From contig WQZG01000010.1 in assembly GCA_009780855.1 (NCBI GenBank), positions 1 through 64,000 of the forward strand: DNA of 64,000 nucleotides, read 5' to 3'. Below the pieces are notes generated by a model. That model searched no databases. It saw nothing but the letters and a program-made list of their open reading frames with translations, and was not told where the DNA came from. The stretch is from Treponema sp. (GTDB lineage: Bacteria > Spirochaetota > Spirochaetia > Treponematales > Breznakiellaceae). The position numbers and the translations under genes are program-made. Numbering within the stretch: the first letter of the stretch is position 1; each line of letters opens with the position of its first letter. Positions 1-64,000 of the stretch are shown here, piece after piece.

Positions 1-40
1 ATGTTTGATGATTAAAGCCTTAAATGCTCCTCTTTTGCAT

Positions 41-110
41 AGGGACATTTCTATTGGTTTTTGAGCAAAAGGGGACATTTCTATTGAACGCCATAGGGGA
101 CATTTTCACT
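41..110. repeat. Three short direct repeats resembling insertion-sequence ends
   Basis: Three copies of a 16-17 base motif of the form AGGGGACATTTCTATTG start near 41, 70 and 94; the third is diverged. Several closely spaced copies of such a motif are usual at the ends of some DDE-transposase insertion sequences, where they bind the transposase. No transposase lies in the window, so this is either a solo end or the edge of an element lying to the left. The family assignment is inference. Confidence 0.45.
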
Positions 111-218
111 GATTTTTAACACCGCTTTTACTCACAGGTGTCACTTTAGTCGCCGCTGCCGCAGTTAGGCGCACCCGCAGCCAATTGAAAGTCACACTTA
201 TTATGGAATAATTAAATT

Positions 219-488
219 ATGCAAAATAATTTAAAAAAGTATGCTGCCGAACTTATCGGTACAATGGTTCTGGTTTTTATGGGCTGCGGCAGCGCGGTGT
301 TTTTGGGCACGGCTTCCAACGGCGGGCATTTGGCGGTTGCGATGGCATTCGGTCTGTCGATTGTGGCAATGGCTTATGTTATAGGCGGAGTATCGGGCTG
401 CCACATAAATCCTGCTATTTCTCTTGCAATGCTGATTGACAAACGCATAAACGGCAGCGCCGGCCCAACGCCTGCCGGCTTTATCTGA
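219..488 (+). pseudogene. Truncated aquaporin (MIP family), N-terminal third
   Basis: The first 76 or so residues read as an AqpZ-like major intrinsic protein: a first membrane segment (ELIGTMVLVFMGCGSAV), a second one, and the first NPA box in the context SGCHINPAISLAM. A complete aquaporin has about 230 residues, six membrane segments and a second NPA box. Here homology stops just after the first half-helix and runs into a G+C-rich hairpin (459-479) and the tail of the convergent UroD gene, with an 8-base overlap. The product could not form a channel. The repeats at 41-110 just upstream make a rearrangement scar likely. Confidence 0.75.
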
Positions 489-1737
489 ACTGTTTAATTG
501 CCTCGATCATGGCAAGAAAATTCTGCACAGGTGTACCCGGCTGTGTATTGTGAATTGTATTGAATACATAGCCGCCGTCCCTGTTGTAAATATTGATGCG
601 GCCGGTAACCTGCCTGCGTACTTCTTCAGGAGTGCCGAAAGGCAGGGTATGCTGGGTATCTACTCCGCCGCCCCAAAAAGTTATTTTACTGCCGAACTCG
701 TTTTTTAACACGGCTGGATCCATATTTTTGGCGCTGTTTTGCACAGGGTTGAGTATATCAAAACCTGCTTCGATTAATCCGGGTATTAACGGCTTTATCG
801 ACCCGCAGCAGTGTTTAAATACCTTCCATCCGGTATTGGCGTGAATCCAGTCTGTCATGCGTTTGTAATACGGCAGGTACAGTTCCTCAAAAGCCGTGAC
901 CGAACACATGGGGCCCTGCTGGCTTCCCAGGTCCGACCCGCAAAGCTGTACAACATCGATATTGGCGCCCGCCGCCTGTTTTAACAGGGCCAGGTTTTTT
1001 AGCGCGATCTGCGTCTGGGCGTCAAACAACTCTTTTATAAAACCCTGCCGGCTGGCCAGGGAAATATACCATTCCTCTACATCTCTTATGCCTTTGGGGT
1101 GTTTGAGAAACGGAGCGGGAACATGCGCAATGTCTCCAAGGCCTGTACCGGGCGTGGCCATGACAACGGCGCAATTTGTATTTTTGCGGATTTTTTCGGT
1201 TTCATTCTGAAAATGTTTTAACATATCATCGTTTACAATGCTGAATTCCTCAAGGTTGTCTTCAACAGAAGGATTTTCGTCATCAAAGTTTCCGGTCTGG
1301 CGGATAAGCGCGTCAAAATAAAAACCTCCCTTTGGCATATATCCGCTGGGCGGTACAGATTTATCTCCAAGCGGGTATTGATAAAGTCCGCCGTCAGGCG
1401 CGGGGACAGTATTAAAATCTCCGGGAACAAGTACAGGAGTGCCGTCAAACAAAGTCCACGGTTTCCAGTTTTCAAGCCTGTAACCAAAAAGGCAGGTATA
1501 CGGCATGACAAAAGCGCAGTCAGCACAGAGTTTTTCCCTCAAATCATCTTCTATTTCTCCCAGCATCTGATACGGTTCAATAACCCTGACAGGATGTTCA
1601 TGCAGTTTAAAAGCTTTGCGGAGTTTATAAACAATAGACGCGCTGATGCCGGATACTACTGTCCCGCCGAAATCGACAGGCACCTTGTCCGGCTGCCTGT
1701 GGTTTAACGCCGCCAGTATACGTTCTCTTGAAGTCAT
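481..1737 (-). CDS. Uroporphyrinogen decarboxylase (UroD) superfamily protein
   Basis: A 418-residue UroD/MtaA-like TIM-barrel protein. The start TSRERILAALNHRQPDKVPVD is the usual opening of the family, and AAGGAAGG lies just before this ATG, so the 21 residues that could be read upstream are left out. HemE is about 350 residues; this belongs to the longer branch that includes corrinoid and CoM methyltransferases. Near residue 308 it has HCCG, corresponding to the H-x-C zinc site of MtaA/MtbA, followed by ILNPVQ and FWGGGVDTQHTLPFGTPEEV. The position of the third zinc ligand reads NTIHNTQPGTP with no cysteine. The gene stands alone, convergent with the aquaporin fragment. Substrate unknown; a role in haem synthesis is unlikely. 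Confidence 0.8.
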   Translation of the reverse strand: MTSRERILAALNHRQPDKVPVDFGGTVVSGISASIVYKLRKAFKLHEHPVRVIEPYQMLGEIEDDLREKLCADCAFVMPYTCLFGYRLENWKPWTLFDGTPVLVPGDFNTVPAPDGGLYQYPLGDKSVPPSGYMPKGGFYFDALIRQTGNFDDENPSVEDNLEEFSIVNDDMLKHFQNETEKIRKNTNCAVVMATPGTGLGDIAHVPAPFLKHPKGIRDVEEWYISLASRQGFIKELFDAQTQIALKNLALLKQAAGANIDVVQLCGSDLGSQQGPMCSVTAFEELYLPYYKRMTDWIHANTGWKVFKHCCGSIKPLIPGLIEAGFDILNPVQNSAKNMDPAVLKNEFGSKITFWGGGVDTQHTLPFGTPEEVRRQVTGRINIYNRDGGYVFNTIHNTQPGTPVQNFLAMIEAIKQFR

Positions 1738-1873
1738 ATTGCCCTTCCTTTGAAAAATAATACTATTAAAAGATAATACAATGAATAAAAATAGTATCAT
1801 AAATAATTGATAATTCCATCATCATGGGATATATTTTAAATAGAAGTTTAAAATTTAAGCCTAGGAGGCGCCA

Positions 1874-2893
1874 ATGAACTTATTCCGGAAAAAAGCATTT
1901 TTATTGATATTTATTCTGATTTTTGCGGTTTTTAGCGCATACGCTGTGGACAATCCCATTGATGATCTGCAAAAAAACGTAGTCGATCTTTCCACGACTC
2001 TGGCCAAATCACTGCCGTTCAATTCCGCCCTGGGCCTTAACTGGTCGGACGCCTATATCGGTAAATTTTTCCCAAGCCTGCCTCCGCACTTTGGCGTTGG
2101 AGGAACATTCGGCGTTACAACCCTGGACATGCCGGCACTCAAGGGCGTGGCAGATCTTTTGGGTTACCAGATTCCGACAAATCCGCTGCTTACCGGCAAA
2201 ATGATAATTCCGGCCTGGGCCGCGGAAGCCAGGATAGGCGGTTTGTTCCTGCCTTTTGACGTTGGGGTAAAATTCGGGACTTTGCCTTCGATTAAAATGA
2301 TGGGTATACCCTACAGCATGAAGTATACAATGGCCGGCGCGGATATCCGCTGGGCCGTTCTGGACGGTAAATCCAATCTGCTGCTTCCCAATTTGTCAAT
2401 CGGCGTTGGGTTCAACTATTTAAGCGGCGGCATCGGCGCGTCAATCGGCAGCGATACCAGTTTTGATATCGCCGGCAAAGCGCTTACAATTTCCAAACCC
2501 CAGATAAATCTGCTTTGGGAAACCAAAGGTATTGAGGCAAAGGCCCAAATATCAAAACAGATTCTGATTCTAACACCCTATATCGGTGTTGGCGCGGGAT
2601 ACTCATGGTCACAGGCGGGATACGATGTTAAAGCCGACACCACCTATGACGGTGATCCAATTGATCCGGACGTAAAAGCCGTTATAAAACAATATCTGAC
2701 CGACAACGGCCTGCAGCAAATGACTGTCGCCATGGATGGGATTTCCAGTATTATTAAAAACGAAGCCTGGAACTTCCGTGCCTTTGGCGGGGTTTCTTTC
2801 AATATCCTGATATTAAAACTTGACCTGACATTGATGTACAATTTAATTGATACCCAGCTTGGCGCTTCATTGTCGGCAAGGGTTCAATTGTAG
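1874..2893 (+). CDS. Predicted outer-membrane beta-barrel protein
   Basis: 339 residues with a clear Sec signal (positive MNLFRKK, a hydrophobic stretch, then FSAYA|VDN near residue 24). The rest has repeated alternating hydrophobic/polar stretches with many Gly and aromatic residues, such as FGVGGTFGVTTL, IGVGFNYLSGGIGASIG and TPYIGVGAGYSW, and it ends in LSARVQL, as expected for a beta-barrel. The ribosome site is AGGAGG, 7 bases before ATG. I do not recognise the family; it resembles uncharacterised spirochaete outer-membrane proteins. It is monocistronic and convergent with the end of the fla operon. An 11-base tandem repeat contains its last codons and stop. Confidence 0.7.
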   Translation: MNLFRKKAFLLIFILIFAVFSAYAVDNPIDDLQKNVVDLSTTLAKSLPFNSALGLNWSDAYIGKFFPSLPPHFGVGGTFGVTTLDMPALKGVADLLGYQIPTNPLLTGKMIIPAWAAEARIGGLFLPFDVGVKFGTLPSIKMMGIPYSMKYTMAGADIRWAVLDGKSNLLLPNLSIGVGFNYLSGGIGASIGSDTSFDIAGKALTISKPQINLLWETKGIEAKAQISKQILILTPYIGVGAGYSWSQAGYDVKADTTYDGDPIDPDVKAVIKQYLTDNGLQQMTVAMDGISSIIKNEAWNFRAFGGVSFNILILKLDLTLMYNLIDTQLGASLSARVQL

Positions 2894-2914
2894 TTCAATT
2901 GTAGTTCAATTGTA
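2882..2914 (+). repeat. 11-base tandem repeat (x3) over a stop codon
   Basis: GTTCAATTGTA is present three times in perfect tandem. The first copy supplies the last two sense codons and the TAG of the outer-membrane protein gene; the other two are non-coding. It is followed by CTTTTTTAAAAAAGG. Slippage here would not change the protein because the first stop is kept. Confidence 0.9.
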
Positions 2915-2942
2915 GTTCTTTTTTAAAAAAGGTTTGTAAACA

Positions 2943-2962
2943 GCGCAGGGGCAGTGCTGCGC
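2943..2962. terminator. Possible hairpin between convergent transcription units
   Basis: GCGCAG and CTGCGC form a 6-bp G+C-rich stem with an 8-base loop, between the end of the outer-membrane protein gene (2893) and the end of the fla operon (2994). A T-run and A-run lie at 2919-2930 on the left side only. It could serve the minus-strand operon, but it is not a textbook terminator. Confidence 0.35.
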
Positions 2963-2993
2963 AATGCGCTTACCCCGCACAACTGACTCTGTG

Positions 2994-3641
2994 CTACTCT
3001 TCCCTGCGCATCTGCAAAGCGACAGCGAATTCCGCTTCCGCAATACTTATGCCCAGCCGCGATGCAATCGCCTGCGCGGGAAACCCTGACCTTGCCAATT
3101 CGCGGATTTGTTCTTCCAGCGGTATTGCCGGCGGCGCAGCGGGTTGCGGTAGCGCAGACTGAACCGCGGGTTGCGGCGCAGGTGATATAACTGATTGCGG
3201 CGCAGCAACAGTCAGCGCGGCGGTTTGCGGCAGCGCTGCGGCAGGCGGAGATGCCTGCTGTACAGCCGGCGATAATGCCGGCTCAGCGGACGGCGCGCTC
3301 TTAAAAGTTTTTAGGGTATCAATAATACGCGCTGGGTTTTTACCCATCTCACGGTAAGTTTTTTCCGCAGTTTCACGCCGGTCAAGCTCGCGGGTTAAAA
3401 GCCCCAGACGTTTTTCAGTATCTTCAAGAATTTCTTTGAGGCGTTTTTCGCGATCTTCTATTAACGAAATGTCCTTGTCGGTTATCTCATCAATGTTTTT
3501 GATAATACGGTTTACTTCATCCCTGACTTCCCGCAGCGTACTGTCATAACTTGTTTTTTTGTTTATATAAGAGCGCAAATAAATAAATGAAAAACACGCG
3601 ACAATAAAGCCTGCAATGGAAACAATGTAGGGCCATGACAC
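2994..3641 (-). CDS. Membrane-anchored coiled-coil protein at the end of the fla operon
   Basis: 215 residues: one N-terminal membrane segment (IVSIAGFIVACFSFIYL), a charged coiled coil at about 30-100, an Ala/Pro/Gln-rich linker at about 115-175, and a C-terminal helix-turn-helix-like tail (IRELARSGFPAQAIASRLGI). The last part resembles the short C-terminal motif of DUF6115-type proteins found in flagellar loci of other bacteria; that link is inference. It is the last gene of the minus-strand operon, 4 bp after the preceding gene. The low-complexity linker is probably flexible. Function unknown. Confidence 0.65.
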   Translation of the reverse strand: MSWPYIVSIAGFIVACFSFIYLRSYINKKTSYDSTLREVRDEVNRIIKNIDEITDKDISLIEDREKRLKEILEDTEKRLGLLTRELDRRETAEKTYREMGKNPARIIDTLKTFKSAPSAEPALSPAVQQASPPAAALPQTAALTVAAPQSVISPAPQPAVQSALPQPAAPPAIPLEEQIRELARSGFPAQAIASRLGISIAEAEFAVALQMRREE

Positions 3642-3645
3642 TGCG

Positions 3646-3990
3646 TTAACCGCTTATATCAATGTTGCGGCCCAGAGTCGGATCGCGGAAGTAATTATTT
3701 TGGGCAGCAGCGGCTTTTTCATTTTTCTTTTCATCATCGCCAGATTCGTTATCTTTGGATTTTTTTTCCTGCCCCGGGGAATGGGAATTTTCATCCTTGA
3801 TTTTGGATGTTCCGTATCCCATGTCCTGGGCTTGGTTAACCGACTTTACCTGCTGTTCTGCCTTTTTCTGGCTCTCTGTATGCTGGAGAGAAGCCTGCAG
3901 CTGCAGCCCCTCTTTTTGCAGAACCTGATTTTTGCCGACCTTGTCCATCTGGGTGAACAGGGTCTGCTGATCAATTGGCTGCATAGCCAT
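3646..3990 (-). CDS. Small charged protein of the fla operon, function unknown
   Basis: 114 residues starting MAMQPIDQQTLFTQMDKVGK; AAGGAAGG sits a few bases before this ATG, which is preferred to an upstream ATG at 4026. It is rich in Gln, Lys, Glu and Asp, with a very acidic/basic middle (SPGQEKKSKDNESGDDEKKN) and a short tail RDPTLGRNIDISG. No membrane segment or known domain is seen; it is probably largely disordered. It overlaps the end of the FapA-like gene by 20 bp, which suggests translational coupling. Treponemes have similar small genes after fapA. Confidence 0.6.
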   Translation of the reverse strand: MAMQPIDQQTLFTQMDKVGKNQVLQKEGLQLQASLQHTESQKKAEQQVKSVNQAQDMGYGTSKIKDENSHSPGQEKKSKDNESGDDEKKNEKAAAAQNNYFRDPTLGRNIDISG

Positions 3991-5929
3991 CCGGCGCCTT
4001 CCTTGTTTCATCGCTGGGTTCCTCATATTTGGTAACCCGTATAAGGCCGTCTTCCAGTATAAAAGTCACGGCCCTGTATTCGGTCCGGATTTCGCTGGAA
4101 GCATCCCGTATAAAAACCCGGACTCCCGGATATACTTTTGAGGAAGCTGAAATTCTTCCCCTGGTTTTGATGCTGGTAAGAAACTCCTGCAGTTTGGCAA
4201 TTCCTTCTTTTGTTTTTCTGAGGTCGCCCATCAGAAGCTGGCGCTGATCCATCAACTCATGGAGATAGGCTTCCTTGTCCTCCGGCAGGGTTTTTCTCTG
4301 TTTCTTGATGTTTATTAAAGTCTGCAGATTAAGCTGAATTTCTTCCAGTTTCTTTTCGATTCCTTCACGGCCGGCGGTAAGTGTTTCAAGCTGCTCTTTG
4401 CTCTTTGGATCAAATCCTACTTCGCAGACCGTGTCGGTGCCGCTTGTAGGGTTGCCCAATATTTTGGCATTGATCTCTTCTGAAGCGCGGAGCCGTCCGC
4501 CCACAATATGCGCCCTCTTTCCCTGGCAGATAATGCGTTTGTATGCGTTAACCTGGGAGTTGATGATCCCGTCTGAAACTACGACCATATTGCCGGAATC
4601 AATTATCGAATTTTCTATAAACCTGGCCCATATGGATCGCCCGGCCTTGATAAGGCCGGTATTTTTGCCGGTAATCCCCTGGTGTACAATGATGTCGCCT
4701 TCCGCGTCCAGCTCTGCTTTTTCTACCGTGCCGTTTACTTCGATGTTGCCGGCCGCTTTTACAGAGAAACCGTCTTCGACATTCCCGTTGATGATAACGG
4801 TGCCCAAAAAGATTATATTGCCGGTCTTTAAATTAACATCACCGTTGACAGTATAAATGGGTTCGACGTTGATTTTTCCGCCGCTTTGTACTACCTGGCC
4901 GCTGATATCCGAGATTATGGTTGCTTCGTCGTCTCCCAGATGAACGTTCTTGCCCAGGGGTAAATTTATATTTTTGCCGTTTTTGGCGGGAATTACCTTG
5001 CCGGTTACAGTCCTGCCCATAACGCCTTCTTCCGGCGGTATTTTTTTGGCCAGGTGCTGGTTCTGCACAACGTTCTGGATTATGTTCAATTCTTTAAAGT
5101 CTATGCGGCCGTTGCTTCCTTCCCGCAGCTTAAGCCTGCTCTGATCTGTTTCAAAATTATACTGAATATAGGCGTCTCTTCCGTTTACCGGTTTTGTACC
5201 TTCCGCTACAGTTATTTTTTCCCGGTATATGGGACGGTCCGCAAAGTCTGACAGGAGTTCTTCGTTTACCCCGTGAACAACGCGGCTGTTCCGTAAATAA
5301 CTTAGAAGGGTTTCCACCGAAATATCGCATCCGCCAGCGCCGGGAGGCGTAACCGTTATAAAGGCCTTCATTTCGCCTTCCTGGATGCTGACCATCGCCT
5401 GGCAGTCATTTATAGGGTTGTGCTGGAAATCGCCTATCCGTATATATTCGCCCTTTGCTTCCCTTACTGCCCGGGTTACGGTTTCCGCGTCGTAATCGGC
5501 TACCATACGGTTTTCGATTATCTTTTTAGTTTCTGATTCCGGGATTTTTTTACCTCTGCCCTTGGGAGGAATTATTTTTAAATAAACACCGTCAGTATTG
5601 AGGTGGACAAAGGCGTCCCCGTCCAAATCTTCGATAAATTCCTTATCTTCTGTTTCGTTCTCCGGTTCTTTGGCTGCTTCCTGTTCGATTTTTGCGGTCT
5701 TGCGTTCGTAGGCGCTTATTACCCATTCTTTTTTGCCGGTTCCCAAAAAACCGGAACTGCCTTTTTCAGTAATTTCGTATTCAAGACGGCGGACCGGTAT
5801 ATCCAAAAGCGTCGCGGCTTCGGCGGCAGCTTCTTCAAGAGTGGAACCTTTGGCAGTAACAGCCTTTACAGACCGGTCCAGAGCCAATTGATCCTTGATC
5901 ATATCCTGAAGCTGGATAAAATCGACCAT
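3971..5929 (-). CDS. FapA (DUF342) family protein with Jag-N-like domain
   Basis: 652 residues. Residues about 20-75 (VTAKGSTLEEAAAEAATLLD, then GSSGFLGTGKKEW) match the Jag_N fold found at the start of FapA and KhpB proteins. The middle carries the DUF342 beta-helix, with repeated turns such as NGDVNLKTGNIIFLGTVIING and AAGNIEVNGTVEKAELDAEGDI. A coiled coil lies around 520-590. In Vibrio, FapA-type proteins affect polar localisation and flagellation. It follows the sigma-28 gene by 7 bp, in line with a motility role. The exact role in spirochaetes is not known. Confidence 0.85.
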   Translation of the reverse strand: MVDFIQLQDMIKDQLALDRSVKAVTAKGSTLEEAAAEAATLLDIPVRRLEYEITEKGSSGFLGTGKKEWVISAYERKTAKIEQEAAKEPENETEDKEFIEDLDGDAFVHLNTDGVYLKIIPPKGRGKKIPESETKKIIENRMVADYDAETVTRAVREAKGEYIRIGDFQHNPINDCQAMVSIQEGEMKAFITVTPPGAGGCDISVETLLSYLRNSRVVHGVNEELLSDFADRPIYREKITVAEGTKPVNGRDAYIQYNFETDQSRLKLREGSNGRIDFKELNIIQNVVQNQHLAKKIPPEEGVMGRTVTGKVIPAKNGKNINLPLGKNVHLGDDEATIISDISGQVVQSGGKINVEPIYTVNGDVNLKTGNIIFLGTVIINGNVEDGFSVKAAGNIEVNGTVEKAELDAEGDIIVHQGITGKNTGLIKAGRSIWARFIENSIIDSGNMVVVSDGIINSQVNAYKRIICQGKRAHIVGGRLRASEEINAKILGNPTSGTDTVCEVGFDPKSKEQLETLTAGREGIEKKLEEIQLNLQTLINIKKQRKTLPEDKEAYLHELMDQRQLLMGDLRKTKEGIAKLQEFLTSIKTRGRISASSKVYPGVRVFIRDASSEIRTEYRAVTFILEDGLIRVTKYEEPSDETRKAPDGYAAN

Positions 5930-5936
5930 TATGAGT

Positions 5937-6749
5937 TTATACTATTCCTTTCCGGCTGTTTTTTAACCTTGACCGGAGCCGTAATATGGCTTTGGTATGG
6001 AGCTGGGATACACGGGATTCGGTAACGCCCAGAACCTGACCAATCTCCTTGAGGGTTAAGTCTTCAAAATAATACAGAACAAGTATTTTTTTCTCGTTGT
6101 CGGGAAGTTCATTAATAGCTTCTACAATAACCCGCCGAATTTCGTCTCTCTCTGCCATTACTTCGGGGTTCATGCTGGAAGGAGACTCAATGCTGTCCCC
6201 TATGGAGACTTTGTCGTTTTCGTCGCCGGAATACCAAACTTCGTGGATGGAAAGTATTGATGTGCCGGAAATCTTAATCATGGTTTTGGCGTATTCGTCT
6301 TCGCCCATACCCAGAGCGCCCGCGATTTCCTGATCAGTGGCTGTTCTGCCAAGACGGGCTTCAAGTGTGCCTATTGCTTCTTCCACTTGCCGGGTTTTTT
6401 GGCGCACCGAACGCGGAACCCAGTCTATTGAACGCAATTCATCAAAAATGGCGCCCCTGATACGCTGAACAGCGTAAGTTTTGAATTTTACATTTTTTTC
6501 CGGGTCGAATTTGTCGATCGCGTCCAGGAGTCCAAAAACCCCATACCCGACCAGATCGTCAAATTCAACATTTGACGGCATGCCTACGGCGACCCTGCCG
6601 GCCACGTATTTAACAAGCGGAGCGTATTGTCTAATGAAGGTATCCCGAACCTTGGGATCCTTGTCCCGGCGGTACAGCAGCCAGAGTTCATCTTCTGTTT
6701 TTTGTTCAAGCGGAACAGTTGTACCTTTTTCTCCGGGGACTTTCCCCAT
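5937..6749 (-). CDS. fliA: Flagellar sigma-28 factor (FliA/WhiG type)
   Basis: 270 residues with regions 2, 3 and 4 of a group 3 sigma factor. Region 2 contains [22 protein letters not shown] and [20 protein letters not shown]; region 3 begins [13 protein letters not shown]; region 4 contains [19 protein letters not shown], then [19 protein letters not shown] as the -35 binding helix-turn-helix. It should direct late motility and chemotaxis promoters. It lies 2 bp after the preceding membrane-protein gene and 7 bp before fapA. No anti-sigma gene (flgM) is seen nearby. Confidence 0.95.
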
Positions 6750-6751
6750 AA

Positions 6752-7468
6752 TTAACCTTCTTGTTTATCAATTATTGTCCGGATACCGGCAGCAAGGTCC
6801 TTGGGACTAAAATCGACATCCATTTTTTTAGATTTACTTCCCATTGATGACCTTTTGGGGACGTCGCTTTCCGGATATTCATAAGTTTCCTCTTCTTTAT
6901 TCCCGGCGGCAGGCATAAACGCGCCGGCCAGGCTTTCCAAATCGGGTAGAATATCAAAACCGCCCTCTGATAAGGGTACATTCCCCTGCTTCCTGTCATT
7001 ATAGCTTTTTTGAGTGTCTTGATCCAGACCTGCGGGTATGGTTCCTGCCGGTGCAGCCTGGCCGGTCTGCGCTTCGGCGGACACATTGGCAGCAGCTATA
7101 TTGATTGCGTCAGTAATATTGCCAAGCCCTTCTTCGGATTCATCAGCCGCAGCGTAATCGGGTGCGCCGTCTTCTGCGGGAACCGCAGGCATGGCCGGCA
7201 TGACAGGCATTGATGCCGCATTTTCCCTTATATCAATTTTTGAACCGGGCAGCGGAATATCCGGCGCATTGGCAGAATTATCAAGGAGTTCGGGCAAAAA
7301 ACGGCTGACAAGAAGGGAAATTAAAACCGGGAGCCCAAAAAAAAGGATGCCAAAAAGCAGGGGCCTAAGAACAAGCGCCGGAAAAGAAGATCTGCTGAGT
7401 ACACCGATCATAAGGGAGAGGATAAAAGCCAGGCCGCCGGCTATGATACTTACTCTTAGGTTGAACAT
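6752..7468 (-). CDS. Membrane protein between flhG and fliA, function unknown
   Basis: 238 residues. Two hydrophobic segments fill the first 60 residues ([18 protein letters not shown] and [20 protein letters not shown]). The rest is a Pro/Ala/Glu-rich, probably disordered cytoplasmic region ending in [19 protein letters not shown], which may be an amphipathic helix. Treponemes keep a gene of this kind between flhG and the sigma-28 gene, so it is probably a motility-associated factor. No enzymatic motif is visible. AAGGAA precedes the ATG. Confidence 0.65.
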
Positions 7469-7480
7469 CGCAATATTCCT

Positions 7481-8497
7481 TTAAGAACGGCCAAAAAGCC
7501 TCTTTAACATGGAAGTAAAACCTCCGGAATGCCTGGACTCACTTTTTTCCAGTTTGCCGACTATATGCTGAATGCACTGGGACGCCTTGCTGCGGGGATC
7601 CATGGACATAAACGGTTTTTGTTTCAATACCGCCTGGGAAACCATCTGGTCCTCATAAATAAATCCCAGGTAATCCACTTTAAGATTAAGGAACTGACCT
7701 GCGATGGTTGTCATCCGGTCCGCGACTTTCTTGGCGTCCATTGCGGATTTGACGCGGTTGACTACCAGTTTTAACCCAAGGTTAAGATCGTCGTATTCGG
7801 TGGCTATTATTTTTATAATACCATAAGCGTCCGTAATGGCAGTAGGTTCAGGCGTGGTAATAATAACCGCGTCATCGGCAGCCGCGATAAAATCCAGGAC
7901 GTTGCTTGAAACACCGGCGCTGGTATCTATGATAATTATGTCTGCGTTTGATAATGTCTCAAGTTCCTGGATAAAGTACTGTCTTTCCTCCTCGGTCAGG
8001 TTGGCGATTTTGGAAAATCCCGAAGCGCCGGCGACGATCGAAATTCCGTAATCGGTCTCCGCGATTATTTCCTGCATGGTCTTTTGTTTGCGGATTACAT
8101 GGTAAAGGTTGTAGCGCGGGGTCATGCGCAGCATTACATTGACATTGGCCAGCCCCAGGTCGGCGTCCATGACCAGCACCTTTTTTCCCATTCTTGCGTA
8201 GGCAAGCGCCATATTCACGGCGACATTGGTTTTGCCTACGCCGCCTTTCCCGCTGGTTACCGTAATGATTCTGGTCTTGTTCTTAACCGGACCGCTCTGG
8301 CCGGCCTGATTTTGCTGTGAAATCAAAGGTTCCGGTTTTGATAAATCTATGTAACCTGTATTGCCCGTGCCGGAAGTACCGGCAGGTTTTTGCTTTTGCT
8401 GTACGGTATTCTTCTCAGAAAACTTATCGGTTTTCTCAGAAAACTTATCAGTTTTCTGGCGCATTATTTCCCGGAGCTTCTCCGCCTGATCTTCCAT
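7481..8497 (-). CDS. flhG: FlhG/FleN MinD-like ATPase, flagellar number regulator
   Basis: About 338 residues. The deviant Walker A TSGKGGVGKTNVAVNMALAY, the switch region VMDADLGLANVNVMLRM and the Walker B IIIDTSAGVS identify a ParA/MinD ATPase of the FlhG class, which works with FlhF to set flagellar number and position. The start used is MEDQAEKLREIM, with TGGAG upstream, 3 bp past the flhF stop. The N-terminal tail has a perfect heptad duplication (TDKFSEK twice, 8416-8457 region). The C-terminal KSESRHSGGFTSMLKRLFG is probably the amphipathic membrane-targeting helix. Confidence 0.93.
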   Translation of the reverse strand: MEDQAEKLREIMRQKTDKFSEKTDKFSEKNTVQQKQKPAGTSGTGNTGYIDLSKPEPLISQQNQAGQSGPVKNKTRIITVTSGKGGVGKTNVAVNMALAYARMGKKVLVMDADLGLANVNVMLRMTPRYNLYHVIRKQKTMQEIIAETDYGISIVAGASGFSKIANLTEEERQYFIQELETLSNADIIIIDTSAGVSSNVLDFIAAADDAVIITTPEPTAITDAYGIIKIIATEYDDLNLGLKLVVNRVKSAMDAKKVADRMTTIAGQFLNLKVDYLGFIYEDQMVSQAVLKQKPFMSMDPRSKASQCIQHIVGKLEKSESRHSGGFTSMLKRLFGRS

Positions 8498-8499
8498 AA

Positions 8500-9855
8500 T
8501 TAACTCCATTTCCTGAACTGTTCGGAGGAAGGTTCGGGAAAACGTTCTTCCAGTTTATTCCGGTTAACTTTGAAGCCTTCCAGGTTTATAAGAAAATCAA
8601 TAACCGAAGCCTTGCGGATATCTGCCGGAACTTTTTGCCCGTTTGTTATATATGACACGGATTTTCCTTTTTCCGCCAGTACTCCTATAATGTTTCCTAT
8701 TCTGGCAGTTTCGTCCATTTTTGTAATAATTACGGATTTGTAATTAAACGGCTCAAATTGCTGAAGTATATCTTCCAAATCGCTTGATTTGGTGGCTGCG
8801 GACACGGCAAGGTGGACTTCGGCTGTACCGGGCAGCTCACCGGCGGCGTTCAGCAGTTTTTTCATTTGGCCCAGTTTTTCAGGATCCCTGGGGCTTTTGC
8901 CGACTGTATCTATGAGGATCATGTCGGCTTCGTCAGAGTGAATGGCAATTGTTCTTTTTAACTCGCTGTACTCATCAACCGCGTAACAGGGAGACTGAAG
9001 AATCTTACCGTAGGCTTCAAGCTGCTGCCGCGCTCCTATCCTGAACGTATCAATGGTAACCAGAACAATCTCGCGGATTTTGCGGCCGCTGGAATCAATG
9101 CCAAAGTTGGCCGCGAGTTTCGCGATGGTCGTGGTTTTGCCGACTCCGGTCGGGCCGACCAGAATCATAATGCGGGGGCGGCGCTGGTATTTATCTTCGC
9201 GGAAAATGGAAATGCTCTCGCCTATCCATTCAAGCGCCTTCTCCTGGACCGCGTCAAAATCGTTAAGGCTGTCGAGGGGAAATTCTTTTTTAACCCTGTC
9301 CAGAATTTTGGTCCTGTAGGCAGAAGGAAAATCACTCTGGCACAGTATTTCATCCAGGCGGTCAAGACTGGGATGTCCGCCGCGCTCCGCCTGGTTTTCA
9401 ATTTTTTCCTTGATGGTTTTTACTTCGTTAAAAATCATCGCTATTGTGGGATCTTTTTGGCCTGCGGCAGCCAGGACATTGGCCTTCCTTGTTTCAAAAT
9501 CTAACGTATCCTTCGGATACGACGTTTCCTTTGGATACGAAGCTTCCTTTGGAAGCACCGTTTCCTTAGGATACGACGTTTCTTTTGAATACGACGTTTC
9601 TTTTGAATACGACGTTTCTTTTGGATACGAAATTTCTCTTGGGATTGTATATCCGCCGGCTGTCTTGTAGGTACTTGCCCTTAGGGGAATGGGACCCGAA
9701 ACTTCAACCCCTTCCCTGGGAAAGAGCCCCAAAAACCCGCCGCGTATCAATACAGTTTTGCGAAGAAGTATGGTCGCAGTGTCCCCGTATTTTTCGCGGA
9801 CTTTGCGGTAAGCTTCTTCGTAATTTTCTGCCTGTTCTGTAAAATACTGCTGCAT
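8500..9855 (-). CDS. flhF: FlhF signal-recognition-particle-type GTPase
   Basis: 451 residues. The N-terminal B domain (MQQYFTEQAENYEEAYRKV) is followed by an unusual linker, the N domain and the SRP GTPase domain: G1 LVGPTGVGKTTTIAKLAA, G2/G3 TIDTFRIGARQQLEAYG and ILIDTVGKSPRD, G4 ITKMDE. FlhF recruits early basal-body parts to the cell pole. The linker at about residues 74-116 is built from seven copies of a hexapeptide of the form TSYPKE, encoded by an 18-bp minisatellite (9507-9638). The gene follows flhA by 12 bp and precedes flhG by 2 bp. Confidence 0.95.
   Translation of the reverse strand: MQQYFTEQAENYEEAYRKVREKYGDTATILLRKTVLIRGGFLGLFPREGVEVSGPIPLRASTYKTAGGYTIPREISYPKETSYSKETSYSKETSYPKETVLPKEASYPKETSYPKDTLDFETRKANVLAAAGQKDPTIAMIFNEVKTIKEKIENQAERGGHPSLDRLDEILCQSDFPSAYRTKILDRVKKEFPLDSLNDFDAVQEKALEWIGESISIFREDKYQRRPRIMILVGPTGVGKTTTIAKLAANFGIDSSGRKIREIVLVTIDTFRIGARQQLEAYGKILQSPCYAVDEYSELKRTIAIHSDEADMILIDTVGKSPRDPEKLGQMKKLLNAAGELPGTAEVHLAVSAATKSSDLEDILQQFEPFNYKSVIITKMDETARIGNIIGVLAEKGKSVSYITNGQKVPADIRKASVIDFLINLEGFKVNRNKLEERFPEPSSEQFRKWS
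9507..9638 (-). repeat. 18-bp minisatellite inside flhF
   Basis: Seven in-frame copies of an 18-bp unit encode ISYPKE, TSYSKE, TSYSKE, TSYPKE, TVLPKE, ASYPKE and TSYPKD. The two TSYSKE copies are nearly identical in DNA, suggesting recent slippage. Changes in copy number keep the frame and would lengthen or shorten the linker between the B and N domains. Confidence 0.9.
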
Positions 9856-9867
9856 TTCCTTATCCTG

Positions 9868-12024
9868 CTAATTTATTCGGATCGTCCCGATCGTTTCTAC
9901 TTTAAAATCCGGAGCTATTTCCAGTATTGACAGCACCGCGGCCTGCGGGAATTCCCTGTCCAATAATGTACGCGTAAGGAATCTGGCAGCCTCCGAACAG
10001 AGCAGAACAGGCGCGTAACCGTGCTTGCCTATTGCCTCTATTGCCCTGCGCAGACTTTCGATCCAGGCCTTGTGCATTGACGGTTCAAGCGCGGCTATTA
10101 CATCACCGGTATTGTTTGGAATTTTACTTTCGATGATTTTTTGTTCGAGAGCCGGATCAATAGTCAGCACATGGAGACAGCGGTCATCATCGGCATACTG
10201 GCGGCAGATTTGGCTGGCAAGGGCCTGGCGCGCTTTTTCCGTGACAAAACGGACATCCGTTGACAGCCGGGAAAAATCCGCTACAGCTTCAAGGATCGTT
10301 ACCATGTTCCGTATTGAAACCTGCTCGCGCAGCAGATTCTGCAGCACCTTCTGAATGCTCCCCAGCGGCAGCCCTGACCCGTTTTGCTGGTTGAGCGGCG
10401 CATAGGCCTCGTCAACAACGGCCGAATAATTCTTGCGCAGGCCTTCCAGTATAGACTGGGTAATCTGGCGATCAAGGATCTCGGCGGCGTGGTGTTTTAC
10501 AATTTCGGTCAGGTGGGTGGCGATTATCGAAGGCGGATCAACGACATTGTAACCGAGCCTCTCCGCCTCGTCCCTGCGATCTTCGGTGATCCAGAGGGCG
10601 GGCAGTCCAAAAACCGGTTCCCTTGTTTTTTCGCCGGGAATGTCCTCGATCTCGGAACCGGCCGGTTTCATGCAGAGGTAGTAGCCGAGCCTGATCGCTC
10701 CCCTGCCCGTTTCTATGCCACGGATTTTAAAACAATATTCCGATGAGCCCAGGAGCATGTTATCTATAATACGTATTGTAGGAATTACAATGCCCAAGTT
10801 TAAGGCGGTTTCACGGCGAACCCTTAATACGCGTTCCAGCAGATCGGCGCCCTTGTCCTTGTCGACCAGGGGAATAAGACCAAAGCCAAGTTCCAGTGAC
10901 AGCGGATCCAGCGGTTCAATTGTAGAAACTTCCTGGACTTCTTCCTTTGCTTTTTTGGGCTCACCTGCTTTAGCCATGAGTTCTACATTAAAACTTTGTT
11001 TCTTTTGTTTGAGGCCCAGCCGGTACGCGTAAACTCCGATAAGGGCGGACATGGGAAACAGCACGTATTTTGGAAAACCGGGAAGCCAGGCAATCGCGAA
11101 CAGCACAGCAGCGCCGATCCAGTATGCCTTGGCATATTTGGAAAACTGGTTTGAAACCTGCTCGCCGAGGTCTCCGGTGGAAGCCGCCCGGGTTACAACA
11201 ATACCCATGGCAGTTGAAATTAACAGGGCCGGGAACTGGGTTAAAAGGCCGTCGCCGATCGTAAGCGAGGCGTAGGTTGTGACCGCCAGATCAATCGGCT
11301 CGCCGTGCAGAGTCATCCCGATTATGATGCCGCCAAGAACGTCAATTACAACAATAAAAATTCCTACCTTGACGTTGCCGGAGATAAACTTGGAAGCTCC
11401 GTCCATTGATCCGTAAAAATCGGATTCCTGCTGAAGCTCCGCCTTGCGTCTGGTAGCTTCTTCCTGGGTAATGGCGCCCTGGGTGTATTCGTTGTCAATG
11501 GTCATTTGTTTGCCGGGCAGACTGTCCAGCATAAACCTTGCGGCTACTTCGGAGATTCTGGTTGATCCCTTGGTAATAACAATTACCTGGACCGCGATAA
11601 TAACGATAAAAATGATAAAGCCGATTACAAGACCCTGGGTTCCCCCCGATCCTACAACAAAGGACGAAAAGGCTTTGATCATGCGGCCGTTGAATTTGGC
11701 GCCCTGGGTCAGAATAAGCCGCGTGGAAGAAACATTGAGCGCGAGGCTGAACACGGTAAGGACCAGCAGCACAGTCGGGAAAAGGTTAAATTCAGTAGGT
11801 TTCTGGCTGTATAGTACAATCAGCAAAACCAGTAGGGACAGCATCAGGTTAAAGGCCATAAAAGTATCAAGCAGCCATGTAGGCAGCGGGATAATAAGCA
11901 TGGCCACAATTACGATAACTCCCAGGGCAATAAGGAGGCTCCCGGAATCCTGCGACAAAAGCATGGAAGCCAGGCCTTTCTTTTCCCCGGCGCCGGCATT
12001 GTTGGGTCTTGCGGCGTCAGCCAT
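9868..12024 (-). CDS. flhA: FlhA flagellar export gate protein
   Basis: About 718 residues, a normal length. The N-terminal half has the membrane helices, the conserved FHIPEP-region segment FNLFPTVLLVLTVFSLALNV and the loop DSLPGKQMTIDNE. The C-terminal half is the cytosolic ring domain (RIIDNMLLGSSEYCFKIRG onwards). FlhA forms the nonameric gate that docks chaperone-substrate complexes. The start at MADAARPNN, after CGGGAG, is preferred to one seven codons upstream. It lies 34 bp after flhB and 12 bp before flhF. Confidence 0.95.
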   Translation of the reverse strand: MADAARPNNAGAGEKKGLASMLLSQDSGSLLIALGVIVIVAMLIIPLPTWLLDTFMAFNLMLSLLVLLIVLYSQKPTEFNLFPTVLLVLTVFSLALNVSSTRLILTQGAKFNGRMIKAFSSFVVGSGGTQGLVIGFIIFIVIIAVQVIVITKGSTRISEVAARFMLDSLPGKQMTIDNEYTQGAITQEEATRRKAELQQESDFYGSMDGASKFISGNVKVGIFIVVIDVLGGIIIGMTLHGEPIDLAVTTYASLTIGDGLLTQFPALLISTAMGIVVTRAASTGDLGEQVSNQFSKYAKAYWIGAAVLFAIAWLPGFPKYVLFPMSALIGVYAYRLGLKQKKQSFNVELMAKAGEPKKAKEEVQEVSTIEPLDPLSLELGFGLIPLVDKDKGADLLERVLRVRRETALNLGIVIPTIRIIDNMLLGSSEYCFKIRGIETGRGAIRLGYYLCMKPAGSEIEDIPGEKTREPVFGLPALWITEDRRDEAERLGYNVVDPPSIIATHLTEIVKHHAAEILDRQITQSILEGLRKNYSAVVDEAYAPLNQQNGSGLPLGSIQKVLQNLLREQVSIRNMVTILEAVADFSRLSTDVRFVTEKARQALASQICRQYADDDRCLHVLTIDPALEQKIIESKIPNNTGDVIAALEPSMHKAWIESLRRAIEAIGKHGYAPVLLCSEAARFLTRTLLDREFPQAAVLSILEIAPDFKVETIGTIRIN

Positions 12025-12058
12025 AAATTCTCCCGGAAAAATCAAAAATATTTTTCAT

Positions 12059-13174
12059 TTAAGCGTTCATCCTCTGTTCATTAAATTTCCTGTCCGTCCT
12101 GAATATATGGCCCAGTATCGTAATCATTACCTGCCAGTAACGGACCGGAACCGTATCGCCGACTTCCGTAAACTTGTACAATTCCCGGGTCAGCGGCGGA
12201 TGCGAAACCACCGGGACTCCGTTGGCCTCGGCAATTTCCCTGATTTTAAAAGCAAGCTCGTCCTCGCCCTTTGCGGTAACTGTCGGGGCGATCATCTTTT
12301 CCCTGTCGTATTCCAGCGCCACCGAATAATGGGTAGGATTGGTAATGACAACATCGGCTTTGGGAACATTGGCGAGCATATTGCGGGTAAGTAAATCGCG
12401 GTAAAGCCTGCGCAGCCTTGCCCTTATCTGCGGGTCTCCTTCTTCCTGTTTCTGTTCTTCCTTGAACTGCTCCCTGGTCATTTTTAACGACTGCCTGAAC
12501 TGCCAGCGCTGGAAAAGATAGTCCGGAATCGCCAGCAGCAAAAGAAAAATGGCGCTGATGATCAGCATACGTATGGTCATGGAGGCAACCAGGGTAACTC
12601 CCTTCCAGATATCCGCGGTCTGCAGATTGGCGAGCTGTTCAATGCCCCCGCTGATTATCGAGTAGGCGATAATTCCGATAGCGATCATCTTTACCAGAGA
12701 CTTGGCAAAATTAAAAAGCCCTTCCATCGAGAATAATGTACGCTGAAAATACTTGCCGAACTTTGGCAGTATCTTTGAAAAATCCGGGGTCAGCGGTTTG
12801 GTGGTAAATAAAAAACCGACCTGTACCATATTGGAAAAAAGACCGGCAGCTACCGCTATTGCAAAAATCGGCAGTACAAGACGGATAAAATAAATAAAAA
12901 AAACACCTGCCATTTCCCTGTTGGTAAAAGTATCTGTCTGCGCTGCCCTTGTCAGAAAAAACCGAAGCATCTCCGCGCAGGTATTTAACATTCCCGGCGC
13001 CAGTAAAAAAATCAAAAGAGCCGGAAACAGCAGACCAAGGGCGGCGATTAATTCCTGGCTCTTTGCGACCCGGCCTTCTTCCCGCGCTTTGCGGTATGTC
13101 TGCTCGGTAGGCTCAAAAGTACGGCCTTCATCTTCCGCGGCAAACCACTGCAGGTCAATGAATTGGGTGCTCAT
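12059..13174 (-). CDS. flhB: FlhB flagellar export switch protein
   Basis: 371 residues. Four membrane segments are followed by a cytosolic domain containing NPTH (context DVVITNPTHYSVALEYDRE), the autocleavage site between Asn and Pro that switches export from hook to filament substrates. The partner in that switch is FliK, whose C-terminus is frameshifted in this assembly. The start overlaps the fliR stop by 4 bp (ATGA). The soluble tail ends FRTDRKFNEQRMNA. Confidence 0.95.
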   Translation of the reverse strand: MSTQFIDLQWFAAEDEGRTFEPTEQTYRKAREEGRVAKSQELIAALGLLFPALLIFLLAPGMLNTCAEMLRFFLTRAAQTDTFTNREMAGVFFIYFIRLVLPIFAIAVAAGLFSNMVQVGFLFTTKPLTPDFSKILPKFGKYFQRTLFSMEGLFNFAKSLVKMIAIGIIAYSIISGGIEQLANLQTADIWKGVTLVASMTIRMLIISAIFLLLLAIPDYLFQRWQFRQSLKMTREQFKEEQKQEEGDPQIRARLRRLYRDLLTRNMLANVPKADVVITNPTHYSVALEYDREKMIAPTVTAKGEDELAFKIREIAEANGVPVVSHPPLTRELYKFTEVGDTVPVRYWQVMITILGHIFRTDRKFNEQRMNA

Positions 13175-14043
13175 AGAAGGCCTCCGGGAATACGGCCGAT
13201 TGCGCCGCTGCCGCCAATTACCCCGCTGCCGCTGGACGCGACAATGCGATGCCCTATTTCAATATATAAAGTCTGAATTGTCGCGAACCCGGCATTGATA
13301 ACCCGGCTGAAGGCTTCTGTCATAAAGGGAAGCGTCGCAAAAATCAGAATAAAAGCGGCTGTTATTGAAATCGGGAAACCTTCAGACAGAATATTGATTT
13401 GCGGAGCGGCTTTGGAAATAAGGCCGGTAGCAAGCGAAGTTAAAAACAGAGTCCCAAGAATCGGCAGGCTTATGATCATCGCGTCCAAAAAAAGCCGCGA
13501 CAGCCCGGCCAGCATCATGCTGACAATTTTTTCCCGGCCGTTTATAAGTGAAATTACATTTATTGCCTGCAGCGAACGCCAGAACCCGCCGAGAAAAAGT
13601 TCCCTAAAGCCGTCAATCGTAACAAAAATCAGCATGGAAACCAGGTTGAGGTACTGGCCCATCAGCGGATTTTCTATCTGGGACAGGGGATCAAAAGTTT
13701 CGGAAGCGCCGAACCCCATCTGCAGGGAAAAGAACTGGCCAGCAGTGGAAAAAGCCGCAAAAATAATGGTCATAAAAAAACCGATTATTATTCCTATAAG
13801 GGCTTCCCCGATAATCAGGAAAATAAAGGTCAATCCAAACGGCGCGATTTCCCAATCCTTGACTAAAGCTGTAGGAAAAGCCGCATAAGCGGCAAAACCG
13901 GCAAGTGCCAATTTTGCGACCTGGGGAATGGAGTCCGAATTGAGCAGGGGCGCAGTTTCGATCATTGCCAGTGCCCGTACGGCGATAAGGAGGAATGCCG
14001 GCGCGGCTGTTAATAAATCGTTTAAAACCCCAGTCTCAATCAA
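13171..14043 (-). CDS. fliR: FliR export gate protein
   Basis: 290 residues with five to six membrane segments, including GEALIGIIIGFFMTIIFAAF and the conserved FSLQMGFGASETFDP. FliR is part of the FliPQR gate. The start is TTG (IETGVLNDLLTAAP), with GAGGAG 6 bp upstream. It overlaps flhB by 4 bp. The 59-bp gap from fliQ holds a short perfect hairpin (GCCTCT-GTG-AGAGGC, 14076-14090). Confidence 0.93.
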   Translation of the reverse strand: MIETGVLNDLLTAAPAFLLIAVRALAMIETAPLLNSDSIPQVAKLALAGFAAYAAFPTALVKDWEIAPFGLTFIFLIIGEALIGIIIGFFMTIIFAAFSTAGQFFSLQMGFGASETFDPLSQIENPLMGQYLNLVSMLIFVTIDGFRELFLGGFWRSLQAINVISLINGREKIVSMMLAGLSRLFLDAMIISLPILGTLFLTSLATGLISKAAPQINILSEGFPISITAAFILIFATLPFMTEAFSRVINAGFATIQTLYIEIGHRIVASSGSGVIGGSGAIGRIPGGLL

Positions 14044-14102
14044 GAAAAACTCCTCTATTCCAATTTTTTCACTGTGCCTCTGTGAGAGGCTCTTCTCCGG
14101 AT

Positions 14103-14372
14103 TTATTTAGCCATATTGGGAATCTGCTGAAAAAGCTGGATCGTATAATCCCTGAGCGAACTGAACATCCAGCTCCCCAGAAAAGCCAAAACCAAAAGTA
14201 TCGCGAAAACCTTGGGTACAAAAGTCAATGTCTGCTCCTGAATCGAAGTAGTCGCCTGCAGAATCGCGACCACCAGGCCTACTACCAGTGCCGAAAGCAA
14301 AAGCGGCGCGGCAAGGGTCAGCACTTCCAGGATTCCGCCCCTTAAAATGGTTGTTACATCACCGATACTCAA
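14103..14372 (-). CDS. fliQ: FliQ export gate protein
   Basis: 89 residues, the normal length, with two membrane helices: VLTLAAPLLLSALVVGLVVAI and VFAILLVLAFLGSWMFSSL. Between them is the conserved QATTSIQEQTLTFVPK. FliQ packs around FliP and FliR in the export gate. It sits between fliP and fliR as usual, 35 bp after fliP. Confidence 0.95.
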   Translation of the reverse strand: MSIGDVTTILRGGILEVLTLAAPLLLSALVVGLVVAILQATTSIQEQTLTFVPKVFAILLVLAFLGSWMFSSLRDYTIQLFQQIPNMAK

Positions 14373-14407
14373 TTTTAAAATTCTCCATTACATACCATTA
14401 AATACCA

Positions 14408-15253
14408 TTACATAAATGAACGGACTATCTGATCCGTAAGCAGGCTCCAGCCGTCAACCAGAATAAAAAGAATCAATTTAAACGGCATGGAGATCATTAC
14501 AGGCGGCAGCATAATCATCCCCATGGACATGAGGGCGCTGGCCACAACCATGTCGATGACAATAAAGGGTATATACAAAAATATTCCGATCTTAAAAGCT
14601 ATGGTCATTTCATTAAGAATAAAAGCCGGAATCAGAACATAGGTAGGCACATCCGCCAGGGTATTGGGTCTGTCAAGACCGCGCATGGCCATAAACAGGC
14701 GGATGTTCTCCGGGCTTTTGCTCATCTGGCTGTACATAAAAATCCGCAGCGGCGCTTCTGCCTCGGTATAGGCCTGCTGAATGTTAATTTCCCCTGCCGC
14801 CAGGGGCTGGAACGATTTTTCGTAAATGGTAGTAAAAGTGGGCCACATGATAAACAGCGTCAGAAAAAAAGATATTCCCATCAGAACCTGGCTGGGAGGA
14901 ACCTGCTGAAGGGAAAGCGCGCGCTTGATAAAATCAAGTACAATGGAAATGCGCAGGAAACTGGTCATTAAAATAATAATGCTGGGCGCGAGCGCGAGAA
15001 CCGTAAGCAAAAGAAGAAGTTGAAGCGAAAACGCCACTTCCTGCCCGGACTGCGGGTTGCGTATGGTCAAATCGAGGAATGGAACGCCGGTAACCGGAAG
15101 CGGCTGCGGAATATCCATGGTGCCCTGAGTAGCTGTGCCCGGGAAGCCGGTCTGCTGGGCGTAAAGGCCCTGACCTGCGGACAAACTTACAAGGATAATG
15201 CCGGCTAAAAAAAAGGTTCGCAGGAAACGGCGATTTGGTACACTGCGGTTCAT
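14408..15253 (-). CDS. fliP: FliP export gate protein
   Basis: 281 residues. A cleavable signal (TFFLAGIILVSLSAGQGLYA) precedes the mature protein. Conserved segments include LLTVLALAPSIIILMTSFLR, LQQVPPSQVLMGISFFLTLF, SEDP-like AEAPLRIFMYSQM and DMVVASALMSMGMIMLPPVM. FliP forms the pentameric core of the export gate. It starts 2 bp after the fliO stop. Confidence 0.95.
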   Translation of the reverse strand: MNRSVPNRRFLRTFFLAGIILVSLSAGQGLYAQQTGFPGTATQGTMDIPQPLPVTGVPFLDLTIRNPQSGQEVAFSLQLLLLLTVLALAPSIIILMTSFLRISIVLDFIKRALSLQQVPPSQVLMGISFFLTLFIMWPTFTTIYEKSFQPLAAGEINIQQAYTEAEAPLRIFMYSQMSKSPENIRLFMAMRGLDRPNTLADVPTYVLIPAFILNEMTIAFKIGIFLYIPFIVIDMVVASALMSMGMIMLPPVMISMPFKLILFILVDGWSLLTDQIVRSFM

Positions 15254-15255
15254 GT

Positions 15256-15990
15256 TTACAGCCCCCTGAGCCTTTCCCGCTGTTTGCGCAGAGATTCAGC
15301 GTGGGAAGCTTCGGCATGCAACGCGTTTCCCCTGCCGGCATTTGTCTTAAAACGATCAAGCAGCGCCCTAAAATCCAGTATACGGCCTGTCCCGGTATCG
15401 TTATTTTTACGCGCGTCATCGAGCATCATGGTTTCAACAGATTCCTGATCATTTATTTCTGCTATAAGCGAAAGGCCTGCTCCCGATCCGCCGCCGACCA
15501 GCCAGGCTTTTGTCCCGACACCTATCACCGCAGCAAATGAATCTGTTCCCAGCGGAATGGACGCAAGAACTTTAAGGTTGGGATCTTTTGCCTGCGGCGG
15601 TTTTGAGGCTCGTTTGATAAAAAAAACAACCCCGTAAATTGCAAGCGCGGCAAGCGCCAGTACTATGACCATGCGCACAACTATCCAGACAGAAGCGCCG
15701 CCGGCGGCTGTGCCAGTTGATACCGGAGACTCGCCAAGGATAATGGAATCTTCCGAAATGACTGTTGTATCAGCAGTTGTTGTATCAGCGGCGGCTGCGT
15801 CTGCGGCTGTGCTTTGCGCCGCGGCGCCTGGCGCCGAAGTGTCAGCTGATGTGCCTGGCGCTGCAGAGTTTACCGCCGCGGAACTGCCTGCGTTCTGCGC
15901 ATAAGCGGGAATTGTAATAATGGTTAATACAGCGGCCAAAAATGCCGCCGGAATATGGAACCGGCCGGTATTCAGTTTCTCCCCTCCCAA
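15256..15990 (-). CDS. fliO: FliO/FliZ flagellar biosynthesis protein
   Basis: About 244 residues: a signal-like N-terminus (FHIPAAFLAAVLTIITIPAYA), an Ala/Thr/Ser-rich low-complexity periplasmic stretch at about 30-75, one membrane helix (WIVVRMVIVLALAALAIYGVV) and a FliO-type cytosolic domain (LKVLASIPLGTDSFAAVIGV, WLVGGGSGAGLSLI). FliO helps FliP assemble. The start is uncertain: no ATG fits, TTG at 15990 has no ribosome site, and GGGAGGGGAG lies just inside it, so a rare CTG start about 13 bp further in is possible. It is the first fla gene downstream of the island. Confidence 0.85.
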   Translation of the reverse strand: MGGEKLNTGRFHIPAAFLAAVLTIITIPAYAQNAGSSAAVNSAAPGTSADTSAPGAAAQSTAADAAAADTTTADTTVISEDSIILGESPVSTGTAAGGASVWIVVRMVIVLALAALAIYGVVFFIKRASKPPQAKDPNLKVLASIPLGTDSFAAVIGVGTKAWLVGGGSGAGLSLIAEINDQESVETMMLDDARKNNDTGTGRILDFRALLDRFKTNAGRGNALHAEASHAESLRKQRERLRGL

Positions 15991-16025
15991 GTTAAAACTG
16001 ACTCTAATTATTTATACTGCATGGA

Positions 16026-16034
16026 ATTATATCA
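16026..16034 (-). promoter_or_regulatory. Possible extended -10 promoter before fliO
   Basis: On the minus strand this reads TGATATAAT, a perfect extended -10 (TGnTATAAT), about 35 bp before the fliO start and inside the 94-bp gap between the island and fliO. No good -35 is seen. If active, it would let the fliO-fliA half of the operon be transcribed without readthrough from the island. Confidence 0.4.
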
Positions 16035-16084
16035 CGCGGTAATATTTTATGCTAGTAGGAATTGAGAAAATTCGGAATTCGGAA

Positions 16085-17827
16085 TTATGAATTCGGAATA
16101 TTTAAGACCAGCTTTACTCCGGCGTCATCTGGAAACGGCGGTTCCGGCAGCAATGCCCTGCCCGTGCCATCGGTAACAAGTTCCGTTGATTCATCATTCC
16201 ACTTGCCGGTTTCCGGGTTAAACCAGCAAAAGCGGTAACGGGTATTGGGCGGGAAACCTCTTACGGTTAGCCGCGGACAATCTTTTTCCAGATAAATCAG
16301 GGCATAATCCCGTTCCGGGGTTGCCGCGCAGTATGCCCAGCCGCGGTAGCCAATGTGGTTCCCGGTTTTGTTGGGTGTAACCAGTTCGCTGTCCGGAATC
16401 AGATCCGTGTAGCGATCCCCCTGAGAAAGAGCAAAATTTCTTAACATGGGAGTCTGGCTGCCGGATAAAAATTTAATTGAACCCGTGATCGTATACGGAG
16501 CCCCTTTTTCGATATCAGCGCCCCAGATTCCCTGCACTCCGTAAATCGTACCGCCAAACGCGCCGGAAAGGAAACTGCCGTAATGACCGCTGCGGTTGTT
16601 GAGTTCGGCTTCATGTGAATTCGCAGGCGGATCGTCTCTGGGGAAACCAGGATAATAAGGTTCGCCGGCAATGGCCGGCCGCGCCGGTGTGGAATTGTAA
16701 ATTTGGGTAAGGTACCAGAAATGATCATGCTCGCGCCAGTTGCCGGTTTGATGAAATGTCAGCCACGGCGCTTCATCGCTGCCGCCAAAGTTTACCAGAG
16801 TCGAAGGAGCGGCGTTTGTTCCCAGCAATGTTCCAAAAGGAGGCGGGCCATAGCGGTTAAGCCAGAGATTTATGGGATAGTTATATTCCCTGGACGGGAT
16901 GGACATGCCGCTCCAGTCAAAATGAATGGGAGATAAAAGGCAAAAATGAGCCTGATAACGGCAAAAGACATAGTTTATATAGCGAATATAAGTATCGGGC
17001 CAGGAACCGTATTTTTTCCATACTGTAGAAATATCTCTGCGTATAACTTCGATAAAACTTAATATCCCATGTTTATGAAGATAATCAATTCGTTTGTCCA
17101 TGGCCCTGAAATATTCGGGATTGATGCGGCAAAAATCCGGTACAACCTGTTCGTAACCGGGCACAGGCCCCGGGAAACAAAAAGGCCTGCCGCCTTCGTT
17201 GTGCATATCTTTAGCGGAATCAGTGCCGGTTTGCACCCAGGCCTTGCGGATCCAGACCCCGCCGCCCAATTCGATTTCCGCGGGGAAACCGTCATTGGCC
17301 CAGCAGGGATGGCCTGCCAGCATTGCTATGGCATTATAACCCTGATGTTTGCGGAATCTTACCAGGTCCTTAAAATAACCTTCTTCGATTGGACGTTCAA
17401 TATCGTCATCACTCCATTTAAAACGGTACGACGGAGCGGCCCACCAGGTATCGCCGATCATAAAAAAGCTCCTGCCGTCAGGGTGGACAAACCCGTGTCC
17501 GTTGGCAGAAGGACGCAGTATACCCCTCAGCGCGGGATTGTTTTGTTTTTCCTGTTCGCTTACTTCCTCCGCTGTAAAACTGCCGGTCCTGCCACAAAGT
17601 CCGGGATCCATTGGGAAAGAGCCGCTGGTATAGGACCATTGCCCTTTACTAACCGCTGTAAAACGAACCTTAAAAATTGATCCGCCGTCCCAGAAACCAT
17701 AAACCCGTTTCCTGAATCCGGGGCCTTCCAAATCGATCCAGACATCCACATCCATGCAGGGGTTGTCATAACTGGCCGCAGCCTGCAGGGTTAATTCCTG
17801 TACTTCCCAGAGCTTTATATTTTTCAT
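16085..17827 (-). CDS. DUF5060/DUF4038 glycoside hydrolase-like protein
   Basis: 580 residues. About 1-75 is a DUF5060-like beta domain (LWEVQELTLQAAASYDNPCM). About 100-430 is the DUF4038 TIM barrel found in apiosidase-type (GH140-like) and related hydrolases, with FMIGDTWWAAPSYRF and RFRKHQGYNAIAMLA. The C-terminal 90 residues (ARDYALIYL-like region, then FNPETGKWNDES) match the putative collagen-binding domain that usually ends these proteins. No signal peptide is seen, so it is probably cytoplasmic and acts on imported oligosaccharides. Substrate unknown. It is the last gene of the island operon, 28 bp after GH38. Confidence 0.75.
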   Translation of the reverse strand: MKNIKLWEVQELTLQAAASYDNPCMDVDVWIDLEGPGFRKRVYGFWDGGSIFKVRFTAVSKGQWSYTSGSFPMDPGLCGRTGSFTAEEVSEQEKQNNPALRGILRPSANGHGFVHPDGRSFFMIGDTWWAAPSYRFKWSDDDIERPIEEGYFKDLVRFRKHQGYNAIAMLAGHPCWANDGFPAEIELGGGVWIRKAWVQTGTDSAKDMHNEGGRPFCFPGPVPGYEQVVPDFCRINPEYFRAMDKRIDYLHKHGILSFIEVIRRDISTVWKKYGSWPDTYIRYINYVFCRYQAHFCLLSPIHFDWSGMSIPSREYNYPINLWLNRYGPPPFGTLLGTNAAPSTLVNFGGSDEAPWLTFHQTGNWREHDHFWYLTQIYNSTPARPAIAGEPYYPGFPRDDPPANSHEAELNNRSGHYGSFLSGAFGGTIYGVQGIWGADIEKGAPYTITGSIKFLSGSQTPMLRNFALSQGDRYTDLIPDSELVTPNKTGNHIGYRGWAYCAATPERDYALIYLEKDCPRLTVRGFPPNTRYRFCWFNPETGKWNDESTELVTDGTGRALLPEPPFPDDAGVKLVLNIPNS

Positions 17828-17855
17828 TGGTTTATATTATACTATAATATGGAAA

Positions 17856-20660
17856 TTAATTTATTCTGATAGTCGCCATTCCATCCTTTTTTAAAGGAAT
17901 TTTTATGGTATTTTCAGAAATTTCTAGTCCAGCTAAAGGCACTTCGGTAATTGAGCATAAAAAAGCAGAAGAAATTTTTCCTGCCAAAGTTATTTCTGCA
18001 TTATGATCATGATCTCTGTCATTATATAACCGGATTATAATGTCTCCTGAACTATCTTCAGCCGGTTTAATACCAGCAATGGCAGCATTACAACGCAGTA
18101 ATGAGTATTGGGAAGGAAATACACCTTTATGTGCGGTTACGGACTGTGTAAATACCGGATGGCAGAGCCGTAATGAAAGCAGGTTCATGCAGGAAGGCGT
18201 CGCTACTTTTGGTACTGCAATGTAAAATGTAAAAAGATGGCGCCCCAGTTCAGGGTAAGGATCAGGCAGGTAGGATGAATGTACCAGGGTAAGTGACATT
18301 GTATCACCGATGCAGCGGAACCCGTACTTGTCGCGTGAGATTATGGCCAGAGCAGGATACTCCTCCGGACAGGAGCAAGCATATGATAACGCAGGCACAT
18401 CCAGGTCCATGGCAGACCTTTTTAAAGTACCCATCGGAACATCATATAAATATTCATTTGAATGAGAAGAATTTTTTATAACGAAATGTAATTGCGGCAT
18501 ACCAGTATCCCGTGAACCTATTTCCAGCCAATCCAAATCAACATCGACTGTCAGATATTCAGCATTTTTATCCAGCATCAAGATATATGAAATTCTGGAA
18601 TTTTTATAACGGCCGAAAATTTTTAAAGCATTCCGCAACTTACCCTGATGAAGCCATTCAATTTTTTCAGTAATAACCGGTGTTTCATCATTCTTATAAC
18701 GGCCAATAATCCAGGCCGGATGGGTAACATTGGGGCTTTCGTTAAGGCCAAAAAATCCGCCGTTTAAAGCTGCAGTTTTACCGGTACGTTTATCAAAAAT
18801 TGAATTGATGGTTCCGCTTACCGGATTTATATCTATTTTTAAAATTTCGTTTTCCAAAAAAAATTCATACGGTTTATGCACCCACGGTCCCTTAAATGAC
18901 GGTACAGACTCAGCTATCGGAGCCTTAGAATCTTCTTCCGCAATAACAAGAAGCCAGCCCATTGAAGGCAAACCGCATTCCAGGGCAATGTCAATTCGAT
19001 TGTGCCCCCAATAATTCAGCGGTTTGCCGGATATATTTTTTTCACGTAGTTCATAAGTACCGGGACAATCCCATGTATAGGTTTGATTTTCTTCAAGAAC
19101 CTGAAAAGTAAACGGCTTCCCGCCGGAATCTGTAATCCGCAGTGCGTTTACATCACCAGGCCAGTCCCATATAGGAAATACGGTAATATCACTGCGTTCA
19201 TCTGCTGTATTTATAAGTAAATATGCCCTGCGCAAGCCGGAACCGTGTTCCACAGGCGCCAGTCCATAGCCGCGTTCAATACCAAAACCAACACCTGCGC
19301 CGACGGAATCCGTTTCTGCAGTTTGACCGTAATTTCCTACTGCTGATGTATCAATAGATTCTGCAAGTGAATAACAGATCAAACTCTTCCTGGCATTTGT
19401 TTTTGCAAGAACCATTTGGAAAAGACCGCGCGCATATTCCCGGTTATCAATATTGCCTGCGCCAGGCAATATATCATGAAATTGATTGAAAAGAACATGA
19501 CGCCAAATTTTTTCAAATAGTTCAGGATTCGTAAGTCCGGAATGATGACCGGCAGGTATCAATGCAGCAAGCAGTTCGGTTTCATAAAGCGCCGCTTCAC
19601 TAAACCGATTTGCTGCCTTAACCCGTGTCTGGGATGAATAGCAGCCAGTTAATACGAAATTCAATTCTTGTTTTACAACCGGAAACGAATCGCGCATCGG
19701 CTTTATGCTGTCAAAATAGGAATGAAATGTACTAAATTTAACATCCGGGAAAAGCGGCCATTTGCCCATATCGATTATATGTTCTATCTGCCGCCGTGTT
19801 GGGCCGCCGCCGTGATCCCCGCACCCAAATACCATCAACATTCCGGGAACATTATTTCTGGCGCAAAATTCCGGCATACCTGCATGATCATAAACAGGAT
19901 CACGGTACGCAATAATATTCGCACCTGACGGCGACTGCCAGTTAAAAATTTCGCCGTCCAGATAACCCCGTTTAAAATAATAATAATCAATACCGCCGGA
20001 AGCCAGAATTTCCGGTATATGCGCGCTGTGCCCGAATGTATCGGATTCACAATCAATCCGCAATTGATTTTCTTCCAGGCCAAAAAGTTTTTTTAAATAG
20101 TGTTTAGTATACAGAATATGCCGTGCCATAGATTCACCATTCGGCAGATTCTTGTCAGGTTCAGTCCATGTTGATGCAGAGACCTCCCAGCGTCCTTCAT
20201 TTACTCTTTTTTTAATGCGTTCCAGCATTGCCGGATCGTGTTCTTCAACCATTTGATAACAGGCGCCCTGTGACTGGGTGAAAATAAATTCCGGATAAAA
20301 ATCCATCAATTTAAGTACAGTACGGAAAGTTTCCAAAACAATATTGACAGTTTCATCATAACGCCAAAACCAGTTCATATCGATGTGCGCATGCCCGACT
20401 GCATGAAGTTTCAATGCTTTCGCTCCTGCGGAAAGAGGCGACAATGCCTTTTCCAGAGTCTGTACAGACTCCATGCATATACAGCGTTTTTTAATCGTAT
20501 CAGCCGCAAACGGTTCTGTGTATTTAATGAAATTATCATCCAGCTTCCTGTTTTGTGTCTGAGATAATTCATTTAAATAAGTGAGTTCGCTGTATATACG
20601 TTCACCCCAGTAGCCGTTTGAAAATGGTTTAAGTAAACGTAAAATACCATGAGTTGTCAA
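17856..20660 (-). CDS. GH38 alpha-mannosidase (island copy)
   Basis: 934 residues, longer than the second GH38 in the window (841). The zinc site HAHID is at about residues 90-94. The nucleophile Asp is at about 207 in CESDTFGHS, and a further motif is FGCGDHGGGPT. The middle and C-terminal beta domains typical of GH38 follow. No signal peptide, so it probably trims imported mannosides in the cytoplasm. The start is TTG (TTHGILRLLKP) with GGAG 8 bp upstream. It lies 15 bp after the UroD gene and 28 bp before the DUF4038 gene. The two GH38 proteins are clearly divergent, so this is not a recent duplication. Confidence 0.9.
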   Translation of the reverse strand: MTTHGILRLLKPFSNGYWGERIYSELTYLNELSQTQNRKLDDNFIKYTEPFAADTIKKRCICMESVQTLEKALSPLSAGAKALKLHAVGHAHIDMNWFWRYDETVNIVLETFRTVLKLMDFYPEFIFTQSQGACYQMVEEHDPAMLERIKKRVNEGRWEVSASTWTEPDKNLPNGESMARHILYTKHYLKKLFGLEENQLRIDCESDTFGHSAHIPEILASGGIDYYYFKRGYLDGEIFNWQSPSGANIIAYRDPVYDHAGMPEFCARNNVPGMLMVFGCGDHGGGPTRRQIEHIIDMGKWPLFPDVKFSTFHSYFDSIKPMRDSFPVVKQELNFVLTGCYSSQTRVKAANRFSEAALYETELLAALIPAGHHSGLTNPELFEKIWRHVLFNQFHDILPGAGNIDNREYARGLFQMVLAKTNARKSLICYSLAESIDTSAVGNYGQTAETDSVGAGVGFGIERGYGLAPVEHGSGLRRAYLLINTADERSDITVFPIWDWPGDVNALRITDSGGKPFTFQVLEENQTYTWDCPGTYELREKNISGKPLNYWGHNRIDIALECGLPSMGWLLVIAEEDSKAPIAESVPSFKGPWVHKPYEFFLENEILKIDINPVSGTINSIFDKRTGKTAALNGGFFGLNESPNVTHPAWIIGRYKNDETPVITEKIEWLHQGKLRNALKIFGRYKNSRISYILMLDKNAEYLTVDVDLDWLEIGSRDTGMPQLHFVIKNSSHSNEYLYDVPMGTLKRSAMDLDVPALSYACSCPEEYPALAIISRDKYGFRCIGDTMSLTLVHSSYLPDPYPELGRHLFTFYIAVPKVATPSCMNLLSLRLCHPVFTQSVTAHKGVFPSQYSLLRCNAAIAGIKPAEDSSGDIIIRLYNDRDHDHNAEITLAGKISSAFLCSITEVPLAGLEISENTIKIPLKKDGMATIRIN

Positions 20661-20675
20661 ATCGTATTCTCCTGT

Positions 20676-21863
20676 TCAATTTTCAAGACAGACACACTCT
20701 TTCTTAATCCGTTCAATATCAATCGGGTATTGTCCAAATTCATTCATGGTATCTATCATTACACGGATATTGTCATCCGGTGTATCCCTGCCGCACTGGT
20801 CTCCGGTGGAAAGCACAAACGCTCCGTTAATTCCGCAGTCCAGCAATGCTTTAAGACTTTCCCGTTTTACATCATTGACGCTTCCGTTTAACATTACATC
20901 GGTAGTATGCAAATTTCCCATAAGACAAAGTTTATTGCCAATTAAATCCCGTGCTTTTTTTAATGTACAATCACCCATGGGAGGAATTTCAAGCGGATTG
21001 ATATAATCCAAATCGGTCTCAAATGCGCATGCTTTAACAACTTCCATTTCCTTGCCGCAGGTATGCACACCGGAAATAACACCGGCTTTCCTGCAGAGTT
21101 CTGTAATTTCTTTTATGGAAGGCAAAGATTGTTTACGCCAGATCTCTGGAGAAGAAAGTGTAATTGCTCCTGAACCGCCGGTAAGTACGCTGTCTGTTCC
21201 TGCAGCAATGGCTATTTTACATTCCGCCACTGCTTTGTAATGGCTTAACTCAATCAATTCATCAAATCTGGATGGATAATCATTCATGGCATATACAACA
21301 TGTTCAAGCCCGCCTTCAAACTGATTGACAAAACTGTGAAGTCCTGGTGCATAGGCAGAAATGCTTGTAACGCCAAGATCGCCTATTACTGCTTTTTGTT
21401 TTTCAAAAACCGAACTATCATACCCCTGCGGAATCTGCAGCATATACTTAAATGCCGGAAAATCTTTTTCAAAATCCTTAACCATTTTTTCAACAACCGA
21501 AGGTGAATCGGCAGCCGGATAAACTGTGACATCAGTCAATTTACCGGCCGGAGTAAAATGAGTTCTGCGTACAGTCAGCCGGCTGTCTGTCTGCGAAATT
21601 ATTTCAGTTTTTGTTGTAATTTCATGTTCGTAGTTATATTTTATACGTACAGGCGTAAACCATCCATCCATACCGAAATATTTTACAGCATTTAAATAAG
21701 CTTCCCAATGGGGAGGATCATTATAGAAATAAATATTCCAAAACGGCTTGCCGGTCAGCCTGCATGGCACCATATTGGAAATATCCGGACAGACTGGAAC
21801 CCTGTCCGGTATTTGTTTTTTCATTGCAGTAATCAATCTGGCTCTGGAAGTCATTTTTTCCAT
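20676..21863 (-). CDS. UroD-superfamily protein (island copy)
   Basis: 395 residues. The family opening is MTSRARLITAMKKQIPDRVPVCPD. The zinc motif HTCG lies near residue 268 (GVISGVHTCGKEMEVV), and the C-terminal loop has a cysteine in STGDQCGRDTPDDN, so all three ligands expected for an MtaA/MtbA-type zinc site may be present. It also has the family segment KLCLMGNLHTTDVML. It lies between the solute-binding protein gene and GH38, as does a related gene in the 42-59 kb locus. Function unknown; a methyltransferase or decarboxylase on a sugar-derived compound is conceivable. An alternative start at the second Met, three codons in, is possible. Confidence 0.8.
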   Translation of the reverse strand: MEKMTSRARLITAMKKQIPDRVPVCPDISNMVPCRLTGKPFWNIYFYNDPPHWEAYLNAVKYFGMDGWFTPVRIKYNYEHEITTKTEIISQTDSRLTVRRTHFTPAGKLTDVTVYPAADSPSVVEKMVKDFEKDFPAFKYMLQIPQGYDSSVFEKQKAVIGDLGVTSISAYAPGLHSFVNQFEGGLEHVVYAMNDYPSRFDELIELSHYKAVAECKIAIAAGTDSVLTGGSGAITLSSPEIWRKQSLPSIKEITELCRKAGVISGVHTCGKEMEVVKACAFETDLDYINPLEIPPMGDCTLKKARDLIGNKLCLMGNLHTTDVMLNGSVNDVKRESLKALLDCGINGAFVLSTGDQCGRDTPDDNIRVMIDTMNEFGQYPIDIERIKKECVCLEN

Positions 21864-21878
21864 AATACACCGCTGTTA

Positions 21879-23582
21879 TTATCTGTCGGTTCTTACTTTT
21901 GCGTAATAATCCGAATAATATTTCAAATATTCCTGATAATTCAATTTATCAAGTTCATCAAAATACTTTGGCAGATCCGATAGCGGCCTGGCGCCTGTAA
22001 CGAATTGTGCGAATTGTATAGCAACATAATCATTAATGACTGTACTCAAATCATTAAGACGTCTTGATATCGCATCTTCCCAATATACGGTAAAAGGAAA
22101 TTCGGTAACAGAATATAATGACAAATTATTATAGGTTTCTGACCTGGCCCAGTGATCCGGAAGCGAAAGATTAAATTCATCCTTGGGAGGAATAAGACCA
22201 TACAACTTCATTGCGTATGAATCCCTGTTCATAAATAAACCGGGAGGGTTGTTTGAAGGTCTGATTCTGTTAATTACATAATAACTTTGATCCGGATATA
22301 ACTGGGTATTGTCAATCAATTGCTGCAATACATTATTTTTAATGGTCCAGCCGTTACCCATACCGTATAAAAAATCTGGCATTTTATCGGGAAATCCTTC
22401 TGAAATCAAAACATAATTTGAAGGATCATAGCCATAATCAAACATTCTGGCTGCTGCTTCCGGATATTTGTTTTTGGAAGTAAGTACAGCAACGTTCGGC
22501 ATTACTAAATTATTTGGACCAACCCAAAATAATGTATTGTTAAATTCACTCGTAAGAGGTTTGGCAGATACATAATCATAAGTCAATTCCGGACCGACAA
22601 ATGGCGTCAGGCCGCCGTATAATGTTCCGCCCCTGCCTTCCATTGTAATAGCAGTCTGCGCACTGGTATTCATGGTAAAAAAATCCGGTGAAATCAAACC
22701 TTCCCTGTACATTGTTGCATAAGTTTCCACAAATTTGGGAAATATTTGTTTATCTCCGTATATAAATGTTATTTCGCCATTACGTGTACCCACAAAAGTC
22801 ATACTGCTTGGATTGGTACTGTTGAAGTTAGTCCAATGAAAACCCAGCGCCGAATAAACAAGGCAAAAATTATTCTGGCCGTTAAAAATTCCGGTGTCCG
22901 GTAATATATTGGCATCAAGTTTTTTAAAGGCGCGCAGCACTTCAAGGTACTGATCGAGTGTTTGAGGCACCTGTAATCCTACCTGGTCCAGCATCTTTTT
23001 GTTAAAGAAACTCCTTGCCAACCCGCCTGTGATAGGTCCTATAAGCTGTTCTTTCCCCCTCAAATTCGGAAATCCGTACATATTACCGTCCGGTGCGGTT
23101 GAAGGCCCTTTAAGCCCGGGATCATCGTTATATATCCCATTAAGCAGCGGCATTAATTTGGGATTGATATAATCGGTTATGGGCATAATAAGTTTTTCGC
23201 CCATTCCGTAGTTTACGATATCATATGTATTAAGTCCGTCCATCCATATATCCGGAAGATCACCTGAAGCGAACATAAGATTCTTGGTTTCAGGTCCCTG
23301 GGCCCTGGCTGTAACTACCAGATTGATGTTCATAGCTTTTTTTACAAATTCAAACCACCAAATTTGGGATGGATCCGAGTGTAAAGTCCATGTATTATCA
23401 GGAAGCCAGGAAAATGTCATTGATATGTTGGTTCCCTGTTTGACAACCGGTAAATAACCATCCAGATTAATATATTCCGGAATTGAACCTGAACCAGCCG
23501 CAGATTCTGCACTGCGCTGGCCTGAGGGAAATACATTAAATGTCACCAACAGCATTATAAAAATCAAAAAAAATTTTTTCAT
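21879..23582 (-). CDS. Extracellular sugar-binding protein (family 1), orphan
   Basis: 567 residues, of the large LplA-type class of ABC solute-binding proteins (segments MFASGDLPDIWMDGLNTYD, APDGNMYGFPNLRGK). The signal is KKFFLIFIMLLVTFNVFPSG; there is no lipobox cysteine, so it would be released to the periplasm or anchored by an uncleaved signal. The ribosome site GGGAG precedes the ATG. No permease or ATPase is encoded in the island, so it may work with permeases elsewhere, possibly those at 43-45 kb. It is the first gene of the island operon and is divergent from the AraC remnant. Confidence 0.88.
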   Translation of the reverse strand: MKKFFLIFIMLLVTFNVFPSGQRSAESAAGSGSIPEYINLDGYLPVVKQGTNISMTFSWLPDNTWTLHSDPSQIWWFEFVKKAMNINLVVTARAQGPETKNLMFASGDLPDIWMDGLNTYDIVNYGMGEKLIMPITDYINPKLMPLLNGIYNDDPGLKGPSTAPDGNMYGFPNLRGKEQLIGPITGGLARSFFNKKMLDQVGLQVPQTLDQYLEVLRAFKKLDANILPDTGIFNGQNNFCLVYSALGFHWTNFNSTNPSSMTFVGTRNGEITFIYGDKQIFPKFVETYATMYREGLISPDFFTMNTSAQTAITMEGRGGTLYGGLTPFVGPELTYDYVSAKPLTSEFNNTLFWVGPNNLVMPNVAVLTSKNKYPEAAARMFDYGYDPSNYVLISEGFPDKMPDFLYGMGNGWTIKNNVLQQLIDNTQLYPDQSYYVINRIRPSNNPPGLFMNRDSYAMKLYGLIPPKDEFNLSLPDHWARSETYNNLSLYSVTEFPFTVYWEDAISRRLNDLSTVINDYVAIQFAQFVTGARPLSDLPKYFDELDKLNYQEYLKYYSDYYAKVRTDR

Positions 23583-23743
23583 CTTTATCTCCCTTAAAAA
23601 ATTATATATGGTTTGATGGCTGCAAAATGAATGAATAAAATATCAATTATCAATACACAGAATATTAAATCATTTAAAATTTACATGTGCATACTTAAAA
23701 TTTGATATAACCTGTACTATATTGATATTTATTGGAGAGATAT

Positions 23744-24577
23744 ATGATTACTCTATTAAAATGGCGGCATACCGCAAGCAGAGAATTTTACATTTCTGAA
23801 CGTTCATTTACAGGCCCGTTAACCACGCCTACGCATATGCACGATTTTTATGAATTTCTGATAATTATAGACGGTTCCATGAGCCATATACGTAACGGAA
23901 AAATTTCTTTGCTTGAAAAAAACAGTCTCACCTTGATTTTCCCCGATGATGAACACTTTTATAAGCTTAATCAGGATCAATCTACATTATTTATCAATGT
24001 CGAATTTTCAAGGAAATTGTTTCATAAAGTTGTTTCAGCGCATTCGGCAAGCACGGAATCCAATCAGGAAGTATGGAAAAACAAATCCAAAATCCTGCCG
24101 GCGGCATTGTGCCAGGCCATAAAATCCAGGATTAATTTTTTATTATCTGATGAAATTATCCTGACAGGCATAAATGAACGGAATATTCTGATGGGTATAT
24201 TGTTTGATTGTCTGACATATTTACAAAACAGCAATTCCGATGAACATCAGGCGCCTTTTTAGCTGCTTGAAGCCTGTGAAGCTTTGCAAAAGGAAGAAAC
24301 AGATAATTTGAGAATTGGAAAATTAATATCGCTTACGGGGAAAACACAGGAACATTTAACCCGCACCATGAAGCGTTGTTATAGAATAACACCTTCTGTT
24401 TATATTAACCGTCTTAAATTAAACCGTGCCGCACATTTGATAAAAACAACAGACATGAATATACTGGAAATAATTATATCCTGCGGATTCAACAATGTTT
24501 CATATTTTAACCGGTTATTCAAAAATGAATACGGAATGACTCCGTCCTATATGCGATCCGGCAGTGTAATAATATAA
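23744..24577 (+). pseudogene. AraC-family regulator split by an in-frame TAG stop
   Basis: An AraC/XylS regulator with cupin-like ligand domain (PTHMHDFYEFLIIIDGSM; residues about 25-60) and two helix-turn-helix motifs at the C-terminus (IGKLISLTGKTQEHLTRTMK and ILEIIISCGFNNVSYFNRLF, ending YGMTPSYMR). The frame stays open throughout except for one TAG at 24260-24262; the codons after it continue in the same frame. So this is a nonsense mutation, not a frameshift. The upstream half keeps a good ribosome site (GGAGAG at 23734). The second half could restart at TTG 24284 but with no clear ribosome site. It is divergent from the solute-binding protein operon, its likely target. Confidence 0.85.
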
Positions 24578-24582
24578 CTCCC

Positions 24583-24737
24583 TCACCCCATATCACTCAT
24601 ACGTTCCATGGGAGAGCGTAAAAAAAATCACCTGCGGGAAACGCCGCGGCTGCTTTGGGTACATTGGCAGCGGCCAGGGGAATATTGCTTATGGATTTAT
24701 TACCGGTTTTACCGGTCAGGGCGGTTATCTGGGAACA
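24583..24737 (-). pseudogene. Deleted second copy of fliY
   Basis: Read on the minus strand, this is fliY with a large internal deletion. 24583-24612 matches the 3' end of the intact fliY (25190-25219, the codons for ERMSDMG and stop) with one or two changes. 24627-24735 matches fliY 25789-25902, which encodes residues about 161-199, at roughly 90 percent identity by eye. About 570 bp of fliY is missing between the two. Even the CTCCC just beyond the stop is shared. It shows that a second fliY existed here before being deleted. Confidence 0.85.
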
Positions 24738-24794
24738 TTTTTTGACAGATTCCTGTTAATAATTGCGAATATTCCCATTAAGTGTGTTTTAAAA

Positions 24795-25007
24795 TTATTG
24801 TTCTTTAATATTCTGACTTAATCTCAATTCAGAAGCTTTATTGAATATTTCATCAATTGTTATGTCTTCAAATAAATTTTCCTGCCATTTGGTATAATCA
24901 AAAGGTTCATTTTGAATTAACATAATAAATTTTTCTGCTTCTACTAAACCTAAATTTTTGATTAAAGTATTCATACCTTCAGTTCTAATTATAGTATCTG
25001 TCCTCAT
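24795..25007 (-). CDS. Small protein linked to a PIN toxin remnant, possible antitoxin
   Basis: 70 residues, MRTDTIIRTEGMNTLIKNLG, then VEAEKFIMLIQNEPFDYTKW. The ribosome site is GGGAG, 7 bp before ATG. The start overlaps the stop of the PIN fragment by one base (TAATG), as in toxin-antitoxin pairs. Small proteins with the NEPFDYTKWQ-type motif are common next to PIN genes; I take it to be the partner or antitoxin, by context only. The toxin gene has lost its N-terminal half, so this gene may be a relic. It is A+T-rich compared with the fla genes. Confidence 0.6.
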   Translation of the reverse strand: MRTDTIIRTEGMNTLIKNLGLVEAEKFIMLIQNEPFDYTKWQENLFEDITIDEIFNKASELRLSQNIKEQ

Positions 25008-25187
25008 TATAATTCTCCCATAAAAAATAATTGAATAAAATCAAGAGGATTAATAATTTTTAAATCAAAAATTTTTTTGTTTAATAATTTTTTATCTGTA
25101 GTCAGGAAATATTCACATTCAGCTTTTAAAGCACAAGCTATATGTAAAGCATCTTTTCTTTTAATATTTTTACCAATGACCAACTCC
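25007..25187 (-). pseudogene. PIN-domain toxin gene, C-terminal fragment
   Basis: Minus-strand reading from just past the fliY stop gives LVIGKNIKRKDALHIACALK, then AECEYFLTTDKKLL and KIINPLDFIQLFF. This is the second half of a VapC-like PIN nuclease, with the third and fourth acidic residues in KDALH and TTD. The first 70 or so residues, including the catalytic DTN-type start, are missing. The break falls within about 10 bp of the fliY stop codon, in the fliY reading frame. It would not be an active toxin. Confidence 0.75.
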
Positions 25188-25189
25188 CA

Positions 25190-26383
25190 TCACCCCATAT
25201 CGCTCATACGTTCCATGGGTGAAACAATCTCGGTTACACGGACACCGAAGTTTTCATCAATGACTACGACTTCTCCCTTGGCAATGAGTTTATGGTTAAC
25301 AAGTATGTCGACAGGTTCGCCGGCCAGTTTATCAAGTTCGATGATGGTACCTTCGCCCATACCCAGTATTTCCTTGATGAGCTTGCGGGTGCGGCCCAGT
25401 TCAACGGTCATCTCCATAAAGACGTCCATGATTAAGCCGATATTGCCCTGCTCCTGCGAAGATACCCTTGGCATTAAGTTGGGAAACTGTACAGCCTGAA
25501 CATTGGCCTGGTTTCCCGCCATAGCTCCCATGCTTTGCATGCCTGCCATGTTACCCATACCAGGCGACATTCCCGCCATATTCTGCATGCCTGCCATATT
25601 TGGCATGCCCTGCATACTGTTCATTCCGCCCATAGCCATGCTTGCCATTCCCATATTGTTGGCAGGCATGCTCATGGAAGCGCCGCCGCCCAGGGAACGG
25701 GCTATGTCAGAAGCGACCGATGATCCCATGATTTCCCAGAACTGGTTTGATTTACCGTCTCCGAGATCAACCTGGTACGCTGCGCAGAAAAAATCACCTG
25801 CGGGAAGCGCCGCTGCAGCTTTGGGTACATTGGCAGCGGCCGGGGGAATATTGCTTATGGATTTATTGCCGGTTTTACCGGTCAGGGCGGTTATCTGGGA
25901 ACCGATAATTGTTCCGACCGCTTCGCCCAGGACCGACATGGCCATTTCGTCAAGCTCAATATTGTCTTCTTTGTTGATAAGCCCGGCAACCGACCTGGCG
26001 GTGGTTTCCGGCATTATGTAAATATGTTCACCCGGGAATCCGGAATTGAAATCTGCCTTGACAACGGCGACCCTGTCCGGCAATTGGGATAAAAAATTAT
26101 CCTGGTTGGAAAAAAAAGCCTGGGGGCCTTTTATGGACACTGCGGAACCTGTCATCATGGATAGGTTTGACGCCTGGGCCGTAACGGTTGAAGCGAGGAA
26201 ATCAGATAATATTTGTCTGTCTGCGTCCGAACCGCCTGAAGCCGCCGGAGATGACATGGAAGGCCCCGTTCCCTGCGCTGGGAAACCGCCGGAATTTCCG
26301 GAACTGCCGCCGCCTATGCCAGACGAATCAACTCCCGCCAATAAAGCGTCTATTTCATCCTGTGACAGAGCGCCGTCGCTCAT
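25190..26383 (-). CDS. fliY: FliY (FliN-type) flagellar switch protein
   Basis: 397 residues. The N-terminal ALSQDEIDALLAG resembles the CheY-binding peptide of FliM. About 55-230 is a CheC/FliM-like domain, and the C-terminal 75 residues (RKLIKEILGMGEGTIIELDK, LVNHKLIAKGEVVVIDENFG) are the FliN SpoA domain. Between them, residues about 236-289 form a methionine-rich linker with 18 Met in just over 50 residues, in units such as NMAGMQ. It forms the switch complex with FliM. Its 3' end abuts a PIN fragment and the island; in an undisturbed fla operon fliO would follow. Confidence 0.95.
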   Translation of the reverse strand: MSDGALSQDEIDALLAGVDSSGIGGGSSGNSGGFPAQGTGPSMSSPAASGGSDADRQILSDFLASTVTAQASNLSMMTGSAVSIKGPQAFFSNQDNFLSQLPDRVAVVKADFNSGFPGEHIYIMPETTARSVAGLINKEDNIELDEMAMSVLGEAVGTIIGSQITALTGKTGNKSISNIPPAAANVPKAAAALPAGDFFCAAYQVDLGDGKSNQFWEIMGSSVASDIARSLGGGASMSMPANNMGMASMAMGGMNSMQGMPNMAGMQNMAGMSPGMGNMAGMQSMGAMAGNQANVQAVQFPNLMPRVSSQEQGNIGLIMDVFMEMTVELGRTRKLIKEILGMGEGTIIELDKLAGEPVDILVNHKLIAKGEVVVIDENFGVRVTEIVSPMERMSDMG

Positions 26384-26409
26384 AATTTCCTACCTGCCTG
26401 TTTTAGAAC

Positions 26410-27441
26410 TTATAATGTTTCTTCGCCTTCGGTCGCGAGTTCTTCGAACTCTTCCTGTTCAAGCTCCGCGATTTTTTTGGTAACCTGAACCGCCATCTTG
26501 CGGCCGATAACGCCCGGACGGCACAGGAATTTTTTCTTGCTGCCGATGTTAAGCGAATAGGGATCGCCTATCCTGGTGTTGTAAAGCCTGACGACGTCTC
26601 CGACCTGGAGCGAAAGCACATCCCGGACCGGAACATTTATTTTTCCGATCTCTGCTACTACATTAACATCGACCGTTGAGAGCTTGTCCTTTAATACATT
26701 GAGATTTTCTGTAGTCGTTCCCCGCCGTACAGACGAATACCAGAACTGCGCGGATAATTTGCCGATTATCGGTTCAATAGTCAGATAGGGGATGCAGAAA
26801 TTCATCATACCTTCCACATCACTGACTTTGGTTTCCAGTGTTACCAGAACCACCATTTCGGTTGGGGGTACAATCTGGGCGAACTGCGGATTGGTGTCGA
26901 TCTGACCCAGCCTGGGCCTCAGGTCAATCACCGTTGTCCAGGCTTCGCGCATGTTTCCAAGAATCCTTACGATTATCCCTTCCATAACCGACTGTTCGAT
27001 ATCGGTTAATTCATGCTGGGATTTGGTGCCTTCGCCGGTGCCGCCAAACAGACGATCAATAATCGAAAACGTTATTGCAGGGTCAATTTCCAGAATCGCG
27101 TTCCCTTTTAGGGGATCCATATTGATAATCGCTAGAGTTGTCGGCGTGGGAATGGACCGGATAAATTCCTCATAGGTAAGCTGATCAACGGAAGCCACGT
27201 GAACATGAACCATTGATCGGAGCTGCGCCGAAAGGCTGGTGGTTGTAAGACGGGCAAAAGTCTCGTGCATAATGGAGACTGTCCTGATCTGTTCTTTGGA
27301 GAATTTGTCCGGCCGTTTGAAATCATAGATCTTTATTTTGCGCGTGTCGGCGGCGGGCCTAAAATCCTCAGGCTCCGTATCCCCGGCGTTAATCGCGGTT
27401 AATAACTGATCAATTTCTTCCTGTGAAAGTACTTCGGTCAT
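26410..27441 (-). CDS. fliM: FliM flagellar motor switch protein
   Basis: 343 residues. The N-terminal VLSQEEIDQLLTAINAG is the CheY-P binding peptide. The middle domain includes IYDFKRPDKFSKEQIRT and NPLKGN-like MDPLKGNAILEIDP. The C-terminal SpoA domain contains VPVRDVLSLQVGDVVRLYN. It bridges chemotaxis signals to the rotor. It is followed 26 bp later by fliY and preceded by a 142-bp spacer with two large hairpins. Confidence 0.96.
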   Translation of the reverse strand: MTEVLSQEEIDQLLTAINAGDTEPEDFRPAADTRKIKIYDFKRPDKFSKEQIRTVSIMHETFARLTTTSLSAQLRSMVHVHVASVDQLTYEEFIRSIPTPTTLAIINMDPLKGNAILEIDPAITFSIIDRLFGGTGEGTKSQHELTDIEQSVMEGIIVRILGNMREAWTTVIDLRPRLGQIDTNPQFAQIVPPTEMVVLVTLETKVSDVEGMMNFCIPYLTIEPIIGKLSAQFWYSSVRRGTTTENLNVLKDKLSTVDVNVVAEIGKINVPVRDVLSLQVGDVVRLYNTRIGDPYSLNIGSKKKFLCRPGVIGRKMAVQVTKKIAELEQEEFEELATEGEETL

Positions 27442-27519
27442 GCCTGCTTCCGGTTAAATATTTCTCCAATTATACAATAAAACTCTACAAAGCCGCCAGT
27501 GCTATGAGTAGCAAAGCAT

Positions 27520-27546
27520 GAAGTTTTCAATGCAATTGAAAACTTC
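27520..27546 (-). promoter_or_regulatory. Perfect 11-bp hairpin between fliL and fliM
   Basis: GAAGTTTTCAA and TTGAAAACTTC form a perfect 11-bp stem with the loop TGCAA. No T-run follows. It is the downstream member of a tandem pair in the 142-bp fliL-fliM gap and may mark an mRNA processing or stability point. Confidence 0.7.
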
Positions 27547-27548
27547 AA

Positions 27549-27585
27549 GACGAAACAGAAACAGCAAAGCTGTTTTTGTTTCGTC
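27549..27585 (-). promoter_or_regulatory. 17-bp hairpin overlapping the fliL stop
   Basis: GACGAAACAGAAACAGC and GCTGTTTTTGTTTCGTC form a 17-bp stem with one mismatch (a G-U pair in RNA) and a 3-base loop. The stem begins within the fliL stop codon. Together with 27520-27546 it could attenuate or protect the fla transcript between the motor and switch genes. Confidence 0.75.
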
Positions 27586-28138
27586 ACATTTCCATTACAT
27601 CAAGCTGGTTAAAAAGGATTACCTTTACTTTTCCGGAGTTCAATACCCGGGTGTTAAGGGTTTCCATTATTTCCTGCTTAAGACGGGCTTCGTTCTCCGG
27701 CTGGAGCTCGGCCGCTGTTTTTGAACGGAAAAAACTGCGTACAAAATCACGAAGCTCGTAGAGCCGGCTGGTCATTTCGCCTGCCGCCGCGTTATCGTTC
27801 TGGTCATAGCCTATTACCATATCCACGACCACTGTATAAGGCGCCGTGTCTTTGGTCTGGGTGCGTATAACGCCTATGGATGTGAACATTGAATACTGCG
27901 GCCTGGTGCCTACATACGGGGAACTATCGGGCATTATTGTCTGGGACGGCCCCTGTTTGTTCAGAATATTAAATGTTATGACACAAATGGTAATAATAAA
28001 AAGCAGAGCGGCCAGCCCTATGGCAACAAATTTAAGTAAATTGGGCAGCAGGGCTACAAGCCCGGACGGTTTTTTGGCGCCGCTGTCAAGTTCGGAAGGT
28101 TCACCACCGTCGAGATCAAGTTCGTCGCTGTCAGACAT
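27584..28138 (-). CDS. fliL: FliL stator-associated membrane protein
   Basis: 184 residues: a charged cytoplasmic N-terminus, one membrane helix (LLKFVAIGLAALLFIITICVITF), then a periplasmic stomatin-like domain (YTVVVDMVIGYDQN, AGEMTSRLYELRDFVRSFF, EIMETLNTRVLNSGKVKVILF). FliL rings the stator and promotes torque. It lies 30 bp after motB. Its end overlaps a large hairpin. Confidence 0.92.
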   Translation of the reverse strand: MSDSDELDLDGGEPSELDSGAKKPSGLVALLPNLLKFVAIGLAALLFIITICVITFNILNKQGPSQTIMPDSSPYVGTRPQYSMFTSIGVIRTQTKDTAPYTVVVDMVIGYDQNDNAAAGEMTSRLYELRDFVRSFFRSKTAAELQPENEARLKQEIMETLNTRVLNSGKVKVILFNQLDVMEM

Positions 28139-28168
28139 GCTTTATACCTCCTGCCGTCATTAATGTTA

Positions 28169-28900
28169 TCATAAATGGCCTTCGTCTATAATAATAATAT
28201 CTACCCTCCGGTTATAGGCCCTTCCTTCGGGGGTGTTGTTTGAGGCTATCGGCATTGTATCGGCAAAACCGGCAACCTGGAAACGTTTTTCGTCCACTCC
28301 AATATCCGACAGATAACGGAGTATGGCAATAGCGCGCGCGGCAGAAAGATCCCAGTTATCCTGCCATGGGCCGCTGGGATCTATCACTTCAGAATCGGTG
28401 TGGCCTTCTATCCTGAACTTCCTGCCGTTCAGTTCGGCAGAATTCAAAAGTGAACCCAGCCTTAAAAGGATATCACGGGTTTGCTCAATATTAATCCTGG
28501 CGCTGGCCGGCGCAAAAAAAGCATCGCCTGCGAAACTTACCACAAGGCCGCGCTCATCGTTGGTAATCTTGACCATGTTGGATTTTACTTCAGGGTTAAA
28601 CAGGCTAATCGCTTTTCTAAGGGCGGTTGCCAGGGATCTTCCCCTTTCCATTGAAGGCAAAGACATGATTGTATTGCCAAGATCGGCGCTTCTGCCGGCA
28701 GACAGCGTATTCCCGCCGATATTGGCGCCCAGGCCGATGTTGTTAAAGGCCGAGGCCATGGCAGCAATCTGGGCGGCTGTAGTATCATCGGGATTAAAAA
28801 GAGCGACAAAGAAACAAAGAATGAGCTGAACCATGTCGGTAAAGGTTGTCATCCAGAGTTCACTGGGTTTCTCTGATTCCTTTCTTTTTTTCTTTGCCAT
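28169..28900 (-). CDS. motB: MotB stator protein
   Basis: 243 residues. One membrane helix contains the ion-channel Asp at about residue 22 (WMTTFTDMVQLILCFFVALF). A plug region follows, then an OmpA-like peptidoglycan-binding domain with FRIEGHTDSE, NWDLSAARAIAILRYL and YNRRVDIIIID. MotB anchors the MotA channel to the cell wall. It starts 6 bp after motA. Confidence 0.95.
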   Translation of the reverse strand: MAKKKRKESEKPSELWMTTFTDMVQLILCFFVALFNPDDTTAAQIAAMASAFNNIGLGANIGGNTLSAGRSADLGNTIMSLPSMERGRSLATALRKAISLFNPEVKSNMVKITNDERGLVVSFAGDAFFAPASARINIEQTRDILLRLGSLLNSAELNGRKFRIEGHTDSEVIDPSGPWQDNWDLSAARAIAILRYLSDIGVDEKRFQVAGFADTMPIASNNTPEGRAYNRRVDIIIIDEGHL

Positions 28901-28906
28901 AAAATG

Positions 28907-29689
28907 CTAGTCCTTGAGGACTTCTGCCTCCACAACCTTGCGATCCGCGGGGTTAAGGTATGAAAGCAGTTTGGTAGCAAGAATTCTGGGATTGTCGCCG
29001 GCCTGTATGGAAAGGACGCCTTCAATCTCCATTTCCTTGACCTTGGTTTCCACTGCGTCGTAACCCTTGAGTTTCGCAATCCAGGGCAGCATGGTAAAGT
29101 TCGCGATCAATGATCCGTAAAATGTCGTTATAAGGGCGATGGCCATGTTGGGTCCCAGGGCGCTTTTGTCTTCAAGGTTTTTTAACATTCCAATCAAACC
29201 GATAACCGTACCCATCATTCCTACGGCAGGCGCCGATGATGCCCACAATCCCATTATGTTATGCTTGGCAACGTGCCTGTCCTGCATCTGGTTCAGTTCG
29301 TTCTCCATTAGGGCCCTTATTATTTCTGCGTCTGTGCCGTCAACAACCAGCCTCATGCCTTTCTTCATAAACTCGTCGTCCAGATCTTCCAGTTCTTCTT
29401 CCAGGGCCAGCAGACCCTCGCGGCGCGCTTTTTCTGACATAGCCATCAGTTTGGTTATAATTCCCTGTTCGTTGTAATTGGGTACTTTGAACGTAATGTT
29501 GATGATTCCAAAAATACCCAGTACATCCTGAATGCTGAAAGCGGTAAAAAGCATGATATACGGACACACAAAAACCAGAACTATGGACGGAATATCTACG
29601 AATGAAAGAATAGTGCCGCTGCCTGACAAAATCGAGAACACAAGCATGCCTATACTGCCGACAACGCCGATCAAAGTCGAAATATTCAT
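28907..29689 (-). CDS. motA: MotA stator protein
   Basis: 260 residues with four membrane helices. Helix 3 contains the conserved SSAPAVGMMGTVIGLIGML, and helix 4 contains MAIALITTFYGSLIANFTML. The cytoplasmic loop between helices 2 and 3 carries MSEKARREGLLALEEELEDL. It conducts ions with MotB and contacts FliG. It lies between flbD and motB with short spacings of 3 and 6 bp. Confidence 0.96.
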   Translation of the reverse strand: MNISTLIGVVGSIGMLVFSILSGSGTILSFVDIPSIVLVFVCPYIMLFTAFSIQDVLGIFGIINITFKVPNYNEQGIITKLMAMSEKARREGLLALEEELEDLDDEFMKKGMRLVVDGTDAEIIRALMENELNQMQDRHVAKHNIMGLWASSAPAVGMMGTVIGLIGMLKNLEDKSALGPNMAIALITTFYGSLIANFTMLPWIAKLKGYDAVETKVKEMEIEGVLSIQAGDNPRILATKLLSYLNPADRKVVEAEVLKD

Positions 29690-29692
29690 ACA

Positions 29693-29890
29693 TTATTCCT
29701 CATTCCTGAAATAACCTATACGTCTGCGGTATTCCACAATCCGATCAATCAGCTCTTCTGCTTTTTCAAGAACAACCACATGTTTGCCGGAGAGCATCAG
29801 AAGAGTCGTATCCGGATGAATCTCAATCGACTCAATCTGATGCGGATTGATGTAATATTCCTTGCCGTTAAGCCGCGTTACTTTTATCAT
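29693..29890 (-). CDS. flbD: FlbD small flagellar protein
   Basis: 65 residues, the normal length of this family: KVTRLNGKEYYINPHQIESI, then HPDTTLLMLSGKHVVVLE and RIVEYRRRIGYF. It is conserved between flgE and motA in spirochaetes and Gram-positives; its biochemical role is not established. Confidence 0.92.
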   Translation of the reverse strand: MIKVTRLNGKEYYINPHQIESIEIHPDTTLLMLSGKHVVVLEKAEELIDRIVEYRRRIGYFRNEE

Positions 29891-29926
29891 TCCTAATTCC
29901 TAATTTCTCATTCATCATTTCTCATT

Positions 29927-31327
29927 TTATCTCTTTAACGTGAGCAATTCCTGCAAAAGCTGATCTGCTGTCTGGATAGTTCTCGAATTGACCTGGAATC
30001 CGCGCTGGGTGATTATCATGTCGGTCAGCTGATCGGCCATGTCTACATTGGACATTTCAAGCGCGCCGGCCTGAATTTTACCTTTGCTTGCAATGCCGGA
30101 AGGCCCGATGTTGGCGGCCCCGGAGTTGTTTGTCTGGCGGAATGTGTTGTCGCCGGCTTTTTCAAGACCGCCCTGATTGGTAAAACTGGCTAATGCAACC
30201 TGTCCCAATACCCTGGTCGTTCCGTTGGAAAAGACCCCTGTTATAATTCCTGAGCCGTCGATTTTGAAGTTGTCCATGTAACCCATGGAGTGGCCGTCCT
30301 GGGTCACAGCTTTGGATGAACTGGCCTCCGCAAACTGGGTTATCGAATTAATCGCGCTTCCCACAGTGCCAAGGTGGAGGGCGAAGTTCTGGCGGACCAT
30401 TTCGCCGCCGGCTCCGGGAGTAGCGCTCTGGACATCGTAGGCGACATTCATCGTTACATTGCCGTCAGCGCCGGATTCATTGCCCGCCGCGTCAACCGCG
30501 CTAAGTATGGTCCCGTTATTGCTGAAGTTGACAGTAAACGCAGAAACGCCCCCCGCAGCCGGAGGTTCGGCGCCAAGGCCGGTGGAAGCATTTGTGGGAA
30601 CCGGGTTTTCCGGATCAACGGTTACCGCTACGTTCCAGGAGTTGTTTACGCCCGGCACTTTGGTAAGGGCTGCGCGCAGGGTATGCTCATCGCCGAACGA
30701 ATCGTAAATTTTTATTGAAGTGTTCCAGGTTCCTTCCCTAGCAGCAAGCTCATCGGCGCCTTCCGGAATCTCCGGGAGACGTTTGTCCAGGTTGCAGGCA
30801 AAGTTTACAACCGAAGTTTCCTTTGCCGGATCTTTGGCGCCCACCGGAATTACCAGGTCTTCGACATCCCTTGATACATCAAGGAACTGGGTCCCGTTAA
30901 TATCCTGGGCCATCCAGCCTTGTACTTTCATTCCGTTGGCCGGGTTGACCATGGTTCCATCCTGGTCCAGTCCAAAAGCGCCGGCCCTGGTGTACAGTTT
31001 TGATCCCTTGTCATCCAGTACAAAAAAACCATTGCCGTTTATGGCCAGATCGGTTCCAACGCCGGTAGTCTGGAAAGCGCCCTGGATGTGGATGGTGTCA
31101 ATTGAAGCCACCGACATTCCCAGACCAACTTCCTTGGGGTTAACACCTCCCAGTACATCAGTCGGCTGCGCCGCTCCCTGGAGCTGCTGGTAAAAAATAT
31201 CCTGAAAATTCACGCGGTTCCGTTTGAAACCGGTTGTGTTAATATTGGCAAGGTTATTGCCGATTACATCCATTCTGGTCTGGTGATTCTGAAGTCCGGA
31301 AACACCGGAAAACAAAGATCGCATCAT
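29927..31327 (-). CDS. flgE: FlgE flagellar hook protein
   Basis: 466 residues. The N-terminal rod-type motif is [20 protein letters not shown] with [13 protein letters not shown]; the C-terminus [20 protein letters not shown] ends in LLTLKR. The hook domain lies between. Lys165 and Cys178 (contexts PVGAKDPAK and [11 protein letters not shown]) match the residues that form the inter-subunit lysinoalanine crosslink described for Treponema denticola. GGAG lies about 10 bp upstream of ATG. It overlaps the flgD stop by 4 bp. Confidence 0.96.
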
Positions 31328-31785
31328 AAATTTTGGTCTCCTTCATAATAAACCTTGGTAACCTGATCCCAGTTGTAATAGGAACCGTTGACAAGCACTT
31401 TTGGGGTATCATCCCTCATTACCGCCTGTACGGAACCGTTTATCGTATTGTCTCCGTCCATGATTTCCACCGATCGCCCAAGGGCATTGGTAGCATCCGA
31501 ACCGGACATCATCCTGGCAAGCCTCGAAAAATCCGCCGCCATGTTGGTCATTTGTTCCAGGCTTGAAAACTGTGCCATCTGGGCGACAAATTCCTTGTCT
31601 TCCAGAGGCGCGGTCGGGTCCTGGTTTGCCAGCTGGGTCAGCAGCAGTTTAAGAAATTCATCCCGGCCCATGTCCTGCTGGGGTAATTTTTGATTGTCGC
31701 TTCTTAATTTGGCATTGTAATCGGTAACATTCCGGTTAAGTTCCGCCAAATCATCTGAACTAAGAACTGACTGTATTTGTGCCAT
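31324..31785 (-). CDS. flgD: FlgD hook-capping protein
   Basis: 153 residues. The conserved segment is [20 protein letters not shown] with [19 protein letters not shown]. FlgD caps the growing hook. The start [12 protein letters not shown], after CGGAG, is preferred to an upstream reading that would add 29 residues of displaced fliK sequence. It overlaps flgE by 4 bp and lies 13 bp after the end that fliK would have without its frameshift. Confidence 0.93.
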
Positions 31786-31798
31786 AATTTCTCCGTCT

Positions 31799-32003
31799 TT
31801 AAACAAGAATATTAATCGCCGTTCGTTCTTCCGGATCGGCAAAAACCGCCTGCCGGTCTGTAACGGAATCATAATGGGTTGCAGCAGCTTCCGGTGTTAC
31901 CGCGGAAATAACCCTGTCCGGATTGTCTCCGTTTTGCCCGGCAAACCTGCCAAAATTCCCATTGTCCTGGGTCAGGTTAAGGCTGGTCTCGCTGAAGCCA
32001 GAT
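31799..32003 (-). other. Displaced 3' end of fliK in another frame
   Basis: In the frame one base away from the fliK end, codons read SGFSETSLNLTQDNGNFG and, later, [15 protein letters not shown] and [13 protein letters not shown] before a TAA at 31799-31801. This is what a FliK C-terminus should look like (…FADSGF…), and its stop would lie 13 bp before flgD, in keeping with the tight operon. Either a real one-base deletion or a sequencing error. Confidence 0.8.
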
Positions 32004-33279
32004 CCGCAAACGCCTTCTCCAGAACCGGAAGCTCCCTTTCAAAAGCGCGCAAAGCTTCGCCGCTTTCTACTATGATATGCCCCGTTATTTTGTTTTCGGT
32101 CATTTCCAGCCTTATCTTTACATTTCCAAGACTCTCCGGTTTGAGCGAGAGCTTTATTGTCCCCTCGCCCCCGTCCCGTAAAATTACCTGAGCCTGCCGG
32201 ACAATATCGGAGTTAAGGCCGTCGTCAAGTTTCTGCGACAGCATGTCTTCAAAACTCCTGCCCGTCCCGGTTTTTTCCCCGCCCGGATTACTTTTGGCTG
32301 CTGCAGTTTCCGGCAGCAGATCAACCCTTATATCCGCGTCTATCTTTTCACTGCCGCTCCCGGCGATATTTGCCGAATTAAGTGTTTCGGTAATGTTTTG
32401 CTGGCGGTTATCGGGCGAACGCAGGTCCCTTATGTCAAAAACTGCTTTTTCCCTGCCTTTTTTTCCCCGCGTTTCCTGGTTAACCGAATTTTCCCTGGTC
32501 TCCCTTGCGCCAAGAATGTCCACAAGGCCCGGTTTGGGATCGGTGTTAATTTGGGGAGTCTGCCTTTCGGTGTTTCTTGCCTTAAAAAAATCTACCGCTG
32601 CTTTGTTGGTTTTAAGATTTTTACCGGTATCTGCAGATTTGGAATTAATAGATTTGGAATTTTCGCTGATATCATCGCCGTCAGCCAGGTTAACATTCTT
32701 TTCTTTCTGTAAAAAAGTATTGATTTTAGGGTCAAGTGCAGATAAATCCGGTTTTTTGGCCTGATTAAGACGCCTGGCGCCAATAAAATCGGCGTCAACA
32801 GAGTCCGGATGTTTTACTGGATTACCGGCAGTGTTTTCGCCGGATTTTTGTAATAATGAATTGATTTGCCTGTCATCCGCATTGGGCAGGAGGTATTTGG
32901 TTTGCTGATTTATGCCTGTCTTGCCGGCTGTCAATGCTGCTTTTACAGTGTTTTCCTGGGCCTTTTGGGCCGATAAATCCGGTTTTGACTGTAAAAATGA
33001 AGCATCTTTAGCAAATAATCCCGCGTTTTCCGCAAAAATATGACCTTCTTTTCCCGTTAACTTGTTATTGGATTTCTTGTTCTTAACATTTTCGGCAATT
33101 AAACCGTCTGTTTTTTGAAATTTTTCGGTCTTACCGGTCAGATTGTCAAGAAGTTTGGCAAAAATTGACTGTTTTGCCTTTTTACCGTTCCGGATATCCC
33201 ACGCAGATACCTGCGGGGGGCCTTCGTTAACGGCAGTTCCTTCGGTTTGGGCCTGTATTGAATTGCTTATTTGCATCAC
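31972..33279 (-). CDS. fliK: FliK hook-length control protein, C-terminus frameshifted
   Basis: 435 residues as read here. The long N-terminus is Ser/Asn/Lys-rich and disordered, as usual. The C-terminal Flg_hook domain begins around residue 340 (DIVRQAQVILRDGGEGTIKL, then SLKPESLGNVKIRLEM, GHIIVESGEALRAFERELPV). After EKAFAD the frame runs out as LASARPALT and stops at 31972. The expected continuation is open in the neighbouring frame down to 31799, so a base appears to be missing near 32001-32003. The start may be GTG 33279 or ATG 33276. Downstream of flbB by about 110 bp. Confidence 0.85.
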   Translation of the reverse strand: MMQISNSIQAQTEGTAVNEGPPQVSAWDIRNGKKAKQSIFAKLLDNLTGKTEKFQKTDGLIAENVKNKKSNNKLTGKEGHIFAENAGLFAKDASFLQSKPDLSAQKAQENTVKAALTAGKTGINQQTKYLLPNADDRQINSLLQKSGENTAGNPVKHPDSVDADFIGARRLNQAKKPDLSALDPKINTFLQKEKNVNLADGDDISENSKSINSKSADTGKNLKTNKAAVDFFKARNTERQTPQINTDPKPGLVDILGARETRENSVNQETRGKKGREKAVFDIRDLRSPDNRQQNITETLNSANIAGSGSEKIDADIRVDLLPETAAAKSNPGGEKTGTGRSFEDMLSQKLDDGLNSDIVRQAQVILRDGGEGTIKLSLKPESLGNVKIRLEMTENKITGHIIVESGEALRAFERELPVLEKAFADLASARPALT

Positions 33280-33333
33280 AGCCCAGCCTCCTCATCATTG
33301 TTGAAATGACGGAAAACTGAGTATGCGCCGCTG

Positions 33334-33395
33334 GAGGTTTGGGGGTCTTCAGACCTCCATCCTAGAGGTTTGGGGGTCTTCAGACCTCCATCCTA
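33334..33395. repeat. 31-bp tandem repeat after flbB
   Basis: Two perfect copies of a 31-bp unit (33334-33364 and 33365-33395), with a third, partly diverged copy starting at 33396 inside the end of flbB. The repeat carries the flbB stop (TAG on the minus strand, 33393-33395) and each unit contains the palindrome GGTCT-TC-AGACC, so each copy can fold into a small hairpin in the RNA between flbB and fliK. Confidence 0.9.
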
Positions 33396-34022
33396 GAGGT
33401 TTGGAGGTCTGGCAGCCATCTTACGGTTCAGCTCCGCTGCCCTTTCTGGGGGTAAAAGCGATAGCCAATACGGTACTATGGAAGTAGTTTCTTCAGCCGC
33501 AGCGATTTCTTCGGTTTTCCGCAGAACATCGATGACATCCTGATCATCCATAGCCGCCAGTATACCCACCGCTCGCTCAGGGGGCATGCCTGTCAGGTTA
33601 CGGGCATTCTGTTCAACGTTCTTACTTCTAGTGTCGGCTTCCTGAACCTGCGCATTGAAGGATTTTTCCTGTTCTTCCAAAGCTTTTTGGCGATCATCCA
33701 GTTCCTGGGCCATTTGCTCAATTTCGCCCTGACGGTTCTGCAAATCAGCAGCGCGGCGATCCATTTCCATATTTTTGAGATCCATGGCTTCAAGGAGAAT
33801 CGCGTATCTTTCATCGTTTAAATTAAGGGTTCCGCCGGCCGGAAGTTCCGGCTGGGTCCGGCCTTCCAGGCCGATAAAACGGTATAAAGGAGACAATACG
33901 GTTTTTACATCAATGACATTGAGATAATCCAGCCAGAGAAGGCCGCCGCCGGCTAATATTATTATGAGAAGGAGCAGACCAATTATCCTGCCCGTAATTC
34001 CGCTTCGACTGTACTCTGCCAA
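33393..34022 (-). CDS. flbB: FlbB, spirochaetal collar-associated flagellar protein
   Basis: About 209 residues: one N-terminal membrane helix (IIGLLLLIIILAGGGLLWLDYL), a periplasmic coiled coil (MDLKNMEMDRRAADLQNRQ to about residue 130) and a MotE/MgtE-N-like C-terminal domain (GMPPERAVGILAAMDDQDVI, LLPPERAAELNRKM). In Borrelia FlbB forms the base of the periplasmic collar that organises the stators. An ATG at 34028 abuts GGAGGG with no spacing, so TTG 34022 (AEYSRSGITGR) is the likelier start. It is the first gene of the fla operon. Confidence 0.88.
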   Translation of the reverse strand: MAEYSRSGITGRIIGLLLLIIILAGGGLLWLDYLNVIDVKTVLSPLYRFIGLEGRTQPELPAGGTLNLNDERYAILLEAMDLKNMEMDRRAADLQNRQGEIEQMAQELDDRQKALEEQEKSFNAQVQEADTRSKNVEQNARNLTGMPPERAVGILAAMDDQDVIDVLRKTEEIAAAEETTSIVPYWLSLLPPERAAELNRKMAARPPNL

Positions 34023-34123
34023 AAACATCCCTCCGTTACTGTATGATGAAGCTTACTTTATTGATCGTCAAGCTGCCGGACGGTCATTAAAGAAAACTGC
34101 ATTAAGAAAAACTGCCCGTTGCC

Positions 34124-34151
34124 TTGACTGATTAATAATAGCAATTATAAT
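34124..34151 (+). promoter_or_regulatory. Sigma-70 promoter for the 34173-34735 gene pair
   Basis: TTGACT (34124-34129), a 16-bp spacer and TATAAT (34146-34151), about 22 bp upstream of the ATG at 34173. A strong match to consensus. Confidence 0.65.
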
Positions 34152-34172
34152 TTATATTAACGGATCAAATAT

Positions 34173-34490
34173 ATGACCCTTTACCATGGCAGTGATCAAA
34201 TTATTAAAATCCCTGAACTTAACCATTCTGCCAGAACACTGGATTTTGGCCCGGCTGATCTTCAATTCAAGGCAACGCTTGAACTTCTTGTCCCGCTGGT
34301 CATCAGGGAAATAATGAAAGGCAGAAATATCAGCGAACAGGATGCTTTTGAGATATTATATTCATCATTTTTATACAGCAAACTGGAAGTGGAATCTACC
34401 AAACTCTGGCATCTGAGCCAGCTGACCCTCGCAAATTTACTGGACGAAGAACTGCAGACTGGATCAATCACATTCCCCGAGGAAGCATGA
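34173..34490 (+). CDS. Fused remnant: DUF3990 toxin start joined to a small partner protein
   Basis: 105 residues. The first 26 (MTLYHGSDQIIKIPELNHSA, RTLDFG) read like the start of a DUF3990 protein, an ADP-ribosyltransferase-like family that normally continues GxGFYLT. From residue 27 the sequence changes to a small protein of the type found next to DUF3791 genes (LVPLVIREIMKGRNISEQDA, TKLWHLSQLTLANLLDEEL, SITFPEEA). The join looks like an internal deletion that removed most of the toxin. It overlaps the next gene by 4 bp. Family calls are from memory of motifs. Confidence 0.6.
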   Translation: MTLYHGSDQIIKIPELNHSARTLDFGPADLQFKATLELLVPLVIREIMKGRNISEQDAFEILYSSFLYSKLEVESTKLWHLSQLTLANLLDEELQTGSITFPEEA

Positions 34491-34735
34491 TAATGAGCGA
34501 CAATGCAGATTTTATCGCATACTGCCTGGAAGAGTATAAACATGCCAAAGGCATAACAGGTAAAGAAGCAATCATGCTTTTTAAACAGTTTAAAATAATC
34601 GACTATATAGTAAATTGCTACGGCGCCCTGCACACCATGGGCGGGCTTGCCATCACAGAAGACATAGATTCGTTAATTGAAGACATAAAAAACGCGGAAA
34701 AAAAAACCTCTTTTTACACTATTTTCCAAAATTAA
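34487..34735 (+). CDS. DUF3791 family protein
   Basis: 82 residues. DFIAYCLEEYKHAKGITGKE and KIIDYIVNCYGALHTMGG match the DUF3791 family, small proteins commonly encoded beside DUF3990 and thought, by context, to belong to toxin-antitoxin-like loci. ATGA overlap with the previous gene indicates coupling. An A+T-rich inverted repeat follows (34734-34759). Confidence 0.7.
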   Translation: MIMSDNADFIAYCLEEYKHAKGITGKEAIMLFKQFKIIDYIVNCYGALHTMGGLAITEDIDSLIEDIKNAEKKTSFYTIFQN

Positions 34736-34759
34736 AAAACATGTAAATAAATGTTTTTT
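34734..34759. terminator. A+T-rich bidirectional terminator-like hairpin
   Basis: AAAAAACAT and ATGTTTTTT form a 9-bp stem with an 8-base loop, between the DUF3791 gene and the convergent phosphoesterase gene. The stem itself provides the T-run in both directions. Confidence 0.45.
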
Positions 34760-34776
34760 AAATTCCGAATTTTCCC

Positions 34777-35853
34777 TTACCCCAGCAGCTTAATCAATGC
34801 ATTTACATAATCCAGCCTGTCCTGGTTAAGAACCGATCTGCAAAAAGGAGTGTTTTCGATTTTTTCGACATCATACCAGCCGCGGCTGATGAATTTCATT
34901 CCGTGTCCTTCTATAAACCAGTAAACCAGCGATATGTTTTCGCTGTCCAGCTCTATCGCGTTGATTCCTTTTTTACCGATGGCGCAGCCGGAATTGAACA
35001 AACATGGGACAGGCATTTCATCGCCGTAAAGGCTCTGACGCAATACGTCCCTGCGTTCGGAACGTTTGAGTTTGCCCAGTTCCTGGCGCAGATGGCTTAC
35101 TTCGCCGGCTATGTGCTCCTGTTCAGGTTCGGACGCGCCGGGGTAATCCCTGCAGCGGTTCATGATTTCGTATTTTATAAAATCAAAACGGCCGAGGGAT
35201 TCGAAAAGGGCCCTGTGCGTATGGCCGATTATGGAAATGCAGTCATGCTCCATTGAATATTTATAAGCGAATTTTTCTACATGGAAACGCCTGTAGGGGC
35301 TGCGCGCCGATGAAATATTCCTTATGCCGAACGGTCTGAAAAAATAACGCAGGCTAAGGCGGATCAGGTTGTTGTAATCGGTATAAACCCTGGAAGCCTG
35401 ATGCCCATGGTAAATAAAGGCGGGAATAAATCCCGTGTCAATTCTTATCGCTTCGTAAAGTTTATACGGATAATTCTTTTCGAAAATTAAATCATCGTCA
35501 TGGTTGCCAAGAGTTTTGTAAAGCCGCCCCTCCGCGGCAAAGAGATCGAAGATGCGGTACATATCCGCCCATTCTGTCCGTATTTTTTTATACGAATATT
35601 TTGCCAGCTCTTCGATATCGCCGTTAAGAATCAATGTCCAGCCGTTTTTAAAATAATAATTTTCAAGTATTGAAGTCAGAATTTCCCTGTTGGGCGCAAG
35701 GTCATCCCTTCTGCCATAACCCATGTGGAAATCGCTCATGATAAGGATTTTACCTTCCAGTTTGATTTCCGCTACGGTTCTGGGATTAAAGTGAGGATTC
35801 TGAATTTCGGTAAAAAACGAAGGGGCCGCAGTACCTGCTGAATCATGCATCAT
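34777..35853 (-). CDS. Calcineurin-type metallophosphoesterase
   Basis: 358 residues with the five blocks of the family: SDFHMGYG (DxH), LILNGDIEE (GD), LGNHDDDLI (GNHD), a His region (IYHGHQASRVYTDYN) and IIGHTHRALFE (GHxH). Two metal ions are expected in the active site. No signal or membrane segment is seen. Substrate unknown. It lies 42 bp downstream of the Gfo/Idh/MocA gene on the same strand. Confidence 0.88.
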   Translation of the reverse strand: MMHDSAGTAAPSFFTEIQNPHFNPRTVAEIKLEGKILIMSDFHMGYGRRDDLAPNREILTSILENYYFKNGWTLILNGDIEELAKYSYKKIRTEWADMYRIFDLFAAEGRLYKTLGNHDDDLIFEKNYPYKLYEAIRIDTGFIPAFIYHGHQASRVYTDYNNLIRLSLRYFFRPFGIRNISSARSPYRRFHVEKFAYKYSMEHDCISIIGHTHRALFESLGRFDFIKYEIMNRCRDYPGASEPEQEHIAGEVSHLRQELGKLKRSERRDVLRQSLYGDEMPVPCLFNSGCAIGKKGINAIELDSENISLVYWFIEGHGMKFISRGWYDVEKIENTPFCRSVLNQDRLDYVNALIKLLG

Positions 35854-35895
35854 CGGCTTTATCTGTCCTGCGTCCTGCGGCTCTTGCTTCGTTTT

Positions 35896-37062
35896 TTAGT
35901 AACTTCCTGATGTATCAAAAACTTTCCCCTGGCCCGCTGTTTTGGCTTTGCTTGCGGCCCGGCGTTTATTGAGTTCGGAAAGGAAAAGTTCCTCGTCTAT
36001 GGGCAGGCTGATTGTTTTGTCCAGCCAGCTTGAAAGATGCATTGAATTGGAAAGGGTAAGCCCGTAGATACCTTCCCTGCCCTCGGCAATAAGAGGTGTG
36101 CCGCGCAGAATTTTGCCGGCAAAAGCCTTTAACACGCCGTTGTGCTGCTCGTTTTGGCCGTCAGTTTCAACATCAATTGTGCCCTGCTCGGGGGGCCGCT
36201 TAAAGCCTTCCTTGCAGGTCTTTGTCCATTCCCTCTCGCTGACTTCCAGTTTTGTTAATTTTAGCGACTTGGTGCCTTCGGTAACCAGTTTGCCCATTTC
36301 CATTGTTACTTCAAAACGGTTGGTTCCGGGGGCATCACCGGTTGTGGTAATAAAAGTACCGGTCGCGCCGTTGGGGTATTCCAGATATGCGGTTACATCG
36401 TCTTCCACTTCAATATTATGCCATTTCCCGTTATGGCAGAAGGCGCGCACCTTACTTGGCATTCCGCAGATCCACTGGAGCAAGTCCAGGTTATGCGGGC
36501 ACTGGTTGAGCAGGACGCCGCCGCCCTCCCCGTCCCAGGTCGCTCTCCAGTCGCCGGAATCGTAGTAAGCCTGGGTCCGGTACCAGTCGGTGATTATCCA
36601 GCTTACCCTCTTGATCGCGCCGAGGCTGCCGCCCTGTACAAGCTCGTGCATTTTGCGGAAAACGCAATTGGTCCGCTGGTTGAACATCATTCCAAAGACC
36701 AGGTTTTTATGGGCCGCCGCGAATTCGTTCATTTCGCGGGCCTGTTTGGTATAAACTCCGGCCGGTTTTTCGCACATAACATGGAGGTTATTCTTCATGG
36801 CTTCCATGCCAAGAACAGGATGTTGGTAATGGGGAATTGCCAGGAGTACGGCGTCCACTTTCCCGCTTCTGATTAACTCAATTCCATCTTTATAAACCGG
36901 AAACCCGGCGGGTAAAAATTCCTCTCCCCACTTTCTGCGTGTTTCGCTCCGGTCGGCAACAGCCGTAAGTTCCATATCCGGTACATTGCCGGCCATAAGT
37001 GATTTAATATGGGTTGAACCCATGTTTCCCATGCCAATAACGCCCATTCTGACTTTATTCAT
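35896..37062 (-). CDS. Gfo/Idh/MocA-family oxidoreductase
   Basis: 388 residues. The N-terminal Rossmann fold opens RMGVIGMGNMGSTHIKSLM. MCEKPAGVYTKQAREM is the E-K-P motif that follows the nucleotide site. The barrel domain includes DWRATWDGEGGGVLLNQCPH, NLDLLQWICGM, with the likely catalytic His in NQCPHNLD. These enzymes oxidise or reduce sugars and polyols with NAD(P). It is divergent from the mannitol-dehydrogenase family gene across a 126-bp gap, so the two may act in one sugar pathway. Confidence 0.9.
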   Translation of the reverse strand: MNKVRMGVIGMGNMGSTHIKSLMAGNVPDMELTAVADRSETRRKWGEEFLPAGFPVYKDGIELIRSGKVDAVLLAIPHYQHPVLGMEAMKNNLHVMCEKPAGVYTKQAREMNEFAAAHKNLVFGMMFNQRTNCVFRKMHELVQGGSLGAIKRVSWIITDWYRTQAYYDSGDWRATWDGEGGGVLLNQCPHNLDLLQWICGMPSKVRAFCHNGKWHNIEVEDDVTAYLEYPNGATGTFITTTGDAPGTNRFEVTMEMGKLVTEGTKSLKLTKLEVSEREWTKTCKEGFKRPPEQGTIDVETDGQNEQHNGVLKAFAGKILRGTPLIAEGREGIYGLTLSNSMHLSSWLDKTISLPIDEELFLSELNKRRAASKAKTAGQGKVFDTSGSY

Positions 37063-37188
37063 CCTGTCCTTCCTTATAATAAAATTTTATTATCTTACTT
37101 TAAATGAACTTGCCAAAAGTATATCAAATTTATTTTCTTTGTGTTAGACTATTTAAAATAATCCGCAATAAAAAAACAGAGGTATATT

Positions 37189-38793
37189 ATGCGTTTAACC
37201 AATCAGGAAATAAAAAACAGGGCCCAGTGGGAAAAGGCCGGCATCGGGGTCCCGCAATTTGACCGGGAAGCAATGATTGCAGCAACAGAAAAAACTCCGG
37301 AATGGGTGCATTTTGGCGCCGGCAATATCTTCCGCGCTTTCCCAGCGGCATTGGCCCAGAACCTTCTGGAAAAAGGTCTTATAAAGACCGGCATTGTGGT
37401 TGCGGAAGGATACGACGGGGAAATTATCGATAAGTGCTTTGCGCCTTTTGACAATTTATGTGTAATGGTTACATTAAAATCAGACGGAACTACCGATAAA
37501 AAAGTTATAGCATCCATTGCGTCCGCTTACAGAATTGACAGGGAAATTTCTGCCCTGACTGGAATTTTTACCAATCCCTCGCTTAAAATGGCCAGTTTTA
37601 CAATTACAGAAAAAGGCTACGGCCTTGTCGGCAAAGACGGCGCGCTGCTCTCCGATATTGCCGCAGACATGAAGGCCGGCCCAAAAGCACCGGTAAGCTA
37701 CCTTGGAAAAATCGCGGCGCTGTGCCTCCAGCGTTTTGTTCACGGCAGCCTGCCCCTGACCATGGTCAGCATGGACAACTGCTCCCATAACGGAGACAAG
37801 CTCTTTGACGCGATGGACGCTTTCGCAAAGGCCTGGGTAGATAACGGCCTTGCTGACAAAGGCTTCCTGGCTTATGTCAGGGATAAAAATAAACTCTCCT
37901 TTCCCTGGACCATGATCGACAAGATTACTCCGCGGCCGGATGACAGCGTAAGGGATATGCTTGCCGCCGCCGGAATGCAGGATGTACAGGGCATTGTGAC
38001 TGCAAAGAACACCTATGTTGCGCCTTTTGTAAATGCAGAAGAAGCCCAATACCTGGTAGTGGAAGATGTTTTCCCCAACGGCAAACTTCCCCTGGAAAAA
38101 GCCGGGGTCCTGTTTACGCAGAGGGAAGTCGTGGACAAGGTCGAAAAAATGAAGGTCTGCACCTGCCTCAATCCTCTCCATACAGCGCTGGCTGTTTTTG
38201 GCTGTCTTCTCGGCTACACAAGGATCAGCGAAGAATTAAAGAACCCCGGCCTTGTCAAATTAATTGAAGGCATAGGTTATAAGGAAGGTCTGCCTGTTGT
38301 GGTAGACCCCGGAATTCTTTCCCCGGAAAAATTTATCAATGAAGTAATAAAAATCCGTTTTCCCAATCCCTTTATGCCCGATACTCCGCAGCGCATCGCG
38401 ACAGACACTTCGCAAAAAATTCCTGTACGCTACGGCGAGACGATCAAGGCCTATCTTGCCAGTAAAACGCTTAACGTTAATGACCTCAAACTTATCCCCC
38501 TGGTAATGGCCGCCTGGATAAGGTACCTGATGGGCATCGATGACAGCGGCAATGCTTTTACGCCGAGCCCGGATCCCAGGCTGGCAGATCTGGCGCCGAT
38601 TGTATCCGGTATAAAGTTGGGACAAAAAGGACCCTTCGCCAAAATCCTTGAGCCTATACTCAAAGACGAAAAAATCTTTGGTGTGGATCTTTACAAAGCA
38701 GGCCTTGCGGAGAAAGTCCTTGGTCTTTTTGAAGAACTCATTGCAGGCAAGGGCGCGGTTGCTTCAGTATTAAAAAAATATACCGGGGTGTAA
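37189..38793 (+). CDS. Mannitol dehydrogenase / hexuronate reductase family protein
   Basis: 534 residues. WVHFGAGNIFRAFPAALAQN is the dinucleotide-binding start of the polyol-specific long-chain dehydrogenases. KVCTCLNPLHTALAVFGCLL carries the catalytic Asn and His that follow the catalytic Lys. The length resembles UxuB-like fructuronate or tagaturonate reductases and long mannitol dehydrogenases. Specificity cannot be told. The divergent Gfo/Idh/MocA gene points to sugar acid or polyol use. Confidence 0.85.
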   Translation: MRLTNQEIKNRAQWEKAGIGVPQFDREAMIAATEKTPEWVHFGAGNIFRAFPAALAQNLLEKGLIKTGIVVAEGYDGEIIDKCFAPFDNLCVMVTLKSDGTTDKKVIASIASAYRIDREISALTGIFTNPSLKMASFTITEKGYGLVGKDGALLSDIAADMKAGPKAPVSYLGKIAALCLQRFVHGSLPLTMVSMDNCSHNGDKLFDAMDAFAKAWVDNGLADKGFLAYVRDKNKLSFPWTMIDKITPRPDDSVRDMLAAAGMQDVQGIVTAKNTYVAPFVNAEEAQYLVVEDVFPNGKLPLEKAGVLFTQREVVDKVEKMKVCTCLNPLHTALAVFGCLLGYTRISEELKNPGLVKLIEGIGYKEGLPVVVDPGILSPEKFINEVIKIRFPNPFMPDTPQRIATDTSQKIPVRYGETIKAYLASKTLNVNDLKLIPLVMAAWIRYLMGIDDSGNAFTPSPDPRLADLAPIVSGIKLGQKGPFAKILEPILKDEKIFGVDLYKAGLAEKVLGLFEELIAGKGAVASVLKKYTGV

Positions 38794-38812
38794 AACCGGC
38801 AGCAAAGATAAC

Positions 38813-39715
38813 ATGGAAAAATTCAGAAACGGCGCAGCAGAAAGCATAATTTCCATTGCTGTAAATACCCTGTTGTCCGCGCTCAAGCTTTGGGCAGGTC
38901 TGGCAGCAGGGTCTGTTGCGCTGATTGCGGACGCATGGTATACATTTTCAGAATCAATTACACAGGTAATTACTGCTGTAACAATCAGGGGGCCGGGAGA
39001 AAAAGCTGACAGGGAGCATCACAGCAGGTACAGGCGATGGGAGCAGATAGGATCGATAATAGTCTCGGTATTTATCGCGTTTCTGGCATTTGATTTTGCA
39101 AAAATTTCGGTCGTTGGATTATTGGGAGGAAAGAATGCTGTATTCGGCGCAGCGGCAATAACGGTAACGATCATTTCGATAGTTGTAAAGGAACTGCTGG
39201 CGCAATACGCGTTTTACACTGCAAAACTTACCGGTAATAAAAGTTTTAAAAACACAGGCCTGCGTTACAGGACAGGCGCGCTTACTTCAACGGTTATACT
39301 TGCGGGCATTCTGTTCGCGAAACGGTTCTGGTGGACAGACAGTGTACTGGGCCTGATAATTGCATTGGTCATGGCCTGGACGGCTTTTTTAATACTCAGA
39401 ATGTCCATTTTAAAAATAATGGGCATAAAACCTCCGCAGGAATTAATTGATAATATTACAAAAGAAATAGTAAATTTGTATGAAGATGATTTTCAAATAC
39501 ATCACTGGATTATATATAATTATGATCCGCACAAGGAATTGATAGTGCACATAAAACTCAATCAGGATCTTTCGATTCAGAACAGCCACGAAATAATTAC
39601 AGGAATACAAAAACTGATCCTTGATAAATTCGGCATAATAACCGTAATCCGTGTGGAACCAATGGATTTTAGACAGTCTGTATCAAAGTTCAGCGGCAGC
39701 TCCGGAATAATTTAA
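38813..39715 (+). CDS. CDF-family transporter lacking usual metal ligands
   Basis: 300 residues with about six membrane helices, followed by the cation-diffusion-facilitator C-terminal domain (HHWIIYNYDPHKELIVHIKL). Helix 2 reads ALIADAWYTFSESITQ: the first Asp is present but the usual partner four residues on is Thr. Helix 5 reads LRYRTGALTSTVI where a H-x-x-x-D motif is expected, so both ligands are absent. The usual zinc/iron site is therefore not evident. It may carry a different ion, be regulatory, or be inactive. It lies 19 bp after the previous gene and 9 bp before the helicase gene. Confidence 0.8.
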   Translation: MEKFRNGAAESIISIAVNTLLSALKLWAGLAAGSVALIADAWYTFSESITQVITAVTIRGPGEKADREHHSRYRRWEQIGSIIVSVFIAFLAFDFAKISVVGLLGGKNAVFGAAAITVTIISIVVKELLAQYAFYTAKLTGNKSFKNTGLRYRTGALTSTVILAGILFAKRFWWTDSVLGLIIALVMAWTAFLILRMSILKIMGIKPPQELIDNITKEIVNLYEDDFQIHHWIIYNYDPHKELIVHIKLNQDLSIQNSHEIITGIQKLILDKFGIITVIRVEPMDFRQSVSKFSGSSGII

Positions 39716-39724
39716 CAGAAAACA

Positions 39725-41959
39725 ATGCCCAGATTAAACCTCAAAAACAGCCTTAACGAGCCGCAGTACAATGCTGTAACCAGCCTGGAAGGGCCGGTCC
39801 TGATCATCGCAGGCGCGGGTTCGGGTAAAACACGGGTTATAACCTACCGCATCGCCCACATGCTGGAAAGGGGAATTCCGCAGTCCGCGATCCTTGCACT
39901 GACATTTACAAACAAGGCCGCAAAGGAAATGGAAACCCGCGTAAAGGAACTGACCGGCAAGAAACTTCAAAGTCTTACGGTAAGCACTTTTCACGCATTT
40001 GGGGTAAAAATTTTAAAGGAAGAAATTGAAACACTGGGTTACAGGAAAAATTTTTCCATTTATGATGAGACAGACAAAACCGAGCTTATCAAGGAATGTC
40101 TGCGCGATATTAAGCATACATCGGACGGCGTTGATCTTTACGCGCTGGGCCAATTGTTTTCAAATATAAAAATCGGCAGGTATGAATGGGGCGCTCCGGA
40201 TTTTTCTGACCCATGGTCATCAGGTATTATCGCCGATTATGTATGGGAACCTGTCTACGACGAATATCAGCGCAGTCTAAAAATATACAACGCCCTGGAC
40301 TTTGACGATCTGTTAACAGTTCCCATAGAACTGTTTGAAAAGAATCCGCAGATACTCGAAAAATACCGCAGCCGTTACCGTTATATTATGGTGGACGAAT
40401 TCCAGGACACAAGTTTTATTCAATATAAACTGATGAAACTTTTAGCACAGCAGGATGCGCAGGCCGGAAAAACCGAAATCACCGGTATGGGTAATTCAAA
40501 CATCTGTGTGGTAGGCGATGATGATCAGTCGATTTATTCATGGCGCGGGGCCAACTACGAAAACCTTATACGGTTTGAAAAAGATTTCCCGGGTACAACA
40601 GAAATAAAACTGGAACAGAACTACCGTTCCACCACAACGATCCTTGAGGCGGCCAACGGTGTAATATCCAACAACACAAACCGAAAAGAAAAACATCTGT
40701 GGACAGGCGGCGGAAGCGGCAAACCCATCGAATTGTTTTATCCGGAAAACGAAAGCGAAGAAGCGGCCTTTATCGCCTCCAGGATTAAGGAAATGCGTTT
40801 TACAGAGAACCTTAAATATGATAACTTCGGCGTACTTGTAAGAACCAATTCCCAGATCGACTGTATCGAAGAAGCTTTTTTGGCGGAGAACATTCCCTGC
40901 AAAGTCTCCGGCGGAACAAGTTTTTTTGAACGCAAGGAAATTAAGGATATACTTTCCTATCTGCACGTAATAGCGAATCCCGACGATGATGTAAATTTAA
41001 TGAGGATAATAAACACACCGCGCAGGGGCATAGGAAAAACATCAATCGCAATGCTGTCTGACATTGCCAAAAAAAACCGGTCCAGTTTGTGGGACAGCCT
41101 GTCGCGTTTAAGCCTTGCCAGGGACCACGGCCAGGATAATCTCTTTGGAAAAAACAAGGGAGAAATAGAAAGTTTTAAAGAACTGATAGAAAACCTGCGC
41201 GAAGATATTATTGGGAAAAAAGATCTCTCATTAAGGGTAAACAGCATGGTTGATACCATCAATTACTGGAGCTACCTGGTAAGCGAGTTCAGCAAGGACG
41301 AAAAAAAAGCAAAATGGAAATTCGGTAACATCAATTATTTAATAGAAATGATCCGTACCTGGGAAAACAATCCGGACAACCTTGAGACCGGCCTTTACGC
41401 CTACTTAAACCGGATAAGCCTTTTGACAAGGGCAGACGGCGATGACAACGCTTCGGACCCGTCAGACCCTTTGTCCATGGGCAAAGTAAACCTGATGACA
41501 ATACACGCGAGCAAGGGCCTTGAATTCCCGGTGGTTTTTATCGCAGGCGCAGAGAGCGGGATTATTCCTCACGAGCGAAGTCTCCAGGACGGTGATGCAG
41601 TTGAAGATGACGAAGCGGAAGACGATGCGGCAGACGGTGATAAGGCCGGCAGTAATACAGCCGGTAACAGTGCGGATGCAGATCCCGCCGCGCCGGGCAG
41701 TCCTTATCAGCAGAGACTGGAAGAAGAAAGGCGGCTTTTTTATGTCGCCATTACCAGGGCCAGAGACAAGCTGTACATCACAAGCTGCCGCAGGCGCAAG
41801 CGGATGCAGTCTGTAACCGAACAGCAGCCCTCCCCTTTTTTAACAGAAATCCCGCAGCACCTGATTGAAAATTACGAAACCGGCGAAGCTGATGACGAGG
41901 AAGCAGCCCAGTCCGCGGCGAAAATGTTCTTTGAGAAAATGAAGGAAAAATACAAATAA
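39725..41959 (+). CDS. UvrD/PcrA-type superfamily 1 DNA helicase
   Basis: 744 residues. Motifs I to VI are all visible: IIAGAGSGKTRVITYRIAHM, TFTNKAAKEMETRV, VDEFQDTSF, VGDDDQSIYSWRGANYENL, LEQNYRSTTTIL, MTIHASKGLEFPVVFIAG and RRLFYVAITRARDKLYI. A 3' to 5' helicase of repair or replication. An Asp/Ala-rich stretch of some 45 residues lies between motifs V and VI (VEDDEAEDDAADGDKAG and onward), which is not typical. The C-terminal tail is short. It starts 9 bp after the CDF gene. Confidence 0.92.
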   Translation: MPRLNLKNSLNEPQYNAVTSLEGPVLIIAGAGSGKTRVITYRIAHMLERGIPQSAILALTFTNKAAKEMETRVKELTGKKLQSLTVSTFHAFGVKILKEEIETLGYRKNFSIYDETDKTELIKECLRDIKHTSDGVDLYALGQLFSNIKIGRYEWGAPDFSDPWSSGIIADYVWEPVYDEYQRSLKIYNALDFDDLLTVPIELFEKNPQILEKYRSRYRYIMVDEFQDTSFIQYKLMKLLAQQDAQAGKTEITGMGNSNICVVGDDDQSIYSWRGANYENLIRFEKDFPGTTEIKLEQNYRSTTTILEAANGVISNNTNRKEKHLWTGGGSGKPIELFYPENESEEAAFIASRIKEMRFTENLKYDNFGVLVRTNSQIDCIEEAFLAENIPCKVSGGTSFFERKEIKDILSYLHVIANPDDDVNLMRIINTPRRGIGKTSIAMLSDIAKKNRSSLWDSLSRLSLARDHGQDNLFGKNKGEIESFKELIENLREDIIGKKDLSLRVNSMVDTINYWSYLVSEFSKDEKKAKWKFGNINYLIEMIRTWENNPDNLETGLYAYLNRISLLTRADGDDNASDPSDPLSMGKVNLMTIHASKGLEFPVVFIAGAESGIIPHERSLQDGDAVEDDEAEDDAADGDKAGSNTAGNSADADPAAPGSPYQQRLEEERRLFYVAITRARDKLYITSCRRRKRMQSVTEQQPSPFLTEIPQHLIENYETGEADDEEAAQSAAKMFFEKMKEKYK

Positions 41960-41977
41960 AGTTTAGCCGGTTATGGG

Positions 41978-43003
41978 TCACCCCGCTTCTCCGGTTGATC
42001 CCCGCCTGATAAATTCCAGGCCCAGCTTTACCGAGACAGGCGAGCTGATAATTTTTTCCACGCGCGCGTTAATAATTTCTGCACTGAGATAACCAATGGT
42101 CTTAAAATCTATGCGCGCGGTGGTTAGCGGAGGCTGGGCCGCTGCCGCCTGTGCTATATCATAATAACCCATGACCATAACGTCATCCGGAATTTTTGCG
42201 CCGAGAGTTTTTAACCGTTCCATAAAGCCAAGCGCGATCTGATCGTTGTGGCAGATTACAGCGTCAAAATCTACTTTGCCGTATATTTCGTTGGCTATGT
42301 AATAACCGCCGTCAAAACGCGTGTTATTGGCGAAAAATATCTGCTCTTTGCCTGCCAGTCCGCATTCCTGCAGCCCTTTGACATATCCGGCAACCCTCGC
42401 GTACCTGTAAACATCCTCATCATCTTTTTTAACGCTGTAAATAAAAATTATTTTTTTCCTGCCAAGACCCGCAAGGTATTTGACGTACTGTATGTACATA
42501 CCGTAACTGTCGAACGTAATGTTATCATAGGGAAAATCAGAAAAATCCGGATAAAATTTTGTTGACTCATTGAAAGCGAACACTTCGCCTATCTGCACGA
42601 TATTGTCCGTGATCCTGGCTATCCGATCAAAGATCTTTTTGGGGGTCGAGGCTATAATTATTACCCCGTCCAGGTGTCCGTAATTGTTTATCATTTCATC
42701 TTCGTTCATTTTATCGATCTCGGGGGCGGTGCTGTGGAAGCATTTATAATAAGATAATTCGTGGAACCTGTTGGCCGCGTACTGGATTATGTCCGCGAAA
42801 AACGGCTCTTCCATCTGCTCGTGGTAACTGCCGACCAATATACCGTACTTTTTGGTTTTTATTTTTATGCCGTTCTGGATTGCCAGCGAAATGATCTGCT
42901 GCTTTAATTCGTCGCTTATGGAACGCGTATCGCTGCGGCCCAATACCCGCGAAACCGTTGAAATTGAGGTATTCAGGATTTTGGCGATTTCTTTCTGCTT
43001 CAT
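41978..43003 (-). CDS. LacI-family transcriptional regulator of the glycan locus
   Basis: 341 residues. The N-terminal helix-turn-helix is QKEIAKILNTSISTVSRVLG; the sugar-binding core has typical features (RKKIIFIYSVKKDD, YDIAQAAAAQPPLTTARID). The start MKQKEIAKIL follows GGAGGG and is preferred to an upstream reading. Its own promoter is a perfect TTGACA-17-TATAAT (43041-43069 on the minus strand), and a TTTGGGTAAAGT site lies in its leader. The same site recurs beside the permease and solute-binding protein promoters, so it probably controls all three. Confidence 0.9.
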   Translation of the reverse strand: MKQKEIAKILNTSISTVSRVLGRSDTRSISDELKQQIISLAIQNGIKIKTKKYGILVGSYHEQMEEPFFADIIQYAANRFHELSYYKCFHSTAPEIDKMNEDEMINNYGHLDGVIIIASTPKKIFDRIARITDNIVQIGEVFAFNESTKFYPDFSDFPYDNITFDSYGMYIQYVKYLAGLGRKKIIFIYSVKKDDEDVYRYARVAGYVKGLQECGLAGKEQIFFANNTRFDGGYYIANEIYGKVDFDAVICHNDQIALGFMERLKTLGAKIPDDVMVMGYYDIAQAAAAQPPLTTARIDFKTIGYLSAEIINARVEKIISSPVSVKLGLEFIRRGSTGEAG

Positions 43004-43016
43004 TATCCCTCCAAAA

Positions 43017-43028
43017 TTTGGGTAAAGT
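43017..43028. promoter_or_regulatory. LacI operator candidate O1 (lacI leader)
   Basis: TTTGGGTAAAGT on the plus strand, between the lacI promoter and its ribosome site. It matches the copy at 45086 over 12 of 12 bases. Expected to be autoregulatory. Confidence 0.65.
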
Positions 43029-43040
43029 ATTAATAATTTC

Positions 43041-43069
43041 ATTATATTTGTGCATTATTATTATGTCAA
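43041..43069 (-). promoter_or_regulatory. lacI promoter
   Basis: On the minus strand: TTGACA (43064-43069), 17-bp spacer, TATAAT (43041-43046). A perfect sigma-70 consensus, about 38 bp upstream of the lacI start. Confidence 0.8.
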
Positions 43070-43103
43070 TAGACTTTTTTATTGTAAATTCCTAATATTT
43101 TCG

Positions 43104-43132
43104 TTGACATATTGTTTTTCAGGTATTATTAT
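43104..43132 (+). promoter_or_regulatory. Permease operon promoter
   Basis: TTGACA (43104-43109), 17-bp spacer, TATTAT (43127-43132). The hexamers and spacing are identical to those of the promoter at 45162. Divergent from the lacI promoter; an operator follows at 43139. Confidence 0.8.
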
Positions 43133-43138
43133 TTGGAA

Positions 43139-43150
43139 AATATACCCAAA
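43139..43150. promoter_or_regulatory. LacI operator candidate O2
   Basis: AATATACCCAAA, the inverse of TTTGGGTATATT, placed at about +1 to +15 of the permease promoter, a position where a repressor would block transcription. It is in inverted orientation to O1, 122 bp away. Confidence 0.6.
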
Positions 43151-43176
43151 AATAAAACATAAAACCGGAGTTGAAA

Positions 43177-44106
43177 ATGGTATTATCAAATAAATCTTCT
43201 GTTGAAAAATTTTTGCAGTATATGAAGAACAGCTATGTTTTGTATCTGTTCCTGCTGCCGGCTGTAGCATATATTTTCATTTTTAATTACATACCAATGT
43301 ACGGGGTGCAGATTGCCTTTAAAAATTTTAAAGCCGCACGGGGGATATGGGGCAGTCCGTGGGTCGGGCTGGTAAATTTCCAGAAATTTCTTTCTTCGCC
43401 TGATATATGGAATATTTTGGGGAACACTGTAGGTATAAGCCTGTACTCCCTTATTGTTGGTTTTCCGGTTCCGATAATTCTGGCGCTGATGCTCAACTAC
43501 ATAAGGCCGCTTTCGCTCAAGAAAACAATTCAGACTGTATCGTATGCGCCCTTTTTTATATCAACTGTTGTAATCGCCGGCCTGCTATATCTGTTGTTAT
43601 CACCAAATGCCGGTGTGTTAAATTCCTTCAGAAAATCATTCGGATTGGACTCTGTATTTTTTTTGGCACAGCCAAATTTATTTAAAACTATTTATGTTCT
43701 GGCAAATGTATGGCAGAACGCCGGATGGGGATCCATAATTTATATCGCCGCCCTTTCCGGTGTGAGCCAGGAATTGCACGAGGCCGCTATTTCTGACGGC
43801 GCTACAAAACTGCAGAGAATTTGGCATATCGACCTTCCTTCAATTCAACCAACAATAATAATTCTTTTAATATTGAGAATTGGCCAGATAATGAATGTCG
43901 GTTTTGAAATGACTTACCTGCTGCAGAACCCCATGAACATCAACAGCTCTGAAGTTATTGCTACTTATGTTTATAAAGTAGGCCTGCTCAACATACAGTA
44001 CGGGTATGCTGCCGCAGTCGGCCTGTTTAATAATGTTATCAATTTGGCGTTTCTTGTTTTTGCAAACAGGATTGCAAAAAAAGTCACCGAATCAAGTCTT
44101 TGGTAA
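43177..44106 (+). CDS. ABC sugar permease, LplB type
   Basis: 309 residues. Six membrane helices start near KNSYVLYLFLLPAVAYIFIF. The permease loop contacting the ATPase is HEAAISDGATKLQRIWHIDLP. The start at ATG 43177, 7 bp after GGAG, is preferred to a TTG two codons upstream. LplB-type permeases import oligosaccharides. It is followed by a perfect hairpin and the second permease. No ATPase gene lies nearby, as is often seen when a shared MsmX-like ATPase is used. Confidence 0.92.
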   Translation: MVLSNKSSVEKFLQYMKNSYVLYLFLLPAVAYIFIFNYIPMYGVQIAFKNFKAARGIWGSPWVGLVNFQKFLSSPDIWNILGNTVGISLYSLIVGFPVPIILALMLNYIRPLSLKKTIQTVSYAPFFISTVVIAGLLYLLLSPNAGVLNSFRKSFGLDSVFFLAQPNLFKTIYVLANVWQNAGWGSIIYIAALSGVSQELHEAAISDGATKLQRIWHIDLPSIQPTIIILLILRIGQIMNVGFEMTYLLQNPMNINSSEVIATYVYKVGLLNIQYGYAAAVGLFNNVINLAFLVFANRIAKKVTESSLW

Positions 44107-44115
44107 TTCAAGGTA

Positions 44116-44149
44116 GTCTGTACATAATGTGTCTACATTATGTACAGAC
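44116..44149 (+). promoter_or_regulatory. Perfect 14-bp hairpin between the two permease genes
   Basis: GTCTGTACATAATG and CATTATGTACAGAC form a perfect 14-bp stem with the loop TGTCTA, 9 bp after the first permease stop. No T-run follows, so a terminator is unlikely. It may protect or set the relative level of the mRNA, or be a small mobile scar. Confidence 0.8.
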
Positions 44150-44188
44150 ATTGATTAAAAGGTACAGCCCGGGAAATATGGAGATAAA

Positions 44189-45082
44189 ATGAAAAGAATT
44201 AAGCAGACCGGATCAGACCTGGCATTTGATATTGTAAACACATTTTTATTGATACTTGTATTAATTGTAATAATATATCCGCTGTATGTAGTATTGATTT
44301 CGTCGGTAAGCAGCGCACAGGCTGTTAACGCAGGCGAGGTCAGATTCAGACCAGTTGATTTTAGCTGGCAGGGTTATATTCTGATTCTGCAGGGCAGCGA
44401 CATCTGGATCGGTTACCGGAATACGATTCTCTATACATTCTTTGGAACACTGCTTAATCTTACTGTAACGCTTCTTGCAGGTTATTCACTTTCCAGAAAA
44501 GATTTAAAGGGCCGCGGAATTTTTATGGCCTTCTTTGTTTTTACCATGTATTTCAGCGGGGGACTAATACCGACATATATTCTTGTTAACAAAATTGGCC
44601 TGTATAATACGCCGTATGTACTGATAGTAATTGCGGCCATGAGCGTATACAACCTGATAATTGCCAGAACATTTTTCCAGATGACCATACCCCAGGAACT
44701 GTTGGAATCCGCTTTTATGGACGGATGCGGCAATTTCAAATTTTTTATAAAAATTGTTTTACCCCTATCCAGTGCTCTGGTTGCCGTACTTGCGTTATAT
44801 TACGGTCAGGCCCACTGGAACAATTTTTTTAACGCCCTGATCTACCTGTCCAAACGCACCCTGTACCCGCTGCAGTTATTTTTGCGGAATATCCTTGTAA
44901 TGAACCAGAACATTAACATGGAATCGGGCGCCAGTCCGGAAGAAGTGGAAATAAGACTGCAGTACGCGGAAACGATCAAATACGGACTGATTGTACTGGC
45001 TTCTTTCCCGGTTTTGGTCGTGTACCCGTTTTTACAGAAGTATTTTGTAAAGGGAGTCATGATTGGTTCAATCAAAGGATAA
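44189..45082 (+). CDS. ABC sugar permease, LplC type
   Basis: 297 residues with six membrane helices (FLLILVLIVIIYPLYVVLI first). The EAA-type loop is LLESAFMDGCGNFKFFIKIV. The C-terminal YPFLQKYFVKGVMIGSIKG is the hallmark of this class. GGAG lies 6 bp before ATG. It pairs with the 43177 permease as a heterodimer. Confidence 0.92.
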   Translation: MKRIKQTGSDLAFDIVNTFLLILVLIVIIYPLYVVLISSVSSAQAVNAGEVRFRPVDFSWQGYILILQGSDIWIGYRNTILYTFFGTLLNLTVTLLAGYSLSRKDLKGRGIFMAFFVFTMYFSGGLIPTYILVNKIGLYNTPYVLIVIAAMSVYNLIIARTFFQMTIPQELLESAFMDGCGNFKFFIKIVLPLSSALVAVLALYYGQAHWNNFFNALIYLSKRTLYPLQLFLRNILVMNQNINMESGASPEEVEIRLQYAETIKYGLIVLASFPVLVVYPFLQKYFVKGVMIGSIKG

Positions 45083-45085
45083 AAA

Positions 45086-45097
45086 TTTGGGTAAAGT
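45086..45097. promoter_or_regulatory. LacI operator candidate O3
   Basis: TTTGGGTAAAGT, identical over 12 bases to O1, starting 4 bp after the second permease stop and 65 bp before the -35 at 45162. Confidence 0.65.
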
Positions 45098-45161
45098 TTT
45101 CTATTTTTATAGAATATACTGATTAAATTGATTAATTTATAAAAAATTTTATAAAAAATCG

Positions 45162-45190
45162 TTGACAAATAGATAAATGGATGTTATTAT
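45162..45190 (+). promoter_or_regulatory. Promoter of the solute-binding protein operon
   Basis: TTGACA (45162-45167), 17-bp spacer, TATTAT (45185-45190); same hexamers and spacing as the permease promoter. It would drive the SBP and the downstream enzyme genes independently of the permeases. Confidence 0.8.
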
Positions 45191-45205
45191 AAAGCAATTA
45201 GAAAA

Positions 45206-45217
45206 AGTTTACCCAAA
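45206..45217. promoter_or_regulatory. LacI operator candidate O4
   Basis: AGTTTACCCAAA, inverse orientation to O3 and 120 bp from it, just downstream of the -10 at 45185. With O3 it repeats the geometry of the O1/O2 pair. Confidence 0.65.
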
Positions 45218-45254
45218 TAGTGATTTTAGTTATTTTTCTTCCAGGAGGAATAAA

Positions 45255-46898
45255 ATGAAAAAGAAAGACGTTTTTATTACCCTGACAATTTTACTAACAG
45301 TAATGCTTTTAACTCCGTGTTTCGCAGGCGGAGGCGGACAGGCCAATACGGCAGCTGCGCCTGCTAAAATAGGAGCAGATCCTCTTTTTAATCCGACAGG
45401 CGATGTTTTGGCAAAAGAAAAAGTTACTCTGAATTTTGTAGCCTGCAGGCCGGCTAATTTTAGAAATGGCTGGGCGGACATGCAGGTAATCCAGGATCTG
45501 GAGAAAATTACCAATGTCCATATGAACTGGATCGAAATTGAAGAATCTGCCTGGGCAGAAAAAACAAGACTGATGCTGGCGAGTTCCGATTTACCGGACG
45601 CATTTTACAGCTGGCCTATTGCCGACAACGTTGTCCAGGAATACGGCGAACAGGGAATTCTTGTTCCGCTGGAACCCTATATCGACGCTTATGGGTATAA
45701 TATAACAAAAGCCTTTAAAGAACTGCCGGCATTAAGACCTGCCATGACATATCCTGACGGTCATATTTATGCTTTGCCAATGGCAAACATCGGTGAAAAC
45801 GGCGGTAACTATATCTGGATAAACACTGATTGGCTAAAGCAGACAGGTCTGTCAATGCCAAAAACCACAGAAGATTTTTATAATGTACTTAAGGCTTTCA
45901 AGACCCTGCATCCGGATGTAGCGCCGTTTACTTTTACGCAATATACTCCTGCGGGATTACCGCATCTGCAGCAGGGCGCAAATAATCTATTCGGATCTTT
46001 CGGCGTTGTCTATGATGACAGATATTTAATGTGGCAGAACAATACAGTTATTTTCGCTCCGTCCCAGCCTGGCTATCTTGAAGGGCTAAGGTATTTCAAC
46101 AGGCTGTATAAAGAAGGCCTGATTGATCCGGAATCATTCTCCCAAACCATAGAACAAATGCAAGCCAAAACAAGATCTGATTTAAGCAGGGGCGCTACAG
46201 TAAGCCATATGGCGGATTTCATTGTAGATTTGGGCGGCAGAACCGATACAACAATGGAAGAATACAATGCACTAAGATTCCAGCCCATAGCCCCGCTTAT
46301 TGGGCCAAGCGGCGCAGCCCCGATATGGCGCAAGTATATTTCATTCCCGATTGAAAACACAGGACGTTTCATGATAACCAATATAAACAAGCATCCGGAG
46401 ATCTCAATGCGCTGGGTTGATTACAGCTGCGATAACGACGCGCATGCAAACAATTTAAGACTCGGTCCCCAGGGGCTGTTCTGGGATTATATGAATCCGG
46501 AAAAAACAAAGTTCGGCATGATTTATTCAGATAAAATAAATACGAATTTACAGTATAACCCTGTAAATTATTGTGTCTGGTTCTGGCTGCCAAGTTATAA
46601 CACGAAAAATGTCCGTGTTCCGCAGCAGGAAATGCAGTCAATCAATTACGAGAATCTGGTAAAACCATACGCGATAGATAATGTACCATCGGTGAAATTT
46701 ACATCGGATGAAAATAACACAATGTCAGGAATCCGGGTAGATTTATTTAAATATGTTGCAAGTTCTTTTACCAGTTTCATAATGAATGGCGTAACTGACG
46801 CGCAGTGGAACGATTATCTGGCAAAGCTTAAAACATACGGGAGCGATACCTATACACAAATTTACCAGACCGCGGTAAACAGGTCGTTTGGAAAATAA
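45255..46898 (+). CDS. Extracellular sugar-binding protein of the glycan locus
   Basis: 547 residues, LplA-like. Signal FITLTILLTVMLLTPCFAGG; a Cys at about 20 follows LTP, a poor lipobox, so lipidation is uncertain. SBP segments include LASSDLPDAFYSWPIADNVV and TYPDGHIYALPMANIGENGG. AGGAGG is 6 bp before this ATG, which is preferred to one 26 codons upstream. It captures the substrate for the two permeases. Its stop overlaps the next start by one base (TAATG). Confidence 0.92.
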   Translation: MKKKDVFITLTILLTVMLLTPCFAGGGGQANTAAAPAKIGADPLFNPTGDVLAKEKVTLNFVACRPANFRNGWADMQVIQDLEKITNVHMNWIEIEESAWAEKTRLMLASSDLPDAFYSWPIADNVVQEYGEQGILVPLEPYIDAYGYNITKAFKELPALRPAMTYPDGHIYALPMANIGENGGNYIWINTDWLKQTGLSMPKTTEDFYNVLKAFKTLHPDVAPFTFTQYTPAGLPHLQQGANNLFGSFGVVYDDRYLMWQNNTVIFAPSQPGYLEGLRYFNRLYKEGLIDPESFSQTIEQMQAKTRSDLSRGATVSHMADFIVDLGGRTDTTMEEYNALRFQPIAPLIGPSGAAPIWRKYISFPIENTGRFMITNINKHPEISMRWVDYSCDNDAHANNLRLGPQGLFWDYMNPEKTKFGMIYSDKINTNLQYNPVNYCVWFWLPSYNTKNVRVPQQEMQSINYENLVKPYAIDNVPSVKFTSDENNTMSGIRVDLFKYVASSFTSFIMNGVTDAQWNDYLAKLKTYGSDTYTQIYQTAVNRSFGK

Positions 46899-47959
46899 TG
46901 TCGTACAAAGACGGCTGGGCTGCCTTAAAGCTGGAAATGCCGAATCGCGTACCTCGTATGGAATTTTCATTGAATTATCACCATGCGTTGATAAGTGAAA
47001 TTACCGGGACACAGGTAAACGCGGACAGCCCGCCGGAACTGCTAAAAAAAGTTACATATGAGGCAATGAGAAAATGGAATTATGATCTTATCTGGAGAAC
47101 ACTGATAGGCAGGCTATACTTAAACGGTATTGGCACCAGTATGGGACACGCGACTTTTGCGAATAACGGTTCAGACTTCAGAAATGACAAACATTCCACT
47201 TTTTCCGGCGATTTGGAAGAAGTCTATAATTTCCAGCCATTGGAAAAATTAAAGAACATGAGCCATTCAGAAATGGCGGAAATGTTTTCAAAACATTATG
47301 AAGAAAGCTGCGCCGATTATCCTGACGCTGTTAACATGACAGGCACATACGGCACAATTATATCCGGATTGCTTTTCCTCTTTGGCTGGGATTTGCTGCT
47401 TGAAGCGATGGGTACAGATCCCGTACGTTTTGGTGAACTGACAAACAGGTATGCTCAATGGCTGCAGCCGTATTTTAACGCCATGGCTGATTCAACGGCT
47501 GAATGTATAATGGTTCATGATGATATAGTCTGGAGCGCCGGGCCGTTTGCAAATCCTGCCTGGTACAGGGAATATATTTTCCCGAATTACAAAAAATATA
47601 TCGCACCGCTGCTGGATGCCAAAAAAGTCGTGTTGTATACTTCTGACGGTAATTATTCGGTATTTATTGATGATATAGCGAAAACAGGGTTTATGGGTTT
47701 TGTAATGGAACCCTCAACAGATATGGCGTATATAGCGGAAAAATACGGCCGTACACATTCGTTCATCGGCAATGCCGATACGCGGGTACTTATGTTCGGT
47801 TCAAAGCAGGATATATATAATGAGGTAAAACGCTGCATGGATATAGGCAAAAAATATCCGGGCTTTTTTATGGCGGTAGGCAATCATATTTCACCCAACA
47901 CTCCGGTTGAGAATGCGTTATATTACAATGAAGTTTACGAAAAACTGGGAAAGCGATAG
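46898..47959 (+). CDS. UroD-superfamily protein without the zinc-ligand motif
   Basis: 353 residues. It opens SYKDGWAALKLEMPNRVPRM, a variant of the family start. The barrel is recognisable (ECIMVHDDIVWSAGPFANPA; PNYKKYIAPLLDAKKVVLYT), but where relatives have H-x-C-G it reads YTSDGNYSVF, and the C-terminal loop FMAVGNHISPNTPVENA has no cysteine. It is therefore not a zinc-dependent methyltransferase of MtaA type. Translationally coupled to the SBP gene. Function unknown. Confidence 0.75.
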   Translation: MSYKDGWAALKLEMPNRVPRMEFSLNYHHALISEITGTQVNADSPPELLKKVTYEAMRKWNYDLIWRTLIGRLYLNGIGTSMGHATFANNGSDFRNDKHSTFSGDLEEVYNFQPLEKLKNMSHSEMAEMFSKHYEESCADYPDAVNMTGTYGTIISGLLFLFGWDLLLEAMGTDPVRFGELTNRYAQWLQPYFNAMADSTAECIMVHDDIVWSAGPFANPAWYREYIFPNYKKYIAPLLDAKKVVLYTSDGNYSVFIDDIAKTGFMGFVMEPSTDMAYIAEKYGRTHSFIGNADTRVLMFGSKQDIYNEVKRCMDIGKKYPGFFMAVGNHISPNTPVENALYYNEVYEKLGKR

Positions 47960-47962
47960 ACA

Positions 47963-49972
47963 ATGGATGATTTAAGATACAGACAGATTCATCTGGATTT
48001 TCACACATCAGAATTAATCGAAGGGATCGGTTCAAAGTTCAGCAGGGACCAGTTCCAGGAAATGCTTAAACTCGGACATGTGGATTCAATAGTTTTATAT
48101 TCCAAGTGCCATCACGGCTGGGCCTACCATCCGTCAAAAGCAAACCAAATGCACCCGCATCTGGATTTTGATTTACTCGGCGCGCAAATTGAAGCCGCGC
48201 ATGAGATAAACGTAAAAACACCGGTTTATCTTTCTGTCGGGTTTGACGAAAAATTAACGCGAATGCATCCTGAATGGCTGCGGCGCAATAAAGATGAGAG
48301 CATCCCCCACCACCGCGGGAAAGATTTTTTTTCACCGATCTACCACGAGCTCTGCCTCAATTCACCATATTTGGAAATCATCATAGCACAGATCGAAGAA
48401 GTACTGCGTTTATATGACGCAGACGGTCTGTGGCTGGATATTGCTGGTGAAAAATTTTGTTACTGCCAAAATTGTATAAGGAGTCTCATTGCTGAAGGAA
48501 TTGATCCACGTGATGATGAAGCCGTCAGATTGTATGGCAGAAAAATATTCGCAAATTATGCTGACAAGGTAGATAAAATAATTGAAAAAATAAGGCCTGG
48601 ATTGCCTGTTTACCATAACAACGGCCATATAGCGTGCGGCAGGCGCGATGGGATCGCATCTGACACTCATCTGGACCTGGAGACAATTGCTACAGGCTAT
48701 TTTGGATATGACGGTTTTCCAATGTCCGCATCGTATGTACGTACACTGGGCAAGCAATATGCCGGAATTACCGGGAAGTTTCATTTTGTATGGGGCGATA
48801 ACGGCGGATACAAGCATCCCAACACTCTAAGGTATGAAACGGCGCGGCACCTTGTGTACGGAGCGCGCTGCAGTGTTGGTGATCAGCTTCATCCGTACGC
48901 AGATTTGGACAGGGCAACATACACCCTGATTGGCAGCGCATACGCAGAAATTGAACGCAAGGAAGCATGGTGCCGCGATGCCGTTCACCTGGCTGATGCC
49001 GCAATTCTGTCTGCGGATGCAATTTACAATTGCGGTGAACTCCCGAAAAAACTTAAGGATAAATATACTGCAAAAGCCGATATAGGCGCATTTAAAATAA
49101 TGACTGAAGGCAAATATTTATTTGACATGATCGATCAATGGGCAGATTTTTCTCCGTATAAGTTAATCGTAATGCCTGACTATGTCACAGTCAACAGTCA
49201 ACTCGAAAAAAAACTGCATGATTTTCTGGCAGGCGGCGGCAAACTGCTGGCCTCAGGCTATTCCGGACAAACTCCTGATAGCGGTTATGCGCTTGATTTC
49301 GGCGCTGAAATTCTCGGTGACAATGAATATACGCCGGATTATATACATCCGCTGTTTGAGCTGCCCTGTTTTGAAGATGCGGCTTTTGTTATGTATCTGC
49401 AGGGCCAAAAAATAAAGCTCACTGACGGTAAGGAACTTGCATACCGCGAGAATCCGTTTTTCAACCGCGATGCCTTTCATTTCAGTGCGCATTTCCACAC
49501 CGTAAGCAGCAGGCTGAAAGCCGGGCCGGGAATGGTTCAGGGCAAAGACGGAATTTACATAGCATGGAAAATATTCAGTGAATATGCAGAAAAAGGTTCG
49601 ATGATTTCCAAACTTGTTGTATTGCACGCGCTGGATCTTCTTTTGGGCGATCAAAAAACACTGCGTACATCACTGCCGGTACAAGGTACTGTCGCGCTGA
49701 CTTATCAGAAAAAAGAAAACCGTTATGTGAACCATGTACTATACGGGGCTCCGGTGAAACGCGGCGATATAGGCGTCATCGAAGACAGCTTACCAATTTA
49801 CAATATCAAAATGCGAATATTAATAGATAAACCTGCAAAGAGCGTAAAACTCGTACCGCAGAATATCCCGCTTGAATTTACATGCAATCTAAAAGATTCA
49901 AAATACGAAATTGAATATGTCATACCGGAATTCGAATGTCACCAGATGACAGAGATTACAGCAGCGGGATAG
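47963..49972 (+). CDS. GHL6/GH151-like glycosidase, possible alpha-L-fucosidase
   Basis: 669 residues. The N-terminal barrel (LGHVDSIVLYSKCHHGWAYH, LSVGFDEKLTRMHPEWL, YDADGLWLDIAGEKFCYCQN) resembles the GHL6 family, which includes the GH151 alpha-L-fucosidases. The middle third (KLIVMPDYVTVNSQLEKKL, GGGKLLASGYSG) is a beta-galactosidase-trimerisation-type domain. A C-terminal beta domain follows. A likely catalytic Asp is in GLWLDIAG. No signal peptide. The specificity is not certain. It starts 3 bp after the UroD gene. Confidence 0.7.
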   Translation: MDDLRYRQIHLDFHTSELIEGIGSKFSRDQFQEMLKLGHVDSIVLYSKCHHGWAYHPSKANQMHPHLDFDLLGAQIEAAHEINVKTPVYLSVGFDEKLTRMHPEWLRRNKDESIPHHRGKDFFSPIYHELCLNSPYLEIIIAQIEEVLRLYDADGLWLDIAGEKFCYCQNCIRSLIAEGIDPRDDEAVRLYGRKIFANYADKVDKIIEKIRPGLPVYHNNGHIACGRRDGIASDTHLDLETIATGYFGYDGFPMSASYVRTLGKQYAGITGKFHFVWGDNGGYKHPNTLRYETARHLVYGARCSVGDQLHPYADLDRATYTLIGSAYAEIERKEAWCRDAVHLADAAILSADAIYNCGELPKKLKDKYTAKADIGAFKIMTEGKYLFDMIDQWADFSPYKLIVMPDYVTVNSQLEKKLHDFLAGGGKLLASGYSGQTPDSGYALDFGAEILGDNEYTPDYIHPLFELPCFEDAAFVMYLQGQKIKLTDGKELAYRENPFFNRDAFHFSAHFHTVSSRLKAGPGMVQGKDGIYIAWKIFSEYAEKGSMISKLVVLHALDLLLGDQKTLRTSLPVQGTVALTYQKKENRYVNHVLYGAPVKRGDIGVIEDSLPIYNIKMRILIDKPAKSVKLVPQNIPLEFTCNLKDSKYEIEYVIPEFECHQMTEITAAG

Positions 49973-49980
49973 TTTTACAA

Positions 49981-50994
49981 ATGACCAAACGCGAATATGT
50001 TTTAAGCACAATAAAGCACCGCGAAGGCGACAAAGTACCGTACTGCATACAAATTTCAGAAAAGGCCATAAACCTTTACGGGAATAAATTGCTGCAAGAC
50101 TTTAATAATAAAGAAGTTCAGGACGATCTAAAACAGGGTAATATTAATTATAAAGAAGCAATCAATTTTTCAATCGGCAATTATATGACTTTAATCCCCG
50201 CGCATTGGTGGCAATGGGATTATAAAAATACAAGCCCAATATATAAAGATCCCGAAAGTACACCGGATGTAATGCCCGCAATAATACGCGAAGATACCGC
50301 AGAAAATTTCGAGGAATATAATGAACATACAAAATGGATTGCGGAAAAATATCAAACATATATTGTATCGTTAATTTACGGCAGTCATTTTGAAAAGGCC
50401 AATTTTATAAGGGGTATCGAAAATTTTTTGGCAGACATGGGGAATTCACCGGAGTTCGCAAAAAAATTTTTAACTTTCATCATTGATTTGAATATGGAAA
50501 TACTCCCCAAAATTGTTAAAAATAAATACATAGATGCTGTATTATTGGGAAGCGACTGGGGCACCCAGAATGATCTGATTATGTCGCCGCAAACCTGGAA
50601 TGAATTGATCATGCCCGGCGAAGAAAGGGAATACGCCATTATCAAAGCTGCAGGAAAACATATTATTATCCATTCATGCGGCTGCATACTGCGTATAATT
50701 CCTAATCTGATCGAAATGGGAGTTGATATTTTAAATCCTGTCCAGTCTGAATGTATGGATTTAAATTTATTAAAAGAAACTTACGGCAGTAAATTGACAT
50801 ATTGGGGAGGAATTTCTACCCAAAAGACCCTGCCCTACGGTACGCCGCATGATGTAATCAGGGAAACTGAACAGGTTATTAAATTAATGTCCAGAAACGG
50901 CGGATACATAACATGTCCTTCTCAGGTAATTCAGGAAGATGTGCCTTACGAAAATCTCAAGGCTCTGATTGAAACGGTAAGGCATTACGGTTAA
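49981..50994 (+). CDS. UroD-superfamily protein with intact zinc-site motif
   Basis: 337 residues. It opens TKREYVLSTIKHREGDKVPY. HSCGC is near residue 231 (IIIHSCGCILRIIPNLIEMG), followed by ILNPVQSECMDLN, YWGGISTQKTLPYGTPHDV, and a cysteine in GGYITCPSQVIQED near 311. This arrangement matches an H-x-C ... C zinc site. It is closest in these motifs to the 481-1737 protein. An upstream in-frame ATG at 49936 lies inside the preceding gene and is not used. No strong ribosome site. Confidence 0.8.
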   Translation: MTKREYVLSTIKHREGDKVPYCIQISEKAINLYGNKLLQDFNNKEVQDDLKQGNINYKEAINFSIGNYMTLIPAHWWQWDYKNTSPIYKDPESTPDVMPAIIREDTAENFEEYNEHTKWIAEKYQTYIVSLIYGSHFEKANFIRGIENFLADMGNSPEFAKKFLTFIIDLNMEILPKIVKNKYIDAVLLGSDWGTQNDLIMSPQTWNELIMPGEEREYAIIKAAGKHIIIHSCGCILRIIPNLIEMGVDILNPVQSECMDLNLLKETYGSKLTYWGGISTQKTLPYGTPHDVIRETEQVIKLMSRNGGYITCPSQVIQEDVPYENLKALIETVRHYG

Positions 50995-51015
50995 TTTATT
51001 TATGGAGAGGAGACA

Positions 51016-51987
51016 ATGACTGGCAAAGAAAAAATCATCAGAGCTCTCAAGCATCAGCCGATAAAAGGCCATGTGCCGCATTTTGAATTTCAGTTTTTTT
51101 TAACAATGGAAAAGTTCGGCAAAATTCATCCGCGTTATATTAATCTGCATAAATGGGGCCAGATGAGCGTAAGGGAAAAAGAGATGCAGCTTCAGTATGT
51201 GGCCGATGTTTATCTGGAGACAGCCGGAACCTACGATTATAGTGCAATTTCGGTAAATTTTGATGTTTCCGTTGAAAGCCAAAGCGATAGCAATGATGCG
51301 ATTCACAGGCTGTTTGAAATAATCCGCGAACGTTCCGGAGACCAATATTTTATTATTATCCCGGGAGATGCTACATACGGTATTCCAAACGGCAGCGATA
51401 TGACTGAATTTTCGGCGCACATGTATGATGAACCGGAAAAAATGTGCGAACAGGCGCAGCGCCAGGTTGATCAGAGGCTTGAGGATATCCGCAAATTAAG
51501 GGCAGAAGGCCTTATTGACGGCATCAATCTCAACTCAGATTACTGCTTCAACACCAATTCTTTTTTCCCGCCTGATATCTTCAGTGTTCTTGTTGCTCCG
51601 TATCTAAAGCAGCTGGTTGATGCGTATCACAGCATGGGTTTTTACACAATTAAACACACTGACGGGAACATTATGCCCATTATTGATCAGATAGCTGCCA
51701 GCGGCACTGACGGACTTCAGTCTATCGATCCGCAGGGCGGCGTTGATTTGAAAACTGTAAAAAAATTGTACGGCGATAAATTATGCCTGATGGGCAACGT
51801 TAATTGCGGCCTGCTGCAGACCGGCACCGATGAAGAAGTGCGCCAGGATGTACTGCGATCCCTGCGCGACGGTATGCCCGGTTACGGCTACATTTTCTCC
51901 ACATCGAATGTGGTATATCCGGGAATGCCGCTGCAGCGGTACGAACTGATGCACAGTATCTGGAAAGAACACGGAGTTTATAAATGA
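51016..51987 (+). CDS. UroD-superfamily protein with HTDG in place of HxCG
   Basis: 323 residues, opening TGKEKIIRALKHQPIKGHVP after AGGAG. The metal-site region reads TIKHTDGNIMPIIDQI: His kept, Cys replaced by Asp. The C-terminal loop YIFSTSNVVYPGMPLQRY lacks the cysteine. SIDPQGGVDLKTVKKLYG and KLCLMGNVNCGLLQTGT are the family segments. It may bind another metal or none. Overlaps GH38 by 4 bp. Confidence 0.78.
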   Translation: MTGKEKIIRALKHQPIKGHVPHFEFQFFLTMEKFGKIHPRYINLHKWGQMSVREKEMQLQYVADVYLETAGTYDYSAISVNFDVSVESQSDSNDAIHRLFEIIRERSGDQYFIIIPGDATYGIPNGSDMTEFSAHMYDEPEKMCEQAQRQVDQRLEDIRKLRAEGLIDGINLNSDYCFNTNSFFPPDIFSVLVAPYLKQLVDAYHSMGFYTIKHTDGNIMPIIDQIAASGTDGLQSIDPQGGVDLKTVKKLYGDKLCLMGNVNCGLLQTGTDEEVRQDVLRSLRDGMPGYGYIFSTSNVVYPGMPLQRYELMHSIWKEHGVYK

Positions 51988-54509
51988 ATGACCGGTTAAA
52001 AATATACATGATCGGAAACGCACACATTGATCCGGTTTGGCTTTGGCGCTGGTCCGAGGGAGCGGCGGAAATCAAGGCGACATTCAGATCCGCGCTTGAC
52101 AGGCTGAACGAATTCGATGATTTTATTTTTGCTTCTGCCAGCGCCGCCTATTACGAATGGGTTGAGCAAAATGAACCCGCCATGTTTGAAGAAATTAAAC
52201 AGCGCGTAAAAGAAGGAAGATGGGAATTGACAGGCGGATGGTGGGTGGAGCCGGATCTCAATATTCCGTCCGGAGAATCGTTCGCGCGCCACGCCCTTTA
52301 CGGCCAGCGTTATTTTATGGAAAAATTCGGCAGAACGGCCAAAGTCGCGGGCAATGTGGATTCATTCGGTCAAAACGCGATGCTGCCGCAATTGTTAAAA
52401 AAATCAGGCATGCCTTATTACATTTTTATGCGCGGCGCCAGCAAGCCGGATGAATTCGGCGAGTATCTTTTTACCTGGGAAAGCAGCGACAACAGCCGGA
52501 TAACAACATTCAGACTGGCGACCGGATACGGAGACGGCAAGGGAAATATAGTTAACGAAAAAATTGATCAAAGTCTGGAATACATGAAAAATAAAAATTA
52601 TGATTTCATGTGTCTATACGGTGTCGGAAACCACGGCGGCGGCCCAACCATCACAAATATAAAAAATATCATTAAACGCAGGGAGAAGATGGGTTCTGAT
52701 GCGCTGGACTTCAGCACTTTGGAAAATTATTTCGAGGATGTTGTTTCAAAGGATTATAAACTTCCCGTTATTGCCAACCGGGATTTTCAGCATGAAACAC
52801 CGGGCTGCTATACGGCGCATGTTCAGGTAAAGCTGCTTAACCGTAAAGCCGAACAGCGCCTGCTTACAGCAGAAACTATGTCTGCAATTTCAGCATTGCT
52901 GGTTGGCAGAACAGATCTTGCTGCGGAAAAAAATACAGCCGGACAATTGCGGCAGGCCTGGAAGCGGGTGTTATTTAATCAGTTCCACGATGTAATATGC
53001 GGCTGTTCGATCAAGGAAGCCTACGACGATATTATCGACTGGTACGGTGAAGCCCTTTCGATCGGCGGTGAAGTTCTTAATTCAGCTCTGCAAAAAATTT
53101 CGTGGAATATAAATACCGAAGGGGACAGGCCGGCCAGAAAATGCAAGGAAAAAATCCACCCGGTCATGAACCCGCGGCTTTGGGAAGAAGACGATCGCGG
53201 TATTCCGATGGTTGTTTTCAATCCCCATTCATGGAAAATCACAGCGCCGGTGCAGGTCCGTACCGTAGGCGTTAACTCGGTCAGCGATGACAGAGGTAAT
53301 ATGCTGCCGGTCCAGATAATCAGGGGTTCCCAGTACAACAATGAATTTGACCGCACCCACACGCTTTTTATGGGGACGATTCCGGCTTTTGGATACCGGG
53401 TTTTTTGGCTTTTCCAGAAGGAGCACACCGGTCCGGCAAAAACAAATACGCTCAGGTCTTCCGGACCAAATTCAGTCGAAAACGATTTTTATTCGATCGA
53501 CTTTGATCCAAAAACCGGCAGCCTGAATTACCTGACCGACAAAAGAACCGGAACCAATATTTTTTCAAAAGCGGCCTGCGTTCCTGTTGTCATTGATGAA
53601 AGAACCTCCGATACCTGGGGGCATTATATTTACAGTTACAGAAATGAAATCGGCGCATTCGGCAATGCCGCGGTTTCGGTGATTGAGCAGGGGCCGGTCC
53701 GCGCCTGGATCCGTATTACAAGTTCGTATGACAGATCGGAACTCCGTCAGGATTTTATGTTACACGCTGGATCGGATTTAATTGAGGTCAGGGTAAGGGT
53801 TGACTGGCGTCAGAAAAACCAGATGCTCAAGCTGTCATTTCCCCTTGCCCTTTCTGCGCCCAAAGCGGTTTTTGAAATCCCATACGGAACCATCGAACGG
53901 GAATGTGACGGTGACGAAATGCCGGCTCAGAATTGGGTTGACCTGAGCGGAAAAAACAGCAAAGACGATCCGTACGGAATGACCGTTATTACCGACAGCA
54001 AATACGGTTATGATGTGATGGACAGCGAACTCCGCCTGACTGTTATACGCAGTCCGCTGTTCGCGGAGAACGCCAACATGAGCGATATAAGTTCACGCGA
54101 TGTTCTGGCCGAGCACATGGATCAGGGCGTGCATGAATTCCGTTACTGGCTGCGCCCCCATACCGGGCTTCCTGACACGGCGCAGACTGTAAAGACCGCC
54201 CTTGAATGTAATACAGAACCTGCGGTGATCATCGAATCATATCACAGCGGAAATCTTCCGCTTGTTTACAGCGGCATTAAAGCCGAAGCGGACAATGTTA
54301 CGGTAACCGTATTCAAGCGCGCCGAAGACAACAGCGGTTACATTTTGCGGGCGTATGAGACTGCGGGCACACCGGTAAAAACACAGATTGATCTTCCCCT
54401 GCTTGACCGGCAAATAAATGTGTCATTCGGCAAACATGAAATCAAAACTTTGTTTATTCCCGATGACATTAACGTTCCGGCTGAAGAAAAAAATCTGGTT
54501 GAGTATTAG
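51984..54509 (+). CDS. GH38 alpha-mannosidase of the glycan locus
   Basis: 841 residues. Zinc-site motif NAHID at residues 12-16 and nucleophile Asp at about 126 (GNVDSFGQN); later YGVGNHGGGPT and LFNQFHDVICGCSI. The C-terminal half carries the GH38 beta domains (NSVENDFYSIDFDPKTGSLN). No signal peptide; cytoplasmic. It starts within the end of the preceding UroD gene (ATGA) and is followed 14 bp later by a sulfatase. Confidence 0.92.
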   Translation: MNDRLKIYMIGNAHIDPVWLWRWSEGAAEIKATFRSALDRLNEFDDFIFASASAAYYEWVEQNEPAMFEEIKQRVKEGRWELTGGWWVEPDLNIPSGESFARHALYGQRYFMEKFGRTAKVAGNVDSFGQNAMLPQLLKKSGMPYYIFMRGASKPDEFGEYLFTWESSDNSRITTFRLATGYGDGKGNIVNEKIDQSLEYMKNKNYDFMCLYGVGNHGGGPTITNIKNIIKRREKMGSDALDFSTLENYFEDVVSKDYKLPVIANRDFQHETPGCYTAHVQVKLLNRKAEQRLLTAETMSAISALLVGRTDLAAEKNTAGQLRQAWKRVLFNQFHDVICGCSIKEAYDDIIDWYGEALSIGGEVLNSALQKISWNINTEGDRPARKCKEKIHPVMNPRLWEEDDRGIPMVVFNPHSWKITAPVQVRTVGVNSVSDDRGNMLPVQIIRGSQYNNEFDRTHTLFMGTIPAFGYRVFWLFQKEHTGPAKTNTLRSSGPNSVENDFYSIDFDPKTGSLNYLTDKRTGTNIFSKAACVPVVIDERTSDTWGHYIYSYRNEIGAFGNAAVSVIEQGPVRAWIRITSSYDRSELRQDFMLHAGSDLIEVRVRVDWRQKNQMLKLSFPLALSAPKAVFEIPYGTIERECDGDEMPAQNWVDLSGKNSKDDPYGMTVITDSKYGYDVMDSELRLTVIRSPLFAENANMSDISSRDVLAEHMDQGVHEFRYWLRPHTGLPDTAQTVKTALECNTEPAVIIESYHSGNLPLVYSGIKAEADNVTVTVFKRAEDNSGYILRAYETAGTPVKTQIDLPLLDRQINVSFGKHEIKTLFIPDDINVPAEEKNLVEY

Positions 54510-54523
54510 GAAATAAAAAACAC

Positions 54524-55966
54524 ATGAAACCCAATGTAGTCCTGATAATGGCAGATTCCCTTGCCCCGCAATTGATGGGCTCTTACGGCAGTACCGCAGG
54601 AGCAACGCCCAATCTGGATGCTCTGGCGCAAAACGGGGTAATCTTCGATCGCGCATATTGCAATTCACCGCTGTGTACACCTTCCCGCGCTTCGATGATG
54701 ACAGGCAGATATGTCTCGGAAATCGGCGCTTATGATAATGTAAGTTCGTTTTCTTCGGAAGTCCCCACACTGAATCACGCCTTCAAGCGTGCCGGCTACC
54801 AAACCGTTTTGATCGGCAAAATGCACTTTGGCGGTTATGATCAATACCACGGATTCGATCAGCGGCTGGCCATGGAAACCGATTATTCAACCGGATATAA
54901 CCCATTGCGGCCGCCGTACGACTGGACCTTGCCTTCGGCTCCCAATCCCGGCGGCGGCGCGTGGATGGCTGCAAGTTACGTAAACGATAAAGCCTGGGAC
55001 AACTACACCCATCACTGGGACAGGGACGCCGCGATTCACAAGGAAGCTATTAGGTTTTTCTCGGAAAAAAATGATAACGATCCGCCGTTCTTCTGCTGTG
55101 TATCATACCATCATCCGCACAATCCGTTTTACGCGCCAAAGGAAATCAGGGAGCGGTTCAGAGAAAATAATTTTACACTGCCGTCAGTTCCAAGCGATAT
55201 GAACGATCGTTACGGTATTATGGACAAATGGCTTAACGACTTCCACAGCCAGCCTGAATATTTTGATCGTATAATGGCTGCAGACAATCTGCGGTGGCTT
55301 TATGAAACATACTGCGGAATGGTTTATGATCTGGATTGTCACGCAGGTGAAATTATAAAATTGTTAAAAGCCAAAGGGCTCGATAAAAATACAATAATTG
55401 TTTTTACAAGCGATCACGGAGACATGCTTGGCCACCGCGGGATGGTTCAAAAAAGATGCTTTTACGAATATTCGGTAAGAACGCCGCTGATTTTCTCATA
55501 CCCGGATCATTTTCCTGCCGGACTCCGGGTTAAGCAAACAGTTTCGCTGCTGGATTTGTTCCCAACATTCGCAAGCCTTGCAGGAACTTCCGTACCGCAG
55601 GAACTGCCGGGCATTTCTCTGCTTCCGGAAGCCGCGGCTAAATCGGAAATAAAAAGGCTGCAGGGAATTCCTGACGGCCGGATCGTATTTGCGGAATATC
55701 TGGGAGAAGGCGTCCATGCCCCGTGCTTTATGGCTGTTGCCGGTAATTATAAATATATCCGCGTTCATGGCTTCGAGGAAATGTTCTTTGATTTGGAAAA
55801 TGATCCGGAGGAACTGGAGAATCAGATTGCCAGCCATAAATATTCGGGTATTATCGGCGAATTGAGAAGTTCAGTTCTTAAACAATTCAATCCGGATGCG
55901 ATTGCCGTACAGGCGCTGGAAAACCAGAGAAATAGAAATTATATATTAGAAGCGCATAAAAAATAA
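54524..55966 (+). CDS. Cys-type sulfatase 1
   Basis: 480 residues. CTPSR at about 51-55 (SPLCTPSRASMMTGRY) is the formylglycine signature in its Cys form, which in anaerobes is matured by a radical-SAM enzyme of the AtsB type. Further motifs are KMHFGGYDQYHGFDQRL and IIVFTSDHGDMLGHRGM. No signal peptide is present, so desulfation would be in the cytoplasm. No maturase gene is in the window. Substrate is presumably a sugar sulfate from the imported glycan. Confidence 0.92.
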   Translation: MKPNVVLIMADSLAPQLMGSYGSTAGATPNLDALAQNGVIFDRAYCNSPLCTPSRASMMTGRYVSEIGAYDNVSSFSSEVPTLNHAFKRAGYQTVLIGKMHFGGYDQYHGFDQRLAMETDYSTGYNPLRPPYDWTLPSAPNPGGGAWMAASYVNDKAWDNYTHHWDRDAAIHKEAIRFFSEKNDNDPPFFCCVSYHHPHNPFYAPKEIRERFRENNFTLPSVPSDMNDRYGIMDKWLNDFHSQPEYFDRIMAADNLRWLYETYCGMVYDLDCHAGEIIKLLKAKGLDKNTIIVFTSDHGDMLGHRGMVQKRCFYEYSVRTPLIFSYPDHFPAGLRVKQTVSLLDLFPTFASLAGTSVPQELPGISLLPEAAAKSEIKRLQGIPDGRIVFAEYLGEGVHAPCFMAVAGNYKYIRVHGFEEMFFDLENDPEELENQIASHKYSGIIGELRSSVLKQFNPDAIAVQALENQRNRNYILEAHKK

Positions 55967-55988
55967 TTAAGCTCAAAAGGAGCCATTC

Positions 55989-57485
55989 ATGAAAGACCGT
56001 CCAGATAAAGACCGTCCCAATATTCTTCTTATAATGTGCGATCAGCTTTGCGCTTCGGTTCTGGAAGCCTACGGCGGAAATGCCGATACTCCCAACATAA
56101 ACAAGCTTGCCCAAAACGGCGTTTTGTTCAGCGGGGCATATTGTCAGACACCGATCTGTTCTCCGTCCAGGGCATCCATTATAACCGGATTGTACCCGCA
56201 CAGGCACGGAATTGTTTCCAATGTAATGCGTGTTGATTACCCCATTGTAGGCGGCCCAGCAACCGAAGAAGGAATTGACGGCCGCGATACAACTACCGAA
56301 GGATTGTTGAACAACAATGGTTACAATACCGTACACTGGGGCAAATGGCATATCTGTGGAACAAGGCTTGATTGCTATAAAGAGATGTACACGGAGAATC
56401 ATGAATATACAGCCGAGATAAAGGAAACATTTGAACGTGTTGAAAAGGGCCCCAGGGAAAAATATATGGAATGGTATGGCTGGAGGATTCCTGTCACTGT
56501 AGATCCGGAATACGCCAGATGCACAGCGGATATTCCTTTCCATTGGGATCAAAACCGCAGATTCATTGACTTTATTAAAAAGGCCGGCCGGCTCGATCTG
56601 CCTGCCGAAGATACCTTTGATTACAGGACCTGTTCAAGAAGCGTTGAAACAATTAAAAACATCAGCGAACCGTTTATGCTGACCTGTTCATTTAACATGC
56701 CCCATGATCCAAATGCAGCTCCGTCTCCCTATTACGAGAACGTAAACTTGCAGAACATTCACGCTGACGCGGGGCTTCCCTGCGATGCAGCATATGTCAA
56801 TGATATGTCCAGGGATTTTTCGGCGCACTTCGGCAATGTATATCTGCGGGAGAACCTGCGCACTTACTATGCGGCAATAAAATTGATTGACGATCAGATC
56901 GGGCGTTTATTGTCGGCATTGCGCGAACGCGGCATTGCGGAAAACACCGCCGTAATTTTTATTGCGGATCACGGCGATATGGCAGGCGGTCACGGAATGT
57001 TCTGGAAGTCAACAAGGGCATTCTATGATGAAGTAGCACGCGTTCCCATGATAATTTCGGCGCCCGGGTTCGGAAAAGGAAAACATTATGAAAATCCGGT
57101 TGAACTGGTTGACCTGATGCCGACAATTCTGGAGCTGTGCGGACAAAAAATACCGGCGGGAATTGACGGGGAAAGCCTCGTACCTGCCCTGGAAGGCAGC
57201 CGGTTAAAAAAAGATACGGCGATATGCGAACGCCTGAATTTTGACGCGGATCATAAACGCCGTCCACACACCAATGACAAGAACCATAATTTTATGCTGC
57301 GGGCAGGGGATTTAAAATACATAATTCATTTTAATGAAAGGGAAGATATCCGGATCCTGTATGATTTGAAAAAAGATCCAAATGAATATGTTAATGTTTA
57401 TGCTGATCCCCGATATTCATCGGAGGCTGCCGGAATACATGAAATGCTTGTGAAACGGCTTGCAAAAAGCGGGTTTTTGTTATAA
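55989..57485 (+). CDS. Cys-type sulfatase 2
   Basis: 498 residues. CSPSR at about 57-61 (QTPICSPSRASIITGLYPHR) is the formylglycine site. The metal-binding start is NILLIMCDQL, and the C-terminal DHG motif is VIFIADHGDMAGGHGMFWKS. No signal peptide. It differs clearly from sulfatase 1, so the two probably act on different positions or sugars. AGGAG lies 7 bp before ATG. Confidence 0.92.
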   Translation: MKDRPDKDRPNILLIMCDQLCASVLEAYGGNADTPNINKLAQNGVLFSGAYCQTPICSPSRASIITGLYPHRHGIVSNVMRVDYPIVGGPATEEGIDGRDTTTEGLLNNNGYNTVHWGKWHICGTRLDCYKEMYTENHEYTAEIKETFERVEKGPREKYMEWYGWRIPVTVDPEYARCTADIPFHWDQNRRFIDFIKKAGRLDLPAEDTFDYRTCSRSVETIKNISEPFMLTCSFNMPHDPNAAPSPYYENVNLQNIHADAGLPCDAAYVNDMSRDFSAHFGNVYLRENLRTYYAAIKLIDDQIGRLLSALRERGIAENTAVIFIADHGDMAGGHGMFWKSTRAFYDEVARVPMIISAPGFGKGKHYENPVELVDLMPTILELCGQKIPAGIDGESLVPALEGSRLKKDTAICERLNFDADHKRRPHTNDKNHNFMLRAGDLKYIIHFNEREDIRILYDLKKDPNEYVNVYADPRYSSEAAGIHEMLVKRLAKSGFLL

Positions 57486-57528
57486 AGAAGATTATTAATA
57501 GAAGATTAACAATAAAAGGAGGAACATT

Positions 57529-58977
57529 ATGTCATTCAAAATTGCGGTAATCGGAGCGGGCAGCATAGGTTTTACAAGAAAGCTATTTTCAGATCTGATG
57601 ACGGTTCCCGAGTTCAGGAACATTGAAGTTGCTTTTACAGACATTAATCAAAACAACCTGGACATGGTCACACAATTATGCCAGCGCGACCTTGACGCTA
57701 ATAATGTAAAAATAAAAATACACAAGACATTAAACCGGCGCGAAGCATTCACAAACGCCAAATATATAATCAACTGTGTGCGGATCGGGATGCTGGAAGC
57801 ATTTACCAAAGACGTCGAAGTACCGCTTAAATACGGCATCGACCAGTGCGTCGGCGATACGCTGTGTGCGGGCGGCATTATGTATGGCCAGCGCGGGATC
57901 GCGGCCATCCGCGACTTCTGTAAAGACATCAGGGAAGTTTCACAGCCCAGCGCGCTGATGCTCAATTACGCGAATCCCAACGCGATGATGACATGGGCTG
58001 CCAACAAGTATTTTGGCGTCAATACAATCGGACTCTGCCACGGAGTCCAGGGCGGACACGGAATGCTGGCAACTGTGCTTGGTGTGCCGCAGAACGAACT
58101 GGATATAATCTGTGCGGGAATCAACCACCAGACCTGGTATATCTCTGTCAAGCATAAAGGCGTTGAACTGAAGGACAAAATTTATGATGCGTTCCTGCGC
58201 AATCCCGAGATAATGAAAACCGAGAAAGTACGCATAGATATAATCAAGCGTTTTGGATATTTTTCTACTGAATCGAACGGCCATCTTTCCGAATATCTTT
58301 CCTGGTACCGCAAGCGGCCGGAAGAAATAAAAGACTGGATCTCCCTGGATACATGGATCAACGGTGAAACCTGCGGATATCTGCGGCACTGCTCCGAACG
58401 CCGCAACTGGTTTGAGACCGACTTCCCCAGCTGGCTGCGGGAACCGCCGGAAAAATACGAAGCCTCGAACCGCAGCAATGAACACGGTTCCTATATTATC
58501 GAGGGCCTTGAAACCGGCCGCCGTTACCGCGGTCATTTCAATGTAATCAACAACGGCTCCATCTCCAATCTGCCGGACGACTGCGTTGTCGAAGTCCCCG
58601 GTTACGTTGACGGTAACGGCGTCAGTATACCGCATGTCGGCGATCTGCCCCTCGGCTGCGCTGCCATCTGTTCGCAGAGCATCTGGGTTCAGAAGCTCGC
58701 TGTCGAAGCGGCGGTTCACGGTGACGACAACCTGCTGCGTCAGGCAATGTTAATGGACCCGCTGACAGGAGCGGTACTCAACCCGCCTGAAGTCTGGCAG
58801 CTCGTTGACGAGATGCTCATTGAGGAAGAACAGTGGCTGCCCCAGTATAAGGACGCTATCGCTGCTGCCAAAGCACGTATGGCAAAGGGCAATTTATTGC
58901 CGGTAAAAAATTATAAAGGCGCGGCGCGGCTTCCGTGGAAAACTGCCGAAGAACTGGCAAAAAGCAACAGCAAATAG
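57529..58977 (+). CDS. GH4 family NAD-dependent glycosidase
   Basis: 482 residues. The NAD site is KIAVIGAGSIGFTRKLFSDL. Cys170 and His171 (GLCHGVQGGHG) and His200 (GINHQTWY) are expected Mn-binding residues. The C-H-G triad is of the type seen in GH4 alpha-glucosidases or alpha-glucuronidases and differs from the C-H-S of MelA alpha-galactosidases. So an alpha-linked glucoside, galactoside or uronide is possible. GGAGG lies 7 bp before ATG. It is the last gene of the locus. Confidence 0.88.
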   Translation: MSFKIAVIGAGSIGFTRKLFSDLMTVPEFRNIEVAFTDINQNNLDMVTQLCQRDLDANNVKIKIHKTLNRREAFTNAKYIINCVRIGMLEAFTKDVEVPLKYGIDQCVGDTLCAGGIMYGQRGIAAIRDFCKDIREVSQPSALMLNYANPNAMMTWAANKYFGVNTIGLCHGVQGGHGMLATVLGVPQNELDIICAGINHQTWYISVKHKGVELKDKIYDAFLRNPEIMKTEKVRIDIIKRFGYFSTESNGHLSEYLSWYRKRPEEIKDWISLDTWINGETCGYLRHCSERRNWFETDFPSWLREPPEKYEASNRSNEHGSYIIEGLETGRRYRGHFNVINNGSISNLPDDCVVEVPGYVDGNGVSIPHVGDLPLGCAAICSQSIWVQKLAVEAAVHGDDNLLRQAMLMDPLTGAVLNPPEVWQLVDEMLIEEEQWLPQYKDAIAAAKARMAKGNLLPVKNYKGAARLPWKTAEELAKSNSK

Positions 58978-58986
58978 TTGATTACA

Positions 58987-59022
58987 GATTCCTGATTCAT
59001 CATCACCTGATAATCAGGAATC
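58987..59022 (+). terminator. Hairpin after the GH4 gene
   Basis: GATTCCTGAT and ATCAGGAATC form a perfect 10-bp stem with a 16-base loop, 10 bp after the GH4 stop. No T-run follows, so it is a stem-loop of uncertain termination strength. Confidence 0.45.
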
Positions 59023-59076
59023 CGCAAATGAACACCAGTTTACATAATGCACTCCGGAAAAAACAGGTTTTTCGCT

Positions 59077-59195
59077 GCCGAAAATTCAACAATAAAAATA
59101 CCAAAAATCATACAATGGAACGGCCGAAAATTCGACATTAAAAATGCCGTAAATCATACATTACAGCGGCCGAAAATCATACATAGGGATTAATT
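59077..59195. repeat. 46-bp tandem repeats resembling an IS end
   Basis: Copies of a unit beginning GCCGAAAATTC and ending near AAATCATACA start at 59077, 59123 and 59169, a period of 46 bp; the third copy is internally shortened (GCCGAAAATCATACATAGGG). Such arrays of binding sites are usual at ends of some insertion sequences. No transposase is present. Apart from the hairpin at 58987, nothing else is seen in the 58978-59214 gap. Confidence 0.7.
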
Positions 59196-59214
59196 AGAAT
59201 GTCAAGTATTATTG

Positions 59215-61581
59215 TTATAATTTAATCGTTTTTAACCTGAGCGCGTTGGCCAATACCGATACCGAACTAAGGCTCATGGCGGCGGCGGCAAATACCGGGT
59301 TAAGCAGCGGGCCGCCAAAAAGATAAAGAACACCCGCGGCTACAGGAATACCCAGGATATTGTAGCCAAAGGCCCAAAAGAGGTTCTGTTTGATGGTACG
59401 CATTGTTCTTTTGCTTAAGTAAATGGCGGCAGATAAATCAGATAAATCACTGTGCATAAGGACAATATCAGCCGATTCAATGGCGACATCGGCGCCGCTG
59501 CCAATGGCAATGCCGATATCCGCCTGCGCCAAAGCCGGCGCGTCGTTGATGCCGTCGCCTGTCATGGCTACAATCCTGCCATGATTCTTCCCGGAATCAG
59601 CGATGGTCTGTAGTTTTTTTATTTCGCCGGCCTTTTCTCCGGGTAATACATCCGCCAAAAATTTTTTAATGCCGGCTTCTTTGGCAATGGCGGCGGCGGT
59701 CTTTTGATTGTCACCAGTGATCATAACAAGATCAATTCCGGCTTCATACAATTTTTTAACAGCGTTATTACTGGTTGGTTTTAACACGTCCGCAGCAGCG
59801 ATTATACCGGCGGGTTTTTTATTGATTGACGCGTAGATCAGGGTCTTGCCTTCTTCAGCAAGTTTATCCGGAATTGATTTATCCGTTGTGTCTGATATAC
59901 AGCCTCCATTGATTTTTATATATTCATTGATTGTGATATTCCTGTCTTCTATAAATTTCCGGCTGCCGGCAATAACTTTTACCGGAGGATCAAGAAGGAC
60001 GGTTGCTTCAATGCCAAGGCCGGGAAATGCCATAAATTCAGCGGCAGACGGTAAATCAAGGCCGCGTTTTTGCGCCTCCTTTACAATCGCGGAAGCTACA
60101 GGATGTTCGGACTTCTTCTCTGCAGCGGCAACTGCCTGTAAAAAATATTCAGGATTTTCATGAATAATGTCTGTAACCTGCGGCTTCCCCTCGGTAATAG
60201 TGCCTGTCTTGTCCAGTACCATGGTATCAATCCGGCAGCAGGTTTCCAGGGCTTCCCCGCTTTTAAACAATATGCCTGCTCCCGCTCCCTTGCCTGTCCC
60301 GGCCATTATGGCAGTGGGAGTGGCAAGTCCCAGGGCGCAGGGACAGGCGATTACCAATACCGAGATCAAAATCGTAAGCGAAAACTCAAGCGGGCTTTTA
60401 CCGTCCGGCATAACCGCTATACCGGCTGCGCCTGCGAAGAACCAGGCCGCTCCTGCAGCAAAAGCCGCGGCGCAGACAATTGGAACAAAGTACCCGGAGA
60501 CGACATCGGCCAGCCTGGCAATCGGAGCTTTTGATCCCTGGGCTTCTTCCACCAGGGCGATGATGCGTGCCAGCGCGGTTTCGCCGCCGGTTTTTTCGGC
60601 CCTGATAATTAAATGGCCGTTGGCATTAACAGTCGCGGCGTAAACAGGATCCCCTTCCTTTTTATCAACAGGAATACTTTCGCCAGAGAGCATGGACTCG
60701 TCCACAGAACTTGAACCTTCGGTCACTGTTCCGTCAACAGGAATTCGCGCTCCCGGTTTTATAGCGAGAAAATCGCCGGAGACTATTTCTTCAGCAGGAA
60801 CTTCCCGTTCAGCAGTCCTGTTATTATCAATTGTAACCAGGATAGCGGTTTTTGGCGCAAGGTTCATTAGTTTTTTAATGGCCTCGCCGGTGCGGCCCTT
60901 GGTAAAAATTTCCAGTGTCTTGCCAAGCAAAATAAAAGCGATAATGATACCGGCTGTTTCAAAATATAGTGAATGGACCGCGGCGTGATTGCCTCTCATA
61001 ATTTCAAAAACATTGTAAATACTGAAGATAACAGCCGCCGAAGTACCCAGCGCTACCAATGAATCCATCGAAGGACTCAACTGTGCCAGGTTCTTAAATC
61101 CTTTAACATAAAATAAAAATCCCGCTCCGATAACCGGAAGCACAAGAATTATTTCCATTACCGCGTAGGCAAGAGGAGCATCCGTCATAAGGGTGGACAG
61201 GCCGCTGGAAAAAGGAAGATTAACTGTTTTTATCATCGGGACCATGGCAATATAAAGAAGCGGCAGGCCAAAGGCGGCGGCGATAATAAATTTTAACCTG
61301 AGTGTTTTAAAATCTTTTACTCTGCGGAGCCTGTCTTCTTCCGAGGATTTGGAAAAATAACTGGATGTTGCAAGTTCAAGCGGTTTGTAGCCGGTCCGCA
61401 CAATACATTCCCTGATTCCTGAGACCCTGATAATAACCGGATCGTATTGGATTGTCGCTTTTTCTGTAGCAAGGTTCACAGACGCTTTTATAATTCCATT
61501 GGTTTTACCAAGAGCTTTTTCTATCCTGGCAGAACATGCCGCACAGGTCATGCCGCCTATGGCCAAGGTTACAGATTCCAT
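59215..61581 (-). CDS. copA: Copper-exporting P1B-type ATPase
   Basis: 788 residues. One N-terminal heavy-metal domain with GGMTCAACSARIEKALG. Membrane CPCALGLATPTAIMAGTGKG around residue 412 and the phosphorylated Asp in DKTGTITEGKP around 457. EKKSEHPVASAIV contains the HP motif, and the last helices YNILGIPVAAGVLYL and MSLSSVSVLANAL carry the Cu(I) site signature. It exports Cu(I) from the cytoplasm. Ribosome site weak. Divergent from the P-loop gene at 61637; no copper chaperone or CueR/CsoR gene is seen nearby. Confidence 0.95.
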   Translation of the reverse strand: MESVTLAIGGMTCAACSARIEKALGKTNGIIKASVNLATEKATIQYDPVIIRVSGIRECIVRTGYKPLELATSSYFSKSSEEDRLRRVKDFKTLRLKFIIAAAFGLPLLYIAMVPMIKTVNLPFSSGLSTLMTDAPLAYAVMEIILVLPVIGAGFLFYVKGFKNLAQLSPSMDSLVALGTSAAVIFSIYNVFEIMRGNHAAVHSLYFETAGIIIAFILLGKTLEIFTKGRTGEAIKKLMNLAPKTAILVTIDNNRTAEREVPAEEIVSGDFLAIKPGARIPVDGTVTEGSSSVDESMLSGESIPVDKKEGDPVYAATVNANGHLIIRAEKTGGETALARIIALVEEAQGSKAPIARLADVVSGYFVPIVCAAAFAAGAAWFFAGAAGIAVMPDGKSPLEFSLTILISVLVIACPCALGLATPTAIMAGTGKGAGAGILFKSGEALETCCRIDTMVLDKTGTITEGKPQVTDIIHENPEYFLQAVAAAEKKSEHPVASAIVKEAQKRGLDLPSAAEFMAFPGLGIEATVLLDPPVKVIAGSRKFIEDRNITINEYIKINGGCISDTTDKSIPDKLAEEGKTLIYASINKKPAGIIAAADVLKPTSNNAVKKLYEAGIDLVMITGDNQKTAAAIAKEAGIKKFLADVLPGEKAGEIKKLQTIADSGKNHGRIVAMTGDGINDAPALAQADIGIAIGSGADVAIESADIVLMHSDLSDLSAAIYLSKRTMRTIKQNLFWAFGYNILGIPVAAGVLYLFGGPLLNPVFAAAAMSLSSVSVLANALRLKTIKL

Positions 61582-61636
61582 TTGCGCCGAATTTTACACG
61601 GATTGCGGCAACAGGGCAATACAATTATAATTGCTT

Positions 61637-62488
61637 ATGCTCCTGGATTTTCTGTTTTTACTCAAAAGAATTAAAGTCTACGCTCTGGTCGGCGAAAGCG
61701 GTACAGGAAAAAGTTTCAGGGCCAAACTTGTCGCCCAGAAATACGGAATTGATCTGATCATTGATGACGGACTCTTAATCCAGGGCAACCGTATTATAGC
61801 CGGTCAGTCCGCCAAAAAAGAAAAAACATTTATGGCCGCAGTCAAGGTAGCGCTTTTTGATCAGAAGGCCCACAGGGATGAAGTAGCGCGCAAACTCCAG
61901 GGCGAAAAAACCAGAAAAATCCTTATACTGGGAACTTCAGAAAAAATGGTAAACAAGATAGCCGCAAGACTCCAGCTGCCGCAGCCGTCAAAAATAATTA
62001 AAATCGAAGATATATCAACCCAGGAAGAAATCGAAAAAGCAATACGGACAAGACGCATTGAAGGCAAACATGTAATTCCCGTACCTTCAATAGAAATAAA
62101 AAGAAACTACCCGCTGATTTTTTACAATGCCATAAAAATTTTTAAAAGAAAACCAAACGGGATCGGCCCGGTCCCAAGAACCCACGAAAAATCCGTAGTA
62201 AGGCCGGAATATTCCAAACGCGGGAAGGTTGAAATATCCGAGGCCGCGCTGAGCCAGATGGTGATTCACTGCGTAGCAGAGAAGAACCCGGACATCCGGA
62301 TAAAAAAAATGATAGTGCGGGACAGCGGCCAGGGTTACCGACTGGTCATTACCATTGATGTGCCGTATGCGACCCAGCTAAGCGGAAACATCCATGATCT
62401 TCAGCAATATATAATTGAAAATATAGAACGTTACACGAGCATTTTAATTGAAGAAGTAAATATTATCATTGATAAAATAATTCAATAG
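61637..62488 (+). CDS. P-loop NTPase fused to an Asp23-like domain
   Basis: 283 residues. The Walker A GESGTGKS lies at about 19-26 (VYALVGESGTGKSFRAKLVA); ARKLQGEKTRKILILGTSEK includes the likely Walker B-type strand. The last 85 residues (KVEISEAALSQMVIHCVAEK; SGNIHDLQQYIIENIERYTS) match the Asp23/alkaline-shock domain, known for envelope-associated proteins. The fusion is uncommon outside spirochaetes as far as I recall. The start ATG 61637 has no clear ribosome site. It is followed 9 bp later by the TPR protein gene, which suggests an envelope role. Confidence 0.7.
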   Translation: MLLDFLFLLKRIKVYALVGESGTGKSFRAKLVAQKYGIDLIIDDGLLIQGNRIIAGQSAKKEKTFMAAVKVALFDQKAHRDEVARKLQGEKTRKILILGTSEKMVNKIAARLQLPQPSKIIKIEDISTQEEIEKAIRTRRIEGKHVIPVPSIEIKRNYPLIFYNAIKIFKRKPNGIGPVPRTHEKSVVRPEYSKRGKVEISEAALSQMVIHCVAEKNPDIRIKKMIVRDSGQGYRLVITIDVPYATQLSGNIHDLQQYIIENIERYTSILIEEVNIIIDKIIQ

Positions 62489-62497
62489 GAGTTGCGT

Positions 62498-63703
62498 ATG
62501 AAGGCATGCAAAAAAAATATTATTTTGGTTTTTGTTATCATGGCAATTATACCGGCAGCCGGTCTTGCGGCCCAGACCGATTATGCCCAGTTTTATAAAA
62601 CCGATCATTATGAATTGTACGCAATGGAAGGCGCGGAAAACGGCCTGCCATCGCTCGGGAAAGAACTTGAACTTCGTTTTGAAGTATTCAATCAGCTCTT
62701 TAGATTCGGCGCTCTGGCCGCGCCGCTGAGGGTCAGGGTTTTTATTGACAGCGCTGCCTATGATGATTATGTCAAAGCCAGACTGGGAACTACCAGACCC
62801 GGAGCCGTATACCTTCATTATAACCAGAGCGAGAGACGGGAGCTTGTGGTGCTGCGCGGAAGCCCGGAAGAAGCAAGCATGGTCGCCTACCAGTCGTTTA
62901 TTCAGTTTTTAAGGGGCTATATCAGAAATCCGCCATCCTGGATGCGGGAAGGTTTTGCCATTTATTTCAACAGCATCAAATTCGATCCCGTAACCGAAAC
63001 TTTAAAATACGAAGAAAATTTAACCTGGCTTGAAACATTAAAGGGCCTTGGTGATAAAATCCTGCATCCCAAAGATATAATGCTGCGTGACACGATCGTC
63101 TACAATGAATCCTCCGCATCAAGCACAACAGCAGGATTTTTTTCCCAGGATTTCCAGATTTGTTCCTGGGCCCTGGTTTCTTTTTTGTTGAACTCCGGGG
63201 ACTACTTCCGGACCCTGACCGAATCGTTTATGGTCCTCTCCCCCATCGCTGCGGCCGGCGAAAACAGCACCGCTGTTTTGGATCGTTTTTCCATGTGGAC
63301 AGATATGGATCAACTGGACAGGGATTTTTTTGCATACCTGGATTCGCGCCGGACCTTTAACGAACTGATGGATGCCGGCCGTTATTATTACGATGCAAAA
63401 AACCTGATGAACGCGGAAATGGCATTCATGTCCGCCATTGATCTGCGGCCGGCAAATTACGCGCCGTATTATTACCTGGGATTAATTTATTATGAAGACC
63501 AGGAATTCGACATGGCGGAAGATTTTTACAAACTTAGCATGGAATACGGCGCTGACGAAGCTCTGGTAAATTACGCTCTGGGCATAAACGCCGCCTCGGC
63601 CGGCAGGAATTCCGATGCGATCACCTGGCTGCAGAATGCCGCGGATCTGAATCCGGATCGTTTCAAAGAAAGGGCTGATGATTTAATTTCAAAACTGCAG
63701 TAA
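62498..63703 (+). CDS. Secreted TPR protein, function unknown
   Basis: 401 residues. Signal IILVFVIMAIIPAAGLAA ends near residue 25. About 30-260 has a globular domain with RNPPSWMREGFAIYFNSIKF, a Gly/aromatic layout resembling a gluzincin-like peptidase fold, but the HExxH metal site is not seen. Residues about 290-395 form three TPRs (AGRYYYDAKNLMNAEMAFMS; YYYLGLIYYEDQEFDMAEDF; YALGINAASAGRNSDAITWL). The start ATG 62498 follows AGGAG. It is probably periplasmic. Confidence 0.7.
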   Translation: MKACKKNIILVFVIMAIIPAAGLAAQTDYAQFYKTDHYELYAMEGAENGLPSLGKELELRFEVFNQLFRFGALAAPLRVRVFIDSAAYDDYVKARLGTTRPGAVYLHYNQSERRELVVLRGSPEEASMVAYQSFIQFLRGYIRNPPSWMREGFAIYFNSIKFDPVTETLKYEENLTWLETLKGLGDKILHPKDIMLRDTIVYNESSASSTTAGFFSQDFQICSWALVSFLLNSGDYFRTLTESFMVLSPIAAAGENSTAVLDRFSMWTDMDQLDRDFFAYLDSRRTFNELMDAGRYYYDAKNLMNAEMAFMSAIDLRPANYAPYYYLGLIYYEDQEFDMAEDFYKLSMEYGADEALVNYALGINAASAGRNSDAITWLQNAADLNPDRFKERADDLISKLQ

Positions 63704-63715
63704 ACGGTTAAAATA

Positions 63716-64000
63716 TCACAAGCTCCGCGCTAGGATGCAGGCGCCTTCAAGAGCTGTCCCTGCAGGCGGCGAGACTTTTAATCCGGGTAATTCGCGCGAC
63801 AGGATTTCCCTTAATCCGCCGGCGATTATCCCGTTATGTTCGATCACACCGCCTGCAATAACCAACTCCCGGCGGTTAATCCACGGCGACTGTTTGACAA
63901 CGCTGCAGACCAGCAGAGCCAGCTCACGCGCTCCGGTATGGAGTATATCCAGGGCAAGCGGATCTCCTGCTTCGGCGGCGGATGTAACCGCGGGCGCCAG
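63716..64000 (-). CDS. BadF/BadG-type ATPase (GlcNAc-kinase-like), C-terminal part
   Basis: The right edge cuts this gene; 94 residues of the C-terminus are visible. They read LAPAVTSAAEAGDPLALDIL, LALLVCSVVKQSPW, ELVIAGGVIEHNGIIAGGLR and end ALEGACILARSL. The AGGV motif and the GACILA end match the BadF/BadG/BcrA/BcrD ATPase family, which includes bacterial N-acetylglucosamine kinases. Convergent with the TPR gene across 12 bp. Specificity unknown. Confidence 0.7.
   Translation of the reverse strand: MAPAVTSAAEAGDPLALDILHTGARELALLVCSVVKQSPWINRRELVIAGGVIEHNGIIAGGLREILSRELPGLKVSPPAGTALEGACILARSL

What the first reader, a model, noticed from the sequence alone, without database searches (positions are those of the whole stretch)
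43017..45217. Two matched operator-promoter modules suggest LacI loops
TTTGGGTA-type sites occur at 43017, 43139, 45086 and 45206. They form two pairs, each with one direct and one inverted copy, 122 and 120 bp apart. Each pair brackets a promoter with hexamers TTGACA and TATTAT and a 17-bp spacer, and the first also brackets the perfect lacI promoter on the other strand. The symmetrical layout fits tetrameric or loop-forming LacI repression of three promoters. The motif lacks the central CpG common in LacI operators.
Basis: partly seen in the sequence, partly recalled or inferred. Interest (0 to 1): 0.6.

Follow-up and report, generated by a model that had tools for sequence, protein, structure and literature searches.

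The report
Paired operators of an unusual LacI repressor
In a spirochaete genome, four copies of a short DNA word sit in two mirror-image pairs around three sugar-uptake promoters, most likely landing sites for the neighbouring LacI-type repressor, which has lost the hinge that relatives use to grip a central CG; the proposed DNA looping is plausible but unproven.

Summary
TTTGGGTA occurs at 43017 and 45086 (+) and at 43143 and 45210 (-); start-to-start spacings are 126 and 124 bp (reader: 122 and 120). The inverted pair occurs only here in the 3.97-Mb genome, and 0 of 5000 dinucleotide shuffles gave a comparable shared pair with at least 3 G/C. Three strong promoters each carry the word just downstream (about +3 to +21), in the same orientation. 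The copy at 45086 faces no promoter that the scan found.

Best reading: a local, self-regulating LacI-family repressor. The missing CpG has a likely reason: this LacI has lost the hinge helix and carries the two-residue insertion before helix 3 seen in E. coli EbgR; EbgR-like proteins are reported to have CpG-less operators (PMC2329647). But the word is not that subfamily's TTTASTAAA, and relatives gave no footprint.

A lac-type tetramer is not supported: the C-terminal tail of E. coli LacI is missing. Looping by dimer-dimer contact is inferred. Among 44 of 49 window proteins scanned, the only other regulator named is a FliA-like sigma factor.

The parts
41978..43003 (-). lacI-family regulator gene (341 aa): HTH with a two-residue insertion before helix 3, no hinge helix, sugar-sensor domain, no C-terminal tetramerisation tail; GGAGGG lies 4-9 bases before the chosen ATG
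   Evidence: Pfam and NCBIfam; alignments; sequence
43017..43026 (+). operator O1 (TTTGGGTAAA), proximal operator of the lacI promoter, about +9 to +18
43041..43069 (-). lacI promoter, TTGACA-17-TATAAT (12 of 12)
43104..43132 (+). permease promoter, TTGACA-17-TATTAT (11 of 12)
43141..43150 (-). operator O2 (TTTGGGTATA, the weakest of the four), proximal operator of the permease promoter, about +3 to +12
43177..44106 (+). ABC sugar-transporter permease 1 (BPD_transp_1); the start shown is the ATG at 43177, with GGAG at 43167-43170
   Evidence: sequence
44189..45082 (+). ABC sugar-transporter permease 2
   Evidence: 24.8 bits, below the Pfam cut-off of 26.4; UgpE- and GlcU-like, far below those cut-offs
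45086..45095 (+). operator O3 (TTTGGGTAAA), directly after the permease 2 stop (3 bases between); no promoter found facing it; putative auxiliary operator
45162..45190 (+). solute-binding-protein promoter, TTGACA-17-TATTAT (11 of 12, TG before the second hexamer)
45208..45217 (-). operator O4 (TTTGGGTAAA), proximal operator of the solute-binding-protein promoter, about +12 to +21
45255..46898 (+). extracellular solute-binding protein; start shown is the ATG at 45255, with AGGAGG at 45243-45248
   Evidence: SBP_bac_8; sequence

Best explanation
A hinge-less, EbgR-like LacI-family repressor encoded at 41978-43003 binds TTTGGGTAWA operators and represses its own gene, the two-permease operon and the solute-binding-protein gene until a sugar ligand releases it. 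Each promoter has one proximal operator just downstream of its start, in the same orientation relative to transcription; O3, centred 122 bp upstream of O4, acts as an auxiliary operator. O1 with O2 and O3 with O4 may cooperate through dimer-dimer contact (as GalR dimers do, recalled) that closes a loop of about 12 helical turns over the promoters; the loop by itself I put at about 0.45. Shown: sites, promoter matches, protein anatomy and the uniqueness of the arrangement in the genome. Inferred: binding, repression, the ligand and the loop.
For: Inverted pair found at two places in the genome, both here, control 0; not reproduced by shuffles. An operator at +3 to +21 of all three promoters, same orientation. 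The lacI gene is divergent and adjacent. Of 49 non-overlapping window frames of 120 aa or more, 44 were scanned with Pfam; the only other regulator named is a FliA-like sigma factor at 5940-6749. The lost hinge and the HTH insertion match the published link between EbgR-like proteins and CpG-less operators (PMC2329647, passages read). The E. coli ebg region carries three TTTASTAAA words, upstream of ebgR and ebgA, and an EbgR-like gene in the same order has TTTAGTAAA upstream (L085).
Against: No regulator close enough for footprinting: the best match by E-value outside the genome is 28% identical, and the genome-contig scan found none. The pair in relatives is at chance: 6 of 194 other family genomes against 7 of 194 with a control hit. 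The site is not the EbgR-like odd palindrome, and O2 departs from the 16-base consensus at 4 places. Overall identity to E. coli EbgR is 20.1%, about the same as to LacI, 19.0%, so the subfamily assignment rests on the HTH and hinge only; E. coli EbgR itself keeps ARKL in the hinge. The scans used E 1e-5, so a weakly matching regulator could be missed; 7 of those 30 proteins had no family. No direct test of binding or looping.
Confidence: 0.6

Rival explanations
1. Same repressor, no loop: each proximal operator blocks its own promoter by itself. The O1-O2 distance follows from two divergent promoters packed back to back, and O3 is a road-block for read-through from the permease genes or a relic.
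For: Each promoter has its own operator in the same orientation; no tetramerisation tail; published intersite distances for LacI regulators peak at 13, 22 and 32 bp, not near 120 (PMC4052901 section 9).
Against: O3 has no facing promoter in the scan, matches O4 in 15 of 16 bases, and lies at nearly the same distance as O1-O2.
Confidence: 0.3
2. Another regulator, encoded elsewhere, binds the non-palindromic word, for example an AraC-type protein of the kind that may sit beside some paralogous transporters.
For: The word is strongly asymmetric: O1, O3 and O4 share the TTTGGGTAAA side and have no matching right half. Large open frames with hydrophobic starts lie next to paralogous permeases in L069, L071, L072 and L080 (first 40 residues seen); that such frames are AraC-type is recalled, not tested.
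Against: No such family was named among 44 of 49 window proteins scanned; the pair is confined to the LacI locus, and none of 14 paralogous transporter loci examined shows it (14 of 114 first-look candidates, some cut by contig ends).
Confidence: 0.1
3. O3 and O4 act in RNA: a read-through transcript from the permeases folds the two arms into a long stem that separates or stabilises the messages.
For: The O3-O4 intergenic RNA folds at -31 kcal/mol, z -2.63, 2 of 200 shuffles at least as stable, with the arms paired.
Against: Any long inverted repeat does this; O1 and O2 would not lie in one transcript from the promoters found, so the first pair is unexplained.
Confidence: 0.06

Closest known systems
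EbgR-like LacI-family regulators (LacR, GalR and RafR of Lactobacillus plantarum; E. coli EbgR)
   Same: Insertion before helix 3; hinge without the conserved A and L (as reported for the L. plantarum group, PMC2329647 passages); operators without a central CpG; sugar genes as targets.
   Different: Hinge wholly missing here, whereas E. coli EbgR still has ARKL; operator TTTGGGTAAA, not the odd palindrome TTTASTAAA; only 20.1% identity to E. coli EbgR.
E. coli GalR / gal operon
   Same: Dimeric repressor with two operators about 11 turns apart that bracket promoters and loop (recalled; of PMC4693257 only the search listing was seen).
   Different: gal operators are palindromes with a central CG (recalled); here asymmetric, CpG-less words, and looping is untested.
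E. coli LacI / lac operon
   Same: LacI-family sensor domain and repressor logic with an auxiliary operator (lac details recalled).
   Different: No C-terminal tail and no hinge helix in the window protein; sites without CpG.

Membership tests
LacI/GalR family | N-terminal LacI HTH plus periplasmic-binding-protein-like sensor domain | tested here: met
   Peripla_BP_3 1.1e-23 and Peripla_BP_1 5.3e-15 above cut-off; LacI HTH 0.00048, 20.3 bits, below its cut-off of 27; near-full-length matches to RbsR, PurR and CytR models, all far below their cut-offs
LacI/GalR family | Hinge helix with conserved A and L that inserts in a central CG | tested here: not met
   37 letters from residue 21 to 57 against a mode of 45; shorter than all 35 homologue rows that align there (36 rows, L038 does not align; next shortest 42); low-confidence model shows coil at 44-52 (mean pLDDT 43, weak)
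LacI/GalR family | Palindromic operator, usually with central CG | tested here: not met
   TTTGGGTAAA is at best TTT-N4-AAA; no CpG in the four 36-base stretches around the sites; 1173 of 1303 published regulators have the CG (PMC4052901 section 9)
EbgR-like subfamily | Insertion before helix 3 | tested here: met
   10 residues in the turn, as in L085, L092, L093 and L097, against 8 in most of the 36 rows; no gap against E. coli EbgR there
EbgR-like subfamily | No conserved A and L in the hinge | tested here: met
   the region is deleted; note that E. coli EbgR itself keeps ARKL
EbgR-like subfamily | Odd palindromic operator with single central C or G (TTTASTAAA) | tested here: not met
   0 TTTASTAAA in the window; sites are TTTGGGTAWA
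Tetrameric loop-forming LacI (lac type) | C-terminal tetramerisation tail (its leucine-heptad nature recalled) | tested here: not met
   window protein ends ...FIRRGSTGEAG where the core ends; E. coli LacI runs on for about 27 residues
Loop-forming repressor | Two distant sites bridged, helical-phase dependence | not testable with these tools
   centre spacings 124 and 122 bp, 11.8 and 11.6 turns at 10.5 bp; needs an experiment

The most novel reading that the evidence does not exclude
A LacI-family dimer that, freed by the loss of its hinge helix, no longer reads one palindrome with two touching heads. Each head grips one asymmetric TTTGGGTA half-site, and a single dimer bridges two inverted half-sites about 12 turns apart, as AraC bridges half-sites (recalled): this would account for non-palindromic sites, inverted orientation and matched spacing.
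Probability: 0.07. Interest if true: 0.65.

Novelty: new variant of a known kind. Interest (0 to 1): 0.3.

Why it matters
LacI-family operator prediction largely assumes a palindrome with a central CpG read by the hinge helix. A member with the hinge deleted and a CpG-less, asymmetric operator in two matched pairs would be a natural test of how such proteins recognise DNA and whether they still loop. If confirmed, it also shows that operator scans built on the CpG rule would miss this regulon.

Tried and rejected
Close relatives for phylogenetic footprinting: none. A 63-residue N-terminal piece matched 17 of 389 other genomes of the order, best E 4.9e-5; aligned with 19 homologues, none of these has lost the hinge. 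The pair in other genomes: 7 of 195 family genomes had a match including the window's own; the other 6 are at the level of the 7 genomes with a control hit. Of 43 stretches in genome contigs with the stricter pair plus 6, none holds a frame of 80 aa or more that matches LacI or EbgR at E up to 10 (stretches of 2.2 to 8 kb, so a regulator further away would be missed). No chance expectation was computed; I take these as chance. One Treponema stretch (L151) equals L045 over the 1100 bases compared.

A wider regulon: the 16-base consensus with up to 3 mismatches gave 152 places against 161 for the backwards control, no enrichment. Only three places have 0 or 1 mismatch, all in the window, but the consensus was made from them; O2 has 4 mismatches by my count and so is not in that list. 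27 of the 30 TTTGGGTAAA outside the window lie in stop-to-stop frames of 100 aa or more (29 places, one). This is a loose test that the window's own sites also partly meet: O1 and O4 lie in upstream extensions of the lacI and binding-protein frames and O3 in a 108-aa minus-strand frame. I call them intergenic because ribosome-binding-site-like words precede the later starts. Fourteen paralogous transporter loci have scattered single words, one about 160 bases before a permease frame in L077 and one at a permease frame start in L081, but no pair.

Module duplication: similarity of the two regions including the operators exceeds shuffles on opposite strands (score 41, 0 of 1000), but between the operators it does not (227 of 1000 reach it). 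Recent duplication rejected.

Single-sequence structure model: too poor to use. A search for papers on Treponema, termite and LacI operators gave nothing that looked relevant in the 10 of 35 listed.

Corrected on checking: the number of window proteins scanned (44, not 46), the mismatches of O2 (4, not 3) and the weight of the coding-frame comparison.

Full report
The sites. The window holds TTTGGGTA at 43017 and 45086 on the plus strand and at 43143-43150 and 45210-45217 on the minus strand. Extended, O1, O3 and O4 read ATTTGGGTAAASTWTT; O2 is weaker, TTTGGGTATA, with 4 departures from the 16-base consensus by my count. O3 and O4 form a 16-base inverted repeat, 94% complementary. No CpG lies in the four 36-base stretches printed.

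Chance. TTTGGGTA occurs 8 times in the window against 2.86 expected. TTTGGGTAAA occurs 33 times in the genome against 17 for the backwards control. The inverted pair with 100-130 bases between occurs at two places in the genome, both here, and 0 times for the control. In dinucleotide shuffles of the two intergenic regions a shared inverted 8-mer pair arose in 14 of 5000, with matching spacing in 1 of those, and with three or more G/C in 0 of another 5000. Whether the sites are intergenic depends on the starts chosen: the longest frames of lacI and of the binding protein run over O1 and O4, but GGAGGG and AGGAGG lie just before the later ATGs at 43003 and 45255.

Promoters. It lists 9 promoter-like sites where 7.3 are expected in shuffles, so only the high scorers carry weight; a fourth, 10 of 12 with TG, lies on the minus strand at 43088-43060 and could be a second lacI promoter. 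With a start assumed 7 bases after the second hexamer, the proximal operators lie at +9 to +18 (lacI), +3 to +12 (permease) and +12 to +21 (binding protein), all in the same orientation to transcription. Thus the inverted layout of the first pair follows from two divergent promoters each with its own operator. O3, just after the permease 2 stop, has no facing promoter in the scan and is the best single hint of an auxiliary, loop-forming operator.

The regulator. Protein 41978-43003 is LacI-family by its sensor domain, with an HTH match below the Pfam cut-off. It was aligned with 36 homologue rows: 19 and 17, one gene present twice and one row, L038, not alignable there. It has 37 letters from residue 21 to 57 against a mode of 45, although it carries two extra residues in the turn before helix 3: the hinge helix is gone. 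The frame through the gap is open, and I judge a loss of about ten codons not to be a sequencing slip. E. coli EbgR has the same insertion length but keeps ARKL in the hinge. E. coli LacI lacks the insertion, keeps a hinge (PNRVAQQL) and has a C-terminal tail that the window protein lacks (the E. coli LacI used there lacked its first few residues). A single-sequence AlphaFold model has no helix at residues 44-52 but is of low confidence.

Link to print. Francke et al. (PMC2329647; passages seen) report that EbgR-like regulators have an insertion before helix 3, seem to lack the conserved hinge alanine and leucine, and have operators with a single central C or G (TTTASTAAA) in place of CG. Ravcheev et al. 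(PMC4052901; abstract and section 9 read) count 1173 of 1303 regulators with a central CG and 4% with odd palindromes, and intersite peaks at 13, 22 and 32 bp. Camas et al. (PMC2978694; abstract, section 6 and passages) tie the hinge leucine to the central CG. I saw TTTASTAAA directly in the E. coli ebg region at three places (195 bases before ebgR; 88 and 76 before ebgA), and TTTAGTAAA in a same-order EbgR-like locus, L085. The window has none. A half-site reading (CCAAA and GTAAA back to back, one base further apart than in TTTASTAAA) is my inference.

Relatives. The nearest homologue by E-value outside the genome is 28% identical; the genome-contig scan, which reaches close relatives only, found none. 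The pair in 194 other family genomes is at control level, 6 against 7, and 43 stretches found in genome contigs have no LacI-like frame of 80 aa or more within the DNA held. So there is no comparative support for the sites, only their internal repetition and position. That the host is a spirochaete rests on one link: genome G153, of the window's own family, holds a stretch identical over 1100 bases to a record titled Treponema sp..

Setting. The transporter genes are followed by three URO-D-family proteins, a GHL6 protein, a GH38 mannosidase, two sulfatases and a GH4 enzyme, on the plus strand up to 58977, which suggests uptake and breakdown of a sulfated or mannose-bearing glycan; the ligand is not known. 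Permease paralogues are abundant in the genome (114 first-look candidates, 15 scored); the 14 scored ones besides the window's own were fetched, and none shows such a pair. Of 49 non-overlapping window frames of 120 aa or more, 44 were scanned with Pfam: 8, 6 and 30 (these last at E 1e-5; 7 of the 30 had no family). Not scanned were 3649-4026, 23732-24259, 31327-31872, 34265-34633 and 39725-41956. The only regulator named besides LacI is a FliA-like sigma factor at 5940-6749.

Verdict. Repressor control of the three promoters by the adjacent, hinge-less LacI protein is likely (about 0.8 for that part alone); the fuller account with an auxiliary operator I put at 0.6, a loop by itself at about 0.45, and a lac-type tetramer as unlikely. 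The regulator and its sites look like a variant of the known EbgR-like kind.

Noticed in passing
window 16088-23582: A carbohydrate cluster (apiosidase-like, GH38 mannosidase, URO-D family and a protein without a Pfam match) lies inside the flagellar gene run, between FliO (15259-15990) and a FliN-like gene (25193-26383).
   Followed up: no
window 46898-51987: Three URO-D-family genes (46898-47959, 49936-50994, 51016-51987) in a sugar-uptake cluster, the first two weakly MtaA-like, with further URO-D copies at 484-1800 and 20679-21863; role unknown.
   Followed up: no
G000, whole genome: Very many paralogues of the sugar-transporter permease (114 first-look candidates, 15 scored), in several loci next to large open frames with hydrophobic starts and sulfatase-looking frames (the latter judged by eye from 40 residues).
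   Followed up: partly
L007, L110, L115: Three of the genome's TTTGGGTAAA words lie in minus-strand open frames of the same length, 171 aa, perhaps a repeated gene.
   Followed up: no
L085 around 1262 and 1436: A same-order EbgR-like gene has TTTAGTAAA and TATAGTAAA words upstream, 174 bases apart; what lies on the other side was not tested.
   Followed up: partly
window 43060-43088: A second promoter-like match on the minus strand (TTTACA-17-CATAAT, 10 of 12, TG before the second hexamer), upstream of the perfect lacI promoter.
   Followed up: no

Follow-up and report, generated by a model that had tools for sequence, protein, structure and literature searches.

What do UroD-superfamily proteins do in an operon of glycan uptake and degradation genes? 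Three of them occur in such an operon in the genome of Treponema sp., a spirochete of gut type. The known route of sugar demethylation requires a P450 monooxygenase (PMC10033563), and the anaerobic mechanism by which O-methyl groups are removed from sugars is still listed as unknown. The DNA analyzed here, referred to as the window, is a 64,000-nt stretch (positions 1 to 64,000 of the forward strand) of contig WQZG01000010.1 in assembly GCA_009780855.1, a MAG with 6% contamination.

UroD-superfamily genes and their glycan neighbors

All five UroD-like genes that had been listed in a sequence-only reading were recovered as open reading frames, and their quoted motifs (HCCG, HTCG, TSDG, HSCG, and HTDG) read as given. 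All five proteins matched PF01208, and none matched a second Pfam family; the E values ran from 4e-18 to 2e-24 and a value of 3e-17 for the 20676 protein. Two of the five genes lie on the minus strand, and the other three lie within a tightly packed glycan operon at 43171-58977, alongside a divergent LacI gene; promoter-like sites flank both sides of the gap between the LacI gene and the operon. The glycan-type neighbors named previously were all confirmed. The features were as follows:

481..1800, minus strand: UroD superfamily, HCCG type (PF01208); no glycan neighbor within the window
20676..21863, minus strand: UroD superfamily, HTCG type (PF01208)
41978..43042, minus strand: LacI-type regulator, divergent from the operon (NCBIfam LacI-family matches)
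43171..46898, plus strand: two ABC permeases and the solute-binding protein of the operon (PF00528, PF13416)
46898..47959, plus strand: UroD superfamily, TSDG type, putative corrinoid-dependent methyltransferase (MT1) (PF01208, E 1.6e-24)
47963..49972, plus strand: GHL6 glycosidase-like protein, between UroD genes (PF14871, E 2.7e-29)
49936..50994, plus strand: UroD superfamily, HSCG type, putative MT1, start at 49936 or 49981 (PF01208, E 4.6e-19)
51016..51987, plus strand: UroD superfamily, HTDG type, diverged member of a multi-phylum family (PF01208)
51984..54509, plus strand: GH38 alpha-mannosidase-type glycosidase, in a 4-bp overlap with the 51016 gene (PF01074, PF07748)
54524..57485, plus strand: two sulfatases (PF00884, PF16347)
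57529..58977, plus strand: GH4 glycosidase, ending the gene run (PF02056, PF11975)

The neighbors of the 20676 gene were a GH38 gene, an apiosidase-like glycosidase gene, and a gene for a lipoprotein resembling solute-binding proteins. The closest paralogue of the 481 protein was C174_1191 (41%). The window encodes no corrinoid protein, as had been observed, and no corrinoid-domain gene was found on the whole contig.

Fold, HemE, and metal ligands

The PF01208 domain and the UroD/MtaA barrel fold were present in the window UroDs tested by Pfam and with AF2 models (pLDDT 87.7 for the 49981 protein and 95.3 for the 51016 protein). The fold was closest to MtaA, the best PDB match by E value (4ay7 for the 49981 model). 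HemE scored close behind, so the modeled fold has no power to separate methyl transfer from decarboxylation. A PDB sequence search with the 49981 or 51016 sequence alone gave no match, and a profile was needed for the MtaA match; the NCBIfam MtaA and CmuA cutoffs (TIGR01463 and NF040654) were not reached, the maximum being 77.5 bits versus 235 for TIGR01463. It is scarcely credible that the window proteins represent HemE or recent copies of it: the Pfam name favors it, but no gene reaches the 303-bit cutoff of the HemE family TIGR01464, the best protein of the genome, encoded outside the window, scoring 66 bits. None of the 44 UroDs is thus a HemE, and in the tree the two HemE references make up a clade of their own, with no protein of the genome inside it. 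Score and tree together rule out HemE identity, and the clustering with HemE on which the earlier proposal would have foundered was not found.

The metal ligands had been read as a gradient of loss, with a third cysteine in the 20676 and 49981 proteins only. Those cysteines belong to the motifs GDQC and ITCPSQ, respectively, which lie off the third MtaA zinc-ligand column; counted back from a conserved Pro, that column holds D in the 20676 protein and Q in the 49981 protein, and none of the five window proteins has a Cys there. The second column also lacks Cys in the 46898 and 51016 proteins. Among the UroDs of the genome, the His-Cys-Cys set of S-methyltransferases was found only in C29_11339. 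The view of the HTDG and TSDG proteins as partners with a lost metal site is not supported. H-x-D (H214 and D216, candidate ligands of a His-plus-carboxylate zinc O-methyltransferase site) is kept by 72 of 72 relatives of the 51016 protein, a group in which some members adjoin corrinoid genes. Within the superfamily, O-methyltransferases usually have another residue in place of Cys, a replacement tied to O- rather than S-methyl transfer (PMC10418091), or use no zinc, as is the case for the UroD-superfamily methyltransferase CdmB (PMC13222342). As a loss of function, the gradient was therefore rejected at the level of the 51016 family. What survives of it concerns the window copy itself, which breaks 15 of 86 family-invariant positions; because several such residues outside H-x-D are lost, this copy is possibly a degenerate or re-purposed partner.

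Relatives in other genomes and the corrinoid machinery

The 51016 subfamily spans many phyla. Within three genes of its members, a corrinoid protein or reactivase gene occurred in 10 of 73 loci, from several phyla, and a GH38 gene likewise in 10 of 73; both were far scarcer at a distance of four to nine genes. The gene order in one Lachnospiraceae locus was UroD, corrinoid protein, GH38. A Blautia locus repeats part of the window set, with a GHL6 gene and UroDs of the 46898 and 51016 types, the window GHL6 protein being 47% identical to its counterpart and the 46898 protein 46% identical to the one adjoining GHL6 and the 51016-type UroD. The proposed link with glycan genes is thus present in other genomes. 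A paralogue of the 46898 protein in its own genome, C29_25864 (52%), also has LacI, ABC transporter, GH38, and sulfatase genes as neighbors. Conservation of the 49981-type and 51016-type genes as a tandem pair was considered and dropped; such a pair was not seen on related Treponema contigs, and a 49981-like neighbor was present in few distant loci. At C50, a canonical 51016-type paralogue is preceded by a truncated UroD that, within the genome, matches the 49981 protein best (33%).

The genome contains about 44 UroD genes, many of them adjoining sugar-degrading genes, and 77 sulfatase genes. Sulfatases were enriched beside UroDs, and the GH38 and sulfatase links exceeded those of controls; ABC permeases were no more common beside UroDs than beside control genes. 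The machinery that a UroD-superfamily MT1 would need is encoded in the same genome, one gene each: an MtaC-like corrinoid protein, the reactivase that it adjoins, and a methyl-THF:corrinoid methyltransferase (MT2). No UroD gene was found on the contig of the corrinoid protein. A search of the genome that covered MT1s of the MTTB type gave no PF06253 match; service of the single corrinoid protein to an MTTB-type enzyme is thus unsupported, and by this search the genome resembles an O-demethylase chassis without an MT1 of its own. Among 59 genomes, with kinship ignored, the reactivase was present in 15 of 15 genomes with at least five UroDs versus 12 of the 44 others.

A putative anaerobic route for sugar O-demethylation

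About 44 UroDs, many located by sugar genes, together with one B12 carrier, suggest anaerobic methyl stripping from modified sugars. The main reading, to which a probability of roughly one-half is assigned, is that the window UroDs are substrate-specific corrinoid-dependent MT1s that share one unlinked corrinoid protein and O-demethylate glycan sugars. The gene sets, folds, genomic links, and co-occurrence described above were observed, whereas methyl transfer itself, O-methyl sugars as the substrate, and the use of a single corrinoid protein by all are inferred from them. O-demethylation, which had been offered earlier as a possible role, is probably the reaction class, given that corrinoid genes adjoin relatives and occur elsewhere in the genome; the putative assignment to sugars comes from neighboring genes, glycan loci being present around UroDs both here and in other genomes. 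Against the main reading stand the lack of a corrinoid gene in the window, scores below the NCBIfam cutoffs, the closeness of HemE in the fold comparison, the UroDs that have no glycan neighbor, and the ABC permease counts, which were no higher than those of controls. The 43171-58977 operon would take up, desulfate, and cut a sulfated, O-methylated glycan; at least one of its three UroDs would move the sugar O-methyl group onto the Co(I) center of the common corrinoid protein, from which MT2 would pass it to tetrahydrofolate. The roughly 44 UroDs would share a single set of corrinoid protein, ATP-dependent reactivase, and MT2. The wider picture of an anaerobic B12 route, with dozens of UroDs each having its own glycan locus and substrate around one corrinoid hub and the 51016 protein perhaps noncatalytic or re-purposed, is held tentatively, at somewhat less than even odds. 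A literature search, with most subscription journals outside its scope, returned no paper assigning UroD proteins to sugar demethylation.

Corrinoid methyltransferases for methoxylated aromatics, such as lignin-type phenolics freed with plant glycans, would be an unlikely alternative that nevertheless has precedent in MtvB, OdmB, and VdmB, since the characterized O-demethylases of the superfamily act on such compounds (PMC13222342) and the family of the window proteins includes termite-gut-type Treponema MAGs (habitat inferred from sample codes). The repeated neighbors, however, are GH38, GH4, sulfatase, and GHL6 genes, in a search that left out aromatic-pathway genes, and the sulfatase count indicates sulfated glycans. 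A corrinoid-free, non-methyl reaction on sugars, such as decarboxylation or isomerization, or a binding role is rather unlikely; a decarboxylase of the same fold scores close behind MtaA, and the operon has no corrinoid gene, but in several phyla 51016 relatives are immediate neighbors of genes for a corrinoid protein or a reactivase, and the reactivase tracks UroD number. It is quite unlikely that the donors are methyl-thiols, methylamines, methyl esters, or methanol, with glycan genes nearby by chance. Superfamily members with S- and halomethyl substrates are known (PMC10418091, PMC13222342), and some UroDs of this genome, 481 among them, have no glycan neighbor; against this stand the restriction of the His-Cys-Cys set to C29_11339 and the above-control GH38 and sulfatase links.

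Several known systems resemble the proposed sugar O-demethylation in part. CdmB, MtvB, OdmB, and VdmB are likewise UroD-superfamily MT1s working with a stand-alone corrinoid protein, an MT2, and a RACo/RamA-type activator, and in CdmB the zinc site is also missing (PMC13222342); their MT1, corrinoid protein, and MT2 genes are usually clustered and their substrates are aromatics or chloromethane, whereas in this Treponema genome about 44 UroDs, many of which lie in glycan loci, accompany one unlinked corrinoid protein. The soluble CoM methyltransferases MtaA, MtbA, and MtsA and the mlp gene clusters share the fold of the window UroDs, but in MtaA, MtbA, and MtsA zinc is bound by His-Cys-Cys and the methyl acceptors are thiols (PMC10418091). 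CmuA, with 29% identity to the 20676 protein across half its length, is a UroD-superfamily methyltransferase that differs in being fused to its own corrinoid domain and in using chloromethane. HemE shares the Pfam family and barrel fold. The P450 6-O-methyl-galactose demethylases of marine bacteria would have the same outcome, removal of a sugar O-methyl group inside a polysaccharide-utilization locus (PMC10033563), but they are unrelated, oxygen-dependent enzymes that make formaldehyde, and the Treponema UroDs, if their proposed methyl transfer is correct, would be their anaerobic counterpart. A large set of proteins now labeled only “uroporphyrinogen decarboxylase family” would then gain a role, glycan methyl groups of plant or host origin would be tied to one-carbon metabolism, and names could be given to the enzyme family, to the cofactor protein that its members share, and to testable gene clusters, some of these in Blautia and other gut Firmicutes of culturable type.

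UroD-superfamily genes of the window and genome

The five UroD-superfamily genes that the sequence-only reading had placed in the window were all present, with PF01208 as the sole Pfam match of each product, and the motif letters quoted for them (HCCG, HTCG, TSDG, HSCG, and HTDG, in gene order) were correct on re-reading. The proteins are named here by gene coordinate.

UroD-superfamily genes of the window
481-1800, minus strand, UroD-superfamily gene, PF01208
20676-21863, minus strand, UroD-superfamily gene, PF01208
46898-47959, plus strand, UroD-superfamily gene, PF01208
49936/49981-50994 (alternative starts), plus strand, UroD-superfamily gene, PF01208
51016-51987, plus strand, UroD-superfamily gene, PF01208

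The last three belong to an operon of eleven plus-strand genes (43171-58977; intergenic gaps, -37 to 94 bp) in the order two ABC permeases, solute-binding protein, UroD, GHL6, UroD, UroD, GH38, two sulfatases, and GH4, with a LacI-type regulator gene divergent from it. Each strand of the gap between the LacI gene and the operon (43042-43171) carries a promoter-like site, the two reading TTGACA-17-TATAAT and TTGACA-17-TATTAT; both are near-consensus matches only. Elsewhere, a small glycan cassette at 16085-23582 (apiosidase-like glycosidase, GH38, UroD, and lipoprotein genes) is flanked by blocks of flagellar genes and looks inserted.

The 3.97-Mb draft genome (96% complete, 6% contamination) had 45 PF01208 matches in 44 genes, one gene yielding two match pieces. 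All 44 fell short of the 303-bit HemE cut-off (top score, 66 bits), and in a tree with HemE, MtaA, CmuA, and CdmB references, in which deep branches were weak, the two HemE rows formed their own clade without any protein of this genome. Identity with HemE was therefore rejected; clustering with HemE was what the sequence-only reading had named as grounds for dropping its proposal.

A single corrinoid protein, proposed to serve many UroDs

Exactly one protein in the genome matched PF02607, and the same protein matched PF02310. It is a 211-residue MtaC/MtbC-like corrinoid protein with a DLHDIGKN motif, encoded on contig C1, and it scored 211.5 bits against TIGR02370, under the cut-off of 215.3. 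Immediately downstream is the only gene in the genome for a RACo/RamA-type reactivase (PF14574), the ATP-dependent corrinoid activator, and a gene at C19:43437 exceeded the curated cut-off for methyl-THF:corrinoid methyltransferase (MT2; 325 versus 259 bits). A genome search found no MTTB-family enzyme, and none of the 44 UroD genes is on C1. The genome thus has three parts of an O-demethylase system (corrinoid protein, activator, and MT2) but no dedicated substrate:corrinoid methyltransferase (MT1) next to them, which makes the UroDs the obvious MT1 candidates. MetH itself went undetected, the sole PF02607 domain being that of the small corrinoid protein; methionine would then have to come from another enzyme or from uptake, unless the draft misses MetH.

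Among the source genome and 58 relatives, each of the 15 genomes with at least five UroDs had the PF14574 reactivase, compared with 12 of the remaining 44 (Fisher p 4e-7, kinship ignored). The association was also found among genomes at least 90% complete (p 4e-4, kinship ignored), and inside and outside the family alike. Some of these reactivases are of a long type (about 650 residues).

With these gene sets, folds, genomic links, and co-occurrence as observations, we give corrinoid-dependent methyl transfer of some kind by the UroDs a probability of about 0.8. In the proposed cycle, a UroD with an O-methyl sugar bound to it would hand the methyl group to Co(I) of the common corrinoid protein, from which MT2 would pass it on to THF; the reactivase would return the corrinoid to Co(I) after accidental oxidation. 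The unusual part of this proposal is the many-to-one layout, in which about 44 UroDs would presumably share one corrinoid protein; if true, it predicts a docking surface common to the UroDs.

Glycan genes and the loci of 51016 relatives

The 190 genes within three positions of the genome's UroDs included 15 sulfatases, 18 ABC permeases, and GH38, GH2, GH43, and melibiase-type enzymes. The 97 control genes contained no sulfatases and 9 ABC permeases, so that permeases are about as common there as beside UroDs. Given 77 sulfatases in the whole genome, the 15 near UroDs are almost four times the number expected by chance (p about 1e-5). Some UroDs, including 481, have no glycan-type neighbor, so a sugar role is not needed for every UroD. 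That O-methyl sugars are the main substrate class is about an even bet. UroD-superfamily corrinoid methyltransferases are already known for aromatics, thiols, and halomethanes; among open-licence papers we found none assigning such enzymes to sugars, and a 2025 paper described anaerobic demethylation of methylated galactose as not elucidated (PMC12316285). A sugar substrate, if confirmed, would be a new use of a known methyltransferase type and of real interest. The 77 or so sulfatases in a 4-Mb spirochaete, many of them clustered (e.g., on contigs C31 and C34), make the sulfated-glycan repertoire unusually large for the phylum.

When 84,980 species genomes were scanned for relatives of the 51016 protein, 338 stretches proved to encode one; 80 loci were kept, of which 73 were readable. 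The 80 came from Lachnospiraceae, Oscillospiraceae, Lentisphaerae, Akkermansiaceae, Chloroflexi, Hydrogenedentes, Armatimonadetes, Omnitrophota, and Treponema. In the 73 loci, the three genes on either side of the relative included a reactivase in 6 cases, a corrinoid protein in 4, GH38 in 10, and another UroD in 23; Pfam bore out the corrinoid protein in all 4 cases and the reactivase in 3 of 6. Genes within three places outnumbered those at four to nine places for corrinoid protein or reactivase (10 versus 1; p 0.004), GH38 (11 versus 1; p 0.002), and UroD (32 versus 10; p 0.0002). In the clearest case, a Lachnospiraceae locus (L142), a UroD (10001-10972), a corrinoid protein (11037-11678), and GH38 (11936-14347) are encoded on one strand. 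Four loci (L078, L100, L113, and L122) share the order UroD like paralogue C69, reactivase, UroD of the 51016 type, and may have one common origin; in L138 the first UroD is instead like paralogue C29_11339. A Blautia locus (L074) groups a GHL6 protein (47%), a 46898-type UroD (46%), and a 51016-type UroD (57%), a distinctive part of the window set. The predicted link of these UroDs with glycan genes in other genomes was thus seen, both in the GH38 enrichment and in this GHL6 grouping.

A small CPPGCG-containing protein adjoins the reactivase or corrinoid protein at L100:7799-8332, L122:7818-8354, L138:6839-7435, and L079:14369-14887. The L100 protein is DUF2284 by Pfam, the others being alike by eye, and this protein may be an accessory part of corrinoid/reactivase systems.

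Zinc ligands, predicted folds, and divergence of 51016

AlphaFold2 models of 49981 (pLDDT 87.7) and 51016 (pLDDT 95.3) had MtaA as the best PDB match by E-value (4ay7, 1.3e-12, and 4ay8, 4.3e-13, respectively). HemE was close behind for both and, for 51016, higher in TM-score; the predicted fold supports superfamily placement and does not discriminate the reaction.

By alignment, the MtaA zinc residues are H-x-C and the Cys in APGCGIAPMTP, and among the genome's UroDs only C29_11339 has all three (His-Cys-Cys). Counted back from the conserved Pro, the third-ligand column reads H in 481, D in 20676, N in 46898, Q in 49981, and N in 51016. The sequence-only reading had taken its gradient of lost zinc ligands to suggest partners that have lost the metal site. 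Superfamily S-methyltransferases have His-Cys-Cys, whereas in O-methyltransferases one or both Cys are replaced by Asp/Glu or nonligands (PMC10418091), and CdmB, a UroD-superfamily MT1, is entirely without zinc (PMC13222342); the gradient is therefore no sign of function loss and, judged from sequence, fits non-thiol substrates. Moreover, H214 and D216 of the 51016 family were invariant in 72 of 72 relatives. The idea of a partner survives for the 51016 copy itself, which deviates at 15 of 86 family-invariant positions, including H75Y, H116P, C173N, H235Q, and C299V. Other family members deviate at a mean of 0.46 positions (maximum, 5), and the C50 paralogue of the same genome deviates at 1. 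Since relatives were ranked by similarity to the 51016 protein itself, sampling does not explain this oddity; the copy may have changed its substrate or turned into a partner subunit.
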